From assembly GCA_004299705.1 (NCBI GenBank), contig SCQS01000052.1, forward strand, positions 1 through 49,110: a DNA stretch of 49,110 nucleotides, read 5' to 3'. This document shows positions 1-49,110 of the stretch, one piece after another (position 1 is the first letter of the stretch; each line of letters starts with the position of its first letter). The notes beneath the pieces are model-generated. The model was not told the DNA's origin and searched no databases. It saw only the letters and a program-made list of their open reading frames with translations. The translations under genes and the position numbers were made by a program. Source of the stretch: Rhodanobacteraceae bacterium (GTDB lineage: Bacteria > Pseudomonadota > Gammaproteobacteria > Xanthomonadales > Rhodanobacteraceae).

Positions 1-112
1 CGGTGTACTCTCTGCTCATGGCGTAGTCTCCTCGGCGTTTGCTGACGCCGTCGTTTGGTTGAACCACCAATCTGGAGACTACGCCTTCTTCAAATTTCCA
101 CCACCGTTGCTA
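1..112 (-). mobile_element. Possible 5' end of an insertion sequence, cut by the window edge
   Basis: Homology of the integrase stump is lost near position 112, and the sequence from there to the edge has a different character. It carries an inverted repeat GGCGTAGTCTCC (20-31) / GGAGACTACGCC (74-85) with two smaller hairpins inside (about 33-50 and 55-70). On the minus strand a reading frame opens with ATG at 19, just after the repeat, and runs off the edge as MSREYT. This layout fits the leader and first codons of a transposase gene inserted in the integrase gene. The IS family cannot be named from 112 bases. A structured leader of the resident element is the alternative. Confidence 0.35.
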
Positions 113-241
113 CACGACCGCCCTCTGCATCCGTTTGCGGTTGGCGCTCGTGTCCGGGAGCTTGGTGTACTCACGGCAGCGTATGCCCCGGTAGCGGAAA
201 TCGAAGAATAGAGCGCCTCGCTTCACACGTATGTTAGACAT
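110..241 (-). pseudogene. Tyrosine integrase, N-terminal stump only
   Basis: The 43-residue product starts MSNIRVKRGALFFDFRYRG and continues through CREYTKLPDT and NRKRM. From memory this is the arm-type DNA-binding N-terminus (DUF3596-like) of phage or ICE tyrosine integrases, which are normally several hundred residues long. After the codons for RM the homology ends and a TAG at 110-112 closes the frame, so the core-binding and catalytic domains (R...HxxR...Y) are absent. The start overlaps the stop of the upstream excisionase-like gene by a few bases, the usual xis-int arrangement. The break coincides with the possible insertion sequence at the edge, so an IS insertion probably killed or split the gene. 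The remainder may lie beyond the window. Confidence 0.6.
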
Positions 242-470
242 GGCAGACCGCACCGTTTGCCATGGGGATCGCTTCGGGCGGTTCGCGGCTGGTCGTCGCC
301 ATGTCGTGCTCGACGGATTCCCATATATAAAGAATCTTCCGGCCGCCAAAAGGGCGGATATAGTGCTTGCCCTCCAGTAGCACCGAATCCTTCAGACGTT
401 CGCGGATAGTACGAACGTCATACTTGATCCGATTTGAAAGCTCCTGTGTTGTAAGATACGTTTGATTCAT
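234..470 (-). CDS. Excisionase-like small DNA-binding protein
   Basis: A 78-residue protein starting MNQTYLTTQELSNRIKYDV. The N-terminal LTTQELSNRI...RTIRERLKDS region resembles the winged-helix or AlpA/MerR-like fold of small excisionases, and YIRPFGGRKILY would be the wing. The C-terminal tail (about residues 60-78) has no recognisable motif. ATG at 470 is preferred over the upstream in-frame ATG because homologous proteins begin shortly before the helix-turn-helix; a GAGG sits about a dozen bases before it. It overlaps the integrase start at 241, so the two are translationally coupled. In such modules this protein directs excision and often controls int. Function is inferred from context and fold resemblance only. 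Confidence 0.55.
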   Translation of the reverse strand: MNQTYLTTQELSNRIKYDVRTIRERLKDSVLLEGKHYIRPFGGRKILYIWESVEHDMATTSREPPEAIPMANGAVCHV

Positions 471-577
471 GTGAGGGGTTCCTCGTTGCGTTATGTATCC
501 ATACAGAACGAAGTGTATCATAAAATTTCAATAATGCAACAACAAGACTAATCCGCATTGTTCATGAGAAGCAAGGC

Positions 578-835
578 ATGATCCGAATTCTCTTCAACCA
601 ATTGCTGGACGAGAAGGCGTTTCGCGAGCGCAGGCGCATCACGCTTGGTGAAGTCTGTGAAACGACTGGGTTGTCCCGCCCGACCATGTCGCGTGTCGCC
701 AATGTGGCTGGCTACGTAACGAGTACGGATGTTGTCGAAAAGTTGTGTCGCTATCTGGAGTGCGGCCCTGGCGATCTGCTTGTGCTCGTGGACGAGAAGC
801 CCGACGGTCATTCGCGGAAGAAAAAAAAGAAGTGA
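578..835 (+). CDS. XRE/Cro-family transcriptional regulator
   Basis: An 85-residue protein that is essentially one Cro/C1-type helix-turn-helix: FRERRRITLGEVCETTGLSR is helices 1-3, PTMSRVANVAG the recognition region, and VVEKLCRYLECGPGDLLVL the closing helices. This pattern is typical of small YozG-like (HTH_26) regulators. It ends in a lysine run KKKKK. It is divergent from the excisionase-int pair, with an AT-rich 108-base gap (471-577) holding TATCAT-like hexamers, so it is the likely repressor or switch gene of the element. The Shine-Dalgarno (AAGG) is weak. No toxin partner is visible, so a toxin-antitoxin role is not supported. Confidence 0.72.
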   Translation: MIRILFNQLLDEKAFRERRRITLGEVCETTGLSRPTMSRVANVAGYVTSTDVVEKLCRYLECGPGDLLVLVDEKPDGHSRKKKKK

Positions 836-876
836 TGGGCCCAGATGGGCCCTAGTTGGGCCCCAGGTGGGCCCCA
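836..876. repeat. Four GGGCCC palindromes spaced at one helical turn
   Basis: GGGCCC occurs at 837-842, 847-852, 858-863 and 869-874, with start-to-start spacing of 10, 11 and 11 bases, each within a (T/G)GGGCCC(C)AG context. The array begins directly after the stop of the XRE gene. It could be an operator array read from one face of the helix, a recombination site of the integrated element, or a slippage-expanded GC tract. Nothing downstream before the tRNA promoter encodes a protein. Confidence 0.6.
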
Positions 877-997
877 GAGTTGTTTGAGGGCGGGTGAGCT
901 GTCGCGAATTGATGTGCGCAAAGGGCTTGCTACCGGCTCGCGAATGGTTGCCCAGCTCCAGGAACGGCTGAGATATCAGGGTCTTGGAGAATTTGCA

Positions 998-1026
998 TTG
1001 CGTCGACTTACAGGAGTCGATACAAT
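998..1026 (+). promoter_or_regulatory. Sigma70 promoter of the initiator tRNA
   Basis: TTGCGT (998-1003) and TACAAT (1021-1026) are separated by 17 bases, placing transcription start near 1033, seven bases before the tRNA. The -10 is 5/6 to consensus and the -35 is poor. The GC-rich stretch GGGCGTTCGC just after the -10 is the discriminator type known from stringently controlled stable-RNA promoters. Regulation by ppGpp is inference. Confidence 0.6.
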
Positions 1027-1039
1027 GGGCGTTCGCTGT

Positions 1040-1116
1040 TGCGGGGTGGAGCAGTCTGGCAGCTCGTCGGGCTCATAACCCGAAGGTCGCAGGTTCAAAT
1101 CCTGCCCCCGCTACCA
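1040..1116 (+). tRNA. metY: Initiator tRNA-fMet (CAT)
   Basis: The 77-base sequence folds as a full cloverleaf with a GCGGGG/CCCCGC acceptor stem. The anticodon arm TCGGGCTCATAACCCGA has the three G:C pairs diagnostic of initiators, the T arm contains GGTTCAAAT, and CCA is encoded (1114-1116). Position 1 (T1040) faces T1112 and cannot pair; a mismatch at 1:72 is the hallmark formylation determinant (C:A in E. coli, T:T here). Placement directly upstream of rimP-nusA-infB matches the metY locus of gammaproteobacteria. Confidence 0.95.
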
Positions 1117-1230
1117 GATTTTGCGAAAGGATGGAGCCTTTCGTTGTTCGTGCCAGGGATGGTTCGCGCAGGTGGCAGTCCGCAAGGATGCGGGACGCCG
1201 GGTTCAGGATCAAAACCGGCGAACGTAAGG

Positions 1231-1256
1231 AATGGGCCTCGTGCCCATTTTTTATT
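1231..1256 (+). terminator. Rho-independent terminator/attenuator between metY and rimP
   Basis: AATGGGC (1231-1237) pairs with GCCCATT (1243-1249) across a five-base loop and is followed by a T-rich run. It lies between the tRNA and rimP, so it should end the tRNA transcript partially and let read-through supply the nusA-infB operon. A terminator in this leader is known in E. coli. NusA autoregulation through it is inference. The upstream leader (1117-1230) is G-rich and may fold further. Confidence 0.75.
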
Positions 1257-1276
1257 TCCGGAATTCACGGGACGCC

Positions 1277-1810
1277 ATGGAGACTGAAGCAATCGTGTCG
1301 CGCGTGGCGCCGGCCCTGGCGGAACTGGGCCTGGAATGCCTCGGCGTGGAATGGAACGCCGGCCACGGCGGCGGGTTGCTGCGTGTCTATATCGACTCGC
1401 TGGATCATGCGGGCGATGCCGCCACCGCGGTGAGCGTGGACGACTGCGAGGCGGCCAGTCGCGAGATTTCCGCGCTGCTGGACGTGGATGATCCGATTCC
1501 CGGGCATTACGTGCTGGAAGTGTCTTCGCCGGGCATCGAGCGGCCGTTGTTCAACGCGGCGCAGTTCGCGCGTTTCGTTGGCGAAGACGCCAAGGTGACG
1601 CTGAAGTTGCCGCGCGATGGGCGCCGCCGCTTGCGTGGCAGGATCGTGGCGGTGGATGGCGCGCGGATCGGCATGGACGTGGATGGATCGCGCATGGAAC
1701 TCGCCGAAGGCGAAATCGAAAGCGCGCACCTGGTGCCGGATTGGAACGCGCTGGGTTACGTGCCCAAGCCGAAGCCGGGCAAGGGCGCGAAGAAGGGCAA
1801 GGGCAGGTAG
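1277..1810 (+). CDS. rimP: Ribosome maturation factor RimP
   Basis: A 177-residue cytoplasmic protein required for maturation of the 30S subunit. The N-terminal alpha/beta domain (about 1-85) carries [13 protein letters not shown] and [10 protein letters not shown], followed by the family motif [16 protein letters not shown] and the strongly conserved [15 protein letters not shown] near residues 79-93. The C-terminal SH3-like barrel includes [15 protein letters not shown], and the tail is very basic ([15 protein letters not shown]). ATG at 1277 is chosen because [14 protein letters not shown] matches the usual RimP start; the in-frame ATG at 1232 lies inside the terminator stem. It is the first protein gene of the operon, and the 124-base gap to nusA has no other gene. 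Confidence 0.93.
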
Positions 1811-1934
1811 GGCGGGAGGAGCGCAGCGTATCCCGCCGAGTGATGCACCATCACGGGCGGGTCGTTATCCGCCCTGCGCAGGAATCGAGAGAGAACGAGG
1901 CGCGCAACCACGTGGCTTCGACGGAGCAGAGAAG

Positions 1935-3446
1935 ATGAATCGCGACTTGTTGATGATCGTTGAGACCGTGGCCGCCGAGAAGGCGGTGCCGCACGACGTG
2001 ATTTTCGGCGCCCTCGAGGCGGCGCTGGCGACCGCGGCGAAGAAACGCTATCCCGAGGAAGAGCCCGAGATCCGGGTCGCGATCGACCAGGAAACCGGCG
2101 ATTACGAAACCTTCCGCCGCTGGGAAGTGATCGCGGACGATGGCGAGATGGAATCGCCCGACTGGCAGTTGCGCCTGATGGATGCCGAGGACGAGCGCCC
2201 CGGCGCGCAGGTCGGCGAGTACATCGAGCAGCAGATCGAGAACCCCGAGTTCGGCCGCATCACCGCGCAGGCCGCCAAGCAGGTGATCGTGCAGCGCATC
2301 CGCGAGGCCGAGCGCGCGCAGGTGGTCGATGCGTTCAAGGACCGCGTCGGCGAACTGGTCAACGGCGTCGCCAAGCGCGTCGAGCGCGGCAACATCTACC
2401 TCGACCTCGGCGGCAAGGCCGAGGCCTTCATTCCGCGCGACAAGGCGATTCCGCGCGAGGCGGTGCGCGTGGGTGACCGCGTGCGCGGGTATTTGTTCGA
2501 GGTACGTTCCGAGCCGCGCGGCCCGCAGTTGTTCGTGTCGCGCACCGCGCCGGAATTCATGATGGAGCTGTTCAAGCTGGAAGTGCCGGAAGTGGGCCAG
2601 GGCATCGTCGAGATCCGTGCCTGCGCGCGCGATGCCGGCGACCGCGCCAAGATCGCGGTGCTGGCGCACGACAAGCGCACCGATCCGATCGGCGCCTGCA
2701 TCGGCATGCGCGGTTCGCGCGTGCAGGCGGTGTCGAACGAACTGAACGGCGAGCGCATCGACATCGTGCTGTGGAACGACGCGCCGGCGCAGTTCGTGAT
2801 CAACGCGATGGCGCCGGCCGAAGTGCAGTCGATCATCGTCGACGAGGACAAGCACTCGATGGACATCGCCGTCGCCGAAGACAAGCTGTCGCAGGCGATC
2901 GGCCGCGGCGGCCAGAACGTGCGCCTGGCCAGCAAGCTGACCGGCTGGGATCTCAAGGTGATGACGCAGGACCAGGTCGCCGCCAAGAGCGAGGCCGAGC
3001 AGGAAGCCGCGCGCAAGCTGTTCATGGACAAGCTCGAGGTCGACCAGGAAATCGCCAACATCCTGGTGCAGGAAGGCTTCAGTACTGTCGAGGAAATCGC
3101 CTACGTGCCGACCGGCGAGCTGCTGGCGGTGGAAGGTTTCGACGAGGACATCGTCGAGGAATTGCGCTCGCGCGCCAAGGATGCGTTGCTTACGGAGGCC
3201 TTGTCGGCCGAGGAAGATGTCGACGAGCACCAGCCTTCCGAGGAATTGCTGGCGCTGGAAGGCATGGATGAGGAAACCGCCTATGCGCTGGCCGGACGCG
3301 GTGTCGTCACGCCGGATGACCTGGCCGACCTGGCGGTGGACGATTTGATCGACATCGAAGGCATGGACGAGGAACGCGCCGGCGCGCTGATCATGGCCGC
3401 GCGCGCGCCGATGCTGGAAAGAATGCAACACGAAGCGGAAGGCTGA
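1935..3446 (+). CDS. nusA: Transcription termination/antitermination factor NusA
   Basis: A 503-residue protein that binds RNA polymerase and nascent RNA and modulates pausing, termination and antitermination. The N-terminal RNAP-binding domain covers about 1-125. The S1 domain follows (VERGNIYLDLGGKAEAFIP, about 150-170), then two KH domains with the GxxG loops IGMRGSRVQ and IGRGGQNVR (about 255 and 319). Two C-terminal acidic helix-hairpin-helix repeats (VEGFDEDIVEEL and IEGMDEERAGAL) are of the type that contact the RNAP alpha subunit and lambda N in E. coli. Length is normal for a gammaproteobacterial NusA. ATG at 1935 follows an AGAGAAG ribosome-binding stretch. It sits between rimP and infB in the same orientation. 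Confidence 0.96.
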   Translation: MNRDLLMIVETVAAEKAVPHDVIFGALEAALATAAKKRYPEEEPEIRVAIDQETGDYETFRRWEVIADDGEMESPDWQLRLMDAEDERPGAQVGEYIEQQIENPEFGRITAQAAKQVIVQRIREAERAQVVDAFKDRVGELVNGVAKRVERGNIYLDLGGKAEAFIPRDKAIPREAVRVGDRVRGYLFEVRSEPRGPQLFVSRTAPEFMMELFKLEVPEVGQGIVEIRACARDAGDRAKIAVLAHDKRTDPIGACIGMRGSRVQAVSNELNGERIDIVLWNDAPAQFVINAMAPAEVQSIIVDEDKHSMDIAVAEDKLSQAIGRGGQNVRLASKLTGWDLKVMTQDQVAAKSEAEQEAARKLFMDKLEVDQEIANILVQEGFSTVEEIAYVPTGELLAVEGFDEDIVEELRSRAKDALLTEALSAEEDVDEHQPSEELLALEGMDEETAYALAGRGVVTPDDLADLAVDDLIDIEGMDEERAGALIMAARAPMLERMQHEAEG

Positions 3447-3512
3447 AACGCCCCGGTGCGCGTTGTTTGCACCGGATTCGATTCAGATGACGAGCGGTAG
3501 AGGCACGACACG

Positions 3513-6107
3513 ATGTCAGACATAACGATCAAGCAACTCGCAGGCATGGTGGGTACGCCCGAGGACAAGCTGCTGGCGCAGCTTGCCGAGGCCGGCATGC
3601 AATTCGAAGGCCCCGACCAGGTCATCAGCAAGAGCGAAAAATCCAAGCTGCTTGATTTCCTGCGCCGCAATCATGGCAAGCAGGAATCCGCCGCTGCCGT
3701 CGCGCCCAAGCAGATCACGCTGAAGCGCCGCAAGGTCAGCGAAATCACCGTGGCCGGCGGCCGCGGCGCCAGCGCCAAGACCGTCAACGTGGAAGTGCGC
3801 GCCCGTCGCACCTACGTCAAGCGCACCGCCGCGACAGCAGCTGCCGACGGCGTGGTCGACAGCGAGCGCGAGGATGCGCTGCGCAAGCTCAAGGAATCGC
3901 AGGAGCAGCACGATCGCGAAGTCGCCGCATTGGCCGAGCAGGATCGCCGTCGCAAGGAAGAACAGCAGAAACTTGAAGCCGCCGAGGCCGAGCGCAAGCG
4001 CGCCGAGGAAGAACGCACCAGGGCCGAGGCCGAGGCTGCCGCCGCAGGCGCAAGCGCGGACACTTCAGCCGCAGGCGATGCGGATGCCGCGCCCGTGCGC
4101 ACGCGCCGTCACGAGCCGGCCGCCAAGCCGGCGCCGGCCAAGGATGCCGCCGCGCACAAGGCCAAGCGCTCGCGCGGTTCGCATCGCATGCGCGATGACG
4201 ACGACAGCAACCGCTATACGGGCGGCGAGCTTCACCTCACCGATGCCGAACGCGCGCGCAGGTCCACCCGCAAACGCGCGCGGCCGCGGGTCGACCTGTC
4301 CGACATCACGGGCCAGCATGGCTTCTCCAAGCCGGTGACGCCGCAGATGCGCGAGATTCCGATCGGCGAAACCATCGTGGTGTCCGACCTCGCGCAGAAG
4401 ATGGCGGTGAAGGGCTCGGAAGTGGTCAAGGCGCTGTTCAAGATGGGCACCATGGTGACCATCAACCAGGCCATCGACCACGACACCGCCGCACTGGTGG
4501 TGGAGGAACTTGGCCACAAGGCGGTCGACGCGGAAGAGAAGACGGCCGAAACGGAATTGGCGGCACACGTCGTCATCGACGCGGCCGAGGGCGAAAAAGC
4601 GCCGCGTCCGCCGGTGGTCACCATCATGGGCCATGTCGACCACGGCAAGACATCCTTGCTCGACTACATCCGCGCCACCAAGGTGGCGTCGGGCGAAGCC
4701 GGCGGCATCACCCAGCACATCGGCGCGTACCACGTGCAAACGCCGAAGGGCGTGGTCACCTTCCTCGACACCCCCGGCCACGCGGCGTTCACGTCGATGC
4801 GCGCGCGCGGCGCGCAGTCCACCGACATCGTGGTGCTGGTGGTCGCGGCCGACGATGGCGTGATGCCGCAGACGGTCGAAGCCATTCAACACGCGCGTGC
4901 GGCCAAGGTGCCGCTGATTGTCGCGGTCAACAAGATGGACAAGCCGGAAGCCAATCCGGACAACGTGCGCCAGGGCTTGGCGCAGCACGAAGTGATTCCG
5001 GAAGACTGGGGTGGCGACACCCAGTTCGTGCCGGTGTCGGCCAAAACCGGTGCAGGCGTCGACGCGTTGCTGGAGGCCATCGGCCTGCAGGCCGAGGTGA
5101 TGGAATTGAAGGCCGTGCCCGACGGTCGCGCCGCGGGCGTGGTGATCGAGTCCAGCCTCGACAAGGGCCGCGGCCCGGTCGCGACCGTACTGGTGCAACA
5201 GGGCCTGTTGAAGCGCGGCGACTATGTGGTGTGCGGCGTCGAGTACGGCCGCGTGCGCGCGCTGTTCGATGAAAACGGCGAGCAGGTCGAAAGCGCGGGC
5301 CCGTCGATTCCGGTACAGATGCTGGGCCTGTCCGGCGTGCCGGAAGCGGGCGACGAGTTCGTGGTGGTGGCCGACGAAAAGCTGGCGCGCAACGTGGTGT
5401 CCGAACGCGAGGCCAAGCGCCGCGAGAAACGCCTGGTCACGCGCACCAACACGCTCGAAGACGTGATGGCGATGATGGGCAAGGGCGAGGGCCAGCAGAC
5501 CCTCAACATCCTCATCAAGGCCGACGTGCAGGGTTCCGCCGAAGCGCTGCGCGAATCGCTGACCGCGATCGGCAACGATGCGGTGAAGGTCAACGTGATC
5601 GCATCCGGCGTCGGAGGCATCACCGAGTCCGATGCCACGCTGGCGTCGGCGTCCAAGGCGCTGCTGATCGGCTTCAACGTGCGCGCGGATGCCTCGGCGC
5701 GCAAGGTGATCGAGCAGAACGGCGTGGACCTGCGCTACTTCTCGATCATCTACGACGTGATCGACCAGGTGAAGCAGGCGGCGTCCGGACTGCTGGGCGT
5801 GGAAGTGCGCGAGGAAATCATCGGCACCGCCGAGGTTCGCGACGTGTTCCGCTCATCCAAGTTCGGCGCGATCGCGGGCTGCATGGTCGTCGAGGGCTCG
5901 GTCAAGCGGCACAAGCCGATCCGCGTGCTGCGCGACGACGTGGTGATCTTCGAGGGCGAACTGGAATCGCTGCGCCACTTCAAGGAAAACGTCGACGAGG
6001 TGAAGAACGGCAGCGAGTGCGGCATCGGCGTCAAGCAGTACAACGACGTCAAGCCGGGCGACCGCATCGAATGCTTCGAACGCATCGAGGTGGCAAGGAC
6101 GCTGTAG
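3513..6107 (+). CDS. infB: Translation initiation factor IF-2
   Basis: An 864-residue GTPase that brings fMet-tRNA to the 30S subunit, whose initiator tRNA is encoded 2.4 kb upstream. An IF2_N module (about 1-55) is followed by a long charged Ala/Glu/Arg region that is probably coiled coil, and by a second IF2_N-like stretch ([20 protein letters not shown], about 293). The G domain shows G1 GHVDHGKTS (about 372), G3 DTPGH (about 419), G4 NKMD (about 472) and G5 SAKTG. Beta-barrel and C-terminal fMet-binding domains complete a normal architecture. A hairpin (3453-3475) without a T tract lies in the 66-base gap after nusA. The TAG stop is formed by the first bases of a dispersed palindrome (6104-6150). 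Confidence 0.96.
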
Positions 6108-6150
6108 GAGCCGGCCTGCCGGCGACCCGGTCGCGCAGGCGCGCTCCTAC
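6104..6150. repeat. GTAGGAGC-family palindromic repeat after infB
   Basis: The ends GTAGGAGC and GCGCTCCTAC are inverted, with a GCCGGCCTGCCGGC core and GGTCGCGCAGGCGC to the right. The same family occurs inside murL (13586-13642). The infB stop codon TAG (6105-6107) lies in the left arm. The element fills most of the infB-rbfA gap and could form an mRNA hairpin there. REP-like elements of this type are common in pseudomonads and xanthomonads. Confidence 0.85.
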
Positions 6151-6170
6151 ACCCGCTCAGCAAGACGTTC

Positions 6171-6536
6171 ATGCCCCAACGCTCCTACCACCGCACCGAC
6201 CGCGTCAATGCCGAACTCCGCCGCGAGGTCGGCACGCTGGTGCACGCCGCGACGCGCGACCACGCGCTGCCGCAGGCCAGCGTGGTGGACGTGGAAGTCA
6301 GCCGCGAGCTGGACGTCGCGACCGTATGGATCACTGCGCTGCAACCGGAACGTTCCGCAGAAGTCGTGAAGGCGCTGAAATTGCTCGCGAAGGAGTTCCG
6401 CTACCAGCTTGCGCACTCGATGCGCATGCGGCGCGTGCCCGAACTGCGTTTCAAGTACGACGATTCCATCGACAAGGGCGAGCGGATCGAGGCTTTGCTG
6501 CGTGGCGGGACCGATTCGGAGTCAAAGGATGCCTGA
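6171..6536 (+). CDS. rbfA: Ribosome-binding factor A
   Basis: A 121-residue KH-like protein that binds free 30S subunits and helps late 16S rRNA 5'-end maturation. Family features are the start RTDRVNAELRREVGTLV, the central VVDVEVSRELDVATVWITAL and the RMRRVPELRFKYDDSIDKGERI motif at about 86-107, which is near-invariant in RbfA (PxLxFxxDxSxxxGxxI). Length is typical. It follows infB by 63 bases, most of which is a palindromic repeat, and its stop overlaps the truB start by eight bases (ATGCCTGA), so truB is probably translationally coupled to it. Confidence 0.94.
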   Translation: MPQRSYHRTDRVNAELRREVGTLVHAATRDHALPQASVVDVEVSRELDVATVWITALQPERSAEVVKALKLLAKEFRYQLAHSMRMRRVPELRFKYDDSIDKGERIEALLRGGTDSESKDA

Positions 6537-7548
6537 ATACCCCCTTCCAAAGGAAGGGGGGCGCGTCGGAGACGCGGGGGGATGCCGGTGTCGTGAGCGA
6601 ACGGCCATCCCCCTCGATCCCCCTTCCTCTGCAAGGGGGAAGACAAGCGGCGTTACAGGCATCCTCCTCCTCGACAAACCCCAAGGCATCTCATCCAACC
6701 GCGCGTTGCAGCAGGCCAAGCGTCTGTTCGACGCCAGCAAAGCGGGGCACACCGGCAGCCTCGATCCATTGGCGACGGGGTTGCTGCCGATCTGTTTTGG
6801 CGAGGCCACCAAGATCGCGGGTTACCTGCTGGGCGCGCGCAAGGCGTATGTCGCCGAATGCCGGCTGGGCATTACCACCGATACCTGCGACAGCGAGGGC
6901 GCGATGTTGGTCGAGCGCACCGTGCCCATGCTGGACGACGGCGCGCTTCGCGCCGAACTGGCGAAGCTCACCGGCCACATCACCCAGATTCCGCCGGTCT
7001 ATTCCGCGCTGAAGCAGGGCGGGGTGCCGCTGTACAAGCGCGCGCGGCGCGGTGAAGCGGTGGAGGCGCCGCCACGCGAGGTGGACGTTTTCCGATTCGA
7101 TTTGACGGGACGTGAGGGCACAGCCATGCGCCTGCATGTCGAATGCGGATCAGGCACTTATGTGCGAAGCCTCGTGCGGGATCTGGGCGAGGCGCTGGGC
7201 TGCGGCGCGCACCTGACCGCCTTGCGGCGGCTGTGGGTGGAACCCTTCCACGAGCCGCGCATGCACACGTTGGACGAATTGGCGGCGGCGCGCGAACACG
7301 ACGGTGCCGCAGCGTTGCTGGAAACCCTGCTGCCCGTCGAAGCCGGTCTTGCCGACTGGGCCGTCCTGGAGCTGGACGAATCCGGCGCGGATGCCGTTGC
7401 GCACGGTCGCGCGCTGCGCACCGGGGTTTCGGCTGGCCGCTATCGCGCCGAAGCGCCCGATGGCCGGCTGCTTGCCATCGGCGAGGTCGGTGCGGACGGC
7501 TTTTTCAAGGTCGTGCGCGGCTTCGTCGGCGAATGCAGGTTGGGGTAA
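6529..7548 (+). CDS. truB: tRNA pseudouridine-55 synthase TruB with repeat-encoded N-terminus
   Basis: A 339-residue enzyme converting U55 of tRNAs to pseudouridine. The canonical start GILLLDKPQGISSNRALQ appears only at about residue 45. The catalytic aspartate is in GHTGSLDPLATG (D about 78), with IPPVYSALKQGG and CGSGTYVRSLVRDLG further on and a C-terminal PUA-like domain. The first 38 or so codons come from a dispersed palindromic repeat (6539-6642). In this frame the only start codon between the rbfA end and the conserved domain is ATG 6529, with no in-frame GTG or TTG, so the repeat must be translated unless a rarer start is used. rpsO and pnp, which often follow truB, are not here. Confidence 0.92.
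   Translation: MPEYPLPKEGGRVGDAGGCRCRERTAIPLDPPSSARGKTSGVTGILLLDKPQGISSNRALQQAKRLFDASKAGHTGSLDPLATGLLPICFGEATKIAGYLLGARKAYVAECRLGITTDTCDSEGAMLVERTVPMLDDGALRAELAKLTGHITQIPPVYSALKQGGVPLYKRARRGEAVEAPPREVDVFRFDLTGREGTAMRLHVECGSGTYVRSLVRDLGEALGCGAHLTALRRLWVEPFHEPRMHTLDELAAAREHDGAAALLETLLPVEAGLADWAVLELDESGADAVAHGRALRTGVSAGRYRAEAPDGRLLAIGEVGADGFFKVVRGFVGECRLG
6539..6642. repeat. CCCCCTTC-family dispersed repeat inside truB
   Basis: The outer hairpins are CCCCCTTCC/GGAAGGGGG on the left and CCCCCTTCC/AAGGGGG on the right, with a middle section holding GCGCGTCGGAGACGCGGGGGGAT and CCATCCCCCTCGATC. The reverse complement matches the element at 19754-19880 over most of its length (shared GATCGAGGGGGATGGC and ATCCCCCCG blocks), so the two are inverted copies of one family. 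This copy is read in frame as the TruB N-terminus. Confidence 0.85.
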
Positions 7549-7597
7549 GCCAGGTTTCATTCGGCGGAAGCCCAACACGCGCAGCAAATCCTCTTTT

Positions 7598-7678
7598 AGA
7601 CACGGATAAAAGCGGACAAGAACGGATCGAACAAGGGCCTTTTGCTCTATCCAAGTCCATCCGTGTTGATCCGTGTCA
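7598..7678. repeat. GACACGGAT-family palindromic repeat
   Basis: GACACGGAT on the left is inverted to ATCCGTGTC on the right, with further imperfect pairing between. It fills the gap between convergent truB and the molybdenum hydroxylase large subunit and could act as a bidirectional transcription stop, though no T tract is present. Only one copy is seen in this window. Confidence 0.65.
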
Positions 7679-7688
7679 AATGGTTTTC

Positions 7689-9929
7689 TTACAACAACCG
7701 CAGCAGCTCCGGCCAGATCGGCATCTGGCGTACGCGCTTGCCGGTCGCGTCGAAGACAGCGTTGGCGAGTGCGGGCGCGGCGGAGGGGAATCCCATCGCG
7801 AAGGCGCCGGTCGGATCTTCCTGCGAAGGCACCAGGATCACCTGCACGTCGTGCGGCATCTCGGCCATCGTCGCAAGTGGGTAATCCTTGAAGCCGCGCT
7901 GCACGATGCGGCCGTCCTTGACGGTGATGCGTTGGCGCAGCGCGGTGGAGAAGGCATCCAGTGTTGCACCGACCAATGCCGCGCGCGCGCCGAGTGGATT
8001 GACCACGCGGCCGAGGTCGGCAGCGCACACCACGTTGTGGATCACCAGGCGCTTGCCCTGCATCGACATCTGGATGGCATGCGCGACGTAGCCGCCGAAG
8101 GTGAAGTGGCAGGCCAGCCCGAAACCCTGACCGCGCGTGCGTTGTTTGCTCCAGCCAACCGCATCGGCCGCCAGTTGCAGCACCCACGACAACCGGCCGG
8201 TGTCGAGCACCGGCCCGCCATGGCCGCGATAGGGCAGCTTGCGCGGCTCGCCCAGAAGCGCCAGGCGGAACTTCAGTGCGTCCTGCTTCAAGCCATGCGC
8301 GACCTCGTCGAGGAAGCACTCCATCGCGAACGCGTTCACGCCGTGCGAACTGGCGCGGTAGGTGCCGCGCGGCAGCGCGGACTCCAGCGCGTACCATGCG
8401 TATTGCAGGTTGTCGACCAGCCCTGCGGGCAGGTCGTCGGGGTGTATTTCCGACAACCACCAACGCTCGCGGGGTTCGCGGCCTGCGAGCCGCGAAGTGC
8501 TGGCGATGCGATGGCTCCAGCCGGTCAGTTGCCGCTTGCGGTCGGCGCAGGCCTGCATGGCGTGGATGGAAAACGGCCGGTACGTGTCGTGCGCGAACGC
8601 GTCGGTGCGTGTCCACATCAACTTGATCGGCTTGCCCGCGGCCTTGGCCAGCATCACCGCCTCGGCCACGTAATCGGTTTCGAGGAAACGCCCGAAGCCG
8701 CCGCCCGCGCGCGGCAGTTTGATTTCGATCTTGTCCGGGGCCAGCCCCGTCAAGCGCTGCACGGTGTCGAAGGTCGCGCGTGGATTCTGTACCGGGGCGA
8801 TGATGATTGCGCGCTGGCCGTCCACCTTCACCAGCGCATTCGGCGGCTCCAGGTCGGCGTGCGCGACGGTGGCGAAACGGTATTCGGCCTTGAAATGATG
8901 GCGGGCGTGTTTATCGGCCTCGCCGAAGTCGCCGTCGCTGCGCACCGCCTTGCTGGGCTCGCCGGCCAGTGCCGTGGCCGCCGCCGCAGCCAGCGCGTCG
9001 TCGCCTTGCGCGCCGAGCGAGCCCGGTTGCCAGCGCACGTCGAGTTTCGCCACGGCTTGCAGCGCGGTCCAGGTGTCGCGCGCGAGTACCGCCACGCCCG
9101 CGGCCAGTTGCTGGGTGCCGAGCGTGCGCGCGGGGTCGGGCGGCGGGATCGTCATCACCTTGTCGACGCCCTTGAGCTTCAGCGCGGCGCTGTCGTCCAG
9201 GTGCGCCAGCTTGCCGCCGGGGTAGGGGCAGCGCGTGATCACCGCGACCCGCGTGTCGCCGAACCATTCGTCGATGGCGTAATGCTGGCGGCCGCTGACG
9301 ATGTCGCGCGCGTCCACGTCCCCGGCATCCTGCCCGACCAGCAGATATTGCGAGGGCATCTTGAGCGCGGGCCGGGTCGTCGCGGGTTTCAATTTCGACG
9401 CTGCCTCGGCGAGTTCGCCGTAGCCGAGCTTGCGGCCGTCGGCGGCGATGACCACGCCACGCAGGGTGCGCAGGCTGGCGGCGTCGGTGTTCCAGCGCTG
9501 CGCCGCGGCGCGCAACAGCAATTGGCGCGCGGCGGCGCCGACCGTGCGCAGGTCGTTCCAGGCCGCGGGCACGCTGGTGCTGCCCGAGGCCGTCTGGTGC
9601 CCATAGGTCCAGTGCGGTTCGCCGTTGACACCGGAGACGCCGAGATCCAGCGGTGCGACCACCACCTTGTTCCAGTCGGCATCCAGTTCCTCGGCGATGA
9701 TGCGCGCCTCGGCAGTACGGATGCCTTGGCCGACTTCCGGGTCGCGCGCGCCGATCACGGTGGTGCCGTCGGGTTCGATGCGCAGGTACGGGTTCAGGGC
9801 AATCAGGTTCTGGCCCAACAATTCGTCCGGCGTCCACGCGAGCGCGGGCAAGCCAACCACCAGCGCGCCGGTCGCGGTACCGAAAATCTTGAGGAAGCGC
9901 CGGCGGCCGGCATCGTGCGCGCGGCTCAC
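7689..9929 (-). CDS. Molybdopterin-binding large subunit, isoquinoline 1-oxidoreductase (IorB) type, Tat-exported
   Basis: A 746-residue protein of the xanthine oxidase/aldehyde oxidoreductase superfamily, with hydroxylation of an N-heterocycle or aldehyde as the expected reaction. The N-terminus has a twin-arginine signal (RRRFLKIFG followed by ATGALVVGLPALAW), which fits IorB-type enzymes that fold with cofactor and are exported. The molybdopterin-binding region includes GARDPEVGQGIRT, LPRAGGGFGRFLETDYV and WSHRIASTSR, and the C-terminal part has VVCAADLGRVVNPLGA, where a general-base Glu normally sits in this family. The GTG start at 9929 is preferred because it overlaps the small-subunit stop as GTGA, the normal coupled pair. 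The natural substrate and electron acceptor cannot be told. Confidence 0.85.
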   Translation of the reverse strand: MSRAHDAGRRRFLKIFGTATGALVVGLPALAWTPDELLGQNLIALNPYLRIEPDGTTVIGARDPEVGQGIRTAEARIIAEELDADWNKVVVAPLDLGVSGVNGEPHWTYGHQTASGSTSVPAAWNDLRTVGAAARQLLLRAAAQRWNTDAASLRTLRGVVIAADGRKLGYGELAEAASKLKPATTRPALKMPSQYLLVGQDAGDVDARDIVSGRQHYAIDEWFGDTRVAVITRCPYPGGKLAHLDDSAALKLKGVDKVMTIPPPDPARTLGTQQLAAGVAVLARDTWTALQAVAKLDVRWQPGSLGAQGDDALAAAAATALAGEPSKAVRSDGDFGEADKHARHHFKAEYRFATVAHADLEPPNALVKVDGQRAIIIAPVQNPRATFDTVQRLTGLAPDKIEIKLPRAGGGFGRFLETDYVAEAVMLAKAAGKPIKLMWTRTDAFAHDTYRPFSIHAMQACADRKRQLTGWSHRIASTSRLAGREPRERWWLSEIHPDDLPAGLVDNLQYAWYALESALPRGTYRASSHGVNAFAMECFLDEVAHGLKQDALKFRLALLGEPRKLPYRGHGGPVLDTGRLSWVLQLAADAVGWSKQRTRGQGFGLACHFTFGGYVAHAIQMSMQGKRLVIHNVVCAADLGRVVNPLGARAALVGATLDAFSTALRQRITVKDGRIVQRGFKDYPLATMAEMPHDVQVILVPSQEDPTGAFAMGFPSAAPALANAVFDATGKRVRQMPIWPELLRLL

Positions 9930-10450
9930 TTGGGCTTGCCTTGCAGGATTTGCGCGGCGCGGTGGATCGCGCGACGGATGCGCGGGTAACTGCCGCAGCG
10001 GCACAGGTTGGCGATGCGGTCGATATCGGCGTCGCCGGGGTCCGGCTTGCGCGCCAGCAAGTCCACTGCCGCCATGATCTGGCCGGGCTGGCAGTAGCCG
10101 CACAGGATCGCGTCCTCGTCGACCCAAGCCTGCTGCACCGGGTGCAACGAACCGTCCGGGCCCGCCAGACCTTCGACGGTGGTGATGTCCGCGTCGACGA
10201 GCTTGGCCATCGGCACGGCGCAGGCACGCTTGAGCTTGCCGTTCACCAGCACGCTGCAAGCACCACAGCTCTTGTCGTCGCAGCCGTATTTGCAGCCGGT
10301 CAGGCGCAGCTCGTCGCGCAGGTACCACAGAAGCGGCAGGTCGGGATCGCCGGTATGGCGAAAGTGCTTGCCGTTGATCGACACGTCGATGCCCTTGCGG
10401 ATCGGCTGCGGGACGATCGTGGTGCGTTGCATGAGCGGGGCTTGGGGCAT
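9926..10450 (-). CDS. [2Fe-2S] small subunit of molybdenum hydroxylase (IorA type)
   Basis: A 174-residue electron-transfer subunit with two iron-sulfur clusters. The N-terminal plant-ferredoxin-type cluster is CKYGCDDKSCGACSV plus a downstream C in RACAVP. The C-terminal helical cluster uses CGYCQPGQIM and CRCGSYPRIRRAI. Length and motif order match XdhC/IorA-type subunits. Start could also be ATG at 10432 (MQRTTIV). A TACAAT -10-like hexamer about ten bases before 10450 makes a short or absent leader possible. It is the first gene of a two-gene operon with the large subunit. No Mo-cofactor maturation gene is adjacent. Confidence 0.87.
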   Translation of the reverse strand: MPQAPLMQRTTIVPQPIRKGIDVSINGKHFRHTGDPDLPLLWYLRDELRLTGCKYGCDDKSCGACSVLVNGKLKRACAVPMAKLVDADITTVEGLAGPDGSLHPVQQAWVDEDAILCGYCQPGQIMAAVDLLARKPDPGDADIDRIANLCRCGSYPRIRRAIHRAAQILQGKPK

Positions 10451-10461
10451 TCGCCAATTGT

Positions 10462-10528
10462 ATTGGCTACGCCAGCATTGGCTACGCCCGTCCGCGCCAT
10501 GCCCATTCCGTCATGCCGATTCGGCATG
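10462..10528. repeat. Small repeats in the iorA-lysC intergenic gap
   Basis: A direct repeat TTGGCTACGCC occurs at about 10462 and 10477, and a hairpin CATGCCG-ATT-CGGCATG at 10512-10528. They lie between divergent genes where both promoters must sit. The function is unknown; the hairpin has no T tract. Confidence 0.4.
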
Positions 10529-10609
10529 GTCGGCGCGTTGCGTTTTGGCCGGTCGCACGCAACACTTGTCGGCCTTGCCAGCGCCACGCCTCGTCTTTCC
10601 CATAGTCCC

Positions 10610-13207
10610 ATGAACGCATCCGCCTCTGCGCCGCTCGCGCCCGACGCCCCCTGGGTGGTGCTGAAGTTCGGCGGTACCAGCGTCGCGACCGTCGAGCGCT
10701 GGCGGACGATCCTGCAACTCGCCGCCGCACGCCGCGCGGAAGGCGCACGCGTGCTGGTGGTGGTGTCGGCGTTGTCGGGCATCACCGATGCGTTGAAAGC
10801 CCTGTGCGCCTGTGCGCCGATCGAACGAGCTGACGCACTGGCAAAAATCATCGAACGGCACCGCGCACTCGCGGCGCAGATGCAACTGGCGCATACGGCG
10901 GAGATGGATCGCTGGCTGGCGTCGTTGCAGGCGTTGGTGGTCGCCGCCGCGCCCGAGCAGCTGCGTTGGCAAGCCACGGTGCAGGCGCACGGCGAGTTGC
11001 TGTCGAGTTCGCTGGGTGCGGCGTTCATGGCCGCCAATGGTTTGCCAACCACGTGGATCGACGCGCGCGAAGCCCTGCTGGCGCGCGAGGTGCCGTTCCT
11101 CAATGAGCGCGCGCGTGTGCTGTCGGCACAGGTGCAGGCCGAGCCCGATCCGGCGCTGGCCAGCGCCTTGGCCGCGCGAGGCGAGGTGTTCATCAGCCAG
11201 GGCTTCATTGCGCGCGACGGCGACGGTCAAACCGTGCTGCTGGGCCGCGGCGGCTCGGATACCTCGGCTGCGTACTTCGGTGCGCTGTTGCGCGCGTCGC
11301 GGGTGGAAATCTGGACCGACGTCGCCGGGATGTTCACGGCCGACCCGCGCCAGGTGCCGGGCGCGCGCCTGCTGCAGCGGCTCGATTACGACGAGGCCCA
11401 GGAGATCGCGACCACAGGCGCCAAGGTGCTGCACGCGCGCTGCCTGTCGCCGTGCCGGCGCGCGCGGGTGCCGTTGTGGGTGAAGGACACGCAACATCCC
11501 GATCTCGATGGCACCGTGGTGGCGCCGCAGCCGACCGAGGTGGCGCCCAGCATCAAGGCCATCAGTTCGCGGCGCGGCATCACGCTGGTGTCGATGGAAA
11601 CCTCGGGCATGTGGCAGCAGGTCGGCTTCCTCGCCGACGTGTTCGCGCTGTTCAAGCAGCACGGTCTGTCGGTGGACTTGATAGGATCGGCCGAAACCAA
11701 CGTCACGGTGTCGCTCGATCCCAGCGAAAACCTGCTGGATTCCGACGTGGTCGCGGCGCTCGCGGCCGATCTCGCCAAGGTGTGCCGGGTCAAGGTGATC
11801 GCACCCTGCGCGGCGGTGACGCTGGTCGGCCGCGGCATGCGTTCGATGTTGCATCGGTTGTCCGGCGTGCTGGCCGAGTTCGGGCGCGAACGCGTGCACC
11901 TGATTTCGCAGTCGTCCAACAACCTCAACCTGACCTTCGTGGTCGACGAAGCGATGCTGGATGGCCTGCTGCCGCGCCTGCACGAATTGCTGATACGCGC
12001 CGGCGCACTGCGCACCGACGATGTGGCGTTGTTCGGGCCGAGTTGGCAGGCGCTGTATGGCGGCGGCGCGGAACTCAAGCAGGTGCCGTGGTGGCATGCG
12101 CAACGCGCGCGGCTGCTTGAAGTTGCGCAGGCAACGCCGCGCTACGTCTACCACCTCCCCACGATCCGCGAACGTGCGCGTGCGCTGCGTGCTTTGACCT
12201 CGGTCGATCGCGTGTACTACGCGCTCAAGGCCAATCCGCATCCGGCGATCCTGCGCGCGCTTGCCGAGGAAGGCATCGGCTTCGAATGCGTGTCGCCGGG
12301 TGAACTGGCCGCGGTCGATGCGCTCGCGGAAGCGCGCGAATCGCCGCGCCTGTTCACGCCCAACTTCGCGCCGCGCGGCGATTACGCGGATGCCTTGCGG
12401 CGTGGAGTCATGTTGACCCTGGATTCCCTGCACCCCTTGCAGCACTGGCCCGAACTGTTCGCCGGTCACGAAATTATGCTGCGCGTCGATCTCGGGCGCG
12501 GGCTCGGCCACCACGACAAGGTGCGCACCGGCGGCGCCGCCAGCAAGTTCGGCCTGCCGCTGGACCAGTTCGATGAATTCCTGACGCTGGCACGCGAACG
12601 CGGGCTGCGCATCGCTGGGCTGCACGCGCATCTGGGTTCGGGCATTCTGGACGCGGCGCACTGGCCGCTGGTGTTCGGGCAACTGGCCAGCCTCGCCGAT
12701 CGCATCGGCAGCGTGCGTTGCCTGGACCTGGGCGGCGGCCTCGGCGTGCCGTCGCATCCCGGCGAATCGGAACTCGATCTCGCGGCGCTGGATACGGCGC
12801 TGGCGGAGGTGAAGCGCGCGTATCCGCAATACGGACTGTGGCTGGAACCCGGCCGCTGGCTGGTGGCCGACGCGGGCGTGCTGCTGGCGCGCGTCACCCA
12901 GACCAAACGCAAGGGCGCGCTCAACTATCTGGGTTGCGATGCCGGCATGCACGCGTTGATCCGGCCCGCGCTGTACGACGCCTGGCATCACATCGTGAAT
13001 CTTTCGCGGCTCGACGATGCGGCCACCACGCTGTATCAAGTGGTCGGTCCGATCTGCGAGTCCGGTGACGTGCTGGGCGCCGACCGCCGCCTGCCGGAAA
13101 GCGTGGAAGGTGACGTGTTGTTGATCGCGCAGGCCGGCGCCTACGGCGAGTCGATGGCGTCTCACTACAATCTGCGTCCGCTGGCCGAATCCTCCGTTAT
13201 CGAATGA
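10610..13207 (+). CDS. lysAC: Bifunctional aspartate kinase / diaminopimelate decarboxylase
   Basis: An 865-residue fusion of the first and last enzymes of lysine synthesis. Residues 1-460 are aspartokinase III-like, with the kinase motif VVLKFGGTSV at the start, GRGGSDTSAA in the nucleotide site and two ACT domains (ITLVSMETSGMW, AVTLVGRGMRSM) for feedback control. From about 500 comes a fold III PLP decarboxylase, with the PLP lysine in YYALKANPHP (K about 541), HAHLGSGI, the glycine loop GGGLGVPS, EPGRWLVADAG and C-terminal GAYGESMASHYN. Fusions of this order are known from Xanthomonadales. The stop overlaps the murL start (ATGA), linking control of the DAP pool to peptidoglycan glutamate genes. 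ATG 10610 is the first start near the kinase motif. Confidence 0.94.
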   Translation: MNASASAPLAPDAPWVVLKFGGTSVATVERWRTILQLAAARRAEGARVLVVVSALSGITDALKALCACAPIERADALAKIIERHRALAAQMQLAHTAEMDRWLASLQALVVAAAPEQLRWQATVQAHGELLSSSLGAAFMAANGLPTTWIDAREALLAREVPFLNERARVLSAQVQAEPDPALASALAARGEVFISQGFIARDGDGQTVLLGRGGSDTSAAYFGALLRASRVEIWTDVAGMFTADPRQVPGARLLQRLDYDEAQEIATTGAKVLHARCLSPCRRARVPLWVKDTQHPDLDGTVVAPQPTEVAPSIKAISSRRGITLVSMETSGMWQQVGFLADVFALFKQHGLSVDLIGSAETNVTVSLDPSENLLDSDVVAALAADLAKVCRVKVIAPCAAVTLVGRGMRSMLHRLSGVLAEFGRERVHLISQSSNNLNLTFVVDEAMLDGLLPRLHELLIRAGALRTDDVALFGPSWQALYGGGAELKQVPWWHAQRARLLEVAQATPRYVYHLPTIRERARALRALTSVDRVYYALKANPHPAILRALAEEGIGFECVSPGELAAVDALAEARESPRLFTPNFAPRGDYADALRRGVMLTLDSLHPLQHWPELFAGHEIMLRVDLGRGLGHHDKVRTGGAASKFGLPLDQFDEFLTLARERGLRIAGLHAHLGSGILDAAHWPLVFGQLASLADRIGSVRCLDLGGGLGVPSHPGESELDLAALDTALAEVKRAYPQYGLWLEPGRWLVADAGVLLARVTQTKRKGALNYLGCDAGMHALIRPALYDAWHHIVNLSRLDDAATTLYQVVGPICESGDVLGADRRLPESVEGDVLLIAQAGAYGESMASHYNLRPLAESSVIE

Positions 13208-14589
13208 ACGCATCCCCCGACAAACCGCTGGTTGATCCGCGCAAGGCGCAGGCGTTCCGCTGCGTGCGGTGCAGCTACGCCGAGGGTGTGGCGGAACTGG
13301 TGTATGCGTTCGACAATGGCCCTGAATTGATCGAGCGCGTGCGTTTTCCCGATGCGCCTGCGTTGACGGAAGCGCGTAAGCCCGCATTCGACGCGGCGCT
13401 GCGGATGCTGCATCTGTTCGCGGGCGTCAGTTATTTCAAGGCCGGTGTGCCTGCGCGCATTGAAGTCGAAACCGGTGCGCCGGATGCTGCGACGGCCGAT
13501 CTGCTGGATGCGTTGTATCTGCACGGGCTTGCCGAGTTCGCGTATCGCAACGGGCTGGATTTGCGCGGGAAGATTGCGTTTCCACGTAGGAGCGCGCCTG
13601 CGCGCGAATGGAACAGCGGGTCGCGCGCAGGCGCGCTCCTACAGCGGCATCGCGCCTTGGTGCCCATCGGCGGTGGCAAGGATTCGCTGGTGGTGGCGGA
13701 AGCGTTGAAGTCGGCCGGCATCGCGGCCACCGCGATCTGGGTCGGAGCATCACCGCTGATCGCGTCGGTGGCGGCGCGCACCGGCTTGCCGATGCTCAAC
13801 ATCGGCCGTGAATTGTCGCCGCTGTTGTTCGAGTACAACCGCATTGGCGCGTGGAACGGGCACATTCCCGTCACCGCGATCAACTCCGCGATCCTTGCCT
13901 GCGCCGCGATCCTGTATCGATACGATGCGATCGCGTTCGCCAATGAACGTTCGGCATCGGCCGCGACGCTGGAATACGAAGGCCAGCAGGTCAACCACCA
14001 GTGGAGCAAGGGCTGGGCCTTCGAAAAGCTGTTCGCGGATTGGCTGCATTCGCACGTTGCAGCCGACCTCGATTATTTTTCCTTGCTGCGGCCGTACTCG
14101 GAGCTTGCGGTCACGCGCGCGTTCGCGAAATCCGGCGCGGCCTATTTCGATGCGTTCTCCAGTTGCAACCGCAACTTCCGGATACTTGGGCCCAAGCCCG
14201 CCGACCGTTGGTGCGGACAGTGCCCGAAGTGTCATTTCGTGTTCCTGGCGCTGGCGCCGTTCCTGCCCAAGCCGCGCCTGCTGCAGATTTTCGGCCGCAA
14301 CCTGCTCGACGATGAAGCCTTGGCGCCGGGCTTCGACGCGCTGATCGAGTACCACGACCACAAACCGTTCGAGTGCGTGGGCGAAGCCAGCGAAGCGCGC
14401 GCCGCGTTTGCCGAGCTGGCCGCGCGCCCCGAGTGGCGCGAGGATGCGCTGGTCGCGCGCTTCCGCGAAGAGATTGCGCCGCGCCTCGATGCATCGGTCT
14501 TGACGTTGCAGCCGTGGCTGCTGCCGTCGACCGAACACGGTGTGCCCGAGCGGTTCGCGGGAGCGCTCGATGCGATTCGCCGAGCTTGA
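13204..14589 (+). CDS. murL: UDP-MurNAc-L-Ala-L-Glu epimerase MurL
   Basis: A 461-residue enzyme that epimerises the terminal L-Glu of UDP-MurNAc-L-Ala-L-Glu to D-Glu, using ATP, in the pathway described in Xanthomonas oryzae that replaces the MurI/MurD route. Recognisable parts are the N-terminal VDPRKAQAFRCVRCSYAEGVAELVY, the PP-loop-like ATP site VPIGGGKDSLVVAEAL (about 153), FANERSASA, GQQVNHQWSKGWAFE and the cysteine pair RWCGQCPKCHFVF. Residues about 128-147 are encoded by a palindromic repeat (13586-13642) inserted in frame just before the PP-loop. The gene overlaps lysAC by four bases and murD2 by twenty, so the three are coupled. Confidence 0.9.
   Translation: MNASPDKPLVDPRKAQAFRCVRCSYAEGVAELVYAFDNGPELIERVRFPDAPALTEARKPAFDAALRMLHLFAGVSYFKAGVPARIEVETGAPDAATADLLDALYLHGLAEFAYRNGLDLRGKIAFPRRSAPAREWNSGSRAGALLQRHRALVPIGGGKDSLVVAEALKSAGIAATAIWVGASPLIASVAARTGLPMLNIGRELSPLLFEYNRIGAWNGHIPVTAINSAILACAAILYRYDAIAFANERSASAATLEYEGQQVNHQWSKGWAFEKLFADWLHSHVAADLDYFSLLRPYSELAVTRAFAKSGAAYFDAFSSCNRNFRILGPKPADRWCGQCPKCHFVFLALAPFLPKPRLLQIFGRNLLDDEALAPGFDALIEYHDHKPFECVGEASEARAAFAELAARPEWREDALVARFREEIAPRLDASVLTLQPWLLPSTEHGVPERFAGALDAIRRA
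13586..13642. repeat. GTAGGAGC-family palindrome inserted in murL
   Basis: A perfect-looking inverted repeat of GTAGGAGCGCGCCTGCGCGC with its complement, around a short spacer. The length from outer GTAGGAGC to outer GCTCCTAC is 57 bases, exactly 19 codons, so the reading frame is kept. It belongs to the same family as 6104-6150. Confidence 0.9.
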
Positions 14590-15931
14590 ACACGCCGATG
14601 TCGCGATCTGGGGCTACGGCCGGGAAGGGCGCAGCGTGCTGGCGGCGTTGCGGCGCAGGTTTCCCGGCAAACCACTGGCGCTGTATTGCAAGCCGGATGA
14701 AGCCGCCGTTGCAAGTCTGCGCAACGACAGCCATTTGCGAGTGGTTTGTTCGTCACCGGATGCCGACGGACTCTCCACACATGATTGCGTCATCAAATCG
14801 CCGGGCATCAGCGCCTACAAACCGGAAATCCTGGCCGCGCGCGAACGCGGCACGCGTTTCACTTCCGGCACTGCGCTGTGGTTCGGCGAAAACCCTGACG
14901 CGCGCGTGGTCGCGGTCACCGGCACCAAGGGCAAAAGCACCACCACCGCGCTGATCGCGCACCTCGCGCGTTCGCTCGGCATCCGCACCGCGCTGGCAGG
15001 CAATATCGGCATGCCGCTGTTGGATCTGGATGGGCAGCGGGCGGATCTGTGGGCCATCGAGCTTTCCAGCTTCCAGACCGGCGAGGCAGGGCCGCTCGAA
15101 CTCGGCGTGGTAGTGAGCCTTGGCGAAGAGCACCTCGACTGGCACGGCACGCGCGAACGCTATGTTGCGGACAAACTGAAACTCGCCGATGTGTCGCGTA
15201 CGTTGTTGGTGGATGCCGAGACGCCGCTGCTGATGGAAAAAACCAGGGCGCACCCGCATCGCGTCACCTTCGGAGGCACGCGCGATTGGCATGCGTCCGA
15301 TGGCACAATCCTGCGTGGGGCGGAACACGTGTTCGATGTTGCCGACCTGCCGCTGCACGGCGCGCACAATGCGCACAACGCCTGCGCCGCGCTGGCTGCG
15401 ATCGAGCTGCTGGGGCTCGATGCGCATGCAGCGGAACCCGCGCTGGCCGACTTCAAGCCGTTGCCGCATCGCCTGACTTCGCTGGGTACACATGACGGCG
15501 TCGAGTGGATCGATGATTCCATCAGTACCACGCCCGACGCGGCGCTGGCGGCGCTGGAAAGCCTGCGCGGTCGCGCCGTCACGCTGATCCTCGGCGGACA
15601 TGACCGTGGCCTCGACTGGTCGGGCTTCGCGCAGGCGCTGCGCGCTCAGGCGCCGCATGCCATCGTCACGCAGGGCGCGGCCGGCCCACGCATCGCGCGT
15701 ACCTTGCGCGATGCGAACGTTGCCTGCGCCGTCGAGGAAACCGCCGATCTTGCGGCGGCCGTGGCGCGTGCGCGTGCATTGGTGCCCGATGGCGGCGTGG
15801 TGCTGCTTTCGCCCGGCGCACCGAGCTTCGATCAATTCAAGGATTACAGCGAGCGCGGCCGCGCCTTCGCGCGGCTTGGCGGTTTCGATGGCAATGCGAT
15901 CGGCGAGATCACCGGGCTCGGCATTGCATGA
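14570..15931 (+). CDS. murD2: UDP-MurNAc-L-Ala--L-Glu ligase MurD2
   Basis: A 453-residue Mur ligase that adds L-glutamate, rather than D-glutamate, to UDP-MurNAc-L-alanine; MurL then epimerises it. The N-terminal UDP-binding domain starts DVAIWGYGREGRSVLAAL. The central ATP site is VAVTGTKGKSTTTALIAHLA (about 116-135), followed by ELSSFQTGE and the Mur-ligase histidine motif GAHNAHNACAAL. The C-terminal domain begins near HRLTSLGTHDGVEWIDDSI with GGHDRGLDWSGF and LLSPGAPSFDQFKDY. ATG 14570 lies inside the end of murL and starts directly at the conserved domain. L-Glu specificity is inferred from linkage to murL; sequence alone fits MurD as well. Confidence 0.9.
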   Translation: MRFAELEHADVAIWGYGREGRSVLAALRRRFPGKPLALYCKPDEAAVASLRNDSHLRVVCSSPDADGLSTHDCVIKSPGISAYKPEILAARERGTRFTSGTALWFGENPDARVVAVTGTKGKSTTTALIAHLARSLGIRTALAGNIGMPLLDLDGQRADLWAIELSSFQTGEAGPLELGVVVSLGEEHLDWHGTRERYVADKLKLADVSRTLLVDAETPLLMEKTRAHPHRVTFGGTRDWHASDGTILRGAEHVFDVADLPLHGAHNAHNACAALAAIELLGLDAHAAEPALADFKPLPHRLTSLGTHDGVEWIDDSISTTPDAALAALESLRGRAVTLILGGHDRGLDWSGFAQALRAQAPHAIVTQGAAGPRIARTLRDANVACAVEETADLAAAVARARALVPDGGVVLLSPGAPSFDQFKDYSERGRAFARLGGFDGNAIGEITGLGIA

Positions 15932-15946
15932 GCCAGGTGTCTCGGA

Positions 15947-16224
15947 TCAACGCACGCCCCGACCCGACAACTGCCATTTCTTGTCGCAGTCCAGGTGGAA
16001 AGGCACCAATTCACGAACCGGCTTCCTTTCCATGCTGAACTTGGTGTCGTAGTTGACGTTGGCGTATTCGCCCGCCGGCAATATGCCGCCTTTGGAGATC
16101 GAGCGGGTGACGGCCACCACCTTGCGCGACTTCACCTTGCCCATCCTGGCGCAATTGTTTGCTGCGCGTTGGCGACGCCAAAGGTACCGATCGACAAGGC
16201 ACAGGCAAACAGACGAGCAAACAT
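15947..16224 (-). pseudogene. Small secreted protein with apparent frameshift
   Basis: ATG at 16224 is preceded by GGAGCGAG and opens a signal peptide MFARLFACALSIGTFGVANA, but this frame stops after about 30 codons (ending IAPGWAR). A second frame on the same strand then carries a soluble basic domain that starts at about 16144 (MGKVKSRKVVAVTRSISKG) and ends near 15947 with DCDKKWQLSGRGVR. Reading the two together with one frame change near 16145-16150 gives a normal short exported protein. The product is not recognised. A sequencing error or real mutation are both possible. The second frame alone could also be a 65-residue protein, but it lacks a clear ribosome-binding site. Confidence 0.4.
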
Positions 16225-16366
16225 GGAACTCGCTCCATCGGTTCGAAAGATTGCTGAACCTGGAACGCGCACGTTGTTCGTGACTGCAAGCCGGCCGGCG
16301 CGCACAAGAACGCGTCCGCAAGGCGACAGCCTTCCGGGCGCGTCGGTTTACCGCGTGACGGTCTTG

Positions 16367-16963
16367 TCAGCCGGTTTCGGCCTGGTTGCCCGCGTAGTCG
16401 ATCACCAGCGTGGCGCGACGGTTGGCTTCGCCCGAAGCGCGGATGGCCCCCGGCTTCACCTGGCGGTTGCGCGCTTCGCCGTAGCTCACCGCGCGTACCT
16501 GGCTGGCGGGCATGCCGTCCTGGTTGACCAGGTAGTTGCGTACCGCCCTGGCGCGCTCCATGCCCAGGCGCTTGTTGTAGGCGGGCGAGCCGGCCTGGTC
16601 GGTAAAGCCCTCCACGGTGACCAGCGCATTGGAGTGATGCTGCTTCATGATCTTGGCGAATTCATCCAGCTTCGGCTTGTCCTGTTCCTGCAACGTGGCC
16701 TGGTTGAACGAGAAGTGGGCGATGTCGTTGACCTGGATGCGTCCCTGCATGGCCGTGATCTGGGCATCGTATTTCGCGAAGTGCGACTGCATGTCCTGCT
16801 GCAGTGAAGTGATCTGCTGCTGCAGGCTTTGGTCGGTGTTCTGCAGCTTGCTGATGGCGGCGTCGAAATCGCTGCGCTTGACGTAGTTCGAGCAACCGGC
16901 CAGTGCCACGGTCGCCGCGACGCCGACGGCAAGACACAGGTTGCGATAGACCTTGCTGGACAT
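16367..16963 (-). CDS. OmpA-family peptidoglycan-binding lipoprotein
   Basis: A 198-residue lipoprotein. The signal peptide ends in the lipobox LAGC (Cys about 24), so it is lipidated, probably in the outer membrane. Residues about 30-75 are a predicted coiled coil (ISKLQNTDQSLQQQITSLQQD). The C-terminal OmpA/MotB domain includes FSFNQATLQEQDKPKLDEF, VEGFTDQAGSPAYNKRLG, MERARAVRNYL and NRRATLVIDY, the pattern that clamps diaminopimelate of peptidoglycan. ATG 16963 is chosen because it starts the signal peptide and follows GGAGAAG; earlier in-frame ATGs lie in a low-complexity ATGTTC repeat. It is a monocistronic unit and a likely Pal-like tether between outer membrane and wall. Confidence 0.87.
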   Translation of the reverse strand: MSSKVYRNLCLAVGVAATVALAGCSNYVKRSDFDAAISKLQNTDQSLQQQITSLQQDMQSHFAKYDAQITAMQGRIQVNDIAHFSFNQATLQEQDKPKLDEFAKIMKQHHSNALVTVEGFTDQAGSPAYNKRLGMERARAVRNYLVNQDGMPASQVRAVSYGEARNRQVKPGAIRASGEANRRATLVIDYAGNQAETG

Positions 16964-17094
16964 GCAATCTTCTCCTCTCCGGATGGGTCGCACCGCAAGG
17001 CAGCGCACGGAACGACACGTGGCAAGCATTGCGCTGCGTTCCGAACCGTAACGCGCCGATACAGGCTCGCGGATGAACACGAGCCTGAACGTTG

Positions 17095-17126
17095 CGATCA
17101 TGTTCATGTTCGTATTCATGTTCAGC
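17095..17126. repeat. Imperfect ATGTTC hexamer repeat
   Basis: The tract holds ATGTTC-type hexamers several times, with a CGTATT interruption, in the gap between the lipoprotein and the aldo/keto reductase end. The stretch lies upstream of the lipoprotein promoter region. It is prone to slippage, but no coding role is supported. Confidence 0.45.
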
Positions 17127-17146
17127 AAGCATCGGCTTGCGCGCGA

Positions 17147-18016
17147 TCAAGCGGTACGTGCCATCCCGTCCAGTTCCGACAAAGCGTTTGTGGGAAGCGT
17201 GAGCTCGGCGGCGGCGAGGTTTTCGCGCAGGTGCGCCACCGATGACGTGCCGGGAATCAGAAGAATATTTGGCGCGCGCTGCAGCAGCCACGCCAGCGCC
17301 ACCTGCATCGGTGTTGCATTCGATCGGGTGGCGACGCGGAACAGCGTGGATGATTGCAGCGGGGTGAAGCCGCCCAGCGGGAAGAACGGCACGTAGGCGA
17401 TGCCGTCGCGGGCGAGATCGTCGATCAGTGCATCGTCGTCGCGATGGATCACATTGTAGTGATTCTGCACGCACACGATGTCCGCGATCCGGCGGCCTTC
17501 GGCAATTTGCATCGGGGTAACGTTGCTGAGGCCGATATGGCGCACCAGCCCGCGCTGCTGCAGTTCGGCCAATACGGTGAGTGGCGCTTCGATGGAACCT
17601 TCAGCGAGGCCCAATCCGTGTATGCGCAGGTTGACCACATCCAGCACGTCCAGCCCGAGGTTGCGCAGATTGTCGTGGACAGCTTGCGTCAACTCACCTG
17701 GCGAGTCTGCAGCCAGCCACGCGCCATCGTCGCCGCGACGTGCGCCGATCTTGGTGACGATCACCAGATCGTCGGGGTAGGGGTGCAGCGCTTCGCGAAT
17801 GATCTGGTTGGTGACGTGCGGGCCGTAAAAGTCGCTGGTATCGATGTGATCCACGCCGTGGGCGATGGCTTCGCGCAACACTGCGCGGGCGGCAACGGGA
17901 TCCTTCGGCGGTCCGAACACACCAGGTCCGGCCAGCTGCATGGCACCATAGCCGAGCCGCTTGATCGTATGCGTGCCGAGTTTGAAGGTGCCGGAATTGT
18001 CGAGACTGGACATCAT
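17147..18016 (-). CDS. Aldo/keto reductase family oxidoreductase
   Basis: A 289-residue NADPH-dependent (alpha/beta)8 reductase. It has the N-terminal GYGAMQLAGPGVFG, the catalytic DTSDFYGPHVTNQIIREAL with the active Asp and Tyr, VIVTKIGARR with the catalytic Lys, NLRIHGLG at the His position, and the C-terminal NADP-phosphate site LIPGTSSVAHLREN. The subgroup resembles the small bacterial 'oxidoreductase, aldo/keto' proteins (YdbC/IolS-like). Start is ATG 18016 (MMSSLDNSG), preceded by GGGAGA; ATG 18013 is equally possible. No pathway neighbour suggests a substrate. Confidence 0.88.
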   Translation of the reverse strand: MMSSLDNSGTFKLGTHTIKRLGYGAMQLAGPGVFGPPKDPVAARAVLREAIAHGVDHIDTSDFYGPHVTNQIIREALHPYPDDLVIVTKIGARRGDDGAWLAADSPGELTQAVHDNLRNLGLDVLDVVNLRIHGLGLAEGSIEAPLTVLAELQQRGLVRHIGLSNVTPMQIAEGRRIADIVCVQNHYNVIHRDDDALIDDLARDGIAYVPFFPLGGFTPLQSSTLFRVATRSNATPMQVALAWLLQRAPNILLIPGTSSVAHLRENLAAAELTLPTNALSELDGMARTA

Positions 18017-18118
18017 CGTTCTCCCGTTGAGATGCACGCAGCATAAGCGTCGGCGTGGTCCGCGCAACGGGTACGGAGCGCGCGAGGGATTGTTGCCGGC
18101 GCCGGTGCGGGGAGACGA

Positions 18119-19324
18119 CTACAGAATGGTCTGCGTTGCCGCGTGTACCGTCACGCGTGCGCCACCGCGTTGCAGCACCAGCGTGCGCGATTCGTCGGGA
18201 GAACCGCTCAACCATTGGGCGACCTGCGAGAACGGTGCGTGCGTGACATCCTTGCCATCCACTTCCAGCAAGCGGTCGCCGACCTGGATGTCTTTCACGC
18301 CGGCAGCGGTGCTCGCGACTTCGTAGCCACCATCCGCCGCGGGTTCCAGCATGATGCCGACCATGTCTAGCGAGGCATCGCGAACTGTCTTCGGGCCATC
18401 GAGATACACCTGCTTGGCCGGGTAATCCACGGTCACCTTGAAGTGGCGCAGTACATTGCCGCCGATCGATCCGATGATGGGGGTGCCGACGATTTGCGAC
18501 ATCCCGCGTTCGTAATTGCCCACGCTGCGTGAGACGGTGCCGGCATTCTCGATCCGGAACGGCCCCCATTGCAGCGATGCAATGCGCAGCATGAACAATT
18601 TTGCTTCGAACGGCCCCAACAACATGTTAGCGGGGCCATAGGCGCCAGCGACACGCGGCCATGCCGGGTGCTGCTTTTCCCATGCGCCAAGGTCGGCCTT
18701 GGAGATCATGCAGTACTGGCCGCCGGTATCCAGCAGGAACGCGTAGGGCTTTCCCGAAACGGAAGCATGCACCACCGGCATGCCACCGCCGATGGTCGTT
18801 GCCACTGCCTTGCCGTCGGACTTGTATGAGCCGGCGTTGGCAAGGGTGAAGGTGTGCGCAGGGTAGTCGAACGTCACGACGTAATGGCTGAGGAAACGAC
18901 CGGGCAGCATCATTTCCGCATGGGTGTGATCGAGCATGCCTGGTTCGCTGGCGTCGACCAGGGCATGCGCGTCGACGAGCTCGACGTTTTTGTCGCCGAT
19001 ACGCAATGCCGGCGTTGCGACCGGCACCAGCGTCTGGCCCTCCTCGTGCAAGGCTTTCCCGGTCGCCTTCAGGCCCAGGCTTTTTGTGAGTCCGGCCGAA
19101 AGAATCAATCCGCCGCCTCCCGTATCGACGTAGGCATGGGCCTTCACGGAGCGCCCATTCGGACCAGTCAGTGTCACGTCGATGTAGGGTCGATTCAATT
19201 CCACCTGCATCGGCACCATGACGATGCTCGCGGCGGCGTTCTTGGCGCGTCCCGTCAGCGGCACACATGCCAACGCGCACACCACCAACGCCATGGACGA
19301 AAACCCGATTCGACGAAGCCACAT
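18119..19324 (-). CDS. Secreted retropepsin-like aspartic protease with PDZ domain
   Basis: A 401-residue exported protein. It has a cleavable-type signal (RIGFSSMALVVCALACVPLTG) and then two retropepsin-like halves in one chain with the motifs YVDTGGGGL (D67) and FLLDTGGQY (D199). In retroviral-type enzymes two such Asp-Thr-Gly loops form one active site, so this resembles an internally duplicated, pepsin-like arrangement. A C-terminal PDZ domain follows (VGDRLLEVDGKDVTHAPFS, about 345-365). ATG follows AGGAGG. The likely place is the periplasm or cell surface. Substrate unknown. Both catalytic aspartates are kept, so activity is plausible. Confidence 0.8.
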   Translation of the reverse strand: MWLRRIGFSSMALVVCALACVPLTGRAKNAAASIVMVPMQVELNRPYIDVTLTGPNGRSVKAHAYVDTGGGGLILSAGLTKSLGLKATGKALHEEGQTLVPVATPALRIGDKNVELVDAHALVDASEPGMLDHTHAEMMLPGRFLSHYVVTFDYPAHTFTLANAGSYKSDGKAVATTIGGGMPVVHASVSGKPYAFLLDTGGQYCMISKADLGAWEKQHPAWPRVAGAYGPANMLLGPFEAKLFMLRIASLQWGPFRIENAGTVSRSVGNYERGMSQIVGTPIIGSIGGNVLRHFKVTVDYPAKQVYLDGPKTVRDASLDMVGIMLEPAADGGYEVASTAAGVKDIQVGDRLLEVDGKDVTHAPFSQVAQWLSGSPDESRTLVLQRGGARVTVHAATQTIL

Positions 19325-19409
19325 GGTTGCCTCCTTGCGATGTCAGTCGATGGTGGAATGCTGCCGTTCCGCCCGGACAGCAGCGCGCAACAGCATGCGC
19401 GTGCGCGCG

Positions 19410-19656
19410 CTACCAGATCTTCACCCGCTGGGCCGGTTGCAGGTACATCTTCTGGCCGGGCTGCACGTCGAATGCCTTGTACCACGGATCGAGATTGCGC
19501 ACGGTTTCGGCCGTAATTGCGTGGGCGTGGCGGCCGTCGCGGCCTTGGCCGCGAATGCGGCGGAAACCGCGGTAGCCAAGAACCGCCGGTGGGCGACTGC
19601 TACGGGCAGGCCGCGTACGCGATGGCGGCGACGAGGACGAGTTGGGTGCGCGGCAT
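19410..19656 (-). pseudogene. M13-family metallopeptidase remnant
   Basis: The last 34 or so residues (TVRNLDPWYKAFDVQPGQK then MYLQPAQRVKIW) match the C-terminus of neprilysin-type M13 peptidases, which end in a PGD/QxMY..P..RV.IW motif. The HExxH zinc site and some 600 residues are missing. About 200 bases upstream on the same strand, in another frame, ATG 19656 opens a signal-like stretch (MPRTQLVLVAAIAYAACP) that stops at once. A large internal deletion that joined gene start and end would explain both. It directly precedes a dispersed repeat (19754-19880). Confidence 0.55.
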
Positions 19657-19753
19657 GGTTTTTCTCGATGGGCAGAGCCCGGATGATGCACCGTTTGCGG
19701 CAGATTTTCAGGTGCGATGTATTGTTCTTTTTCCCTCGACTGGCCGCCGCTGT

Positions 19754-19880
19754 TCCTCCCCCTTCGGAACGAAGGGAGATCGAGGGGGATGGCTTTTCGC
19801 AGTACGACATCCCCCCGACGCTACGCGTCTCGCGCTTCGCGCGCGTTCGCTGCGCTCCGCCCTTCGTTTCGAAGGGGGTG
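19754..19880. repeat. CCCCCTTC-family dispersed repeat
   Basis: The second copy of the family found in truB, in inverted orientation. It has CTCCCCCTTC on the left, GATCGAGGGGGATGGC and ATCCCCCCGACGCTACGCGTC inside, and CGAAGGGGG on the right. It also contains alternating GCGCTTCGCGCGCG. It lies between the M13 remnant and hrpA, and its ends may have been involved in the deletion of the peptidase gene. Confidence 0.8.
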
Positions 19881-19928
19881 GGGCGTTGGAGGGATAGGAG
19901 ACATGCGGGCTCCAAGTACCATGTCGCG

Positions 19929-22900
19929 ATGGAATCGAAGCATCAGCCGCGCGGCGATCACACGCCAGCGCTGCATGAACTGGAACGCCTGCTGGATCGC
20001 GCCTCGACGCGCGACGCAGGCAAGTTGCGCGCGCGCTTGCACGCACTGGAACGTAAGCGCCCGCCCGCGCCCGAGGTGTTGCGCAAGCTCGCCCACGAGA
20101 TCGCCGCGTCGGTGGCGCGTCGCGAAGCGCGGGCAGCATTGGTGCCCGAAATCACGCTCGACGAATCGCTGCCGATCACGCAGCGCGCGGATGAAATCGT
20201 CGGGTTGATCGGCAAGCACCAAGTGCTGGTGATCGCCGGTGAAACCGGGTCCGGCAAGACCACCCAACTGCCCAAGCTGTGCCTCGCGGCAGGGCGTGGC
20301 GTCGCCGGCATGATCGGCTGCACCCAGCCGCGCCGGCTGGCCACGCGCGCGATGGCGCGTCGCGTCGCCAACGAACTGGGTGGCGAACCGGGCGGGGTGG
20401 TGGGTTACGAGGTGCGTTTCGCCAAACAACTGGGCGACGACACCCGGGTCAAGTTCATGACCGACGGCATCCTGCTGGCGGAAATGGCGCACGACCGCTG
20501 GCTGTCCGCGTACGACACGCTGATCATTGACGAGGCGCACGAGCGCAGCCTCAACATCGATTTCCTGCTCGGGTACCTGAAGCAACTGCTGCACCGGCGC
20601 CCCGATCTGAAACTGATCGTGACTTCGGCCACCATCGATACGGCGCGTTTCGCGGAACATTTCGACGGCGCGCCGGTGGTGACGGTAGAAGGACGCGCGT
20701 ATCCGGTGGAGCTGCGTTATCGACCACCGGAACAGGAAAGCGGCCTCACCGAACGCGTGGTCGCCGCCCTCGACGACATCGCCCGTGAAGACCCCAAGGG
20801 CGACGTGCTGGTGTTCCTGCCGGGCGAGCGCGAAATCCGCGATGCGCATCTGGCGTTGGCGCGACGCCAGTACCGCCACACCGAAGTGTTGCCGTTGTAC
20901 GCACGCTTGTCGGTGAAGGAACAGGATCGCGTGTTCAAGCCGGGGCCAGCGCGGCGCATCGTGCTGGCCACCAATGTCGCCGAAACGTCGCTGACGGTGC
21001 CGCGCATCCGCTGGGTGGTCGATTCCGGCGATGCGCGGGTCAAGCGCTATTCGCGGCGCAGCCAGATCGAGCGCCTGCACATCGAGCCAGTGTCGCAGGC
21101 CGCGGCCAACCAGCGCGCCGGTCGCTGCGGACGCGTCGGGCCCGGCATCTGCGTGCGCCTGTACGACGAGGCCGATTTCGCCGCGCGGCCGCCGTACAGC
21201 GATCCGGAAATCCTGCGCAGCGCGTTGGCCGACGTGATCCTGCGCATGCTCGATCTCGGCTTGGGCGATGTCGAATCGTTTCCATTTCTTGATGCCCCCG
21301 ACCCGCGCGCGGTCAACGACGGCTGGCGACGGTTGGCTGAGATCGGTGCCGTCGACGATGCGCGCCGGTTGACGCCGCTCGGGAAACAGCTCGCGCGCAT
21401 CCCGATCGACGCGCAGCTGGCGCGCATGCTCGTCGAAGCGCGCAAGCTCGGCGTGTTCGACGAAGTGCTGCCCGTCGTCGCCTTCCTCGGTACCCAGGAT
21501 CCGCGCGAGCGCCCCGCCGACAAGCAGCAGCAAGCCGATGCCGCGCACGCCGAGTTCACTGACCCGCAGTCGGATTTCATCGGCGTGCTGAACCTCTGGA
21601 ACGCGTATCGCGCGGCGCACGAGGATCTGACGCAATCGAGGCTGCGCGACTGGTGCGGCAAGCGTTTCGTTTCGTTCATGCGCATGCGCGAGTGGCGGGA
21701 GTTGCATCGGCAGTTGTTGCTGGGTGAAGCCGTGGGCGTGAAACAAGGATCGCAAGATTCACGTTCGTCATTCCCGCGAAAGCGGGAATCCAGTGTCTCC
21801 AACGTAAAGACACTGGATTCCGGATCGCCGCTGCACGGCGTCCGGAATGACGAGCAGGATTATTCGATGCCTGAGTTCCATCAGGACATCCACCTCGCAC
21901 TGCTCGCTGGTCTTCCCGCCAACGTCGCGCGCAAGGACGAACAGGGCGTCTATCGCGGCACGCGCGAACGCCGGTTCAAGGTGTTTCCCGGTTCGGCGCT
22001 CGCGAAGAAGCCGCCGCAGTGGCTGTTCGTCGCGCAGATCCTCGACCTCGGCGGCAAGGTGTGGGGCATGCAGTGCGCACGCATCGAACCGGAGTGGATC
22101 GAGCGTCAGGCCGCGCATCTGCTGAAACGCAGTTGCAGCGACCCACATTGGTCGCGTGCACGTGGCGCGGTGCAGGCGTACGAACAGGTGTCACTGTTCG
22201 GGCTGGTGCTGGTGGAGCGCCGGCATGTCGTTTTTGCGAAGCAGGATGCGCCGCTGGCCCACGCGATCTTCCTGCGTGAAGCATTGGCGCGTTGCGAAAT
22301 CGACGGGCACGCCGATTTCGTACGCGCCAATGCCAGGGTGCTGGACGAAGCACGCGCGCTGGAAGCACAACAAAGGCGCGAGGGCCTGGTGAAGTCGGAC
22401 GAAGACCTTGCCGCATTTTTCGCGGGCAAGCTTCCCGGGGAAATCAGTTCGTCGCGCGCGCTGGATGCGTGGTACCGGCGCGCATCCGCCTCCGAGCGCG
22501 CCGCGTTGCGCTGGTCGCTGGCCGATGTGCTGGAAGCGGGGGCGGGTAGTGATGCCAAAGCCTTTCCCGATGCGCTGGAGGTCGGCAACCAGCGCCTGCG
22601 CCTGGACTATCGTTTCGTGCCCGGCGACGAGGCCGACGGCGTCACGTTGCGCGTGCCGCTGGCGCTGTTGAACGCGGTGCCGGCGGCTCGCTGCGAGTGG
22701 CTGGTGCCGGGTCTGCTGACCGACAAGGTCGCGGAGCTGATCCGCGGCTTGCCGAAAGCCATGCGCCGCAATTTCGTGCCGGCGCCCGAATTCGCGCGCG
22801 CCTTCGTCGAGGCCGAAGTGGCGTGCGACGAGCTCTTGTCGAAACGATTGTCGACGTTCCTGAAAAAGGTCACCGGCGTCGTGGTGGATGCCGCCGAATT

Positions 22901-23906
22901 CGACCGGGTCGAATTGCCCGCGCATCTGCGAATGCGCTTCGAGGTGTTCGACGATTCCGGCCACGTGCTGTCGGCGGGGCGCGATCTGGAAGCGTTGCGC
23001 GAGCGCTGGGCCGAACGCGCACGCTCGGCGTTCTCGCGCAAGGCCGCAGTTGCCGTGGCGCGCGAGGATGTGCGCGATTGGGACTTCGACGAGATCCCAC
23101 GCGTTGCCGAAACGCGCGGTGGCCTTGCCGCGTACCCGGCGCTGGTCGACTTGGGTGCGACGGTGGCGTTGCGCGTGTACGAGAACCGCGACGAAGCGCG
23201 AGCTGCTCATCGCAAGGGCGTCGAACGCCTGTTGCGACTTGCACTGGCGGCGGAGTTCAAGCGTGCGCAGAAACAATTGCCGTTGCAGCCGAAGCTTGCG
23301 GTCGCGTTCGCGCCACATGGTCGCGCCGACGCGCTGCGCGAAGATATCGTCGAGGGAGCGTTCGCCGACCTGTTGCGCGAGCATGATCTGGATGTCCGCG
23401 ATCGGAATGCCTGGCAAACGCTGCACGATAGTGTATCGCGCGCGTTGTTCGCGGCAGCGATGGAGCGGCTCAAGCTGGCCGAACCCATCCTCGCGGCGCT
23501 GGCCGAATTGCAGCCGTGGTTGAAGCCAGCGATCAAGGGCCAAGCGCAGGCGAGTTACGCCGACCTGCGTGGCCAGCTCGACACATTGCTTGCACCGGGT
23601 TTCCTGCGCGACCTACCACGCGCACGGCTTGTCCACTTGCCGCGCTACCTCAAGGCGATGCGCCTGCGTGCCGAAAAACTGCGCAGCGATCCCGCGCGCG
23701 ACCACTCACGCATGCAACAGGTGCTGCCGTACTGGCGTGCGGTGCTCGATGCCCGCGCTTCGGGTGCAACGTCGGAAGCACTGGACGAACTGCGCTGGCT
23801 GGTCGAGGAATGGCGCGTGTCGGTGTTCGCGCAGGAATTGAAGACCGCCGAACCGGTTTCGGGCAAACGCATGGCACAAGCACTGTCTGCCATCGACGCG
23901 GCGTGA
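19929..23906 (+). CDS. hrpA: ATP-dependent RNA helicase HrpA
   Basis: A 1325-residue DEAH-box RNA helicase; E. coli HrpA acts on mRNA and on stalled or collided ribosomes. Motif I is GETGSGKTTQLPK (about 99), motif II DEAHERSLN, motif III SATIDTARF, and motif VI QRAGRCGRVGPG (about 395). An OB-fold region and the long C-terminal DUF3418 follow. Residues about 613-642 (reading SFPRKRESS...LHGVRNDE) are encoded by a dispersed repeat of 87 bases, 29 codons, so the frame stays open. ATG 19929 begins MESKHQPRGDHTPALHELE, the first start before the conserved N-terminus. It stands alone, with the accessory island starting downstream. Confidence 0.93.
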   Translation: MESKHQPRGDHTPALHELERLLDRASTRDAGKLRARLHALERKRPPAPEVLRKLAHEIAASVARREARAALVPEITLDESLPITQRADEIVGLIGKHQVLVIAGETGSGKTTQLPKLCLAAGRGVAGMIGCTQPRRLATRAMARRVANELGGEPGGVVGYEVRFAKQLGDDTRVKFMTDGILLAEMAHDRWLSAYDTLIIDEAHERSLNIDFLLGYLKQLLHRRPDLKLIVTSATIDTARFAEHFDGAPVVTVEGRAYPVELRYRPPEQESGLTERVVAALDDIAREDPKGDVLVFLPGEREIRDAHLALARRQYRHTEVLPLYARLSVKEQDRVFKPGPARRIVLATNVAETSLTVPRIRWVVDSGDARVKRYSRRSQIERLHIEPVSQAAANQRAGRCGRVGPGICVRLYDEADFAARPPYSDPEILRSALADVILRMLDLGLGDVESFPFLDAPDPRAVNDGWRRLAEIGAVDDARRLTPLGKQLARIPIDAQLARMLVEARKLGVFDEVLPVVAFLGTQDPRERPADKQQQADAAHAEFTDPQSDFIGVLNLWNAYRAAHEDLTQSRLRDWCGKRFVSFMRMREWRELHRQLLLGEAVGVKQGSQDSRSSFPRKRESSVSNVKTLDSGSPLHGVRNDEQDYSMPEFHQDIHLALLAGLPANVARKDEQGVYRGTRERRFKVFPGSALAKKPPQWLFVAQILDLGGKVWGMQCARIEPEWIERQAAHLLKRSCSDPHWSRARGAVQAYEQVSLFGLVLVERRHVVFAKQDAPLAHAIFLREALARCEIDGHADFVRANARVLDEARALEAQQRREGLVKSDEDLAAFFAGKLPGEISSSRALDAWYRRASASERAALRWSLADVLEAGAGSDAKAFPDALEVGNQRLRLDYRFVPGDEADGVTLRVPLALLNAVPAARCEWLVPGLLTDKVAELIRGLPKAMRRNFVPAPEFARAFVEAEVACDELLSKRLSTFLKKVTGVVVDAAEFDRVELPAHLRMRFEVFDDSGHVLSAGRDLEALRERWAERARSAFSRKAAVAVAREDVRDWDFDEIPRVAETRGGLAAYPALVDLGATVALRVYENRDEARAAHRKGVERLLRLALAAEFKRAQKQLPLQPKLAVAFAPHGRADALREDIVEGAFADLLREHDLDVRDRNAWQTLHDSVSRALFAAAMERLKLAEPILAALAELQPWLKPAIKGQAQASYADLRGQLDTLLAPGFLRDLPRARLVHLPRYLKAMRLRAEKLRSDPARDHSRMQQVLPYWRAVLDARASGATSEALDELRWLVEEWRVSVFAQELKTAEPVSGKRMAQALSAIDAA
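21766..21852. repeat. CGTCATTCC-family repeat inserted in hrpA
   Basis: The outer ends CGTCATTCC and GGAATGACG are inverted. Inside are ATTCCCGCGAAAGCGGGAAT and a second hairpin around AGTGTC...GACACT. Length is 87 bases. Related elements with the same outer TCATTCCGG...CCGGAATGA ends occur at 43669-43857 and 46212-46347. The inner ATTCCCGC...GCGGGAAT palindrome resembles repeat cores known in many proteobacteria. Confidence 0.85.
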
Positions 23907-24111
23907 TTGGCTTGGCTCTGAGGTTGCGGATGGTGGCGGTTGGGCTGGAGTCGGCCCGTTGCAGTCCCTCGCGACCGTCAGCAATCGGGAAGGCTGTTCG
24001 CGAACGCCTGAGTTGCCGTACGCGTGCACCTTTGCGGTTACTTCATGGCTCGTCACGAGGCCAGATGCTTGGCCGTGCTCAGACATGTAAGGTGCTTTAC
24101 GTCTGCGGTGC

Positions 24112-24408
24112 TCATCGTTTGTGTGTCCGCTGCATCATCTGCGCGCCCGCCTGCACCGCCTTCCGCGCTTCGGGTTGAAATTTCAGTCGCCGCTGTGTCT
24201 GCACGACACGCGCATAGTGAGCGGCCAGGTCACACGACGGAATTGTGTGCTGCTCGGCGATTGGGCGCCATTGCGCCACACAAGCGGCGAACGGTAGGAA
24301 TCGCAATGCGACACGAAGTGTCGCATAAGCGTGTTCCAATTCATCCAAATAAAGCCAGTGGCATTGCCGCCTCAGCCAGCCCCGAAGCAAACGCTCGTAG
24401 CGCGGCAT
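24112..24408 (-). CDS. Unrecognised small ORF, possibly a gene remnant
   Basis: From ATG 24408 it gives 98 residues (start MPRYERLLRGWLRRQCHWLY). The frame stays open upstream to about 24535 with protein-like composition (RWLFKRCSWATGSKPSQH, LAVLGTES) but without an ATG, GTG or TTG start, so it may have lost its true beginning. The region LDELEHAYATLRVALRFLP looks like an amphipathic helix, and the tail is basic. No family is recognised. It contains the 24306 palindrome inside its coding stretch and overlaps the leader of the divergent gene at 24523. A chance frame is the alternative. Confidence 0.3.
   Translation of the reverse strand: MPRYERLLRGWLRRQCHWLYLDELEHAYATLRVALRFLPFAACVAQWRPIAEQHTIPSCDLAAHYARVVQTQRRLKFQPEARKAVQAGAQMMQRTHKR
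24306..24326. promoter_or_regulatory. 21-bp palindrome, copy 1 of the island operator
   Basis: ATGCGACAC and GTGTCGCAT are perfect inverted nine-base arms around GAA. It agrees at 18 of 21 positions with the palindrome at 27241. It lies 197 bases before the start at 24523, so it may serve a promoter with a long leader. The binding protein is inferred to be the WYL regulator encoded at 26162-27169. Confidence 0.65.
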
Positions 24409-24522
24409 TGACTCGGTACCGAGTACGGCGAGGTGCTGCGATGGCTTGGAGCCCGTGGCCCACGAACATCTCTTGAACAGCCATCTCTTGACATCTTTGG
24501 CCCGAGGAGGCGCGATAACCCC

Positions 24523-24831
24523 ATGTATCTATATGGACAAGGCGATGTATTGCTCAAACAGGTTTCCCAGCTTCCAAGCAAAGCGGTACCCGCGGCCAAC
24601 ACCCGCCGTATTGTGCTTGCCCATGGAGAGGCGACGGGACACGTTCACGCTGTTGATGTCTCGGACGCGCAGGAGTTCAGGCTCGGTATGGCGCGCCGGT
24701 TCATCAAAGTCGTCCGTGGCGCGATCGTGACCCACGAGGAACATGCGGCGATTCCGCTACCCCCCGGCATCTATGAAGTTGTGCAGCAGCGCGAATACTC
24801 GCCAGAGGCAATCCGCAATGTCGAAGATTGA
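24523..24831 (+). CDS. Small conserved protein paired with DUF6745 gene
   Basis: A 102-residue protein starting MYLYGQGDVLLKQV, with the conserved-looking core RRIVLAHGEATGHVHAV (about 28-44), FIKVVRGAIVTHEEHAAIPLPPG and an end REYSPEAIRNVED. From memory, proteins of this type, with GEVTGHAH and HEEH/PPGxYxVxxQREY motifs, occur next to DUF6745 proteins in several phyla; their function is unknown. The several His and Glu residues could bind a metal, which is speculation. ATG 24523 has AGGAGG twelve bases upstream, a rather long spacing. Its stop overlaps the next gene by 14 bases, so the two are coupled. Confidence 0.72.
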   Translation: MYLYGQGDVLLKQVSQLPSKAVPAANTRRIVLAHGEATGHVHAVDVSDAQEFRLGMARRFIKVVRGAIVTHEEHAAIPLPPGIYEVVQQREYSPEAIRNVED

Positions 24832-26032
24832 TTGCAACAGGCTGCTCGAAGACTACGTAGCGGCATGCAATTACCCGGGGGCCTTCGACGCGTGGGCGAT
24901 CGAGGAGAGTCTGCGCGAATATCTACGACTCATCGGCGCTGACCGGAAAGTAGTGAGGCTCAGCTCGCTCCAGCGCCTTTCCGACAACCCGTCGTTGGAG
25001 CAGCAAGTCCGCATGATTGTCCGACGACTCAGTTACGGCGAAGATTCGGCGCAAGGCTGTCGCGATGCCATTGTTCGTCGCGACTGTCCGCAACGTCTCT
25101 CCGTACTCGAGCTGTTGTACCACGACGACATCCGGAAAATAAGGCCTGTCCATGCTTTTGATGAAACCCGCCTCTACGAAACCCATGTTGCCGCTGATGC
25201 GGCTTGCGTCACCCGCGCACTAAGGACAGCCTCCATCCGTTACGTTCAGACGATTTGCCGTGATCGCAAGGCCGTCGTTGGCGACGTTCAGATGCTTCAA
25301 TTCGCACGCTGGTGCGTACAGCTCGCCGGTACAAGGGATTGGGGCGATGAACTTCACTGGTGTGGGTTCTCCTACGTCACTGCTGTGAAAAATCGATCGC
25401 GCCGGATCGTCGCGTGGCTGCGGCCCCTGTACGATGCCTTCGTCTCCGGTTGCTGGATGCTGCACTGGACGGCTGACACCCTGTTCTGGGTTGCCAAGCC
25501 GACGGTGCACACGGATGCAGGCCTCTTGCCGCGGCTTCACAATGCCAATGGTCCGGCACTCGGATCGGATGTCGAGGATCTTTACTCATGGCATGGTGTA
25601 GTGGTGCCAGCACACGTTATCACCCATCCGCAGTCGATCACCCCAGACGAGATAGATCGCGAGATCAATATGGAAGTACGACGGGTGCTGATCGAGCGTT
25701 ACGGCGTCGGTCGTTACTATCGTGATTCCGGTGCGCAAATCATCCAGCGCGATACCAGTGGCCTTCTATATCGCAAAACCATTCCAGGTGAGGAGCCGGT
25801 CGTCATGGTGCGGGTGCTCAATTCCACGCCTGAGCCCGATGGGGTGATGTCGCGAGAGGAGGCCATCGAGATATTTGGCAATGCGGCTTGTGCTGCCCTC
25901 AACGCACCGGAAGGATCCCGTTTCAAAGAATACATGCTTCGCGTACCCCCTGATATTCGCACCGCGAGAGAAGCTGTCGCATGGACTTTCGAGTTGCAAG
26001 CCGATGCCTATCACCCATCAATTGAATCTTGA
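24818..26032 (+). CDS. DUF6745-domain protein of unknown function
   Basis: A 404-residue cytoplasmic protein with no signal peptide or membrane segment. The C-terminal half has the pattern I associate with DUF6745: LHNANGPALGSDVEDLYSWHG, VPAHVITHPQSITPDEID, EVRRVLIERYG, DTSGLLYRKT, VMVRVLNSTPEPDG and YMLRVPPDIRTAREAVAWTF. The N-terminal half is helical, with an aromatic-rich middle (FWVAKPTVHTD). Function is not known for the family. ATG 24818 is used because it lies in the end of the preceding small gene and begins MSKIDCNRLLEDYV. The gene pair ends convergently to the WYL gene, 129 bases away. Confidence 0.7.
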   Translation: MSKIDCNRLLEDYVAACNYPGAFDAWAIEESLREYLRLIGADRKVVRLSSLQRLSDNPSLEQQVRMIVRRLSYGEDSAQGCRDAIVRRDCPQRLSVLELLYHDDIRKIRPVHAFDETRLYETHVAADAACVTRALRTASIRYVQTICRDRKAVVGDVQMLQFARWCVQLAGTRDWGDELHWCGFSYVTAVKNRSRRIVAWLRPLYDAFVSGCWMLHWTADTLFWVAKPTVHTDAGLLPRLHNANGPALGSDVEDLYSWHGVVVPAHVITHPQSITPDEIDREINMEVRRVLIERYGVGRYYRDSGAQIIQRDTSGLLYRKTIPGEEPVVMVRVLNSTPEPDGVMSREEAIEIFGNAACAALNAPEGSRFKEYMLRVPPDIRTAREAVAWTFELQADAYHPSIES

Positions 26033-26161
26033 GCAGTCGATTGCGTTCGCGGCTGTTCCAGGCACATATCCGGACGATGTGTCTGGTGTGCTCCACTTTC
26101 ACTTCAGCCGTTTTGAGCCGTACAAAGGAATCGGCGTGGAGTGAGTACGGTTAAGGTCCCG

Positions 26162-27169
26162 TCAGCGCTGCTTCCCGCTGTATTGACGCGCTGCCTTGTC
26201 GAGCGAAGCCGCCATGGATTGCCGCAGCGATTTCGGAGCCAGAACCTCAACGGAAGCGCCAAAGCTCATCAACCACCAGCGCATTGACATCGTGTCCTGC
26301 ACGGTGGCCGTAAGATGTGCGCCGTAGCCAGCTTTGGTTCGCTGGACCTTCTGATCGCTCGACAACGGGCGTTCTTCAAAGAAAGTTTGCACGCCTTGGC
26401 CAAGCCGCAGCTTCAGCTTGATTTGCTGCCCGACCGGCCAATCAAACTGCCGCTCGTTTTCAATGTAGTTGCGGAGATCGAACCCCTCGGGTTCGTGCAA
26501 TGGTCGCTCTAATCTCACGGGATTCTTCATCCTGTGCAGGGCAAACAGAGGGATGTGGTTCGAACCCTCGCGTGTACCAACCAAGTAGGTCATGCCCTCG
26601 CGGTGCACCAGGCCCAAGGGATTGAAGGTGTAGCGTTCGGGCTTCGCACCAACCGCACGGTAGTCTGCTTCGAACTGCAGGCCGTCCAGCAAGGCGTTGT
26701 AAACCACCTCCACGACCCCATCCGGGATGACAACCGGCAACCGTGCCGGACCGGATGGCACCATGGCAACCCTGTGCCGCCACTTCCCGAACTTGCCGCT
26801 GTCCAAGGTACGCCGCGCCTCGTCGAACTGCGGCCGCCAAATCTCGAGCAGGCTTCGGGGCCATAGTGGCACCAAGTACTGCTCGATCATGTTGAGCGTC
26901 AAGGCGCTCGGAGCATCCAGTACCGGGAGAACGAGAGGCCGGGCATTGCGCTTGTAGGACCAACCTGCTGGCTTGGCATCGTCCGTGACAAGGCCCATTG
27001 GGTGTTTCAGCTTTTGCAGATCCCGCTGGACGCTGCGGAGGTCGATCTCGAACCCAAGCAACCTGAGCTTCTCCTGCAATGCACGGGCAGGAACCTTGCC
27101 GGGAAGCCGCGGAATCAGGCCCAGCATGGTGATCAGCCTTGCCAGGCTCGTGGGCAATTCTTCTGTCAT
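26162..27169 (-). CDS. WYL-domain transcriptional regulator
   Basis: A 335-residue protein with an N-terminal winged helix-turn-helix (about 8-60, ending in SVQRDLQKL), a middle helical region (LNMIEQYLVPLWPRSLLE) and a WYL domain at about 150-225 (ADYRAVGAKPERYTFNPLGLVHREGMTYLVGT and IPLFALHRMKNPVRL). A WCX-like C-terminal extension follows (LKLRLGQGVQTFFEERPL). This is the layout of BrxR/CapW-type regulators that control many anti-phage loci and may sense nucleic acid or nucleotide ligands. It is divergent from the double-AAA gene, with a 128-base gap that holds the promoter and a palindromic operator (27241-27261). Repressor function and self-regulation are inference. Confidence 0.85.
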   Translation of the reverse strand: MTEELPTSLARLITMLGLIPRLPGKVPARALQEKLRLLGFEIDLRSVQRDLQKLKHPMGLVTDDAKPAGWSYKRNARPLVLPVLDAPSALTLNMIEQYLVPLWPRSLLEIWRPQFDEARRTLDSGKFGKWRHRVAMVPSGPARLPVVIPDGVVEVVYNALLDGLQFEADYRAVGAKPERYTFNPLGLVHREGMTYLVGTREGSNHIPLFALHRMKNPVRLERPLHEPEGFDLRNYIENERQFDWPVGQQIKLKLRLGQGVQTFFEERPLSSDQKVQRTKAGYGAHLTATVQDTMSMRWWLMSFGASVEVLAPKSLRQSMAASLDKAARQYSGKQR

Positions 27170-27217
27170 GTCGTTGGCCTTCGCGACGTTTTCGGGAGTC
27201 TATGCCGCTCCGTGGCT

Positions 27218-27245
27218 TTGACTCGCAGACTAGGAACGGTATACG
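27218..27245 (+). promoter_or_regulatory. Promoter of the double-AAA gene
   Basis: TTGACT (27218-27223) and TATACG (27240-27245) are separated by 16 bases. The palindrome at 27241-27261 covers the -10 and the start site, the usual place for a repressor to block initiation. Confidence 0.6.
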
Positions 27246-27261
27246 ACACGATCTGTCGCAT
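27241..27261. promoter_or_regulatory. 21-bp palindrome, copy 2, at the WYL/AAA divergent promoter
   Basis: ATACGACAC-GAT-CTGTCGCAT: the inner arms CGACA...TGTCG are perfect, the outer bases slightly off. It differs from copy 1 at three positions only. A further half site, TTTGTCGCA, follows at 27275-27283 just before the ribosome-binding site. Confidence 0.75.
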
Positions 27262-27297
27262 TGTACAGGCATCATTTGTCGCAAGGAGGCCACTGCG

Positions 27298-29445
27298 ATG
27301 ATCAACCTCGACATCGACGATATCGAAGACGACCCAGAACAGGACGAAGGCAAGACCAAGAAGTACGTGCTCAAGGAGTTCGACTCCAGGCTCGATGCCA
27401 TGGGCGCGTTGTATGCCCTGCGCATCGTGCGAAACGCGCGTGTCTATAGGCGTGTATTCGAGCGTAGCAGCTACGTCGACGACGAAATTTTCGAGCTGCT
27501 TGGCCTCGCACCAGGAACCAAGCGCACCAGCCCTGACAAGGCATACTCGCTGCGATCGGCAATCAAGCGGCAGGCGGTTCTCGCCGAGTCCGCGATGTCG
27601 TCCCGTCGTGATGTCTTGGCACGCAATATTGGGAAGCTCGGCGACACACTGCGTTTCTCGGACGACGAACGCCGCATACTCCATCTTGCAGTCATCACAC
27701 GGAAGGTGTCGGGTTTCACGGAACTGTGGTCGAATGCCTCACTTTCGTCAGAAGGTGTATGTGAGGCCATCGGGCGCGCGGTCGGCATGACAGGGGCGGC
27801 AGTAGGCAAGGCACTTCGGCCGAATGGACGGCTGTGCCGGAGCGGCCTTTTCGAGACGGCTCGTATTTTTTTGGACGACCGCAACCCGCTTGAGTTGAAT
27901 TCGCGTGTGGGGGGTGCACTGGTATCCCCGCGCTTCGAGATTGAGCAGTTTCTGCGCTGCCTCATCCGCAAGGGCGGCAAGCCGCGCCTGAAGCTGGAAG
28001 ACTACTCCCACATCGGCGAGGCCGAGCTTGTGCGTCGGTATATGATGGACGCAAGCGCCCATCACCGGAAAGGCGTCAACGTTTTGCTGTATGGCCTGCC
28101 GGGCACTGGAAAAACAGAGTTCGTGCGCGCGCTGGCCGGCGAATTGAAGCTGGAGCTCCATGAAGTGCCCAACGAGGATTCGGACGGCGATCCGATTCGG
28201 GGCAACCAGCGATTCTCCTCCTACGCGATCTGCCAGAAAATCCTGGCCGGAAGGCGGCGGCAGGTGATCCTGTTCGATGAAGTCGAGGACGTTTTTGGCA
28301 ACAGCGCGAACGCGTTCCTCGCCCTGTTTGGGCGCTCATTCACAGACGACTCCCGGCTTGGCAAGAGCTGGACCAACGAGATCCTCGAAACCAACCCAGT
28401 CCCGACGATCTGGGTATGCAATGACATTGGCGCCATGGACCGAGCCTACCTGCGCCGGTTCGACATGGTGGCGGAATTCCGGGCGCCCGGGCCTGCGGCC
28501 ACGCGCAAGATGATCGAGCGATACTTCCGGCCCCACGAGATCTCCGATGCCTGCGCAGAGCGGCTGTCCACGGTCGAGCAACTTCCGCCGGCCCAGATCG
28601 AACGTGTTGCCAAGGTCGTGCGTTCGCTGCGAAGCACCAGTATCGAGTGCCGGGATCGTGAGGTACTCCGGCTCGTCGAGGCATCCATGCGCGCCATGGA
28701 TCTGAAGGCCGCTGTCCCTACCGCGCCATTGCCGGCGCATTACGATCCCGCGTTCATCAATGCGGATAGCGATCTGGGCTTGCTCATCAAGGGCCTTGGC
28801 CAAGGCGCCGGTGCGCGGATGTGTTTCTACGGCCCACCCGGCACGGGCAAGACCGCGTTCGCCCACCACTTGGGCCGGAAATTGGGGCAGCCCGTGCAAG
28901 TCAAGCGCAGTTCCGACTTGCTGGACTGCTACCTCGGCGAAACGGAAAAGAAGATCGCCAATGCGTTCCGGGGCGCGCAAGAAGCCCATGCCATCCTGGT
29001 CATCGACGAAGCCGATGGCTTCCTGCGCGACCGCGCGGGCGCTTCCCGAAGCTGGGAGGTCACCCAGGTCAACGAACTGTTGACCCAGATGGAGGCCTTC
29101 GAGGGAATCTTCATCGCCTCGACCAATCTGGTCGACACCCTCGACGCGGCCTCCCTTCGGCGGTTCGACTTCAAGGTGAAGTTCGATTATTTGACTAGCG
29201 CGCAACGGCGTAGCATGCTGGCGCGCATTGCGTCGACTGCCGGGGAAAGCACCGACGAAGGCTATCGTGCTTTGGCAGAACTCGATCGTTTGGAAACGCT
29301 CACACCCGGCGACTTCGCCAATGTGTTGCGCCAGCTCCACGTTACAGGGGCAGCCCCTACGGCTACTTTGATCGTGCAGAGGCTCAAGCAAGAGGCCGCG
29401 ATGAAGCCGGAAGGCCACAAGCACAGGATCGGGTTTCTACGCTGA
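27298..29445 (+). CDS. Double AAA+ ATPase, candidate defence-island protein
   Basis: A 715-residue cytoplasmic protein. Residues 1-220 are a helical N-terminal region of no known family. AAA domain 1 has Walker A LLYGLPGTGKTEF (about 266-273), Walker B VILFDEVEDVF and sensor WVCNDIG, and ends with YLRRFDM. AAA domain 2 has Walker A FYGPPGTGKTAF (about 512-519), pore-like YLGETEKKI, Walker B ILVIDEADGF, sensor IASTN and arginine finger LRRFDF. The second domain is classic spastin/FtsH-like AAA and the first is more divergent, which suggests a Cdc48/ClpB-like two-ring machine. ATG 27298 follows AGGAGG. A short gap of 32 bases leads to the next gene, probably one operon. Its partner or substrate is unknown. 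Confidence 0.82.
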   Translation: MINLDIDDIEDDPEQDEGKTKKYVLKEFDSRLDAMGALYALRIVRNARVYRRVFERSSYVDDEIFELLGLAPGTKRTSPDKAYSLRSAIKRQAVLAESAMSSRRDVLARNIGKLGDTLRFSDDERRILHLAVITRKVSGFTELWSNASLSSEGVCEAIGRAVGMTGAAVGKALRPNGRLCRSGLFETARIFLDDRNPLELNSRVGGALVSPRFEIEQFLRCLIRKGGKPRLKLEDYSHIGEAELVRRYMMDASAHHRKGVNVLLYGLPGTGKTEFVRALAGELKLELHEVPNEDSDGDPIRGNQRFSSYAICQKILAGRRRQVILFDEVEDVFGNSANAFLALFGRSFTDDSRLGKSWTNEILETNPVPTIWVCNDIGAMDRAYLRRFDMVAEFRAPGPAATRKMIERYFRPHEISDACAERLSTVEQLPPAQIERVAKVVRSLRSTSIECRDREVLRLVEASMRAMDLKAAVPTAPLPAHYDPAFINADSDLGLLIKGLGQGAGARMCFYGPPGTGKTAFAHHLGRKLGQPVQVKRSSDLLDCYLGETEKKIANAFRGAQEAHAILVIDEADGFLRDRAGASRSWEVTQVNELLTQMEAFEGIFIASTNLVDTLDAASLRRFDFKVKFDYLTSAQRRSMLARIASTAGESTDEGYRALAELDRLETLTPGDFANVLRQLHVTGAAPTATLIVQRLKQEAAMKPEGHKHRIGFLR

Positions 29446-29477
29446 TCGCGAGTCACACAGCAAGAAGGAATCAGAAC

Positions 29478-30428
29478 ATGCTCGAGCATAATTCAAGCGC
29501 GCCGACGGGAAAGCGCACGCGCAAGTCAACGATGCCGGAGATACCTTGCCGCTGTCTTGCGCTCGTCGCCTGCGACTGGAAGCGTCAAGGAGCATCTGAC
29601 CGAACACTGTCGGACAGCGAGCTCAAAAGCAAGCGGAAAAGAAATCAAAAGATTGAAACAGGATTTGCTCCCCACTTCGCAAAAATAGTACGCATTGCGA
29701 GCGATCACGGCGCGGACACAATCCTGTTTTCACCTTGGAGCCACACCGTTACAAAAGCCCGTGATGAGCTTCGCCATGCAGATTTGTTTCCCAAGGGTAC
29801 GAAGCACCAAGCCGTAATTCTTGGTGTGCGGCGACGCAACAACGCAAAAAAAGCAAAAAATAAATACCTAGAAACGATTGAAGTTCACACTCGATCAAAG
29901 CAAAGATCGTATCCAATATTTCAGCAATTTTCTACAACGAGAGACAAAAAACAGCGTAAGAGAGACAAAAAACAGTGTAAGGAAGAAGATTTCATGGATG
30001 ACCTTCGAAATAGACGGTGTGGCAAGGTCACGGCATTCATTTGTGGTGAAACTAACATAGTCAGCGTAAAGAGAGCCAAATCAAAGGGCGGCCACCATGT
30101 GGTGGTGGATAAACGCAACGTTCGCGCTTTGTTGGACGCAAACGGCGTTCGTGTCGTCCTCAACCCGGTCCACGACTATATGACGTGGAAAATGAAACCA
30201 AAGCGAGCGGCTTTGTCATCCGAAAAGCGCACCGTCGTTAGTGTTTGGAATCGTGGATACAAGAAACGCGAAGCAAAAATTCCTTGGACAGTGTATTGGG
30301 GCGACAAAACGGCGGATTGGCGCGACCAAGACGCGAGCCCTGAGGTCGAGGAACTGCCCGATGTTTGTACTTGGCCAGTTAGTCCTGACGAACCCGGCGT
30401 CAGGATTGGCATCCTGAAGCTGCGTTAG
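29478..30428 (+). CDS. Unknown protein with possible nitrilase (CN-hydrolase) fold
   Basis: A 316-residue, very basic protein. I do not recognise it directly. The element order suggests a carbon-nitrogen hydrolase: a first strand LALVACDW, FAKIVRIASDHGADTILFS where the family has a strand ending in PE, GKVTAFICGETNIV (C at the place of the nucleophile), VRALLDANGVRVVLNPVHD and KRAALSSEKRTVVSVWN, with a final strand RIGILKL. The usual catalytic Glu after the second strand is not evident (SPWSH instead), so activity is uncertain. A 21-base tandem duplication (29941-29982) gives RDKKQRKRDKKQCK. Codon use is more AT-rich than its neighbours. It lies 32 bases after the AAA gene. Nitrilase domains are known in some reverse-transcriptase defence systems. 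Confidence 0.5.
   Translation: MLEHNSSAPTGKRTRKSTMPEIPCRCLALVACDWKRQGASDRTLSDSELKSKRKRNQKIETGFAPHFAKIVRIASDHGADTILFSPWSHTVTKARDELRHADLFPKGTKHQAVILGVRRRNNAKKAKNKYLETIEVHTRSKQRSYPIFQQFSTTRDKKQRKRDKKQCKEEDFMDDLRNRRCGKVTAFICGETNIVSVKRAKSKGGHHVVVDKRNVRALLDANGVRVVLNPVHDYMTWKMKPKRAALSSEKRTVVSVWNRGYKKREAKIPWTVYWGDKTADWRDQDASPEVEELPDVCTWPVSPDEPGVRIGILKLR
29941..29982 (+). repeat. 21-bp tandem duplication inside the nitrilase-like gene
   Basis: GAGACAAAAAACAGCGTAAG at 29941 is repeated at 29962 with one change (C to T) and a change of the last base. The unit is 21 bases, so seven codons are doubled without a frame change. Confidence 0.85.
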
Positions 30429-30498
30429 GAGTCATGCCACAAGAGCCGACTTCGCTTGTCGCGACGTTGCCAGCGGGTTCGGTTGGTCGGCTGCCTGC

Positions 30499-30533
30499 AA
30501 CGTGAGCAGGTGTTCCAACCTGTGCTCACGGTT
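30499..30533. terminator. Hairpin between convergent operons
   Basis: AACGTGAGCAGGT and ACCTGTGCTCACGGTT pair as a long stem with small bulges around a six-base loop. It sits between the ends of the plus-strand ATPase operon (30428) and the minus-strand GIY-YIG gene (30532). No strong T tract follows, so it is a possible bidirectional stop rather than a canonical terminator. Confidence 0.45.
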
Positions 30534-30927
30534 ACAGCTTGCCCTCGCCAAGCCCCAAGTGAGCGGGGCAATGCCAAGCCACGGCACAGCTCTCGAGAAG
30601 TGCGCGCGCTCGTGCGTCTGGCACGGCGAGGCATTGATACGTGTAACCATCACGTAGCCTTTTGCCTTCTCCGTGCAGAAAACTTTTGACGAACGACGAC
30701 TGCCCCGCCAAGTGATCGTTGAGGCGCTGTCGCAGGCCCTTGTTGCCCCGGAGGGTGCGCCCGACGTGGACGACGGCGCGTTTGGAATCGCGAATTACGT
30801 AAACGCATTGCTCGAATGGAGCGGTCAGCCTGCCGCGTGGCGGCGGGAACTTCGTCAAGGGCTGCTTGTTCAGCAACCGACGCAAGCGTGTAATGTTGGC
30901 TCGCTCATTTGAAGCCTGCTTCTTCAT
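30532..30927 (-). CDS. GIY-YIG-like endonuclease-fold protein
   Basis: A 131-residue protein. The GIY-YIG core shows as EQCVYVIRD (42-45 VYVI for GIY), VVHVGRT (about 54-58 for YIG plus Arg), LRQRLNDHLAGQSSF with the conserved Arg and His, and a Glu in ARALLESCAV (E about 112) at the metal-binding place. The first 35 residues are basic (ERANITRLRRLLNKQ) and may bind DNA or RNA. ATG 30927 follows CAGGAGGG eight bases upstream, a strong site that decides against the longer frame. It is the last gene of a minus-strand cassette after the exonuclease and the ADP-ribosylglycohydrolase. Function could be nuclease defence or repair. Confidence 0.68.
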   Translation of the reverse strand: MKKQASNERANITRLRRLLNKQPLTKFPPPRGRLTAPFEQCVYVIRDSKRAVVHVGRTLRGNKGLRQRLNDHLAGQSSFVKSFLHGEGKRLRDGYTYQCLAVPDARARALLESCAVAWHCPAHLGLGEGKL

Positions 30928-31025
30928 TATTCGACCCTCCTGAAAGTGATGGGTCAATTCACGACCCAGTTGTCGCCATTCTTCAGTGGCGCACTGCGAG
31001 CCGCCGGCTCCCTTGCGCAAGCCTT

Positions 31026-31481
31026 TTAGCGGCGCTCGGGTACGGCCCACCTGTTGGCCCGTGCATCGTGCAACGCATGATGCCGGGTTGCGGTGTGCAG
31101 TAGGAAGTAGTCTTCCAACTTCTGCTTGTCCAGCGATTCCCAGACATTGGTGACGGTGAGGTTGGCAGGCATGTCTTGCCCAAGCAACCGCGCCAGCAGC
31201 AGCCAGTCACCGTCGTAATCAACCGCAATCTCGGGCTCCGGGATCGTCGCCAACCAGCCAAACACCGCGTACTTCAATTCGTTGCGGCCCGCCTGGAGTA
31301 CGCCTTCCGCGCCCAGCAGCGGCAACACTTCCAGCGTGACGAAGTCGGTGCACTTGCCCAGGTCGAATTCGGTGCACTCGGCATAGAACTCGCGGCCATC
31401 CTCAGCCACCATCCCGATGCTGATCAGGTCGGTTTCCGGATCGTTCCAATCGACAAACTCGGTGTCCAGGAATACCTGCAT
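31026..31481 (-). CDS. DEDDh 3'-5' exonuclease-like protein (Rv2179c type)
   Basis: A 151-residue single-domain protein. It begins MQVFLDTEFVDW, with the first DEDD motif (D6, E8), has PEIAVDYDGDWLLLARLL for the second, and HHALHDARANRWA near the end, the HxxxxD motif of the DEDDh class. The short length and DLISIGMVAEDGREFYAEC match the small 3'-5' exoribonuclease family with Rv2179c of Mycobacterium tuberculosis (DUF5051). ATG 31481 follows GGGGAATC and starts directly at the catalytic strand. It stands 98 bases before the GIY-YIG gene and 103 bases after the hydrolase gene on the same strand, so co-transcription is likely. Confidence 0.75.
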   Translation of the reverse strand: MQVFLDTEFVDWNDPETDLISIGMVAEDGREFYAECTEFDLGKCTDFVTLEVLPLLGAEGVLQAGRNELKYAVFGWLATIPEPEIAVDYDGDWLLLARLLGQDMPANLTVTNVWESLDKQKLEDYFLLHTATRHHALHDARANRWAVPERR

Positions 31482-31584
31482 GAGATTCCCCGTTCCGCTT
31501 CCGCAAGCATACGCACCACCCGTCGCAGATACCGAGACAGTCGAGCCCTCGTTCTGGAGGGGTACGAGGGCTGCTGCGACGGCG

Positions 31585-32529
31585 TCATGTTGTTGCGCCC
31601 GGAGCACCAAGCTTCCTGCGTGCATACATGGTCTCGGCAAGTGATGTGATGTCTTCTCGCAACGCAAGGCGGGCCAGCCACGGTGCAGGAATGCCCGGTT
31701 TGCCGTAGAACGCACCGGCTACCTGGCCGCAAATTGCTGCGGTGGTATCAGCGTCCTCGCCAAGGTTCGCGGCCAGGAGGATCGCATCGCGGAATGACGT
31801 GGTGGAGTCGAAGGCCCACAGTGCAGCCTCGAGGCTGCGCACGACATAACCCGTGCCGCGTATTTCTTTCACGGGCGTGCCACGGTAGCTCCCACGAGCG
31901 ATGGCCGAGATTTGGCCCGCAAGAGCCGGGTGGCCTGAATCGGCGAACAGCACATCGGATTTCGACTCGCCGTGCAGCGCGCGGACCAATATCCTCGCCA
32001 ACAGGCGGCATGCATCCACGCACTCGATTGCACCGTGGGTAGTCCGCGAACTTTCTGCGGCGTAGCGTTCGGCGGCCTCGATATCATGCGCATAAAACAT
32101 CGGCACGGGAGCCAACCGCATGATGGAACCGTTGCCGGCCGTGTCCGGGTCTGCCGATCCCGCATACGGATCCCCCGTCGCCTCGTAATGTTGAAGCGCG
32201 CTGTTGACCGTACGGCCGATGTCGAAACACTTGCCGGTGCTGCTCAGGTATCCGCCATTCTGCCAGCGGCAATAGCGATCCATTTGGTCTTTCGCGTCGA
32301 ATCCTCCGCATTCGACCAGGCTGGACGCCAAGCACAGAGCCATGGACGTGTCGTCCGTCCATTGGCCGGGTTCGAGATCGAATGGACCGCCTCCGACCAT
32401 GTCATTGATGGGCTCGAACGTCCCGGGCGTCGCAAATTCGAGCGTGGTTCCGACCGCATCGCCCACCGCGAGCCCGAGCAGGCAACCGCGGTAGCGTGAA
32501 CGAAGATCAGGCGATGGGTTTGCTGGCAC
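31585..32529 (-). CDS. ADP-ribosylglycohydrolase family protein
   Basis: A 314-residue all-helical hydrolase that removes ADP-ribose from proteins, nucleic acids or small molecules (DraG/ARH family). The N-terminal SRYRGCLLGLAVGDAVGTTL and QWTDDTSMALCLASSL (TDDT 58-61) give the first pair of Mg ligands, NGSIMRLAPVPMFY is the substrate loop, and NLGEDADTTAAICGQ (D259, D261, T262) the second metal site, so all catalytic residues are kept. The start is GTG 32529 (MPANPSPDLRSRYRG); no better start is seen. A 21-bp palindrome lies about 85-105 bases upstream. It is the first gene of the minus-strand cassette. In defence islands such enzymes often counter ADP-ribosylation or act on NAD-derived signals. 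Confidence 0.87.
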   Translation of the reverse strand: MPANPSPDLRSRYRGCLLGLAVGDAVGTTLEFATPGTFEPINDMVGGGPFDLEPGQWTDDTSMALCLASSLVECGGFDAKDQMDRYCRWQNGGYLSSTGKCFDIGRTVNSALQHYEATGDPYAGSADPDTAGNGSIMRLAPVPMFYAHDIEAAERYAAESSRTTHGAIECVDACRLLARILVRALHGESKSDVLFADSGHPALAGQISAIARGSYRGTPVKEIRGTGYVVRSLEAALWAFDSTTSFRDAILLAANLGEDADTTAAICGQVAGAFYGKPGIPAPWLARLALREDITSLAETMYARRKLGAPGATT

Positions 32530-32612
32530 AGGCGTGGCCCATGTGACATGGGGCGGTTACATCGAAGGCTCTCACCCCAGTCACCCCGCACTCCATACAG
32601 TCTCGCACAGTG

Positions 32613-32633
32613 CTGCGACAACATGTGTCGCGC
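32613..32633. promoter_or_regulatory. 21-bp palindrome, copy 3, upstream of the ADP-ribosylglycohydrolase
   Basis: CTGCGACA-ACATG-TGTCGCGC: TGCGACA and TGTCGCG keep the arm sequence and spacing of copies 1 and 2 (15 of 21 identical to copy 1). It sits in the only non-coding stretch between the minus-strand cassette and the RND permease end, so it most likely controls the cassette. Confidence 0.6.
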
Positions 32634-32716
32634 CGCAGGATGGCGGACGTGCGACGTTCGTCCGCTATGAGGCAGTACGATTTTGGCCGCGACTGTCTCC
32701 TCAGGGTCGGATATCG

Positions 32717-35700
32717 TCATGGTTGTCGGTCATCTGGCGGTCCAGCGGCAGGCGCGGGCGGCCTTGCCTCATCCAGCTTGTCGCCGGCGGCGCGGCGAAC
32801 GCTCACGTAGAACACCGGGATCAGCAGCAGGCCGAAGAAGGTGGCGAAGATCATGCCGCCGATCACGCCGGTGCCGATTGCGTGGCGGGCGTTGGCGCCG
32901 GCACCGGTGGATATGAACAGCGGGAACACGCCCAGCATGAAGGCCAAGGACGTCATCAGGATCGGACGGAAGCGCAGCTTGGCGGCTTCGATCACGCCGT
33001 CGCGCAGGGTCTTGCCGAGTTTCTGTTCGGCCACCGCGTATTCCACGATCAGGATCGCGTTCTTGGCGGCGAGGCCGATCACCGTGATCAGGCCGATCTT
33101 GAAATAGATATCGTCGGCCAGCCCGCGCGCCATGGTGAAGACCACGGTGCCGAGCATGGTCAGCGGCACGATCAGCAGTACCGAGATCGGGATCGACCAG
33201 CTTTCGTACAGCGCCGCCAGCGCCAGGAACACCACGAAGATCGACAGCAACATCAACATGGTCGCGGCGTTGCCGGACAGCAATTCCTGGTACGACTGGC
33301 CGGTCCAGTCGTAGCTGAAGCCGTGCGGAAGATCCCGGTTGACGATCTTCTCCATCGCCGTCATGGCATCGCCCGATGCGTGGCCCGCGGAGGGCGAACC
33401 CACGATCTCGGTTGCGGGGTAGCCGTTGAAGCGCGTCAGCGACGGCGACACCATTTCCCATTTGCCGTGCACCACGTTGGAAATCGGGATCATCGCGGGC
33501 GTGCCGTCGGGATTGGTTTCGGTGCTGCTGGGCGTATAGAAGTGGCTGAACGCGGCTTCGCTCATGCGGTACGGCGCGGCGGCCTGCATCATCACGCGCT
33601 TCACGCGGCCGGCGTTGGTGAAGTCGTCGACGTACACCGGCGCCAGCATCAGGCTGATCGCGTTGGAGATGTCGCCGATCGACAAGCCCATCGACGCGGC
33701 CTGCAGGCGATCCACCGTCAACTGCAATTGCGGCGCCGGCGGCAGCGCATTCGGGTGCACGCCCGCCAATACCTTGTCCTGCGCGGCCTTGGTCAGCAGG
33801 GTGCGGGTGGCCTGGTCGAGCGCCGGGCGCCCGGAACCGCTGCGGTTTTCCAGGAACATGTCGAAGCCGCCGAACTGGCCGAGGCCCGACACCGTCGGCA
33901 CGTTGACGACGAAAATGGTGGCGTCGCGGATTTGCTGGTGCATCTGCAGGTTGGCGCGCTGGATGAACTGCATCGCGCTGACGTCGCGCTTGCTCCAATC
34001 CTTGAGCTTGATGAAGGCCATGCCTGCGTTTTCGCCCGAACCCATGAAACTGAAGCCGGTGATCTGCATCACGCCGTCCATGGCGCTGTCCTTCGACAGC
34101 ACCGCGTACATCTTGCGCATCACGGCCTCGGTGCGGTCCTTGGTGGCGCCCGGAGGCAGTTGCACGATCGCCATTGCGTAACCCTGGTCCTCGTCGGGCA
34201 GGAAGCTGCCGGGCAGGCGGGTGTAGAGGAACCCGGCCAGCACCGCCACCACCGCGAACACCGCCATCCAGCGTGGCGCGTGGTGCACGGCGCTGGCGAT
34301 GTGCCCCGAATAGGTGCGGTGGGTGCGCTCGAACACCTTGTTGAAGGTGCGGAACACGATGTTCTTTTTCTTTTCGTGTTCGGGCCTCAGCAGGCTGGCG
34401 CACAACGACGGTGTGAAGGTCAGGGCCAGGAATGCCGAGAACACCATCGACACCGCGATGGTCAGCGCGAACTGGCGGTAGATGATGCCCGACGCCCCGG
34501 GCTGCAAGGCGGACGGCACGAACACCGCGATCAGCACCACGGTGATCGCGACCACCGCGCCGCTGATCTGGCCCATGCCCTTGCGGGTCGCCGCCCGCGG
34601 CGAAAGGTTCTCTTCCGTCATCAGGCGTTCGACGTTCTCGATCACCACGATCGCGTCGTCGACCACGATGCCGATCGCCAGCACCATGCCGAACATGGTC
34701 AACTGGTTGATGGTGAAGCCGAGCACCCGCATGCCCAGGAACGCACCCAGCAACGCGATCGGGATCACGATGGTCGGGATGATCGTGGCGCGGATGTTCT
34801 GCAGGAACAGCAGCATCACCAGGAACACCAGCACGATCGCCTCGAACAGCGTCTTCATCACCTCGTCGATGGAGATCGTGACGAAAGTGGTGCTGTCGTA
34901 GGGGGAGAACCAGGTGACGCCCTGCGGGAAACTCGTCTGCAGGCGGTTCATTTCCGCGCGTACCGCCTTGGCGACGTTCAGTGCATTCGCGCCGGGCAGC
35001 AACTGGATCGCGAAGCCGGCGATCGGTTTGCCGTTGTAGCTGGTGTTGAAGCCGTAACCCTCGGGGCCAAGGCCGACCGTGGCAACATCGCCCAGCGTCA
35101 CCGCGGTGCCGTCGCTGTTGGCGCGCAGGATGATGTTGCGGAATTGCTGCGGCGTGGTGAAACGCCCTTCGCCCGCAACGTTGGCGGTGAAACCCCACCC
35201 CTTGGTCGCGGGGTCGGCGCCCAGAGAACCCGCCGCGAACTGGATGTTCTGAGCACGTACCGCGTTCAACACGTCGGTCGCCGACAGACCGTAACCGTGC
35301 AGCTTGTCGGGGTTCAGCCAGATGCGCATCGCGTATCCGGCGCCGAACTGCTGGGTGCTGCCAACGCCAGGTACGCGTGAAACCTGGTCCAGCACCTGCG
35401 AGGCGACGATGTCGTTGAGGTGAGCCCAGTCGATGTTCGGGGTGTTGGAAGTCAGCGCCACCACCATCAGGAAGCCGGAGTTGGCCTTGGCGACCACCAC
35501 ACCCTGTTGGGTGACTTCCGAGGGCAGGCGCGGCGTCGCCAGCGCGACCTTGTTCTGCACCTGCACCTGCGCGATATCGGGGTTGGTACCGGATTCGAAG
35601 GTCAGCGTGATCTGCACGCGACCGCTGGAACTGGTGGAGGAACTGAAATACAGAAGGTTGTCGATGCCGGTCAGTTGCTGCTCGATCACCTGCGTCACCG

Positions 35701-35878
35701 AACCCTCGGCCGTGCTGGCACTGGCGCCCGGGTAGTTCGCGGAAATCACGACCTGCGGCGGCGCGATGCTGGGGTACGACTCGACGCCCAGGCTGAAGAT
35801 CGACAGCACGCCGCCCAGCGTGATCAGGATCGCGATGACCCACGCGAATACCGGATGGTCGATGAAGAAGTTCGACAT
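32717..35878 (-). CDS. RND multidrug efflux permease, HAE1 family (AcrB/MexF-like)
   Basis: A 1053-residue inner-membrane proton/drug antiporter. It starts with TM1 MSNFFIDHPVFAWVIAILI and the typical porter-domain segment GVESYPSIAPPQVVI. Twelve TM segments are expected. The proton-relay Asp pair is in GIVVDDAIVVIENVERLM (about 406), PTIVIPIALLGAFLG and GITVIGLAAKNAILIVEYA-type segments follow, and the end is HAIGTGVIGGMIFATFFGLLLI. It forms a trimer and works with a periplasmic adaptor, encoded 12 bases upstream, and an outer-membrane factor that is not in this window. It ends next to the accessory island. Confidence 0.94.
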   Translation of the reverse strand: MSNFFIDHPVFAWVIAILITLGGVLSIFSLGVESYPSIAPPQVVISANYPGASASTAEGSVTQVIEQQLTGIDNLLYFSSSTSSSGRVQITLTFESGTNPDIAQVQVQNKVALATPRLPSEVTQQGVVVAKANSGFLMVVALTSNTPNIDWAHLNDIVASQVLDQVSRVPGVGSTQQFGAGYAMRIWLNPDKLHGYGLSATDVLNAVRAQNIQFAAGSLGADPATKGWGFTANVAGEGRFTTPQQFRNIILRANSDGTAVTLGDVATVGLGPEGYGFNTSYNGKPIAGFAIQLLPGANALNVAKAVRAEMNRLQTSFPQGVTWFSPYDSTTFVTISIDEVMKTLFEAIVLVFLVMLLFLQNIRATIIPTIVIPIALLGAFLGMRVLGFTINQLTMFGMVLAIGIVVDDAIVVIENVERLMTEENLSPRAATRKGMGQISGAVVAITVVLIAVFVPSALQPGASGIIYRQFALTIAVSMVFSAFLALTFTPSLCASLLRPEHEKKKNIVFRTFNKVFERTHRTYSGHIASAVHHAPRWMAVFAVVAVLAGFLYTRLPGSFLPDEDQGYAMAIVQLPPGATKDRTEAVMRKMYAVLSKDSAMDGVMQITGFSFMGSGENAGMAFIKLKDWSKRDVSAMQFIQRANLQMHQQIRDATIFVVNVPTVSGLGQFGGFDMFLENRSGSGRPALDQATRTLLTKAAQDKVLAGVHPNALPPAPQLQLTVDRLQAASMGLSIGDISNAISLMLAPVYVDDFTNAGRVKRVMMQAAAPYRMSEAAFSHFYTPSSTETNPDGTPAMIPISNVVHGKWEMVSPSLTRFNGYPATEIVGSPSAGHASGDAMTAMEKIVNRDLPHGFSYDWTGQSYQELLSGNAATMLMLLSIFVVFLALAALYESWSIPISVLLIVPLTMLGTVVFTMARGLADDIYFKIGLITVIGLAAKNAILIVEYAVAEQKLGKTLRDGVIEAAKLRFRPILMTSLAFMLGVFPLFISTGAGANARHAIGTGVIGGMIFATFFGLLLIPVFYVSVRRAAGDKLDEARPPAPAAGPPDDRQP

Positions 35879-35890
35879 GCCGGCGATCCG

Positions 35891-37081
35891 CTACGCGCCG
35901 TTCGCCGAATCGGCTGGCGCGCTCGCGGGCGCATTGCCGGGCGCCTCCGAAGTCGGCGTGTGCCATGGTTCCGCCTTGGCCGGCGCGCCGGGACGCACGG
36001 CCTGCACGCCTGACACGACCACCTGGTCGCCGGTCGCGAGTCCCGCGGTGATCACCCAGTCGTTGCCGTGCATGCCGCCGGTCGTGACATCGTGACGCGC
36101 GACCTTGCCGTCCTTGTCGACGACCAGCACGTAGTTGCCGCCGGTGTCGCTTTGCACGGCCGGTTGCGGCACCAGGAACACGTCGCGGCGTTCGCCCAGC
36201 GTCACCTTCAGCGTGACGTAACTCCCCGGCAGCAGCGCATGTTTCGGATTGGGCAGCAGCGCGCGCAGGTTCACCGCGCCGGTCGCGGGGTTGACGGAGG
36301 TCGAGGAGAAATCCACCACGCCGGGTTCGGGGTAGGGCGTGCCGTCCGGCAACGAAACCTGCACGGTGGACTTGCCGGGCTGGTTGAGGCTGAGGTCGCC
36401 CGCATGCTGCGCCTGTTTCAACTTGTCGAGTTCGCCGATGGGCAACGTGAAGTTCACGTACAGCGGGTCGATCTGATCCACCGTGGTCAGCAGCGTCGCG
36501 GTGCCGTTGCCGACCAGAGCGCCCTCGGTGACCTGCTGCTCGCCCGCGCGTCCCGCGATCGGCGAAGTGACGTCGGCGTAGCCGAGGTTGATCCGCGCGG
36601 TTTCGACAATGGCCTGCGCCGCCTGCACAGCGGCCTTGGCGGTGCGCTCGTTGGCCAACGCGGTGTCGAGATCCGATTTGGAGATGTAACCCTTGGGGGC
36701 CAGCGCGCGCGAACGTTCGGCGGTAACGCGCGCGTTGGTGTAGCTGGCCTGGGCCTGCGCAAGTTGCGCCTTGGCGTTGTCCAGCGCGGCCTTGAGCGGC
36801 GCCGGATCGATCTGGAACAGCAACTGCCCCTGTTTGACCTCGCTGCCTTCCTGGTACACGCGCTTCAACAGCACGCCTGCGACACGCGCACGCACATCGG
36901 CGCTGCGATACGCGGAGAGTCTGCCGACCAGATTCTTGGTCAGCGGGACCGTGCGCGCCTGCGCCGTGATCACGCCAACCTGCGGGGGCGGCGGCTTTCC
37001 CTGCGGCGCGCCCTTGCCACACGCGACCAAGGCCAACACGGCGACACATACCAGCAAAACACGCGACGTGGCTGCATTCAT
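35891..37081 (-). CDS. RND efflux periplasmic adaptor (MFP), lipoprotein
   Basis: A 396-residue adaptor linking the RND pump to an outer-membrane channel. The signal ends in a lipobox LVACGKG (Cys about 19), so it is anchored by lipid. It has the beta-barrel/lipoyl start QARTVPLTKNLVGRLSAYRSADVRARVAGVL, a helical hairpin (LDNAKAQLAQAQASYTNARVT to AAVQAAQAIVETARINLGYADV) and the lipoyl return TSPIAGRAGEQQVTEGALV. Length and order match AcrA/MexE. ATG 37081 follows GGAGAAGG. It is the first gene of the pair; no regulator gene is next to it. Confidence 0.92.
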   Translation of the reverse strand: MNAATSRVLLVCVAVLALVACGKGAPQGKPPPPQVGVITAQARTVPLTKNLVGRLSAYRSADVRARVAGVLLKRVYQEGSEVKQGQLLFQIDPAPLKAALDNAKAQLAQAQASYTNARVTAERSRALAPKGYISKSDLDTALANERTAKAAVQAAQAIVETARINLGYADVTSPIAGRAGEQQVTEGALVGNGTATLLTTVDQIDPLYVNFTLPIGELDKLKQAQHAGDLSLNQPGKSTVQVSLPDGTPYPEPGVVDFSSTSVNPATGAVNLRALLPNPKHALLPGSYVTLKVTLGERRDVFLVPQPAVQSDTGGNYVLVVDKDGKVARHDVTTGGMHGNDWVITAGLATGDQVVVSGVQAVRPGAPAKAEPWHTPTSEAPGNAPASAPADSANGA

Positions 37082-37397
37082 GACGGCGTCCTTCTCCGCG
37101 ACACGACGATCGCGCGTCGCGTGGCCGTCAACTGCAGCATAGCGAAAGTCAAGATGCTGTGTACGGACGCGAGCGTTGCGCGTGTGCAAGTCGGCAAGTG
37201 TGGGAAGGCAGGGTTGGATACCCTGCATCACATCCGGTCGCCGTCAGCGCCGCTTGCCGGCCGGCAACTGGCGAGCGCTGTTGACGGCACCAGGCAGCCG
37301 GACGGCCATTCGTTGTTCAAGAGTCACGGCGTGCACTGGGCCGCACATGATCGACGCATCGTCACGAGCGGCCGAACGGGTCGGTCAGCGTCCGTGC
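37082..37397. other. Intergenic gap, adaptor to trehalase
   Basis: Roughly 315 bases in which I see no convincing gene, repeat or terminator. It should contain the minus-strand promoter of the efflux operon near 37090-37170. Some short inverted segments (GCCGGCCGGC near 37256-37265) are present. Confidence 0.5.
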
Positions 37398-39074
37398 TCA
37401 GTGTGCGACGGCTGTTGTCTTCTCCGCTTGGGCCATGCCGCAGCCACCTTCCGAGTCGATGAGGCTGCGCAGCTTCAGGTACACGCCATTGGTCCAGCCG
37501 AAACCGATGACGTTGGTCTTGTAGCCGGCGGTGATCTTCACGTCAGCGTTGCCCTGGTACATGTTGTATTTCTCGAAGATGGTGCCGCGTTGCGCGAAGA
37601 CACGGTCCACCGTCCCGGTGAATTTGCAGGCGATCCGCAGGGCGTCAGCGTGGAACCCGTAGTTGTCCAGTCCCTTGACGGCGATCCAGTTGGTCGGCGC
37701 CCATCCGTAGGGCGCGTCCCATTGCGCGCCGGTGATGCGGGTGCTCATCGCAAGCCCGCCCTTGTGCTCGAACAGCTTGAGTTGCTTGACCAGATCCTGC
37801 GCCTGCTGTTTCGAGGCGACACCCGCCCACAACGGATAGAACATCGTGAGGTACGGATCGGTCGAGGATTTGCCGGTGACGAAATCGTAGTCCATGTAGC
37901 GGCCCTGCTGCGGTTTCCACAAGTACTTGTCGATCGCCGCACGCCGCGCTTCGGCCGCCTTCGCCCAGCGATCGGCATCCGCGGTCTTGCCCAGTTCCGT
38001 CGCGAAATGTTGCAGGTCGCGTTCGTAGCGATACAGCAGGCTGTTGAGGCCGGTGCCCGCGTATTGCTCGGTCGAGCCACCCCACGGCCCGAAGTGGAAA
38101 TCGGTATCGAACCCCGATTCCCGCATTGCGCGATCACCCGAGTAGTAGGCGGCGGTGAGGCGGTAGCCATCCAGCCAGTCGCCGGCGCAGATTTTCGAAG
38201 TCGTGACGTCGCAACTGGTCGTCGTGAGCATTTTGGCTTGCGCGGCATCCGGATGTTGCGGAGCCTTGATCAGGTAACCCGGATTCTGTGACGGATGCGC
38301 CAGCAACCAGCGGATCACGCCGACGTAGTAATCGCTGTCCGGCATCTCGATGACCGGGCCGTGTCCGTAATCCCAATAACGCGACAAGCCCGTGTTGCCC
38401 GCGAGATGCTGCTTGCGAGTCCACAGTTCGTAATTGCGCACGGCCAGCGGGTAGGCGTGCTCGAGCCACGCGTGTCGGGCCTGTGCATCGGGAAACGCGG
38501 ACGGATCGTCGAGCACCGCGGCCATCATCGCCGTCAGCAGCGGCGGTTGCGAGCGGGTGAGGTAGTACGTGCGGTTGGCGTTGAGGATGGCGCCATAGTG
38601 CTGCACTTCGTACAGCGCATTGTCGACCATGTCGAGCGCGAGTGGCGTGCGGTGGTCGGCGACCAGCCCGAGCACGATGAAGTAACTGTCCCAGCCGTAC
38701 ATTTCGTTGAAGAATCCCCCGGGTACGACGTACGGATGGGGCAGGTACAGCAACCCCTGCGCGGGCAGCTTGGTGGGATCGACATCGCCCAGTTGCCGGA
38801 TCGGCTGGGGCAGGTGCTCGACGTGCACGCTGCAGCGCTTGGCACTTTGCGCGAGTGACGCGGGAATGGGCGCGTGCCACGGCAGGTAGACGACCGAGTG
38901 CGATGGCACCTTGGGATCGAGCAGCGCCCGGCACTCGTCCGCCGAACGCGTGAGGGTGTTCCATGCGTGGTCGATGTAGCTGCGTGTCTTGGCGGGATTC
39001 GGTGTGGCCGCCCCGGCTGTGGCCGAAACAAGGAGGCTGCAGGCGAAAACGACGAAAAGCGAATGAACTTTCAT
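37398..39074 (-). CDS. treA: Periplasmic trehalase, GH37
   Basis: A 558-residue secreted enzyme that hydrolyses trehalose to two glucoses. The signal peptide is MKVHSLFVVFACSLLVSATAG. Signature 1 PGGFFNEMYGWDSYF (about 118-132) and signature 2 QWDAPYGWAPTNW (about 458-470) are both present. The general acid is Asp in ESGFDTDF (D323) and the base is Glu in IFEKYNM (E501), both kept, so the enzyme should be active. ATG 39074 has AAGGGG upstream. It lies after the LacI gene on the same strand, with a dispersed repeat in between, and near a TonB receptor and two GH65 genes, which fits an alpha-glucobiose utilisation locus. Confidence 0.92.
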   Translation of the reverse strand: MKVHSLFVVFACSLLVSATAGAATPNPAKTRSYIDHAWNTLTRSADECRALLDPKVPSHSVVYLPWHAPIPASLAQSAKRCSVHVEHLPQPIRQLGDVDPTKLPAQGLLYLPHPYVVPGGFFNEMYGWDSYFIVLGLVADHRTPLALDMVDNALYEVQHYGAILNANRTYYLTRSQPPLLTAMMAAVLDDPSAFPDAQARHAWLEHAYPLAVRNYELWTRKQHLAGNTGLSRYWDYGHGPVIEMPDSDYYVGVIRWLLAHPSQNPGYLIKAPQHPDAAQAKMLTTTSCDVTTSKICAGDWLDGYRLTAAYYSGDRAMRESGFDTDFHFGPWGGSTEQYAGTGLNSLLYRYERDLQHFATELGKTADADRWAKAAEARRAAIDKYLWKPQQGRYMDYDFVTGKSSTDPYLTMFYPLWAGVASKQQAQDLVKQLKLFEHKGGLAMSTRITGAQWDAPYGWAPTNWIAVKGLDNYGFHADALRIACKFTGTVDRVFAQRGTIFEKYNMYQGNADVKITAGYKTNVIGFGWTNGVYLKLRSLIDSEGGCGMAQAEKTTAVAH

Positions 39075-39128
39075 GGCTGACCCCTTCGGTCGCGTCGACT
39101 TGATGATGGTGTGGTTTGAGCGAGAATG

Positions 39129-39255
39129 CCCGTTCGCGCTGAGCGTAGCGGCCTTCTGGCCGCGAAGCCGAAGCGCTCTGTCAATGTCCTACGACTTCGG
39201 CTTCTTCGAGACCTACGCTCGGAGCCCGCCCCGGACTTGATCCGGGAACGAACGG
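39129..39255. repeat. CCGTTCG-family dispersed palindrome
   Basis: CCGTTCG and CGAACGG are inverted ends, with inner pairs GCCGAAGCGC/GACTTCGGC and GAGCGTAGCG/CCTACGCTC. It fills the gap between lacI and treA. This general pattern (CCGTTCGCGCTGAGCGTAG) is common in genomes of this order; one copy is in this window. Confidence 0.65.
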
Positions 39256-39302
39256 CACTCGAACCCTTGGGTATCTCCCTTGGCGATGCGTTGCATGTTT
39301 GG

Positions 39303-40343
39303 CTACCCGCGCTTGCGCCGGCGCGATTTCGGCCGCGGCGGGGCAGTCGAGCCGCGCACGACCAGCTCGGGATTGAAACTTTCATTGTCGACGTGCTCAC
39401 CCCTGATTCGTGCGATCAGCATGCGGGTGGCGCGCTCGACGATGACGTCCGCGCGTTGTCTTGCGGTGGTGAGTGGCGGCCACGAGTGGCGCGAGAAGGG
39501 GCTGTCCTCGAAGCCGGCGATCGAGACGTCATAGGGTACGTGCAGGCCGGTCGATTGCGCGGCGGCCAAGGCACCAGCCGCGATTTCGTCGTTGCAGCCG
39601 AAAATGGCGGTGGGCGGTTCGGCAAGCTCGAACAGGCGCCGCGCACCCCGGAAGCCGTCGTCGAACACGTAATCGCCTTCGATCATCAATTCCTTGCGCA
39701 GCGTCACGCCGTAATGACGCAGGGCATCCTGATAACCCTGCAGGCGTTCCGCGCTGGCGTGATGCTGCTTGCCGCCGCGCAGAAAGCCGATCCGTACGTG
39801 CCCGAGTTGCAGCAGGTGGGCCGTGATCGCGTACGCGGCGTCGCGGTCGTCGACGTAAACGCATGGAATCCCGTCGTGGGGACTCTTCGCGGCGGAGACG
39901 ATCCGTACGAATGGAATGCGATACGCCGCCAGTTTGCGCAAGGTCGCCTGACGCTCCGAGACAGGCGTGGTCAGCACCAGTCCGGACAGGCGTGAGCGAT
40001 GCACGAAGTCGCGCAGATCCTCGGCCAGTCCAGGTACGGTGGAATCGCACGGACGCATTTGCAGGCCGAAGTTGAGGGCATCGCATGCGGTCAGCGCGCC
40101 CTGCTGCATGGCGATGATGTAGTAGGCATTCGGATTGTCGTACACCAGCCCGATCGTGTAGGCGTGCGAGCCGCTCAGGCCACGGGCCAGCAGGTTCGGC
40201 CGGTAATCCAGTTGTTCGATGGCGCGCAGCACGCGCTGACGGGTATCCGGGCGCACCGAACGCTCGCCATTGACTACGCGCGATACCGTCTTCGCGGAAA
40301 CGCCAGCCTGCGCGGCGACGTCGTCGAGGGTCACGGCAGCCAC
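39303..40343 (-). CDS. LacI-family transcriptional regulator
   Basis: A 346-residue regulator from GTG 40343. The N-terminal helix-turn-helix is VTLDDVAAQAGVSAKTVSRVVNGE, followed by hinge RPNLLARGL and a periplasmic-binding-like sugar domain (VYDNPNAYYI, ERLQGYQDALRHYG, FGCNDEIAAGAL, ISIAGFEDSPF-type). The C-terminus is basic (PPRPKSRRRKRG). GTG 40343 places the HTH four residues from the start as usual in the family; ATG 40397 without a ribosome-binding site is the alternative. It reads away from the TonB receptor and both flank a gap with two palindromic operators, so it likely represses this locus until a glucobiose or derivative is bound. Confidence 0.88.
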   Translation of the reverse strand: MAAVTLDDVAAQAGVSAKTVSRVVNGERSVRPDTRQRVLRAIEQLDYRPNLLARGLSGSHAYTIGLVYDNPNAYYIIAMQQGALTACDALNFGLQMRPCDSTVPGLAEDLRDFVHRSRLSGLVLTTPVSERQATLRKLAAYRIPFVRIVSAAKSPHDGIPCVYVDDRDAAYAITAHLLQLGHVRIGFLRGGKQHHASAERLQGYQDALRHYGVTLRKELMIEGDYVFDDGFRGARRLFELAEPPTAIFGCNDEIAAGALAAAQSTGLHVPYDVSIAGFEDSPFSRHSWPPLTTARQRADVIVERATRMLIARIRGEHVDNESFNPELVVRGSTAPPRPKSRRRKRG

Positions 40344-40571
40344 TGAGTGCCCCGGGGTTCGCGAGCTTCGTGATGCAACCGGCCCGGAGGCATGCAAGAC
40401 AAAACAGCATCAGCGCTCTCGGGCAAGGACTCCATTGCCAGATGGACACGCGCGGCGCGGAACGACACCCTGTCGACAAGTCGGGGCATGCCGCTGCGCA
40501 GCGGTCGGAGCCGGGTTGTGTCGGAATGCCTGATGTCCATGGGTGCCCTTGGGCGGCTTCGATTCCAGGTA

Positions 40572-40585
40572 TGACAGCGCTGTCA
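40572..40585. promoter_or_regulatory. LacI-type operator 1
   Basis: TGACAGCGCTGTCA is a perfect 14-base palindrome with the central CG of LacI-family sites. The TGACA...TGTCA form resembles LacI operators before TonB receptor genes in Xanthomonadales. The binding protein is inferred to be the adjacent LacI. Confidence 0.7.
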
Positions 40586-40772
40586 AGCGTTGCCGAGGGT
40601 ACAGTGTCGCACGTACTGGATTTTTGGCAACAGTACGTCGCATTGGGCTTCCGGTGTGCTGCAGCGCAACACGGAATAGCCAGTGACAACGAGCTTTTTG
40701 CACGAAATATCGCGTCCGTGGCTGGCTTGATGGAGGGTGCCAAATTCTTTCCGCAAGTGGTGCACCGCAGAT

Positions 40773-40786
40773 TGACAGCGCTGTCT
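40773..40786. promoter_or_regulatory. LacI-type operator 2
   Basis: TGACAGCGCTGTC(T) repeats operator 1 in 13 of 14 positions, 201 bases away. Two sites on the same gap suggest looping or separate control of the two divergent units. The TTGACA within it could also be a -35 of the receptor promoter. Confidence 0.68.
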
Positions 40787-41032
40787 TTGCAGAACCAAAC
40801 TGCGACATCCGTCGCCGGGGACGATCGGAAGGTATGCGGATATCGCTTTCGTTCCTTGCAGTCGGTGCCAGGCCGCGCGACCACATCGAAGTCGGTTTGG
40901 TGCGGGCCAGGGAAGCGGATGATTCGTGCAAGTCGAGACTGCGCGAATCGTCGTTGCAAGCGGGGCCAGGAGAATTCGACAACAACCTGCCAGATGCAGC
41001 GTCACAAATCTCTCATTCGCTGGAGGTTCGCC

Positions 41033-43651
41033 ATGAAGAACGACAAGTTGATCAGGCTGGCATTGACAAGCGCCATTCTCGCGGCGCTGTCACCCATCGC
41101 CTGGGCCGGCAGCCCGGGTTCCGCGGCGGCCGCGGCAAATGGACAAACCGCCGCCAATACACAGGCACAGCCGGCCGCTTCGGCCGCGCAGAACCAGTCG
41201 CAGTCCAAGACCCAGACCCAGACCCTGCAAACCATTGTCGTGACAGCCAGCGCGATCGGCGTGAAGCGACTCGACGCGAGCTATAACATCGTTACCGCAA
41301 ACCGTGAGCAGATCCAGCAAGCCAATCCGGTCAGCGTTGCCGATCTTTTGAAGATCTCGCCCGGCATCTGGCCTGAGTCCACCGGTGGCCAGACCGGCGC
41401 CAATATCGAGATCGCGGGCTTCCCGGGCGGCGGCGATGCGCCGTTCTTCACCAACATGATCAACGGCACGCCGCTGTACGGGCTGCCTTCGCTGTCGTTC
41501 ATGGATTCGAGTTCGCTGATGCGCCTGGACGATACCGTCCAGCGCGTCGAGATCGTGCAGGGCGGTCCGGGTGCGATCTTCGGTCCCGGCCAGATGGGTG
41601 CGACCGCAAACTTCATCCTGCGCCAGGGCACGGCGAAGCCGTCCGGGGACGTCGGGGTCACCTACGGCAACGAGGGCATGTACCGTCTCGACGGCTTCTA
41701 CGGCTTCCCGATCGGAAACAGCGGGACGTGGTTCGGGAGCATCGGCGGCTTCTACCGCAAATCCGATGGCGTGCGCGATCCCCAGGCCTTTCCTGCCGAC
41801 CAGGGCGGCCAGTTCACCGCCACGATTTCCCACGACATGGACAACGGCTCGTTCATGCTGTGGGCACGCGTGCTGGACGACAAAAACCAGTTCATCGTCC
41901 CGATCCCGATGATCCAGGGCTCGGGCAGTACGTTCACGGGCTATCCGGGATTCAACCCGTCGACCGGGACCTACGAGAGCGGCGCGATCCAGAACGTGCA
42001 GGTGCCCAATCCCCTGGGCTATCTCGAAAACGCCAACCTCGCCAACGGCCGTGGCACCAAGATGAATTTCCTGGGCGGCAGCTACGATGCCAAGTTCGGC
42101 AGTTTGACGATCTCCGACCACTTCCTCCTCGACGGCGGCGACCTGCCGACCAACGCGCTGTTTTCCGGCCCCAATCCGAGACCGCTGGGTTACTACCTGT
42201 ACGGCTGCCAGATTCCGCAGCCGGCGGGTTACTGCAACGGCGCGACTGCGATAGATACAAACAATCTCGGGACGAATGGGCAGGGTCTGCCGCTCAGTGA
42301 CAATGTCGTCGCCACGCTGCCCAACGGTACGGTCGTGCCGCTCGGCCAGAGCGTGATCCAGCAAGGCTGGTGGTACATCCAGAAACACCTCAAGAGTTTC
42401 AACAACGATTTCCGCCTCAGCTGGGAGATGTTCGAAGGCAACACACTCACCGCGGGCCTCTATCTCGCGCGCTACACCGACCACGACAACTGGTCGCTGG
42501 GCAACCAGGAGCTGATGCTCAACCAGCCCAACACCCAGCCGATCGGCTTGACCTACGTGCAGAACGGACAGACTTACGTGGTCGCCAACCCCCAGGGTTT
42601 TGTGAACTTCAACGGCAACTACAACATCGTCGAAGCAGGCACCGGCACCAACAAGGCGTTCTACCTGTCCGACTCCTGGACGATCGGACCCTGGCTGCTG
42701 CAGGCGGGTGGCCGCATCGAAAACGAAAACATCCATCAGCGGACGTGCAATCGGTCGCCCGTCGATCTGGACGGCAATCCGCTGACCCTGTACGACAACA
42801 CGACGCCGGTATGCAATGGCACCTGGGACAGGGAGCATTACGACAAGACCCATCCCTCGTTCACCGTCGGCGCGAACTACCAGTTCAACGACCACATGAG
42901 CGCCTACGTCCGCGCCAACACCGGCGGACACTTCGACGACTTCGACAACGGCATCCGCGGTCAAAACGGCAATTTCGCGCCGATGCAAAAGATCAAGAAC
43001 ATGGAAGCCGGGTTCAAGTACGGTTCCCCGACCTTGTTTGTGGATGTCAGCATCTACCATCGCCTGTTTACAGGCCTTCAGTACCAGCCAACCACCATCA
43101 GCGGCGTACCGGTCGGCCCGATCTCCAATTACGGCGCCAACACCCATGGCCTGGACCTCAACGGCACTTGGTCGCCGATCGAGAACCTGCACCTGAAACT
43201 GGTGGCCGACTACATGGACGGGCACTACACCCACAACGATTCGTGCCAGCCGTTCACCGACATCAACGGCAACCCCCAGTGCGTCCGTATCGATGGCGCG
43301 CCGCTGCAACGTCAGCCCAAGGTGCGCTACCTGTTTATGCCAAGCTACGTGCTGCCCACGAGCTGGGGCAACATCACCGGTTTTATCACCTACGAGTACG
43401 CCGGCCAGCGCTACGAGGACCAGACCGGCCTGCAGCCGCTGGGCACGTTCCATACGCTGGGCGCGGGCGTGGTCGCCGACTATGGCCCCAACTGGCAGTT
43501 CCGTCTGCAGGGCACCAACCTGACCAACTCGATCAGCCTCACCGAGGGCAACGCGCGCTTTACCGGGAAAAACACCGGCATCGGCGGCGTGATCATGGCG
43601 CGTCCGCTCACGGGCCGCGAGGTGTTCTTCCAGGCGAAGTACAGGTTCTGA
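41033..43651 (+). CDS. TonB-dependent outer-membrane receptor, carbohydrate type
   Basis: An 872-residue outer-membrane transporter that imports a ligand with energy from TonB. The signal peptide LIRLALTSAILAALSPIAWA is followed by a Gln/Ala-rich linker and TonB box-like TLQTIVVTA (about 63-71). The plug domain has VSVADLLKISPGI, DTVQRVEIVQGGPGAIFGPG and LRQGTAKPSG. The 22-strand barrel ends in an aromatic residue (FFQAKYRF). ATG 41033 follows GGAGG. It is the first gene of the plus-strand unit before the two GH65 genes and divergent from lacI, so its ligand is probably an alpha-glucoside oligosaccharide. A siderophore role is less likely because of the glycosidase context. Confidence 0.9.
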   Translation: MKNDKLIRLALTSAILAALSPIAWAGSPGSAAAAANGQTAANTQAQPAASAAQNQSQSKTQTQTLQTIVVTASAIGVKRLDASYNIVTANREQIQQANPVSVADLLKISPGIWPESTGGQTGANIEIAGFPGGGDAPFFTNMINGTPLYGLPSLSFMDSSSLMRLDDTVQRVEIVQGGPGAIFGPGQMGATANFILRQGTAKPSGDVGVTYGNEGMYRLDGFYGFPIGNSGTWFGSIGGFYRKSDGVRDPQAFPADQGGQFTATISHDMDNGSFMLWARVLDDKNQFIVPIPMIQGSGSTFTGYPGFNPSTGTYESGAIQNVQVPNPLGYLENANLANGRGTKMNFLGGSYDAKFGSLTISDHFLLDGGDLPTNALFSGPNPRPLGYYLYGCQIPQPAGYCNGATAIDTNNLGTNGQGLPLSDNVVATLPNGTVVPLGQSVIQQGWWYIQKHLKSFNNDFRLSWEMFEGNTLTAGLYLARYTDHDNWSLGNQELMLNQPNTQPIGLTYVQNGQTYVVANPQGFVNFNGNYNIVEAGTGTNKAFYLSDSWTIGPWLLQAGGRIENENIHQRTCNRSPVDLDGNPLTLYDNTTPVCNGTWDREHYDKTHPSFTVGANYQFNDHMSAYVRANTGGHFDDFDNGIRGQNGNFAPMQKIKNMEAGFKYGSPTLFVDVSIYHRLFTGLQYQPTTISGVPVGPISNYGANTHGLDLNGTWSPIENLHLKLVADYMDGHYTHNDSCQPFTDINGNPQCVRIDGAPLQRQPKVRYLFMPSYVLPTSWGNITGFITYEYAGQRYEDQTGLQPLGTFHTLGAGVVADYGPNWQFRLQGTNLTNSISLTEGNARFTGKNTGIGGVIMARPLTGREVFFQAKYRF

Positions 43652-43668
43652 GGAAACGTTGCTTCTGC

Positions 43669-43857
43669 TTGTCATTCCGGACGCCGCGCAGCGGCGATCC
43701 GGAATCCAGTGCATTTCGCAACAAAGTGCAGGGACGCTGGATAGACTCGCGCCGTCCTTGGCGCCCGCCCTTCGGACCGCCTGGGGCGTTCGCGTTGGCT
43801 CCCGCCAACGCAATCGGGTTCCGCCCGCATGAAGCGCGGGCGGCCCCGGAATGACAA
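43669..43857. repeat. TTGTCATTCCGG palindromic element
   Basis: TTGTCATTCCGG (left) is inverted to CCGGAATGACAA (right). Inside are TGCGCGG-type hairpins and a GGGCGGCCC. It shares its ends with the elements in hrpA (21766) and at 46212. It fills most of the gap between the receptor and the first GH65 gene and could act on transcript processing. Confidence 0.8.
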
Positions 43858-43923
43858 GCAACCTGGTCAACCAGGCGGAGGGTACGCGCGGGTCTTGCCG
43901 TCCGTCGTAGTCGGAGCATCGCG

Positions 43924-46161
43924 ATGAAATTGCGCACACTTCTATTGCCTTGGTTGCTCATGCTCGCCCCTCTTGCGATGGCGCAGGCCGCAACCGATCC
44001 GAGTTTTCTCCTCATCGCGACGGCCAGGAATTTCGGCACCTACTTTCCTTCCTACCTCGCCAACGGCTATTTCTCGACCATGACCTCGGTGCGCGGCACC
44101 GAACCCGACAGGGCCTACATGGTCGCCTTCATGGACTACACCAAGGGTGACATCTCGCGGCCTGCGGCGATTCCCGGCTGGAGCGAGATCGACTACAACG
44201 CCGGAGCCGGTTGGCTCAACCAGACCCAGCTCAATCCGAAGGCGTTCGCGAACTATTCGCAGACGTTGAACATGTACGACGGAACGCTGACGACGCGTTA
44301 CCGCTTCACTTACGGCAAGACCACCGACGTGCGGGTCGTCACCTTCGTCAGCGAGGCCGACCCGCACCTCGCGGCAACGCGCCTTGAAATCACGCCGCAA
44401 TTCAGCGGCAAGGTGCAGCTGCAGTTTCCGTTCCGGATCTGGTCGGGACACCAGCCGCGCTTCCCGATCGCGACGATGACCAGCAACCAGATGATCGACG
44501 CGGTGATCGCCAGTGGACAGAACCTCAACAACAAACCTGTCCCCACGCCGGACCGCGCGCCGGTCTGGTATCCGGGCACCACGTTGGTCACGGACGACGG
44601 TGGTGACACCCAACACATGACGTTGTGGCTGGACGGCCACGCCGTGAACGGCCTGACGATGGCGGAAGCGGCGGCCATCGAGCTGCCGCGCGGCCTGAAG
44701 ATCGAGAGCGTCAAGCTGGAAAAGACATCCGACAAGTTGTCGCTCGACGTGGTGGCCGACGTGCGCCAAGGCGTGACCTACACGTTCACCAAGTACATCG
44801 CGGCGTCACGGCAGGATTGGGGCGGCGATGCCAAGGCCGATCTCGCACTTGCGACCAAGGCCCGCGCGACCGGGTTCGGCAAGTTGCTCGCTCGCCACGT
44901 CGCTGCCTGGCACAAGCTGTGGCAGGCCGACATCGTGGTCGATCACGACGAGGCGGTGCAGCGCGCGCTGCATTCCGATCTTTACTACCTGCTCTCCAAC
45001 ACCACCGTCGGCACCGCGTGGGCGATGGGTGCCTGCGCCTTGACCCCCAACTATGCGGGGCACGTGTTCTGGGATTCCGATTCGTGGGACTTCCCGGCTT
45101 TGCTGCTGCTGCATCCCGAACGCGCCAAGCCGATCGTGATGTTCCGAGACCGCACCATGGGCCCGGCGCGTGCGCAGGCCGCCCATTACGGTTGGAAGGG
45201 GCTGATGTATCCGTGGGAATCGGATCCGCAGAAGGGCACCGTCGTCACGCCCAATTTCGCTTCCGGCGTGCATCGGGAAATCCATCTCGATGCCGACATC
45301 GCGATCGCGCAATGGCAGTACTACCTCGCGACCGGCGATCTCGCCTGGCTGAAGCAGCACGGCTGGCCGGTGATCCGTGGCATCGCGGAGTTCTGGAAAA
45401 GCCGCGTGACCTTCGACCAGGCGCATGATCGCTACGAGATCCTGCACGTCACTTCGCCCGACGAGGCCTACGACGACGTGCCGAACGACACGTTCACCAA
45501 CGCCGCGGCCGCCAAGGCGCTGCGGATCGCGACGAAGGCCGCAGCGCTGGTCGGGGCCACGCCCGACCCGGAATGGGCAAAGATCGCGGCGAAGATGTAC
45601 ATCCCGTTCGATCAGAAGGCGCAGCGGCACTACGACTTCGATCCTTCGGTGCCGGAAGACAAGATCACCTGGTTCGGTTCCACGCTGGCGTGGCTGATGT
45701 ACCCGAACCTCGACCTGCCCATGTCACCCACGGTGCGCCGCAACGATTTTGCCTACCAGTTGCAGGCGCTGGAGACGCATGGCGACAGTCCCAACGAAAT
45801 GATGATGGTGATGCTGACGGTGGCTGCCGCGGAGCTTGGCGATGCGCAGGATGTGGGCAACTGGATACACCGAAATCTTGTCGGGTTCCTGAAGCCGCCA
45901 TTCAATGTGCGCACCGAAACCGCGGACAACAATGCAGGCTACATCCTGGCGACCTCGGCTGGCTTCGTGCAAAGTTTCATCTACGGCCTTTCCGGCCTGC
46001 GCATCGACGGCAAGGGGCTGGACGCGGAATACGCGCCGATCCTGCCGCCCGGCTGGAAGTCGGTGACCTTGAAAGACATCAGCTTCCGCGGCAAGCATTA
46101 CGACATCACGATCAAGCGCGGTGCGGATGGCAAGGCGCGACTCGTCCGCAAGGAACTTTAA
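43924..46161 (+). CDS. Secreted glycoside hydrolase family 65 enzyme, copy 1
   Basis: A 745-residue secreted (alpha/alpha)6-barrel enzyme. The signal peptide LRTLLLPWLLMLAPLAMAQA is cleaved near residue 22. The N-terminal beta-sandwich (about 25-290) is followed by the barrel start SDLYYLLSNTT and the GH65 segments NYAGHVFWDSDSWDFPALL (about 376-394), YPWESDPQKG, DADIAIAQWQYY, and the acid HVTSPDEAYDDVPNDTFTN with E514. The family includes trehalose, maltose and kojibiose phosphorylases and hydrolases; export to a phosphate-poor periplasm favours hydrolysis, and neighbouring treA suggests trehalose, kojibiose or a related alpha-glucobiose. ATG 43924 begins the signal peptide. The paralogue follows 276 bases downstream. 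Confidence 0.85.
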   Translation: MKLRTLLLPWLLMLAPLAMAQAATDPSFLLIATARNFGTYFPSYLANGYFSTMTSVRGTEPDRAYMVAFMDYTKGDISRPAAIPGWSEIDYNAGAGWLNQTQLNPKAFANYSQTLNMYDGTLTTRYRFTYGKTTDVRVVTFVSEADPHLAATRLEITPQFSGKVQLQFPFRIWSGHQPRFPIATMTSNQMIDAVIASGQNLNNKPVPTPDRAPVWYPGTTLVTDDGGDTQHMTLWLDGHAVNGLTMAEAAAIELPRGLKIESVKLEKTSDKLSLDVVADVRQGVTYTFTKYIAASRQDWGGDAKADLALATKARATGFGKLLARHVAAWHKLWQADIVVDHDEAVQRALHSDLYYLLSNTTVGTAWAMGACALTPNYAGHVFWDSDSWDFPALLLLHPERAKPIVMFRDRTMGPARAQAAHYGWKGLMYPWESDPQKGTVVTPNFASGVHREIHLDADIAIAQWQYYLATGDLAWLKQHGWPVIRGIAEFWKSRVTFDQAHDRYEILHVTSPDEAYDDVPNDTFTNAAAAKALRIATKAAALVGATPDPEWAKIAAKMYIPFDQKAQRHYDFDPSVPEDKITWFGSTLAWLMYPNLDLPMSPTVRRNDFAYQLQALETHGDSPNEMMMVMLTVAAAELGDAQDVGNWIHRNLVGFLKPPFNVRTETADNNAGYILATSAGFVQSFIYGLSGLRIDGKGLDAEYAPILPPGWKSVTLKDISFRGKHYDITIKRGADGKARLVRKEL

Positions 46162-46211
46162 AACTGCTCCGATTCGAATCTACCTGTTTCTCAGCCGTGG
46201 CCATCGCTTCC

Positions 46212-46347
46212 CGTCATTCCGGGGCGGCCTGCAGCTTCATCGCAGGCCGAACCCGGAATCTGCTTTTCGTAGTCTCGAAGTGAGTGGTTGAAAAGCAGAT
46301 TCCGGATTTCATCGCCGACAAGGCCGGCGATGGCTCCGGAATGACGA
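46212..46347. repeat. CGTCATTCCGG palindromic element
   Basis: CGTCATTCCGG on the left is inverted to CCGGAATGACG on the right, with a second pair AATCTGCTTTTC / GAAAAGCAGATT near the centre, so the whole folds as a long cruciform. It is the third member of the family seen at 21766 and 43669. It separates the two GH65 genes. Confidence 0.85.
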
Positions 46348-46437
46348 TCTGGGAGAGATTCGGTTTGGGAAAGATTCGGTTGCATTTCATGGCCAATCAG
46401 AGAACGAACACCTCCTACGTCGCGATGCGGTCAGATT

Positions 46438-48702
46438 ATGAGTCGAAACCTCACACGTCTGTTTCTAATGGCGTTGATCTTCCTCGCACCGGTTGCTGGC
46501 GCTGCGACTGATTCGAGATTCCTGCTCACCGCCACGGCAAAGGATTTTGCAGCGTACTTTCCGGGCGAACTCGCCAACGGCTACGTTTCGACCTTCACCT
46601 CGCCGCGCGGCACCGAGGGCAACCTGTCGTACCTCGTCGCGTTCATGGATTACGGCAAGGACGACATCGCGCGTCCCGCGGCGATCCCGGGCTGGAGCGG
46701 AATCGACTACCGCGCGAGTCCGTCCGGCACATGGTTGAATCTGGCGCCGCTGGAAGCATCGATATTCCGGGACTACAGGCAGACCCTGAATCTGCACGAT
46801 GCCACGCTGACGACGAGCTATGACTATGCCGATCACGGCAAGACTACGCGCGTCAGGGTGATGGAGTTCACCAGCGAAGCGTCGCCGCACCTGGCCGCGA
46901 TCCGCTTCACGATCACGCCGGATTTCGATGGCGTGGTGGAGCTTTCGTTTCCGCTGGTGCTGTGGGCGCCCTACCAGCCGCGCCTGGCATTGGCCAAGTT
47001 GCCGGGCGATACCGGCCTGACGGGCGACCGCTTCCGGCAGGCGCTGCATGCACACGGTCTTGCGTTGAAGCCGGAGCCTCCCGCAACCCCCGATCGCGCC
47101 GCGATCTGGTACCACGGCGACACGCGCGTGCTGGACGCGGGTGGTGACATCGTGAATCTGACGATGCAGTTGGACGGTCAGGCCACCAACGGTTTGCGCA
47201 TGGGCGAGGCCGCCGCGGTGCAACTGCCATCCGGTGTGCGGCCCATCGAAGTGAAACTGGACCACACCGACTATCGCCTGGCGCTGGACATGCGCGTCAA
47301 GGTGGAGAAGGGCAGAACCTACGATTTCACGAAGTATGTCGCGGTATCGCGCGCAGGCTGGGGCGACGATGGCAAGGCGGATCTGTCGTTGGCGGAAGCG
47401 GCGCGCAGCCACGGATTCACGGTGATGCTGGACGCGCAGCGCGCGGCCTGGACGAAATTGTGGCGTTCGGACATCCGCATCGATGGCGATCCGCAGGCGC
47501 AGCTTGCGGTGCATTCCGACCTCTACTACCTGCTCGCCAACGTGACGCCCGACATGGCGTGGGGTGTCGGCGCTTGCGGCATGACCACGGATTACGCCGG
47601 CCACGTGTTCTGGGACAGCGATTCCTGGATATTTCCGGCACTGCTGTTGCTGCATCCACAACGCGCGCAAACCATCGTGATGTTCCGCGACCGCACCTTG
47701 TCTGCCGCTGAGAAGCGTTCGCACGTCGCCGGCTTCGCCGGTGCCAAGTTTCCATGGGAAGCCGATCCCCAAAACGGGACCGAACAGGTCATGTACGCCG
47801 CGCATCGCTTGAGCGTCGGCGAGATCCATGTCAATGCCGATATCGCAATCGCGCAGTGGCAGTATTGGCTGGCGACGCGTGACCTGCCTTGGCTGCGCCA
47901 AGATGGCTGGCCGGTGATCCGCGATATCGCCGAGTTCTGGACCAGCCGCGCGGTGTACGACAAGCTGAAGCGGCGTTATGAAATTCGCGATGTCGTGTCG
48001 CTGATGGAACCTTATGCACACGTCGACGACGACACCTTCACCAATGCCGCGGCAGCCAAGGCTTTGCGGATTGCCATTGAGGCCGCGAGCGTGGTGGGGG
48101 CGAAACCCGATCCGCGCTGGGCAGCGATCGCGGCGAAGCTGGATATCCCGTTTTCCAAGACGGGGCAACATCACCTCGATTTCAACCCGGACGTACCGCT
48201 GCACAATCCCGGCGACAACGATCTGGCGTTCCTGATGTTCCCTTCGCTGGACTTGGCCATGAGCCCGGCGGTGCGGCGCAACGACTACGCAATTGCCACT
48301 GCGCCGTTGCGGCAATCCGGCCGCACGCCTTCGACAATGGGGCTTGCCCCGCTCACGATCGCCGCGGCGACGCTGGGTGATTCATCAGGTGCGACTCACT
48401 GGCTGGAAGACAACATCAGCGCGAACATGCTGAAGCCGCCGTTCAACGTGCGCACCGAAACCCCGAGCAACAATACCGGTTATTTCCTGACCGGCTCGGC
48501 GGGGTTCATCCAGAGTCTCGTGTATGGGCTCACGGGCTTGCGCGTAGAGAAGGCGGGACTGGTCGAAGCGTACCCGCCGGTGCTGCCCACCGGATGGAAA
48601 TCGCTGACGCTGAGCAACGTGACGTTCCTGGGCAAACACTACGACATCACGGTCTATCGCGACGCAAGCGGCAAACCGCGGCTGCGTCGAACCTCCCTTT
48701 GA
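46438..48702 (+). CDS. Secreted glycoside hydrolase family 65 enzyme, copy 2
   Basis: A 754-residue paralogue of the upstream gene with the same order. The signal peptide is LTRLFLMALIFLAPVAGA. Shared blocks include ATAKDFAAYFPGELANGYVSTFTSPRG, DYAGHVFWDSDSWIFPALLL, KFPWEADPQNGTEQ and DDDTFTNAAAAKAL. The catalytic acid region reads VVSLMEPYAHVDDDTF, keeping the Glu (E524) but replacing the PD that precedes it in copy 1 by LM. The two copies are clearly homologous along the whole length but too different to be a recent duplication, which suggests divergent substrates. ATG 46438 has no strong ribosome-binding site. It ends the plus-strand unit. Confidence 0.83.
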   Translation: MSRNLTRLFLMALIFLAPVAGAATDSRFLLTATAKDFAAYFPGELANGYVSTFTSPRGTEGNLSYLVAFMDYGKDDIARPAAIPGWSGIDYRASPSGTWLNLAPLEASIFRDYRQTLNLHDATLTTSYDYADHGKTTRVRVMEFTSEASPHLAAIRFTITPDFDGVVELSFPLVLWAPYQPRLALAKLPGDTGLTGDRFRQALHAHGLALKPEPPATPDRAAIWYHGDTRVLDAGGDIVNLTMQLDGQATNGLRMGEAAAVQLPSGVRPIEVKLDHTDYRLALDMRVKVEKGRTYDFTKYVAVSRAGWGDDGKADLSLAEAARSHGFTVMLDAQRAAWTKLWRSDIRIDGDPQAQLAVHSDLYYLLANVTPDMAWGVGACGMTTDYAGHVFWDSDSWIFPALLLLHPQRAQTIVMFRDRTLSAAEKRSHVAGFAGAKFPWEADPQNGTEQVMYAAHRLSVGEIHVNADIAIAQWQYWLATRDLPWLRQDGWPVIRDIAEFWTSRAVYDKLKRRYEIRDVVSLMEPYAHVDDDTFTNAAAAKALRIAIEAASVVGAKPDPRWAAIAAKLDIPFSKTGQHHLDFNPDVPLHNPGDNDLAFLMFPSLDLAMSPAVRRNDYAIATAPLRQSGRTPSTMGLAPLTIAAATLGDSSGATHWLEDNISANMLKPPFNVRTETPSNNTGYFLTGSAGFIQSLVYGLTGLRVEKAGLVEAYPPVLPTGWKSLTLSNVTFLGKHYDITVYRDASGKPRLRRTSL

Positions 48703-48990
48703 AAGAGTGGGGCGTGCGCGGTGGCAGCTTTCTTCACGGCTCGACGATCGCGTGGCTTGGCCATCGCGGAGTCCTGCGTTCGGCGGCCGACATCGCGTCG
48801 CACATGTTGCGGGTGGAGAGGCCGCGTTCTGCCGGGCAACATCCCATTGGCGACTGCCAGCCTCAAAGCGGAATTTTTCCGGCTTTCGTTTCACTGGGGA
48901 ATGGAGGACACTTTACGGTTTCTGGAGCATTGGATGGCTGGCCACCATGGGCGATACCTTCAGCAACGTCATCGATTGCGCGACCGTGCA
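48703..48990. other. Gap after the second GH65 gene, no supported gene
   Basis: Open frames on both strands are short and lack conserved features. The stretch lies between the end of the GH65 gene and the presumed end of an insertion sequence; the exact IS border cannot be set. No terminator hairpin with a T tract was found. Confidence 0.45.
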
Positions 48991-49110
48991 GAGAAGTGGC
49001 CCCGCTCGTTTGAACAGTCGAACCCGGTTCGATAAGTGGATGCCTGCTCGGTTCAAGCTGCCTTGGGTAGAGGCAGCGGTTGGTTGAAGTAGACCTGATC
49101 GGGTGTTTGC
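48991..49110 (-). mobile_element. 3' end of an IS3-like insertion sequence, cut by the window edge
   Basis: The minus strand from the edge carries the end of a transposase and then a non-coding tail that includes TGTTCAAACGAGCGGGGCCA and CACTTCT, of the kind seen at IS3-family ends. The inner border near 48991 is a guess because no terminal repeat or target duplication can be seen. Confidence 0.5.
49053..49110 (-). CDS. IS3-family transposase OrfB, C-terminal fragment
   Basis: The last 18 codons read QTPDQVYFNQPLPLPKAA before TGA. A TPDxxYF motif a few residues before the stop is typical of the DDE transposases (OrfB) of IS3-family elements. The rest lies outside the window. The gene reads leftward, as does the possible transposase start at the left edge. 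Confidence 0.6.
   Translation of the reverse strand, partial: QTPDQVYFNQPLPLPKAA

Follow-up and report, generated by a model that had tools for sequence, protein, structure and literature searches.

The silencing and subsequent induction of defence-type genes is poorly understood, and the locus studied here raises the question of whether one regulator could hold several unrelated operons of an island under common control, and in which direction that control would act. The original prediction, made on a 49,110-nucleotide stretch of Rhodanobacteraceae DNA (the window), proposed that three matched 21 bp palindromes place three transcription units under a single WYL sensor. Judged from sequence, a single WYL-linked regulon across several separate operons is well supported, through the conservation of the site, its tie to the WYL gene and its presence at other operons; the proposed overlap of a palindrome with a −10 element, and with it simple repression, found no support.

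Three palindromes and the operons behind them

All three palindromes are present in the sequence as claimed. Operator 1 (24306..24326, ATGCGACACGAAGTGTCGCAT; core GCGACA-N5-TGTCGC at 24308-24324) lies upstream of a + strand gene pair encoding sm102, a small protein without a Pfam match (24523..24831), and a 404 aa DUF6745 protein (24818..26032; PF20530, E 5e-43); sm102 is also paired with DUF6745 in two relatives (43–44 % identity). Operator 2 (27241..27261, ATACGACACGATCTGTCGCAT; core ACGACA-N5-TGTCGC at 27243-27259) occupies the intergenic stretch between divergent genes for a 335 aa WYL-WCX transcription regulator (26162..27169, − strand; WYL E 1e-11, WCX E 5e-14) and a 715 aa tandem (double) AAA ATPase (27298..29445, + strand; AAA E 3e-41, in two stretches). 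Behind the AAA gene is a 316 aa ORF (29478..30428, + strand) with no family match above cut-off and no BLAST relative in 86 loci. Operator 3 (32613..32633, CTGCGACAACATGTGTCGCGC; core GCGACA-N5-TGTCGC at 32615-32631) stands about 86 bp before the start of a 314 aa ADP-ribosylglycohydrolase (31585..32529, − strand; PF03747, E 2e-79; NF041672, E 2e-100, under that model's cut-off). The same − strand operon continues with a 3'-5' exoribonuclease-like protein of the Rv2179c/RNase AS type (31026..31481; PF16473, E 3e-5, and NF033638, E 2e-14, both under the curated cut-off) and, as third gene, a GIY-YIG-like protein (30532..30927; PF01541, E 0.018, below cut-off), both with inferred starts. The Pfam scan covered 10 window genes, and gene starts were taken mechanically as first start codons.

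IetAS consists of a single AAA protein, IetA, and a subtilase partner. It was considered for the tandem AAA protein and rejected: IetA models do match the AAA domains (PADLOC, E 4e-37), yet the NCBIfam score reached 112 bits where the cut-off is 510, and none of the matches of the scanned genes names a protease partner. The genes flanking the island, hrpA-like and RND-like, are not adjacent in the one-contig genome G004 (1.43 vs 0.59 Mb), so that it offers no simple empty site.

By eye, operator 1 agrees with operator 2 at 18/21 positions and with operator 3 at 15/21, as originally reported, and RCGACA-N5-TGTCGC is the core common to all three. One alternative is that three like palindromes arose by chance and have no function. 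The loose pattern fits this reading, since GCGACA-N5-TGTCGC with ≤2 mismatches gave 10 matches in the window against 6.7 expected, a number reached in 15/100 shuffles and thus unremarkable. Closer matches in the window are the two exact copies and the one-mismatch match at 27243, which are the three palindromes, and one further one-mismatch match at 25964, within the DUF6745 gene. A genome-wide scan, which had been proposed as a check, was run with the exact core and found four copies of RCGACA-N5-TGTCGC in 3,623,273 bases, three of which cluster in an 8.3 kb stretch of the island; the fourth (C40:1608) lies within a 543 aa ORF and was taken as chance. With one mismatch, 35 + 37 matches on the two strands compare with 29 + 24 for a reversed-pattern control, not far above it, which leaves the exact core as the one informative pattern in this genome, and palindromes with one or two mismatches in the window or genome, being near background, were not counted as evidence.

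Conservation of the site and its tie to the WYL regulator

Conservation was examined in 85 loci, comprising the best 80 of at least 417 confirmed AAA loci and five reached via WYL. The AAA alignment served as bait, so the main sample is skewed towards AAA loci; the WYL profile was rejected as bait for the genome collection because it is insufficiently conserved. Upstream of the AAA gene the site was exact in 12 of these loci, within one mismatch in 38 and within two in 50. Sixty permuted half-sites gave means of 0.03, 0.3 and 2.7 in the same three classes (maximum 1, 3 and 11), and other spacers (0–11) gave no exact match, at most one with ≤1 mismatch and 3–6 with ≤2. The loci are related, and L025/L026 and L097/L107, which look near-duplicate, were retained in the conservation, co-occurrence and −10 counts. 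The palindrome is hence kept upstream of the AAA gene in distant bacteria (50/85 sampled loci, ≤2 mismatches), and we take the chance reading as refuted by this conservation together with the clustering of exact cores in the island. In one locus, L079, the usual operator is missing, and ACGTCA-N5-TGACGT occurs twice, with one copy to either side of the AAA/YbjN intergenic stretch.

Among the sampled loci the tandem-AAA gene often accompanies a WYL gene, and the site tracks the presence of this WYL gene: it was found (≤2 mismatches) in 35/37 loci with WYL versus 17/48 without (Fisher p 8e-9). Collapsing AAA proteins at 60 % identity left 26/28 versus 13/30 (p 6e-5), and at 50 % identity 13/14 versus 7/19 (p 0.001); under the loosest WYL definition combined with ≤1 mismatch, the tie drops to p 0.05. 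The 17 site-bearing loci in which no WYL gene was found, eight of them on contigs <10 kb, would fit a regulon in which another transcription factor binds the palindromes and WYL is merely a frequent neighbour. This we consider quite improbable, given the co-occurrence just described, the agreement with the box of DriD, a known WYL protein, and the presence of the site at promoters of WYL genes located away from an AAA gene (exact in L029, one mismatch in L042, two in L047); in L025 and L077, tallied as not divergent on the basis of first start codons, the WYL gene does face the AAA gene. A WYL-centred sample points the same way. Scanning the whole ~4 kb stretch of 28 new loci (of 32 matches), whose species may overlap those of the AAA sample, the site was exact in five and within one mismatch in 11, compared to means of 0 and 0.5 for permuted half-sites (maximum 0 and 3). 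The palindrome does recur beside WYL genes elsewhere, where a search for it had been proposed.

Promoter geometry and the direction of control

At 40 AAA promoters, computed matches to a TATAAT-like pattern peaked 9–10 bases past the site (z 4.2 and 4.7), with a second, smaller peak at 21 bases (z 3.6); outside AAA promoters this pattern was weaker, at 9/21 of the directions that face a gene. The island has −10-like hexamers 10 bases downstream of each operator: TCCAAT for operator 1 (+ strand), CATCAT for operator 2 (AAA side) and GAGACT for operator 3 (− strand), the last matching at 3/6 positions. The palindrome at 27241 had been predicted to overlap the −10 of the AAA promoter, a placement that was not confirmed, as a strict consensus scan found no sigma-70-type promoter within 24100-33000 and the conserved geometry sets the −10 downstream of the site. 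With the −10 in that place, the palindrome spans the position where a −35 would usually lie, so that a consensus −35 is impossible there; upstream of the site the best mean match to TTGACA was just 1.95/6, a figure calculated without a shuffle control. Simple repression is unsupported, because the conserved order of site, 9–10 bases and −10 is that of the promoters activated by DriD.

The same regulon could still be run by a repressor of the CapW/BrxR type, freed by an infection ligand, perhaps ADP-ribose or another nucleotide. The ~20 bp site with its 5 bp spacer resembles the BrxR repeats, which occur as two boxes within a single island (PMC9122601); CapW palindromes of 19–24 bp overlap the −10 (PMC9122588); WYL-regulated ADP-ribosylglycohydrolase (ARG) systems have been proposed to be repressed and freed by ADP-ribose or nucleosides (PMC9503650); and a protein covering the −35 would likewise keep polymerase out. 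Against these points stands the geometry: CapW and BrxR place the palindrome over or just past the −10, an arrangement not seen at the AAA promoters, where the −10 lies clear downstream, the −35 position within the palindrome is not consensus and TTGACA is poorly matched further upstream. A profile search of solved structures with the WYL protein, moreover, returned WYL chains that include PafBC and 8TP8, the likeness to the DriD and PafBC chains covering the WYL-WCX part only (profile positions ~131–331) and not the DNA-binding part. No chain named BrxR or CapW appeared at E ≤0.01 (profile) or ≤1 (single sequence), in a searched set that may omit them. A repressor seems to us the unlikelier answer, and by analogy with DriD an ssDNA-triggered activator is favoured over a repressor acting on the −10.

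Other operons bearing the site

Away from AAA and WYL promoters, 18 sites were found in 1.28 Mb, compared to a mean of 0.3 and a maximum of three for permuted cores; L095:9964, an AAA promoter, was excluded from this count. The site thus marks several operons per locus, and the genes behind such copies include SIR2, DUF2779, PP2C, HDAC-like and 5'-nucleotidase genes. In L145 an exact copy separates a WYL gene from a divergent ADP-ribosylglycohydrolase gene, the single recurrence of a direct link between the site and this enzyme. No site precedes the ADP-ribosylglycohydrolase gene in L071 or L141, where that gene is beside WYL or AAA, and six relatives with the enzyme have none within one mismatch; two-mismatch matches occur in L121, inside that ORF, and in L122.

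The DUF6745 family was matched in 3/197 relatives and 3/369 genomes of the class (this genome included in both counts, one of the latter below cut-off). Five DUF6745 stretches in four other genomes carry no site within two mismatches, and two relatives with the sm102-DUF6745 pair have neither site nor WYL gene. DUF6745 was consequently rejected as a conserved regulon member, the site having been seen in this genome alone, and is kept as a single-genome assignment. No WYL gene was found in the six ADP-ribosylglycohydrolase relatives (G059 among them) or in G056. As WYL is missing from such relatives too, their lack of a site agrees with the proposed regulon, an agreement that is no test of it. 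Of the three units placed under one sensor, then, the site before the AAA gene is conserved, the ADP-ribosylglycohydrolase link recurs once, and the DUF6745 pair depends on this genome.

A proposed mechanism

The computations show the sites, how they are conserved, their link to this WYL gene and where the −10 lies at AAA promoters; that the WYL protein binds the sites and activates, that ssDNA is its signal and what the island does in the cell is what we infer. We lean towards a reading in which the three palindromes are predicted sites of the WYL-WCX protein (26162-27169) and a DriD-type, ssDNA-triggered activator switches three operons on together: sm102-DUF6745; the tandem AAA gene with the 316 aa ORF; and the ADP-ribosylglycohydrolase, RNase-AS-like and GIY-YIG-like genes. 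A DriD-type box, RCGAC-N7-GTCGY, would lie at about −39 to −23, covering the −35 of promoters that have a weak −10 only. A WYL dimer on the box may accommodate ssDNA in its WYL groove, or else some related nucleic acid that signals damage or infection, and would then aid RNA polymerase at these weak promoters, turning on the whole island. The products could form a module against stress or phage: ADP-ribose marks would be removed, RNA or DNA would be degraded, and the AAA protein would be a putative unfoldase or remodeller. The enzymes that would be induced together are unrelated and probably protective.

More tentatively, and with less than even confidence, we suggest that WYL activators with DriD boxes in Proteobacteria and beyond govern a damage or infection regulon of several unlinked immune-type operons (tandem AAA, SIR2, ADP-ribosylglycohydrolase, Macro, DUF2779, PP2C, HDAC-like, even type I restriction), in which one box would give a single nucleic-acid sensor a modular, swappable response. 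If an ssDNA-sensing WYL activator is correct, genes behind GCGACA-N5-TGTCGC near such a WYL gene become candidate members, DriD-type control of DNA damage would be joined to ADP-ribose/NAD conflict systems, and the uncharacterized tandem-AAA family and DUF6745 would gain a testable setting.

Comparison with known systems

DriD of Caulobacter crescentus is an ssDNA-activated WYL transcription activator whose box, ATACGAC-N7-GTCGTAT, covers the −35 and keeps a constant spacing to a weak −10 (PMC12340889). Island sites 1 and 2 read ATRCGAC-N7-GTCGCAT; by eye, site 2 matches the DriD box at 13/14 positions, site 1 at 12/14 and site 3 at 9/14, with the inner CGAC-N7-GTCG of site 3 intact. The likeness extends to a WYL domain with a winged HTH (here a profile match to arginine repressor, weak at E 0.009), to a site over the −35 at a set distance from a weak −10 (here seen at AAA promoters), to several separate targets and to a bidirectional promoter at the regulator's own gene. 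The DriD targets named in that account are didA, bapE, recJ, dnaG and CCNA_03891/01149, and none is named there as an AAA or ADP-ribose enzyme, unlike the genes of the island (PMC12340889). The mycobacterial regulators PafBC and SiwR are likewise WYL activators binding ssDNA, as proposed here, and SiwR has a palindromic site of 19 bp between −35 and −10; PafBC differs as a heterodimer that uses a −26 motif and needs polymerase in order to bind promoter DNA, and SiwR differs in controlling DinB-like genes (PMC11804915, PMC10693628).

BrxR shares with the island a WYL regulator, more than one box of inverted repeats with a 5 bp spacer and a defence-island setting (pEFER), its second R-BOX lying before the brxA promoter; contrary to the DriD-type reading, it is a repressor with 11 bp repeats downstream of the predicted −10 (PMC9122601). 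CapW of CBASS is a WYL homodimer that binds a palindrome within a conflict-operon promoter, but it represses from a palindrome overlapping the −10, and its target is the CBASS operon (PMC9122588).

ARG-centred systems, predicted in 2022 to reverse viral ADP-ribosylation, have a WYL or Nudix regulator, a coupled phosphatase in slightly >55 % and often a chaperone gene (PMC9503650). Like them, the island combines an ADP-ribosylglycohydrolase with a WYL regulator and, among the 10 genes scanned, has no ADP-ribosyltransferase (PMC9503650). No Pfam match to a phosphatase (R-P phosphatase included) or named chaperone was found among these genes, and relatives of the locus carry an R-P phosphatase, Macro or YbjN (L104, L141, L079; phosphatase in L104 and L141, YbjN in L079). 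Section 3.8 of that description names no tandem AAA, DUF6745, shared box or multi-operon control (PMC9503650). Related ADP-ribosylglycohydrolase/WYL systems were thus already predicted in 2022; the features that look new are the box held in common, its reach across many operons and the link to DriD.

The sites and their genomic background

The three matched palindromes of the original prediction, at 24306–24326, 27241–27261 and 32613–32633 (sites 1 to 3), were all found in the sequence as described, and share the core RCGACA-N5-TGTCGC. Each of three operons carries one site in its promoter stretch, within an island flanked by an hrpA-like helicase gene at 19218–23906 (Pfam helicase and DUF3418) and by a gene that is RND-transporter-like by eye. 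The site 1 core (24308–24324) lies 198 bp upstream of sm102, which forms a plus-strand pair with a DUF6745 gene (24523–26032). The site 2 core (27243–27259) lies in the intergenic stretch between the WYL-WCX regulator gene (26162–27169, minus strand) and the divergent tandem-AAA ATPase gene (27298–29445, plus strand). The site 3 core (32615–32631) is approximately 86 bp upstream of the ADP-ribosylglycohydrolase gene, which lies on the minus strand with RNase-AS-like and GIY-YIG-like genes. A plus-strand ORF of 316 aa (29478–30428) 3′ of the AAA gene appeared lysine/arginine-rich by eye, with no family match over the cut-off and no blast relative among 86 loci.

A genome-wide scan, one of the checks proposed originally, found four exact copies of the core in 3 623 273 bases, three of them in the window (24308, 27243 and 32615) and the fourth within a 543-aa ORF. 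The form RCGACA-N5-TGTCGY was present in 37 of 61 genomes (own and 60 relatives) at 0–4 copies per genome, totalling 64 by manual count versus 57 for the reversed control. Given these totals, a lone genomic copy is little informative, and three cores in 8.3 kb are far above background.

Conservation of the site and its association with the WYL regulator

The WYL regulator is patchily distributed (7/61 genomes and 30/369 genomes of the class, own included), and the tandem-AAA gene shared its locus in five of six related loci fetched. Scanning the genome collection with the AAA alignment added the best 80 of at least 417 loci to five reached via WYL. Upstream of the AAA gene in these 85 loci, the site was exact in 12, within one mismatch in 38 and within two in 50. 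Other spacers (0 to 11) gave none, at most one and 3–6, respectively, and 60 permuted half-sites gave means of 0.03, 0.3 and 2.7 (maxima 1, 3 and 11). By their record titles, loci carrying the site come from beta-, gamma- and zetaproteobacteria, from Geobacter and from an acidobacterium, among others.

No site was found within the upstream region searched in 36 of the 85 loci, among which L095 has an exact site ahead of the true AAA start, L032 a two-mismatch site and L104 a site ahead of its first AAA gene. Seven loci in which the usual operator is absent or weak (L093, L034, L035, L038, L041, L053 and L086) have a looser GACA-N5-TGTC upstream of AAA, perhaps a diverged operator. In locus L079, the stretch that separates the AAA gene from a divergent row of YbjN, Macro, McrBC, GIY-YIG and HD genes holds a variant palindrome, ACGTCA-N5-TGACGT, twice (9700–9960); the ADP-ribosylglycohydrolase and WYL genes of this locus come after the AAA gene.

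When the search ran as far as the AAA start given by the alignment, and WYL relatives were defined most strictly (blast E < 1e-20), the site (≤2 mismatches) was found at 35/37 loci with WYL versus 17/48 without (Fisher p 8e-9); eight of these 17 are contigs of <10 kb, so that WYL could be off the contig. Looser WYL definitions gave p 5e-7 and 4e-4, and at ≤1 mismatch p ranged from 4e-4 to 0.05 across definitions. The association persisted when loci were collapsed at 60 % AAA identity (58 clusters; 26/28 versus 13/30, p 6e-5) or 50 % (33 clusters; 13/14 versus 7/19, p 0.001). Among WYL genes scored as non-divergent to AAA, 5/32 had a site (≤1 mismatch) before the start (60 permuted half-sites: mean 0.03, maximum 1), although two of the five (in L025 and L077) are in truth divergent; that of L047 adds a two-mismatch site. 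A WYL-centred sample of 28 new loci gave 5 exact sites, 11 within one mismatch and 18 within two (control means 0, 0.5 and 5.8; maxima 0, 3 and 15). Seven genomes with a site-less ADP-ribosylglycohydrolase or DUF6745 gene (the related genome G059 and six others) also lack WYL.

Other operons preceded by the site

Across 86 loci (1.28 Mb), 43 exact RCGACA-N5-TGTCGY cores were found, 24 in AAA/WYL promoter zones and 19 elsewhere, one of the latter (L095:9964) being in fact an AAA promoter; 29 permuted cores averaged 0.3 outside these zones (maximum 3). A site (≤1 mismatch) preceded the start in 5/19 DUF2779, 2/11 SIR2, 1/3 PP2C, 1/3 HDAC-like, 1/2 NERD, 1/3 5′-nucleotidase and 1/2 FtsZ_C-like members and both members of an unnamed family, and in none of five FtsZ, five helicase-RNase H and one PcfJ members; permuted half-sites gave at most one in each family. 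In L030, the sampled locus closest by AAA identity (54 %), DUF2779, PP2C and SIR2 are each preceded by a site, and the AAA/WYL site has two mismatches. Another site directly precedes a SIR2 fragment at a contig edge (L031), and in the WYL-centred sample a one-mismatch site lies between WYL and a divergent SIR2 gene (L147). As the site follows WYL and recurs at other operons, the single WYL-linked regulon originally proposed is well supported.

In L139 (1–1450), a one-mismatch site between WYL and HsdM genes suggests that type I restriction may be under the same kind of control. In L047 (9885–14432), an exact site lies between FtsZ/tubulin-like genes and the DUF2779 gene that adjoins them in divergent orientation.

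An exact site separates divergent WYL and ADP-ribosylglycohydrolase genes in L145, of the WYL-centred sample. Relatives of the window's ADP-ribosylglycohydrolase occur in three AAA loci: L104, which also encodes an R-P type phosphatase, L079, which also encodes Macro, YbjN, McrBC, GIY-YIG and SIR2, and L071, in which no site lies ahead of this gene. Nor was a site found ahead of the phosphatase-fused ADP-ribosylglycohydrolase gene adjoining WYL in L141; here (128–2466) the R-P phosphatase fusion is followed by a WYL frame with one in-frame stop. NAD/ADP-ribose enzymes are recurrent yet absent from most loci (SIR2 in 14/86, two being weak matches; ADP-ribosylglycohydrolase in 3/86). The sm102–DUF6745 pair is kept in two relatives, L111 and L112 (identities 43–44 % and 25–32 %), where neither site nor WYL was found.

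Promoter geometry

When forty AAA promoters (≤1 mismatch, window included) were aligned on the site, resemblance to TATAAT peaked at 9 and 10 bases past it (z 4.2 and 4.7), with nAnnnT in 15/40 and 17/40 versus 0–7 at other offsets; a smaller peak was seen at 21 bases (z 3.6). Mean matches at 9 and 10 were 2.27 and 2.42 of 6, versus 1.07 and 1.85 on the opposite side. Off AAA promoters the −10 pattern was weaker, being seen in 9/21 gene-facing directions (three being WYL genes). At the same distance the window has CATCAT (AAA, 4/6), TCCAAT (sm102, 4/6) and GAGACT (ADP-ribosylglycohydrolase, 3/6). A −10 at this distance would place the −35 position inside the palindrome, so that, judging from sequence, no consensus −35 is possible; the PafBC −26 motif has similar spacing. 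The original placement of site 2 over the AAA −10, and with it repression there, is not supported, as the −10-like peak at AAA promoters is 9–10 bases downstream. The main rival reading is that WYL would be a repressor at these promoters, of the kind of BrxR and CapW, which are WYL repressors of defence operons (PMC9122601, PMC9122588), BrxR having two boxes within one island (PMC9122601).

Comparison with known systems

Systems centred on ADP-ribosylglycohydrolase with WYL regulators have been predicted to counter viral ADP-ribosylation (PMC9503650, section 3.8); tandem AAA, DUF6745 and a shared box are not mentioned in that section. Within the literature searched, which leaves most subscription journals outside, this paper was the only one to mention the WYL domain together with ADP-ribosylglycohydrolase, and neither DUF6745 nor WYL together with DUF2779 was mentioned, which is no claim of absence from print.

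Among solved structures, the WYL profile matched best to PafBC and to chains whose names read WYL domain-containing protein or DeoR-family regulator, over the WYL-WCX part only. These matches include 8TP8, a C. crescentus structure with ssDNA (PMC11804915). The Caulobacter activator DriD is switched on by ssDNA, and its box, ATACGAC-N7-GTCGTAT, lies over the −35, with constant spacing to a weak −10 (PMC12340889); it compares with ATACGAC-N7-GTCGCAT at site 2 and ATGCGAC-N7-GTCGCAT at site 1. Taken together, the −10 geometry, the likeness to the DriD box and the PafBC and WYL structure matches favour activation over repression, and DriD-type activation is the best reading of this regulon.
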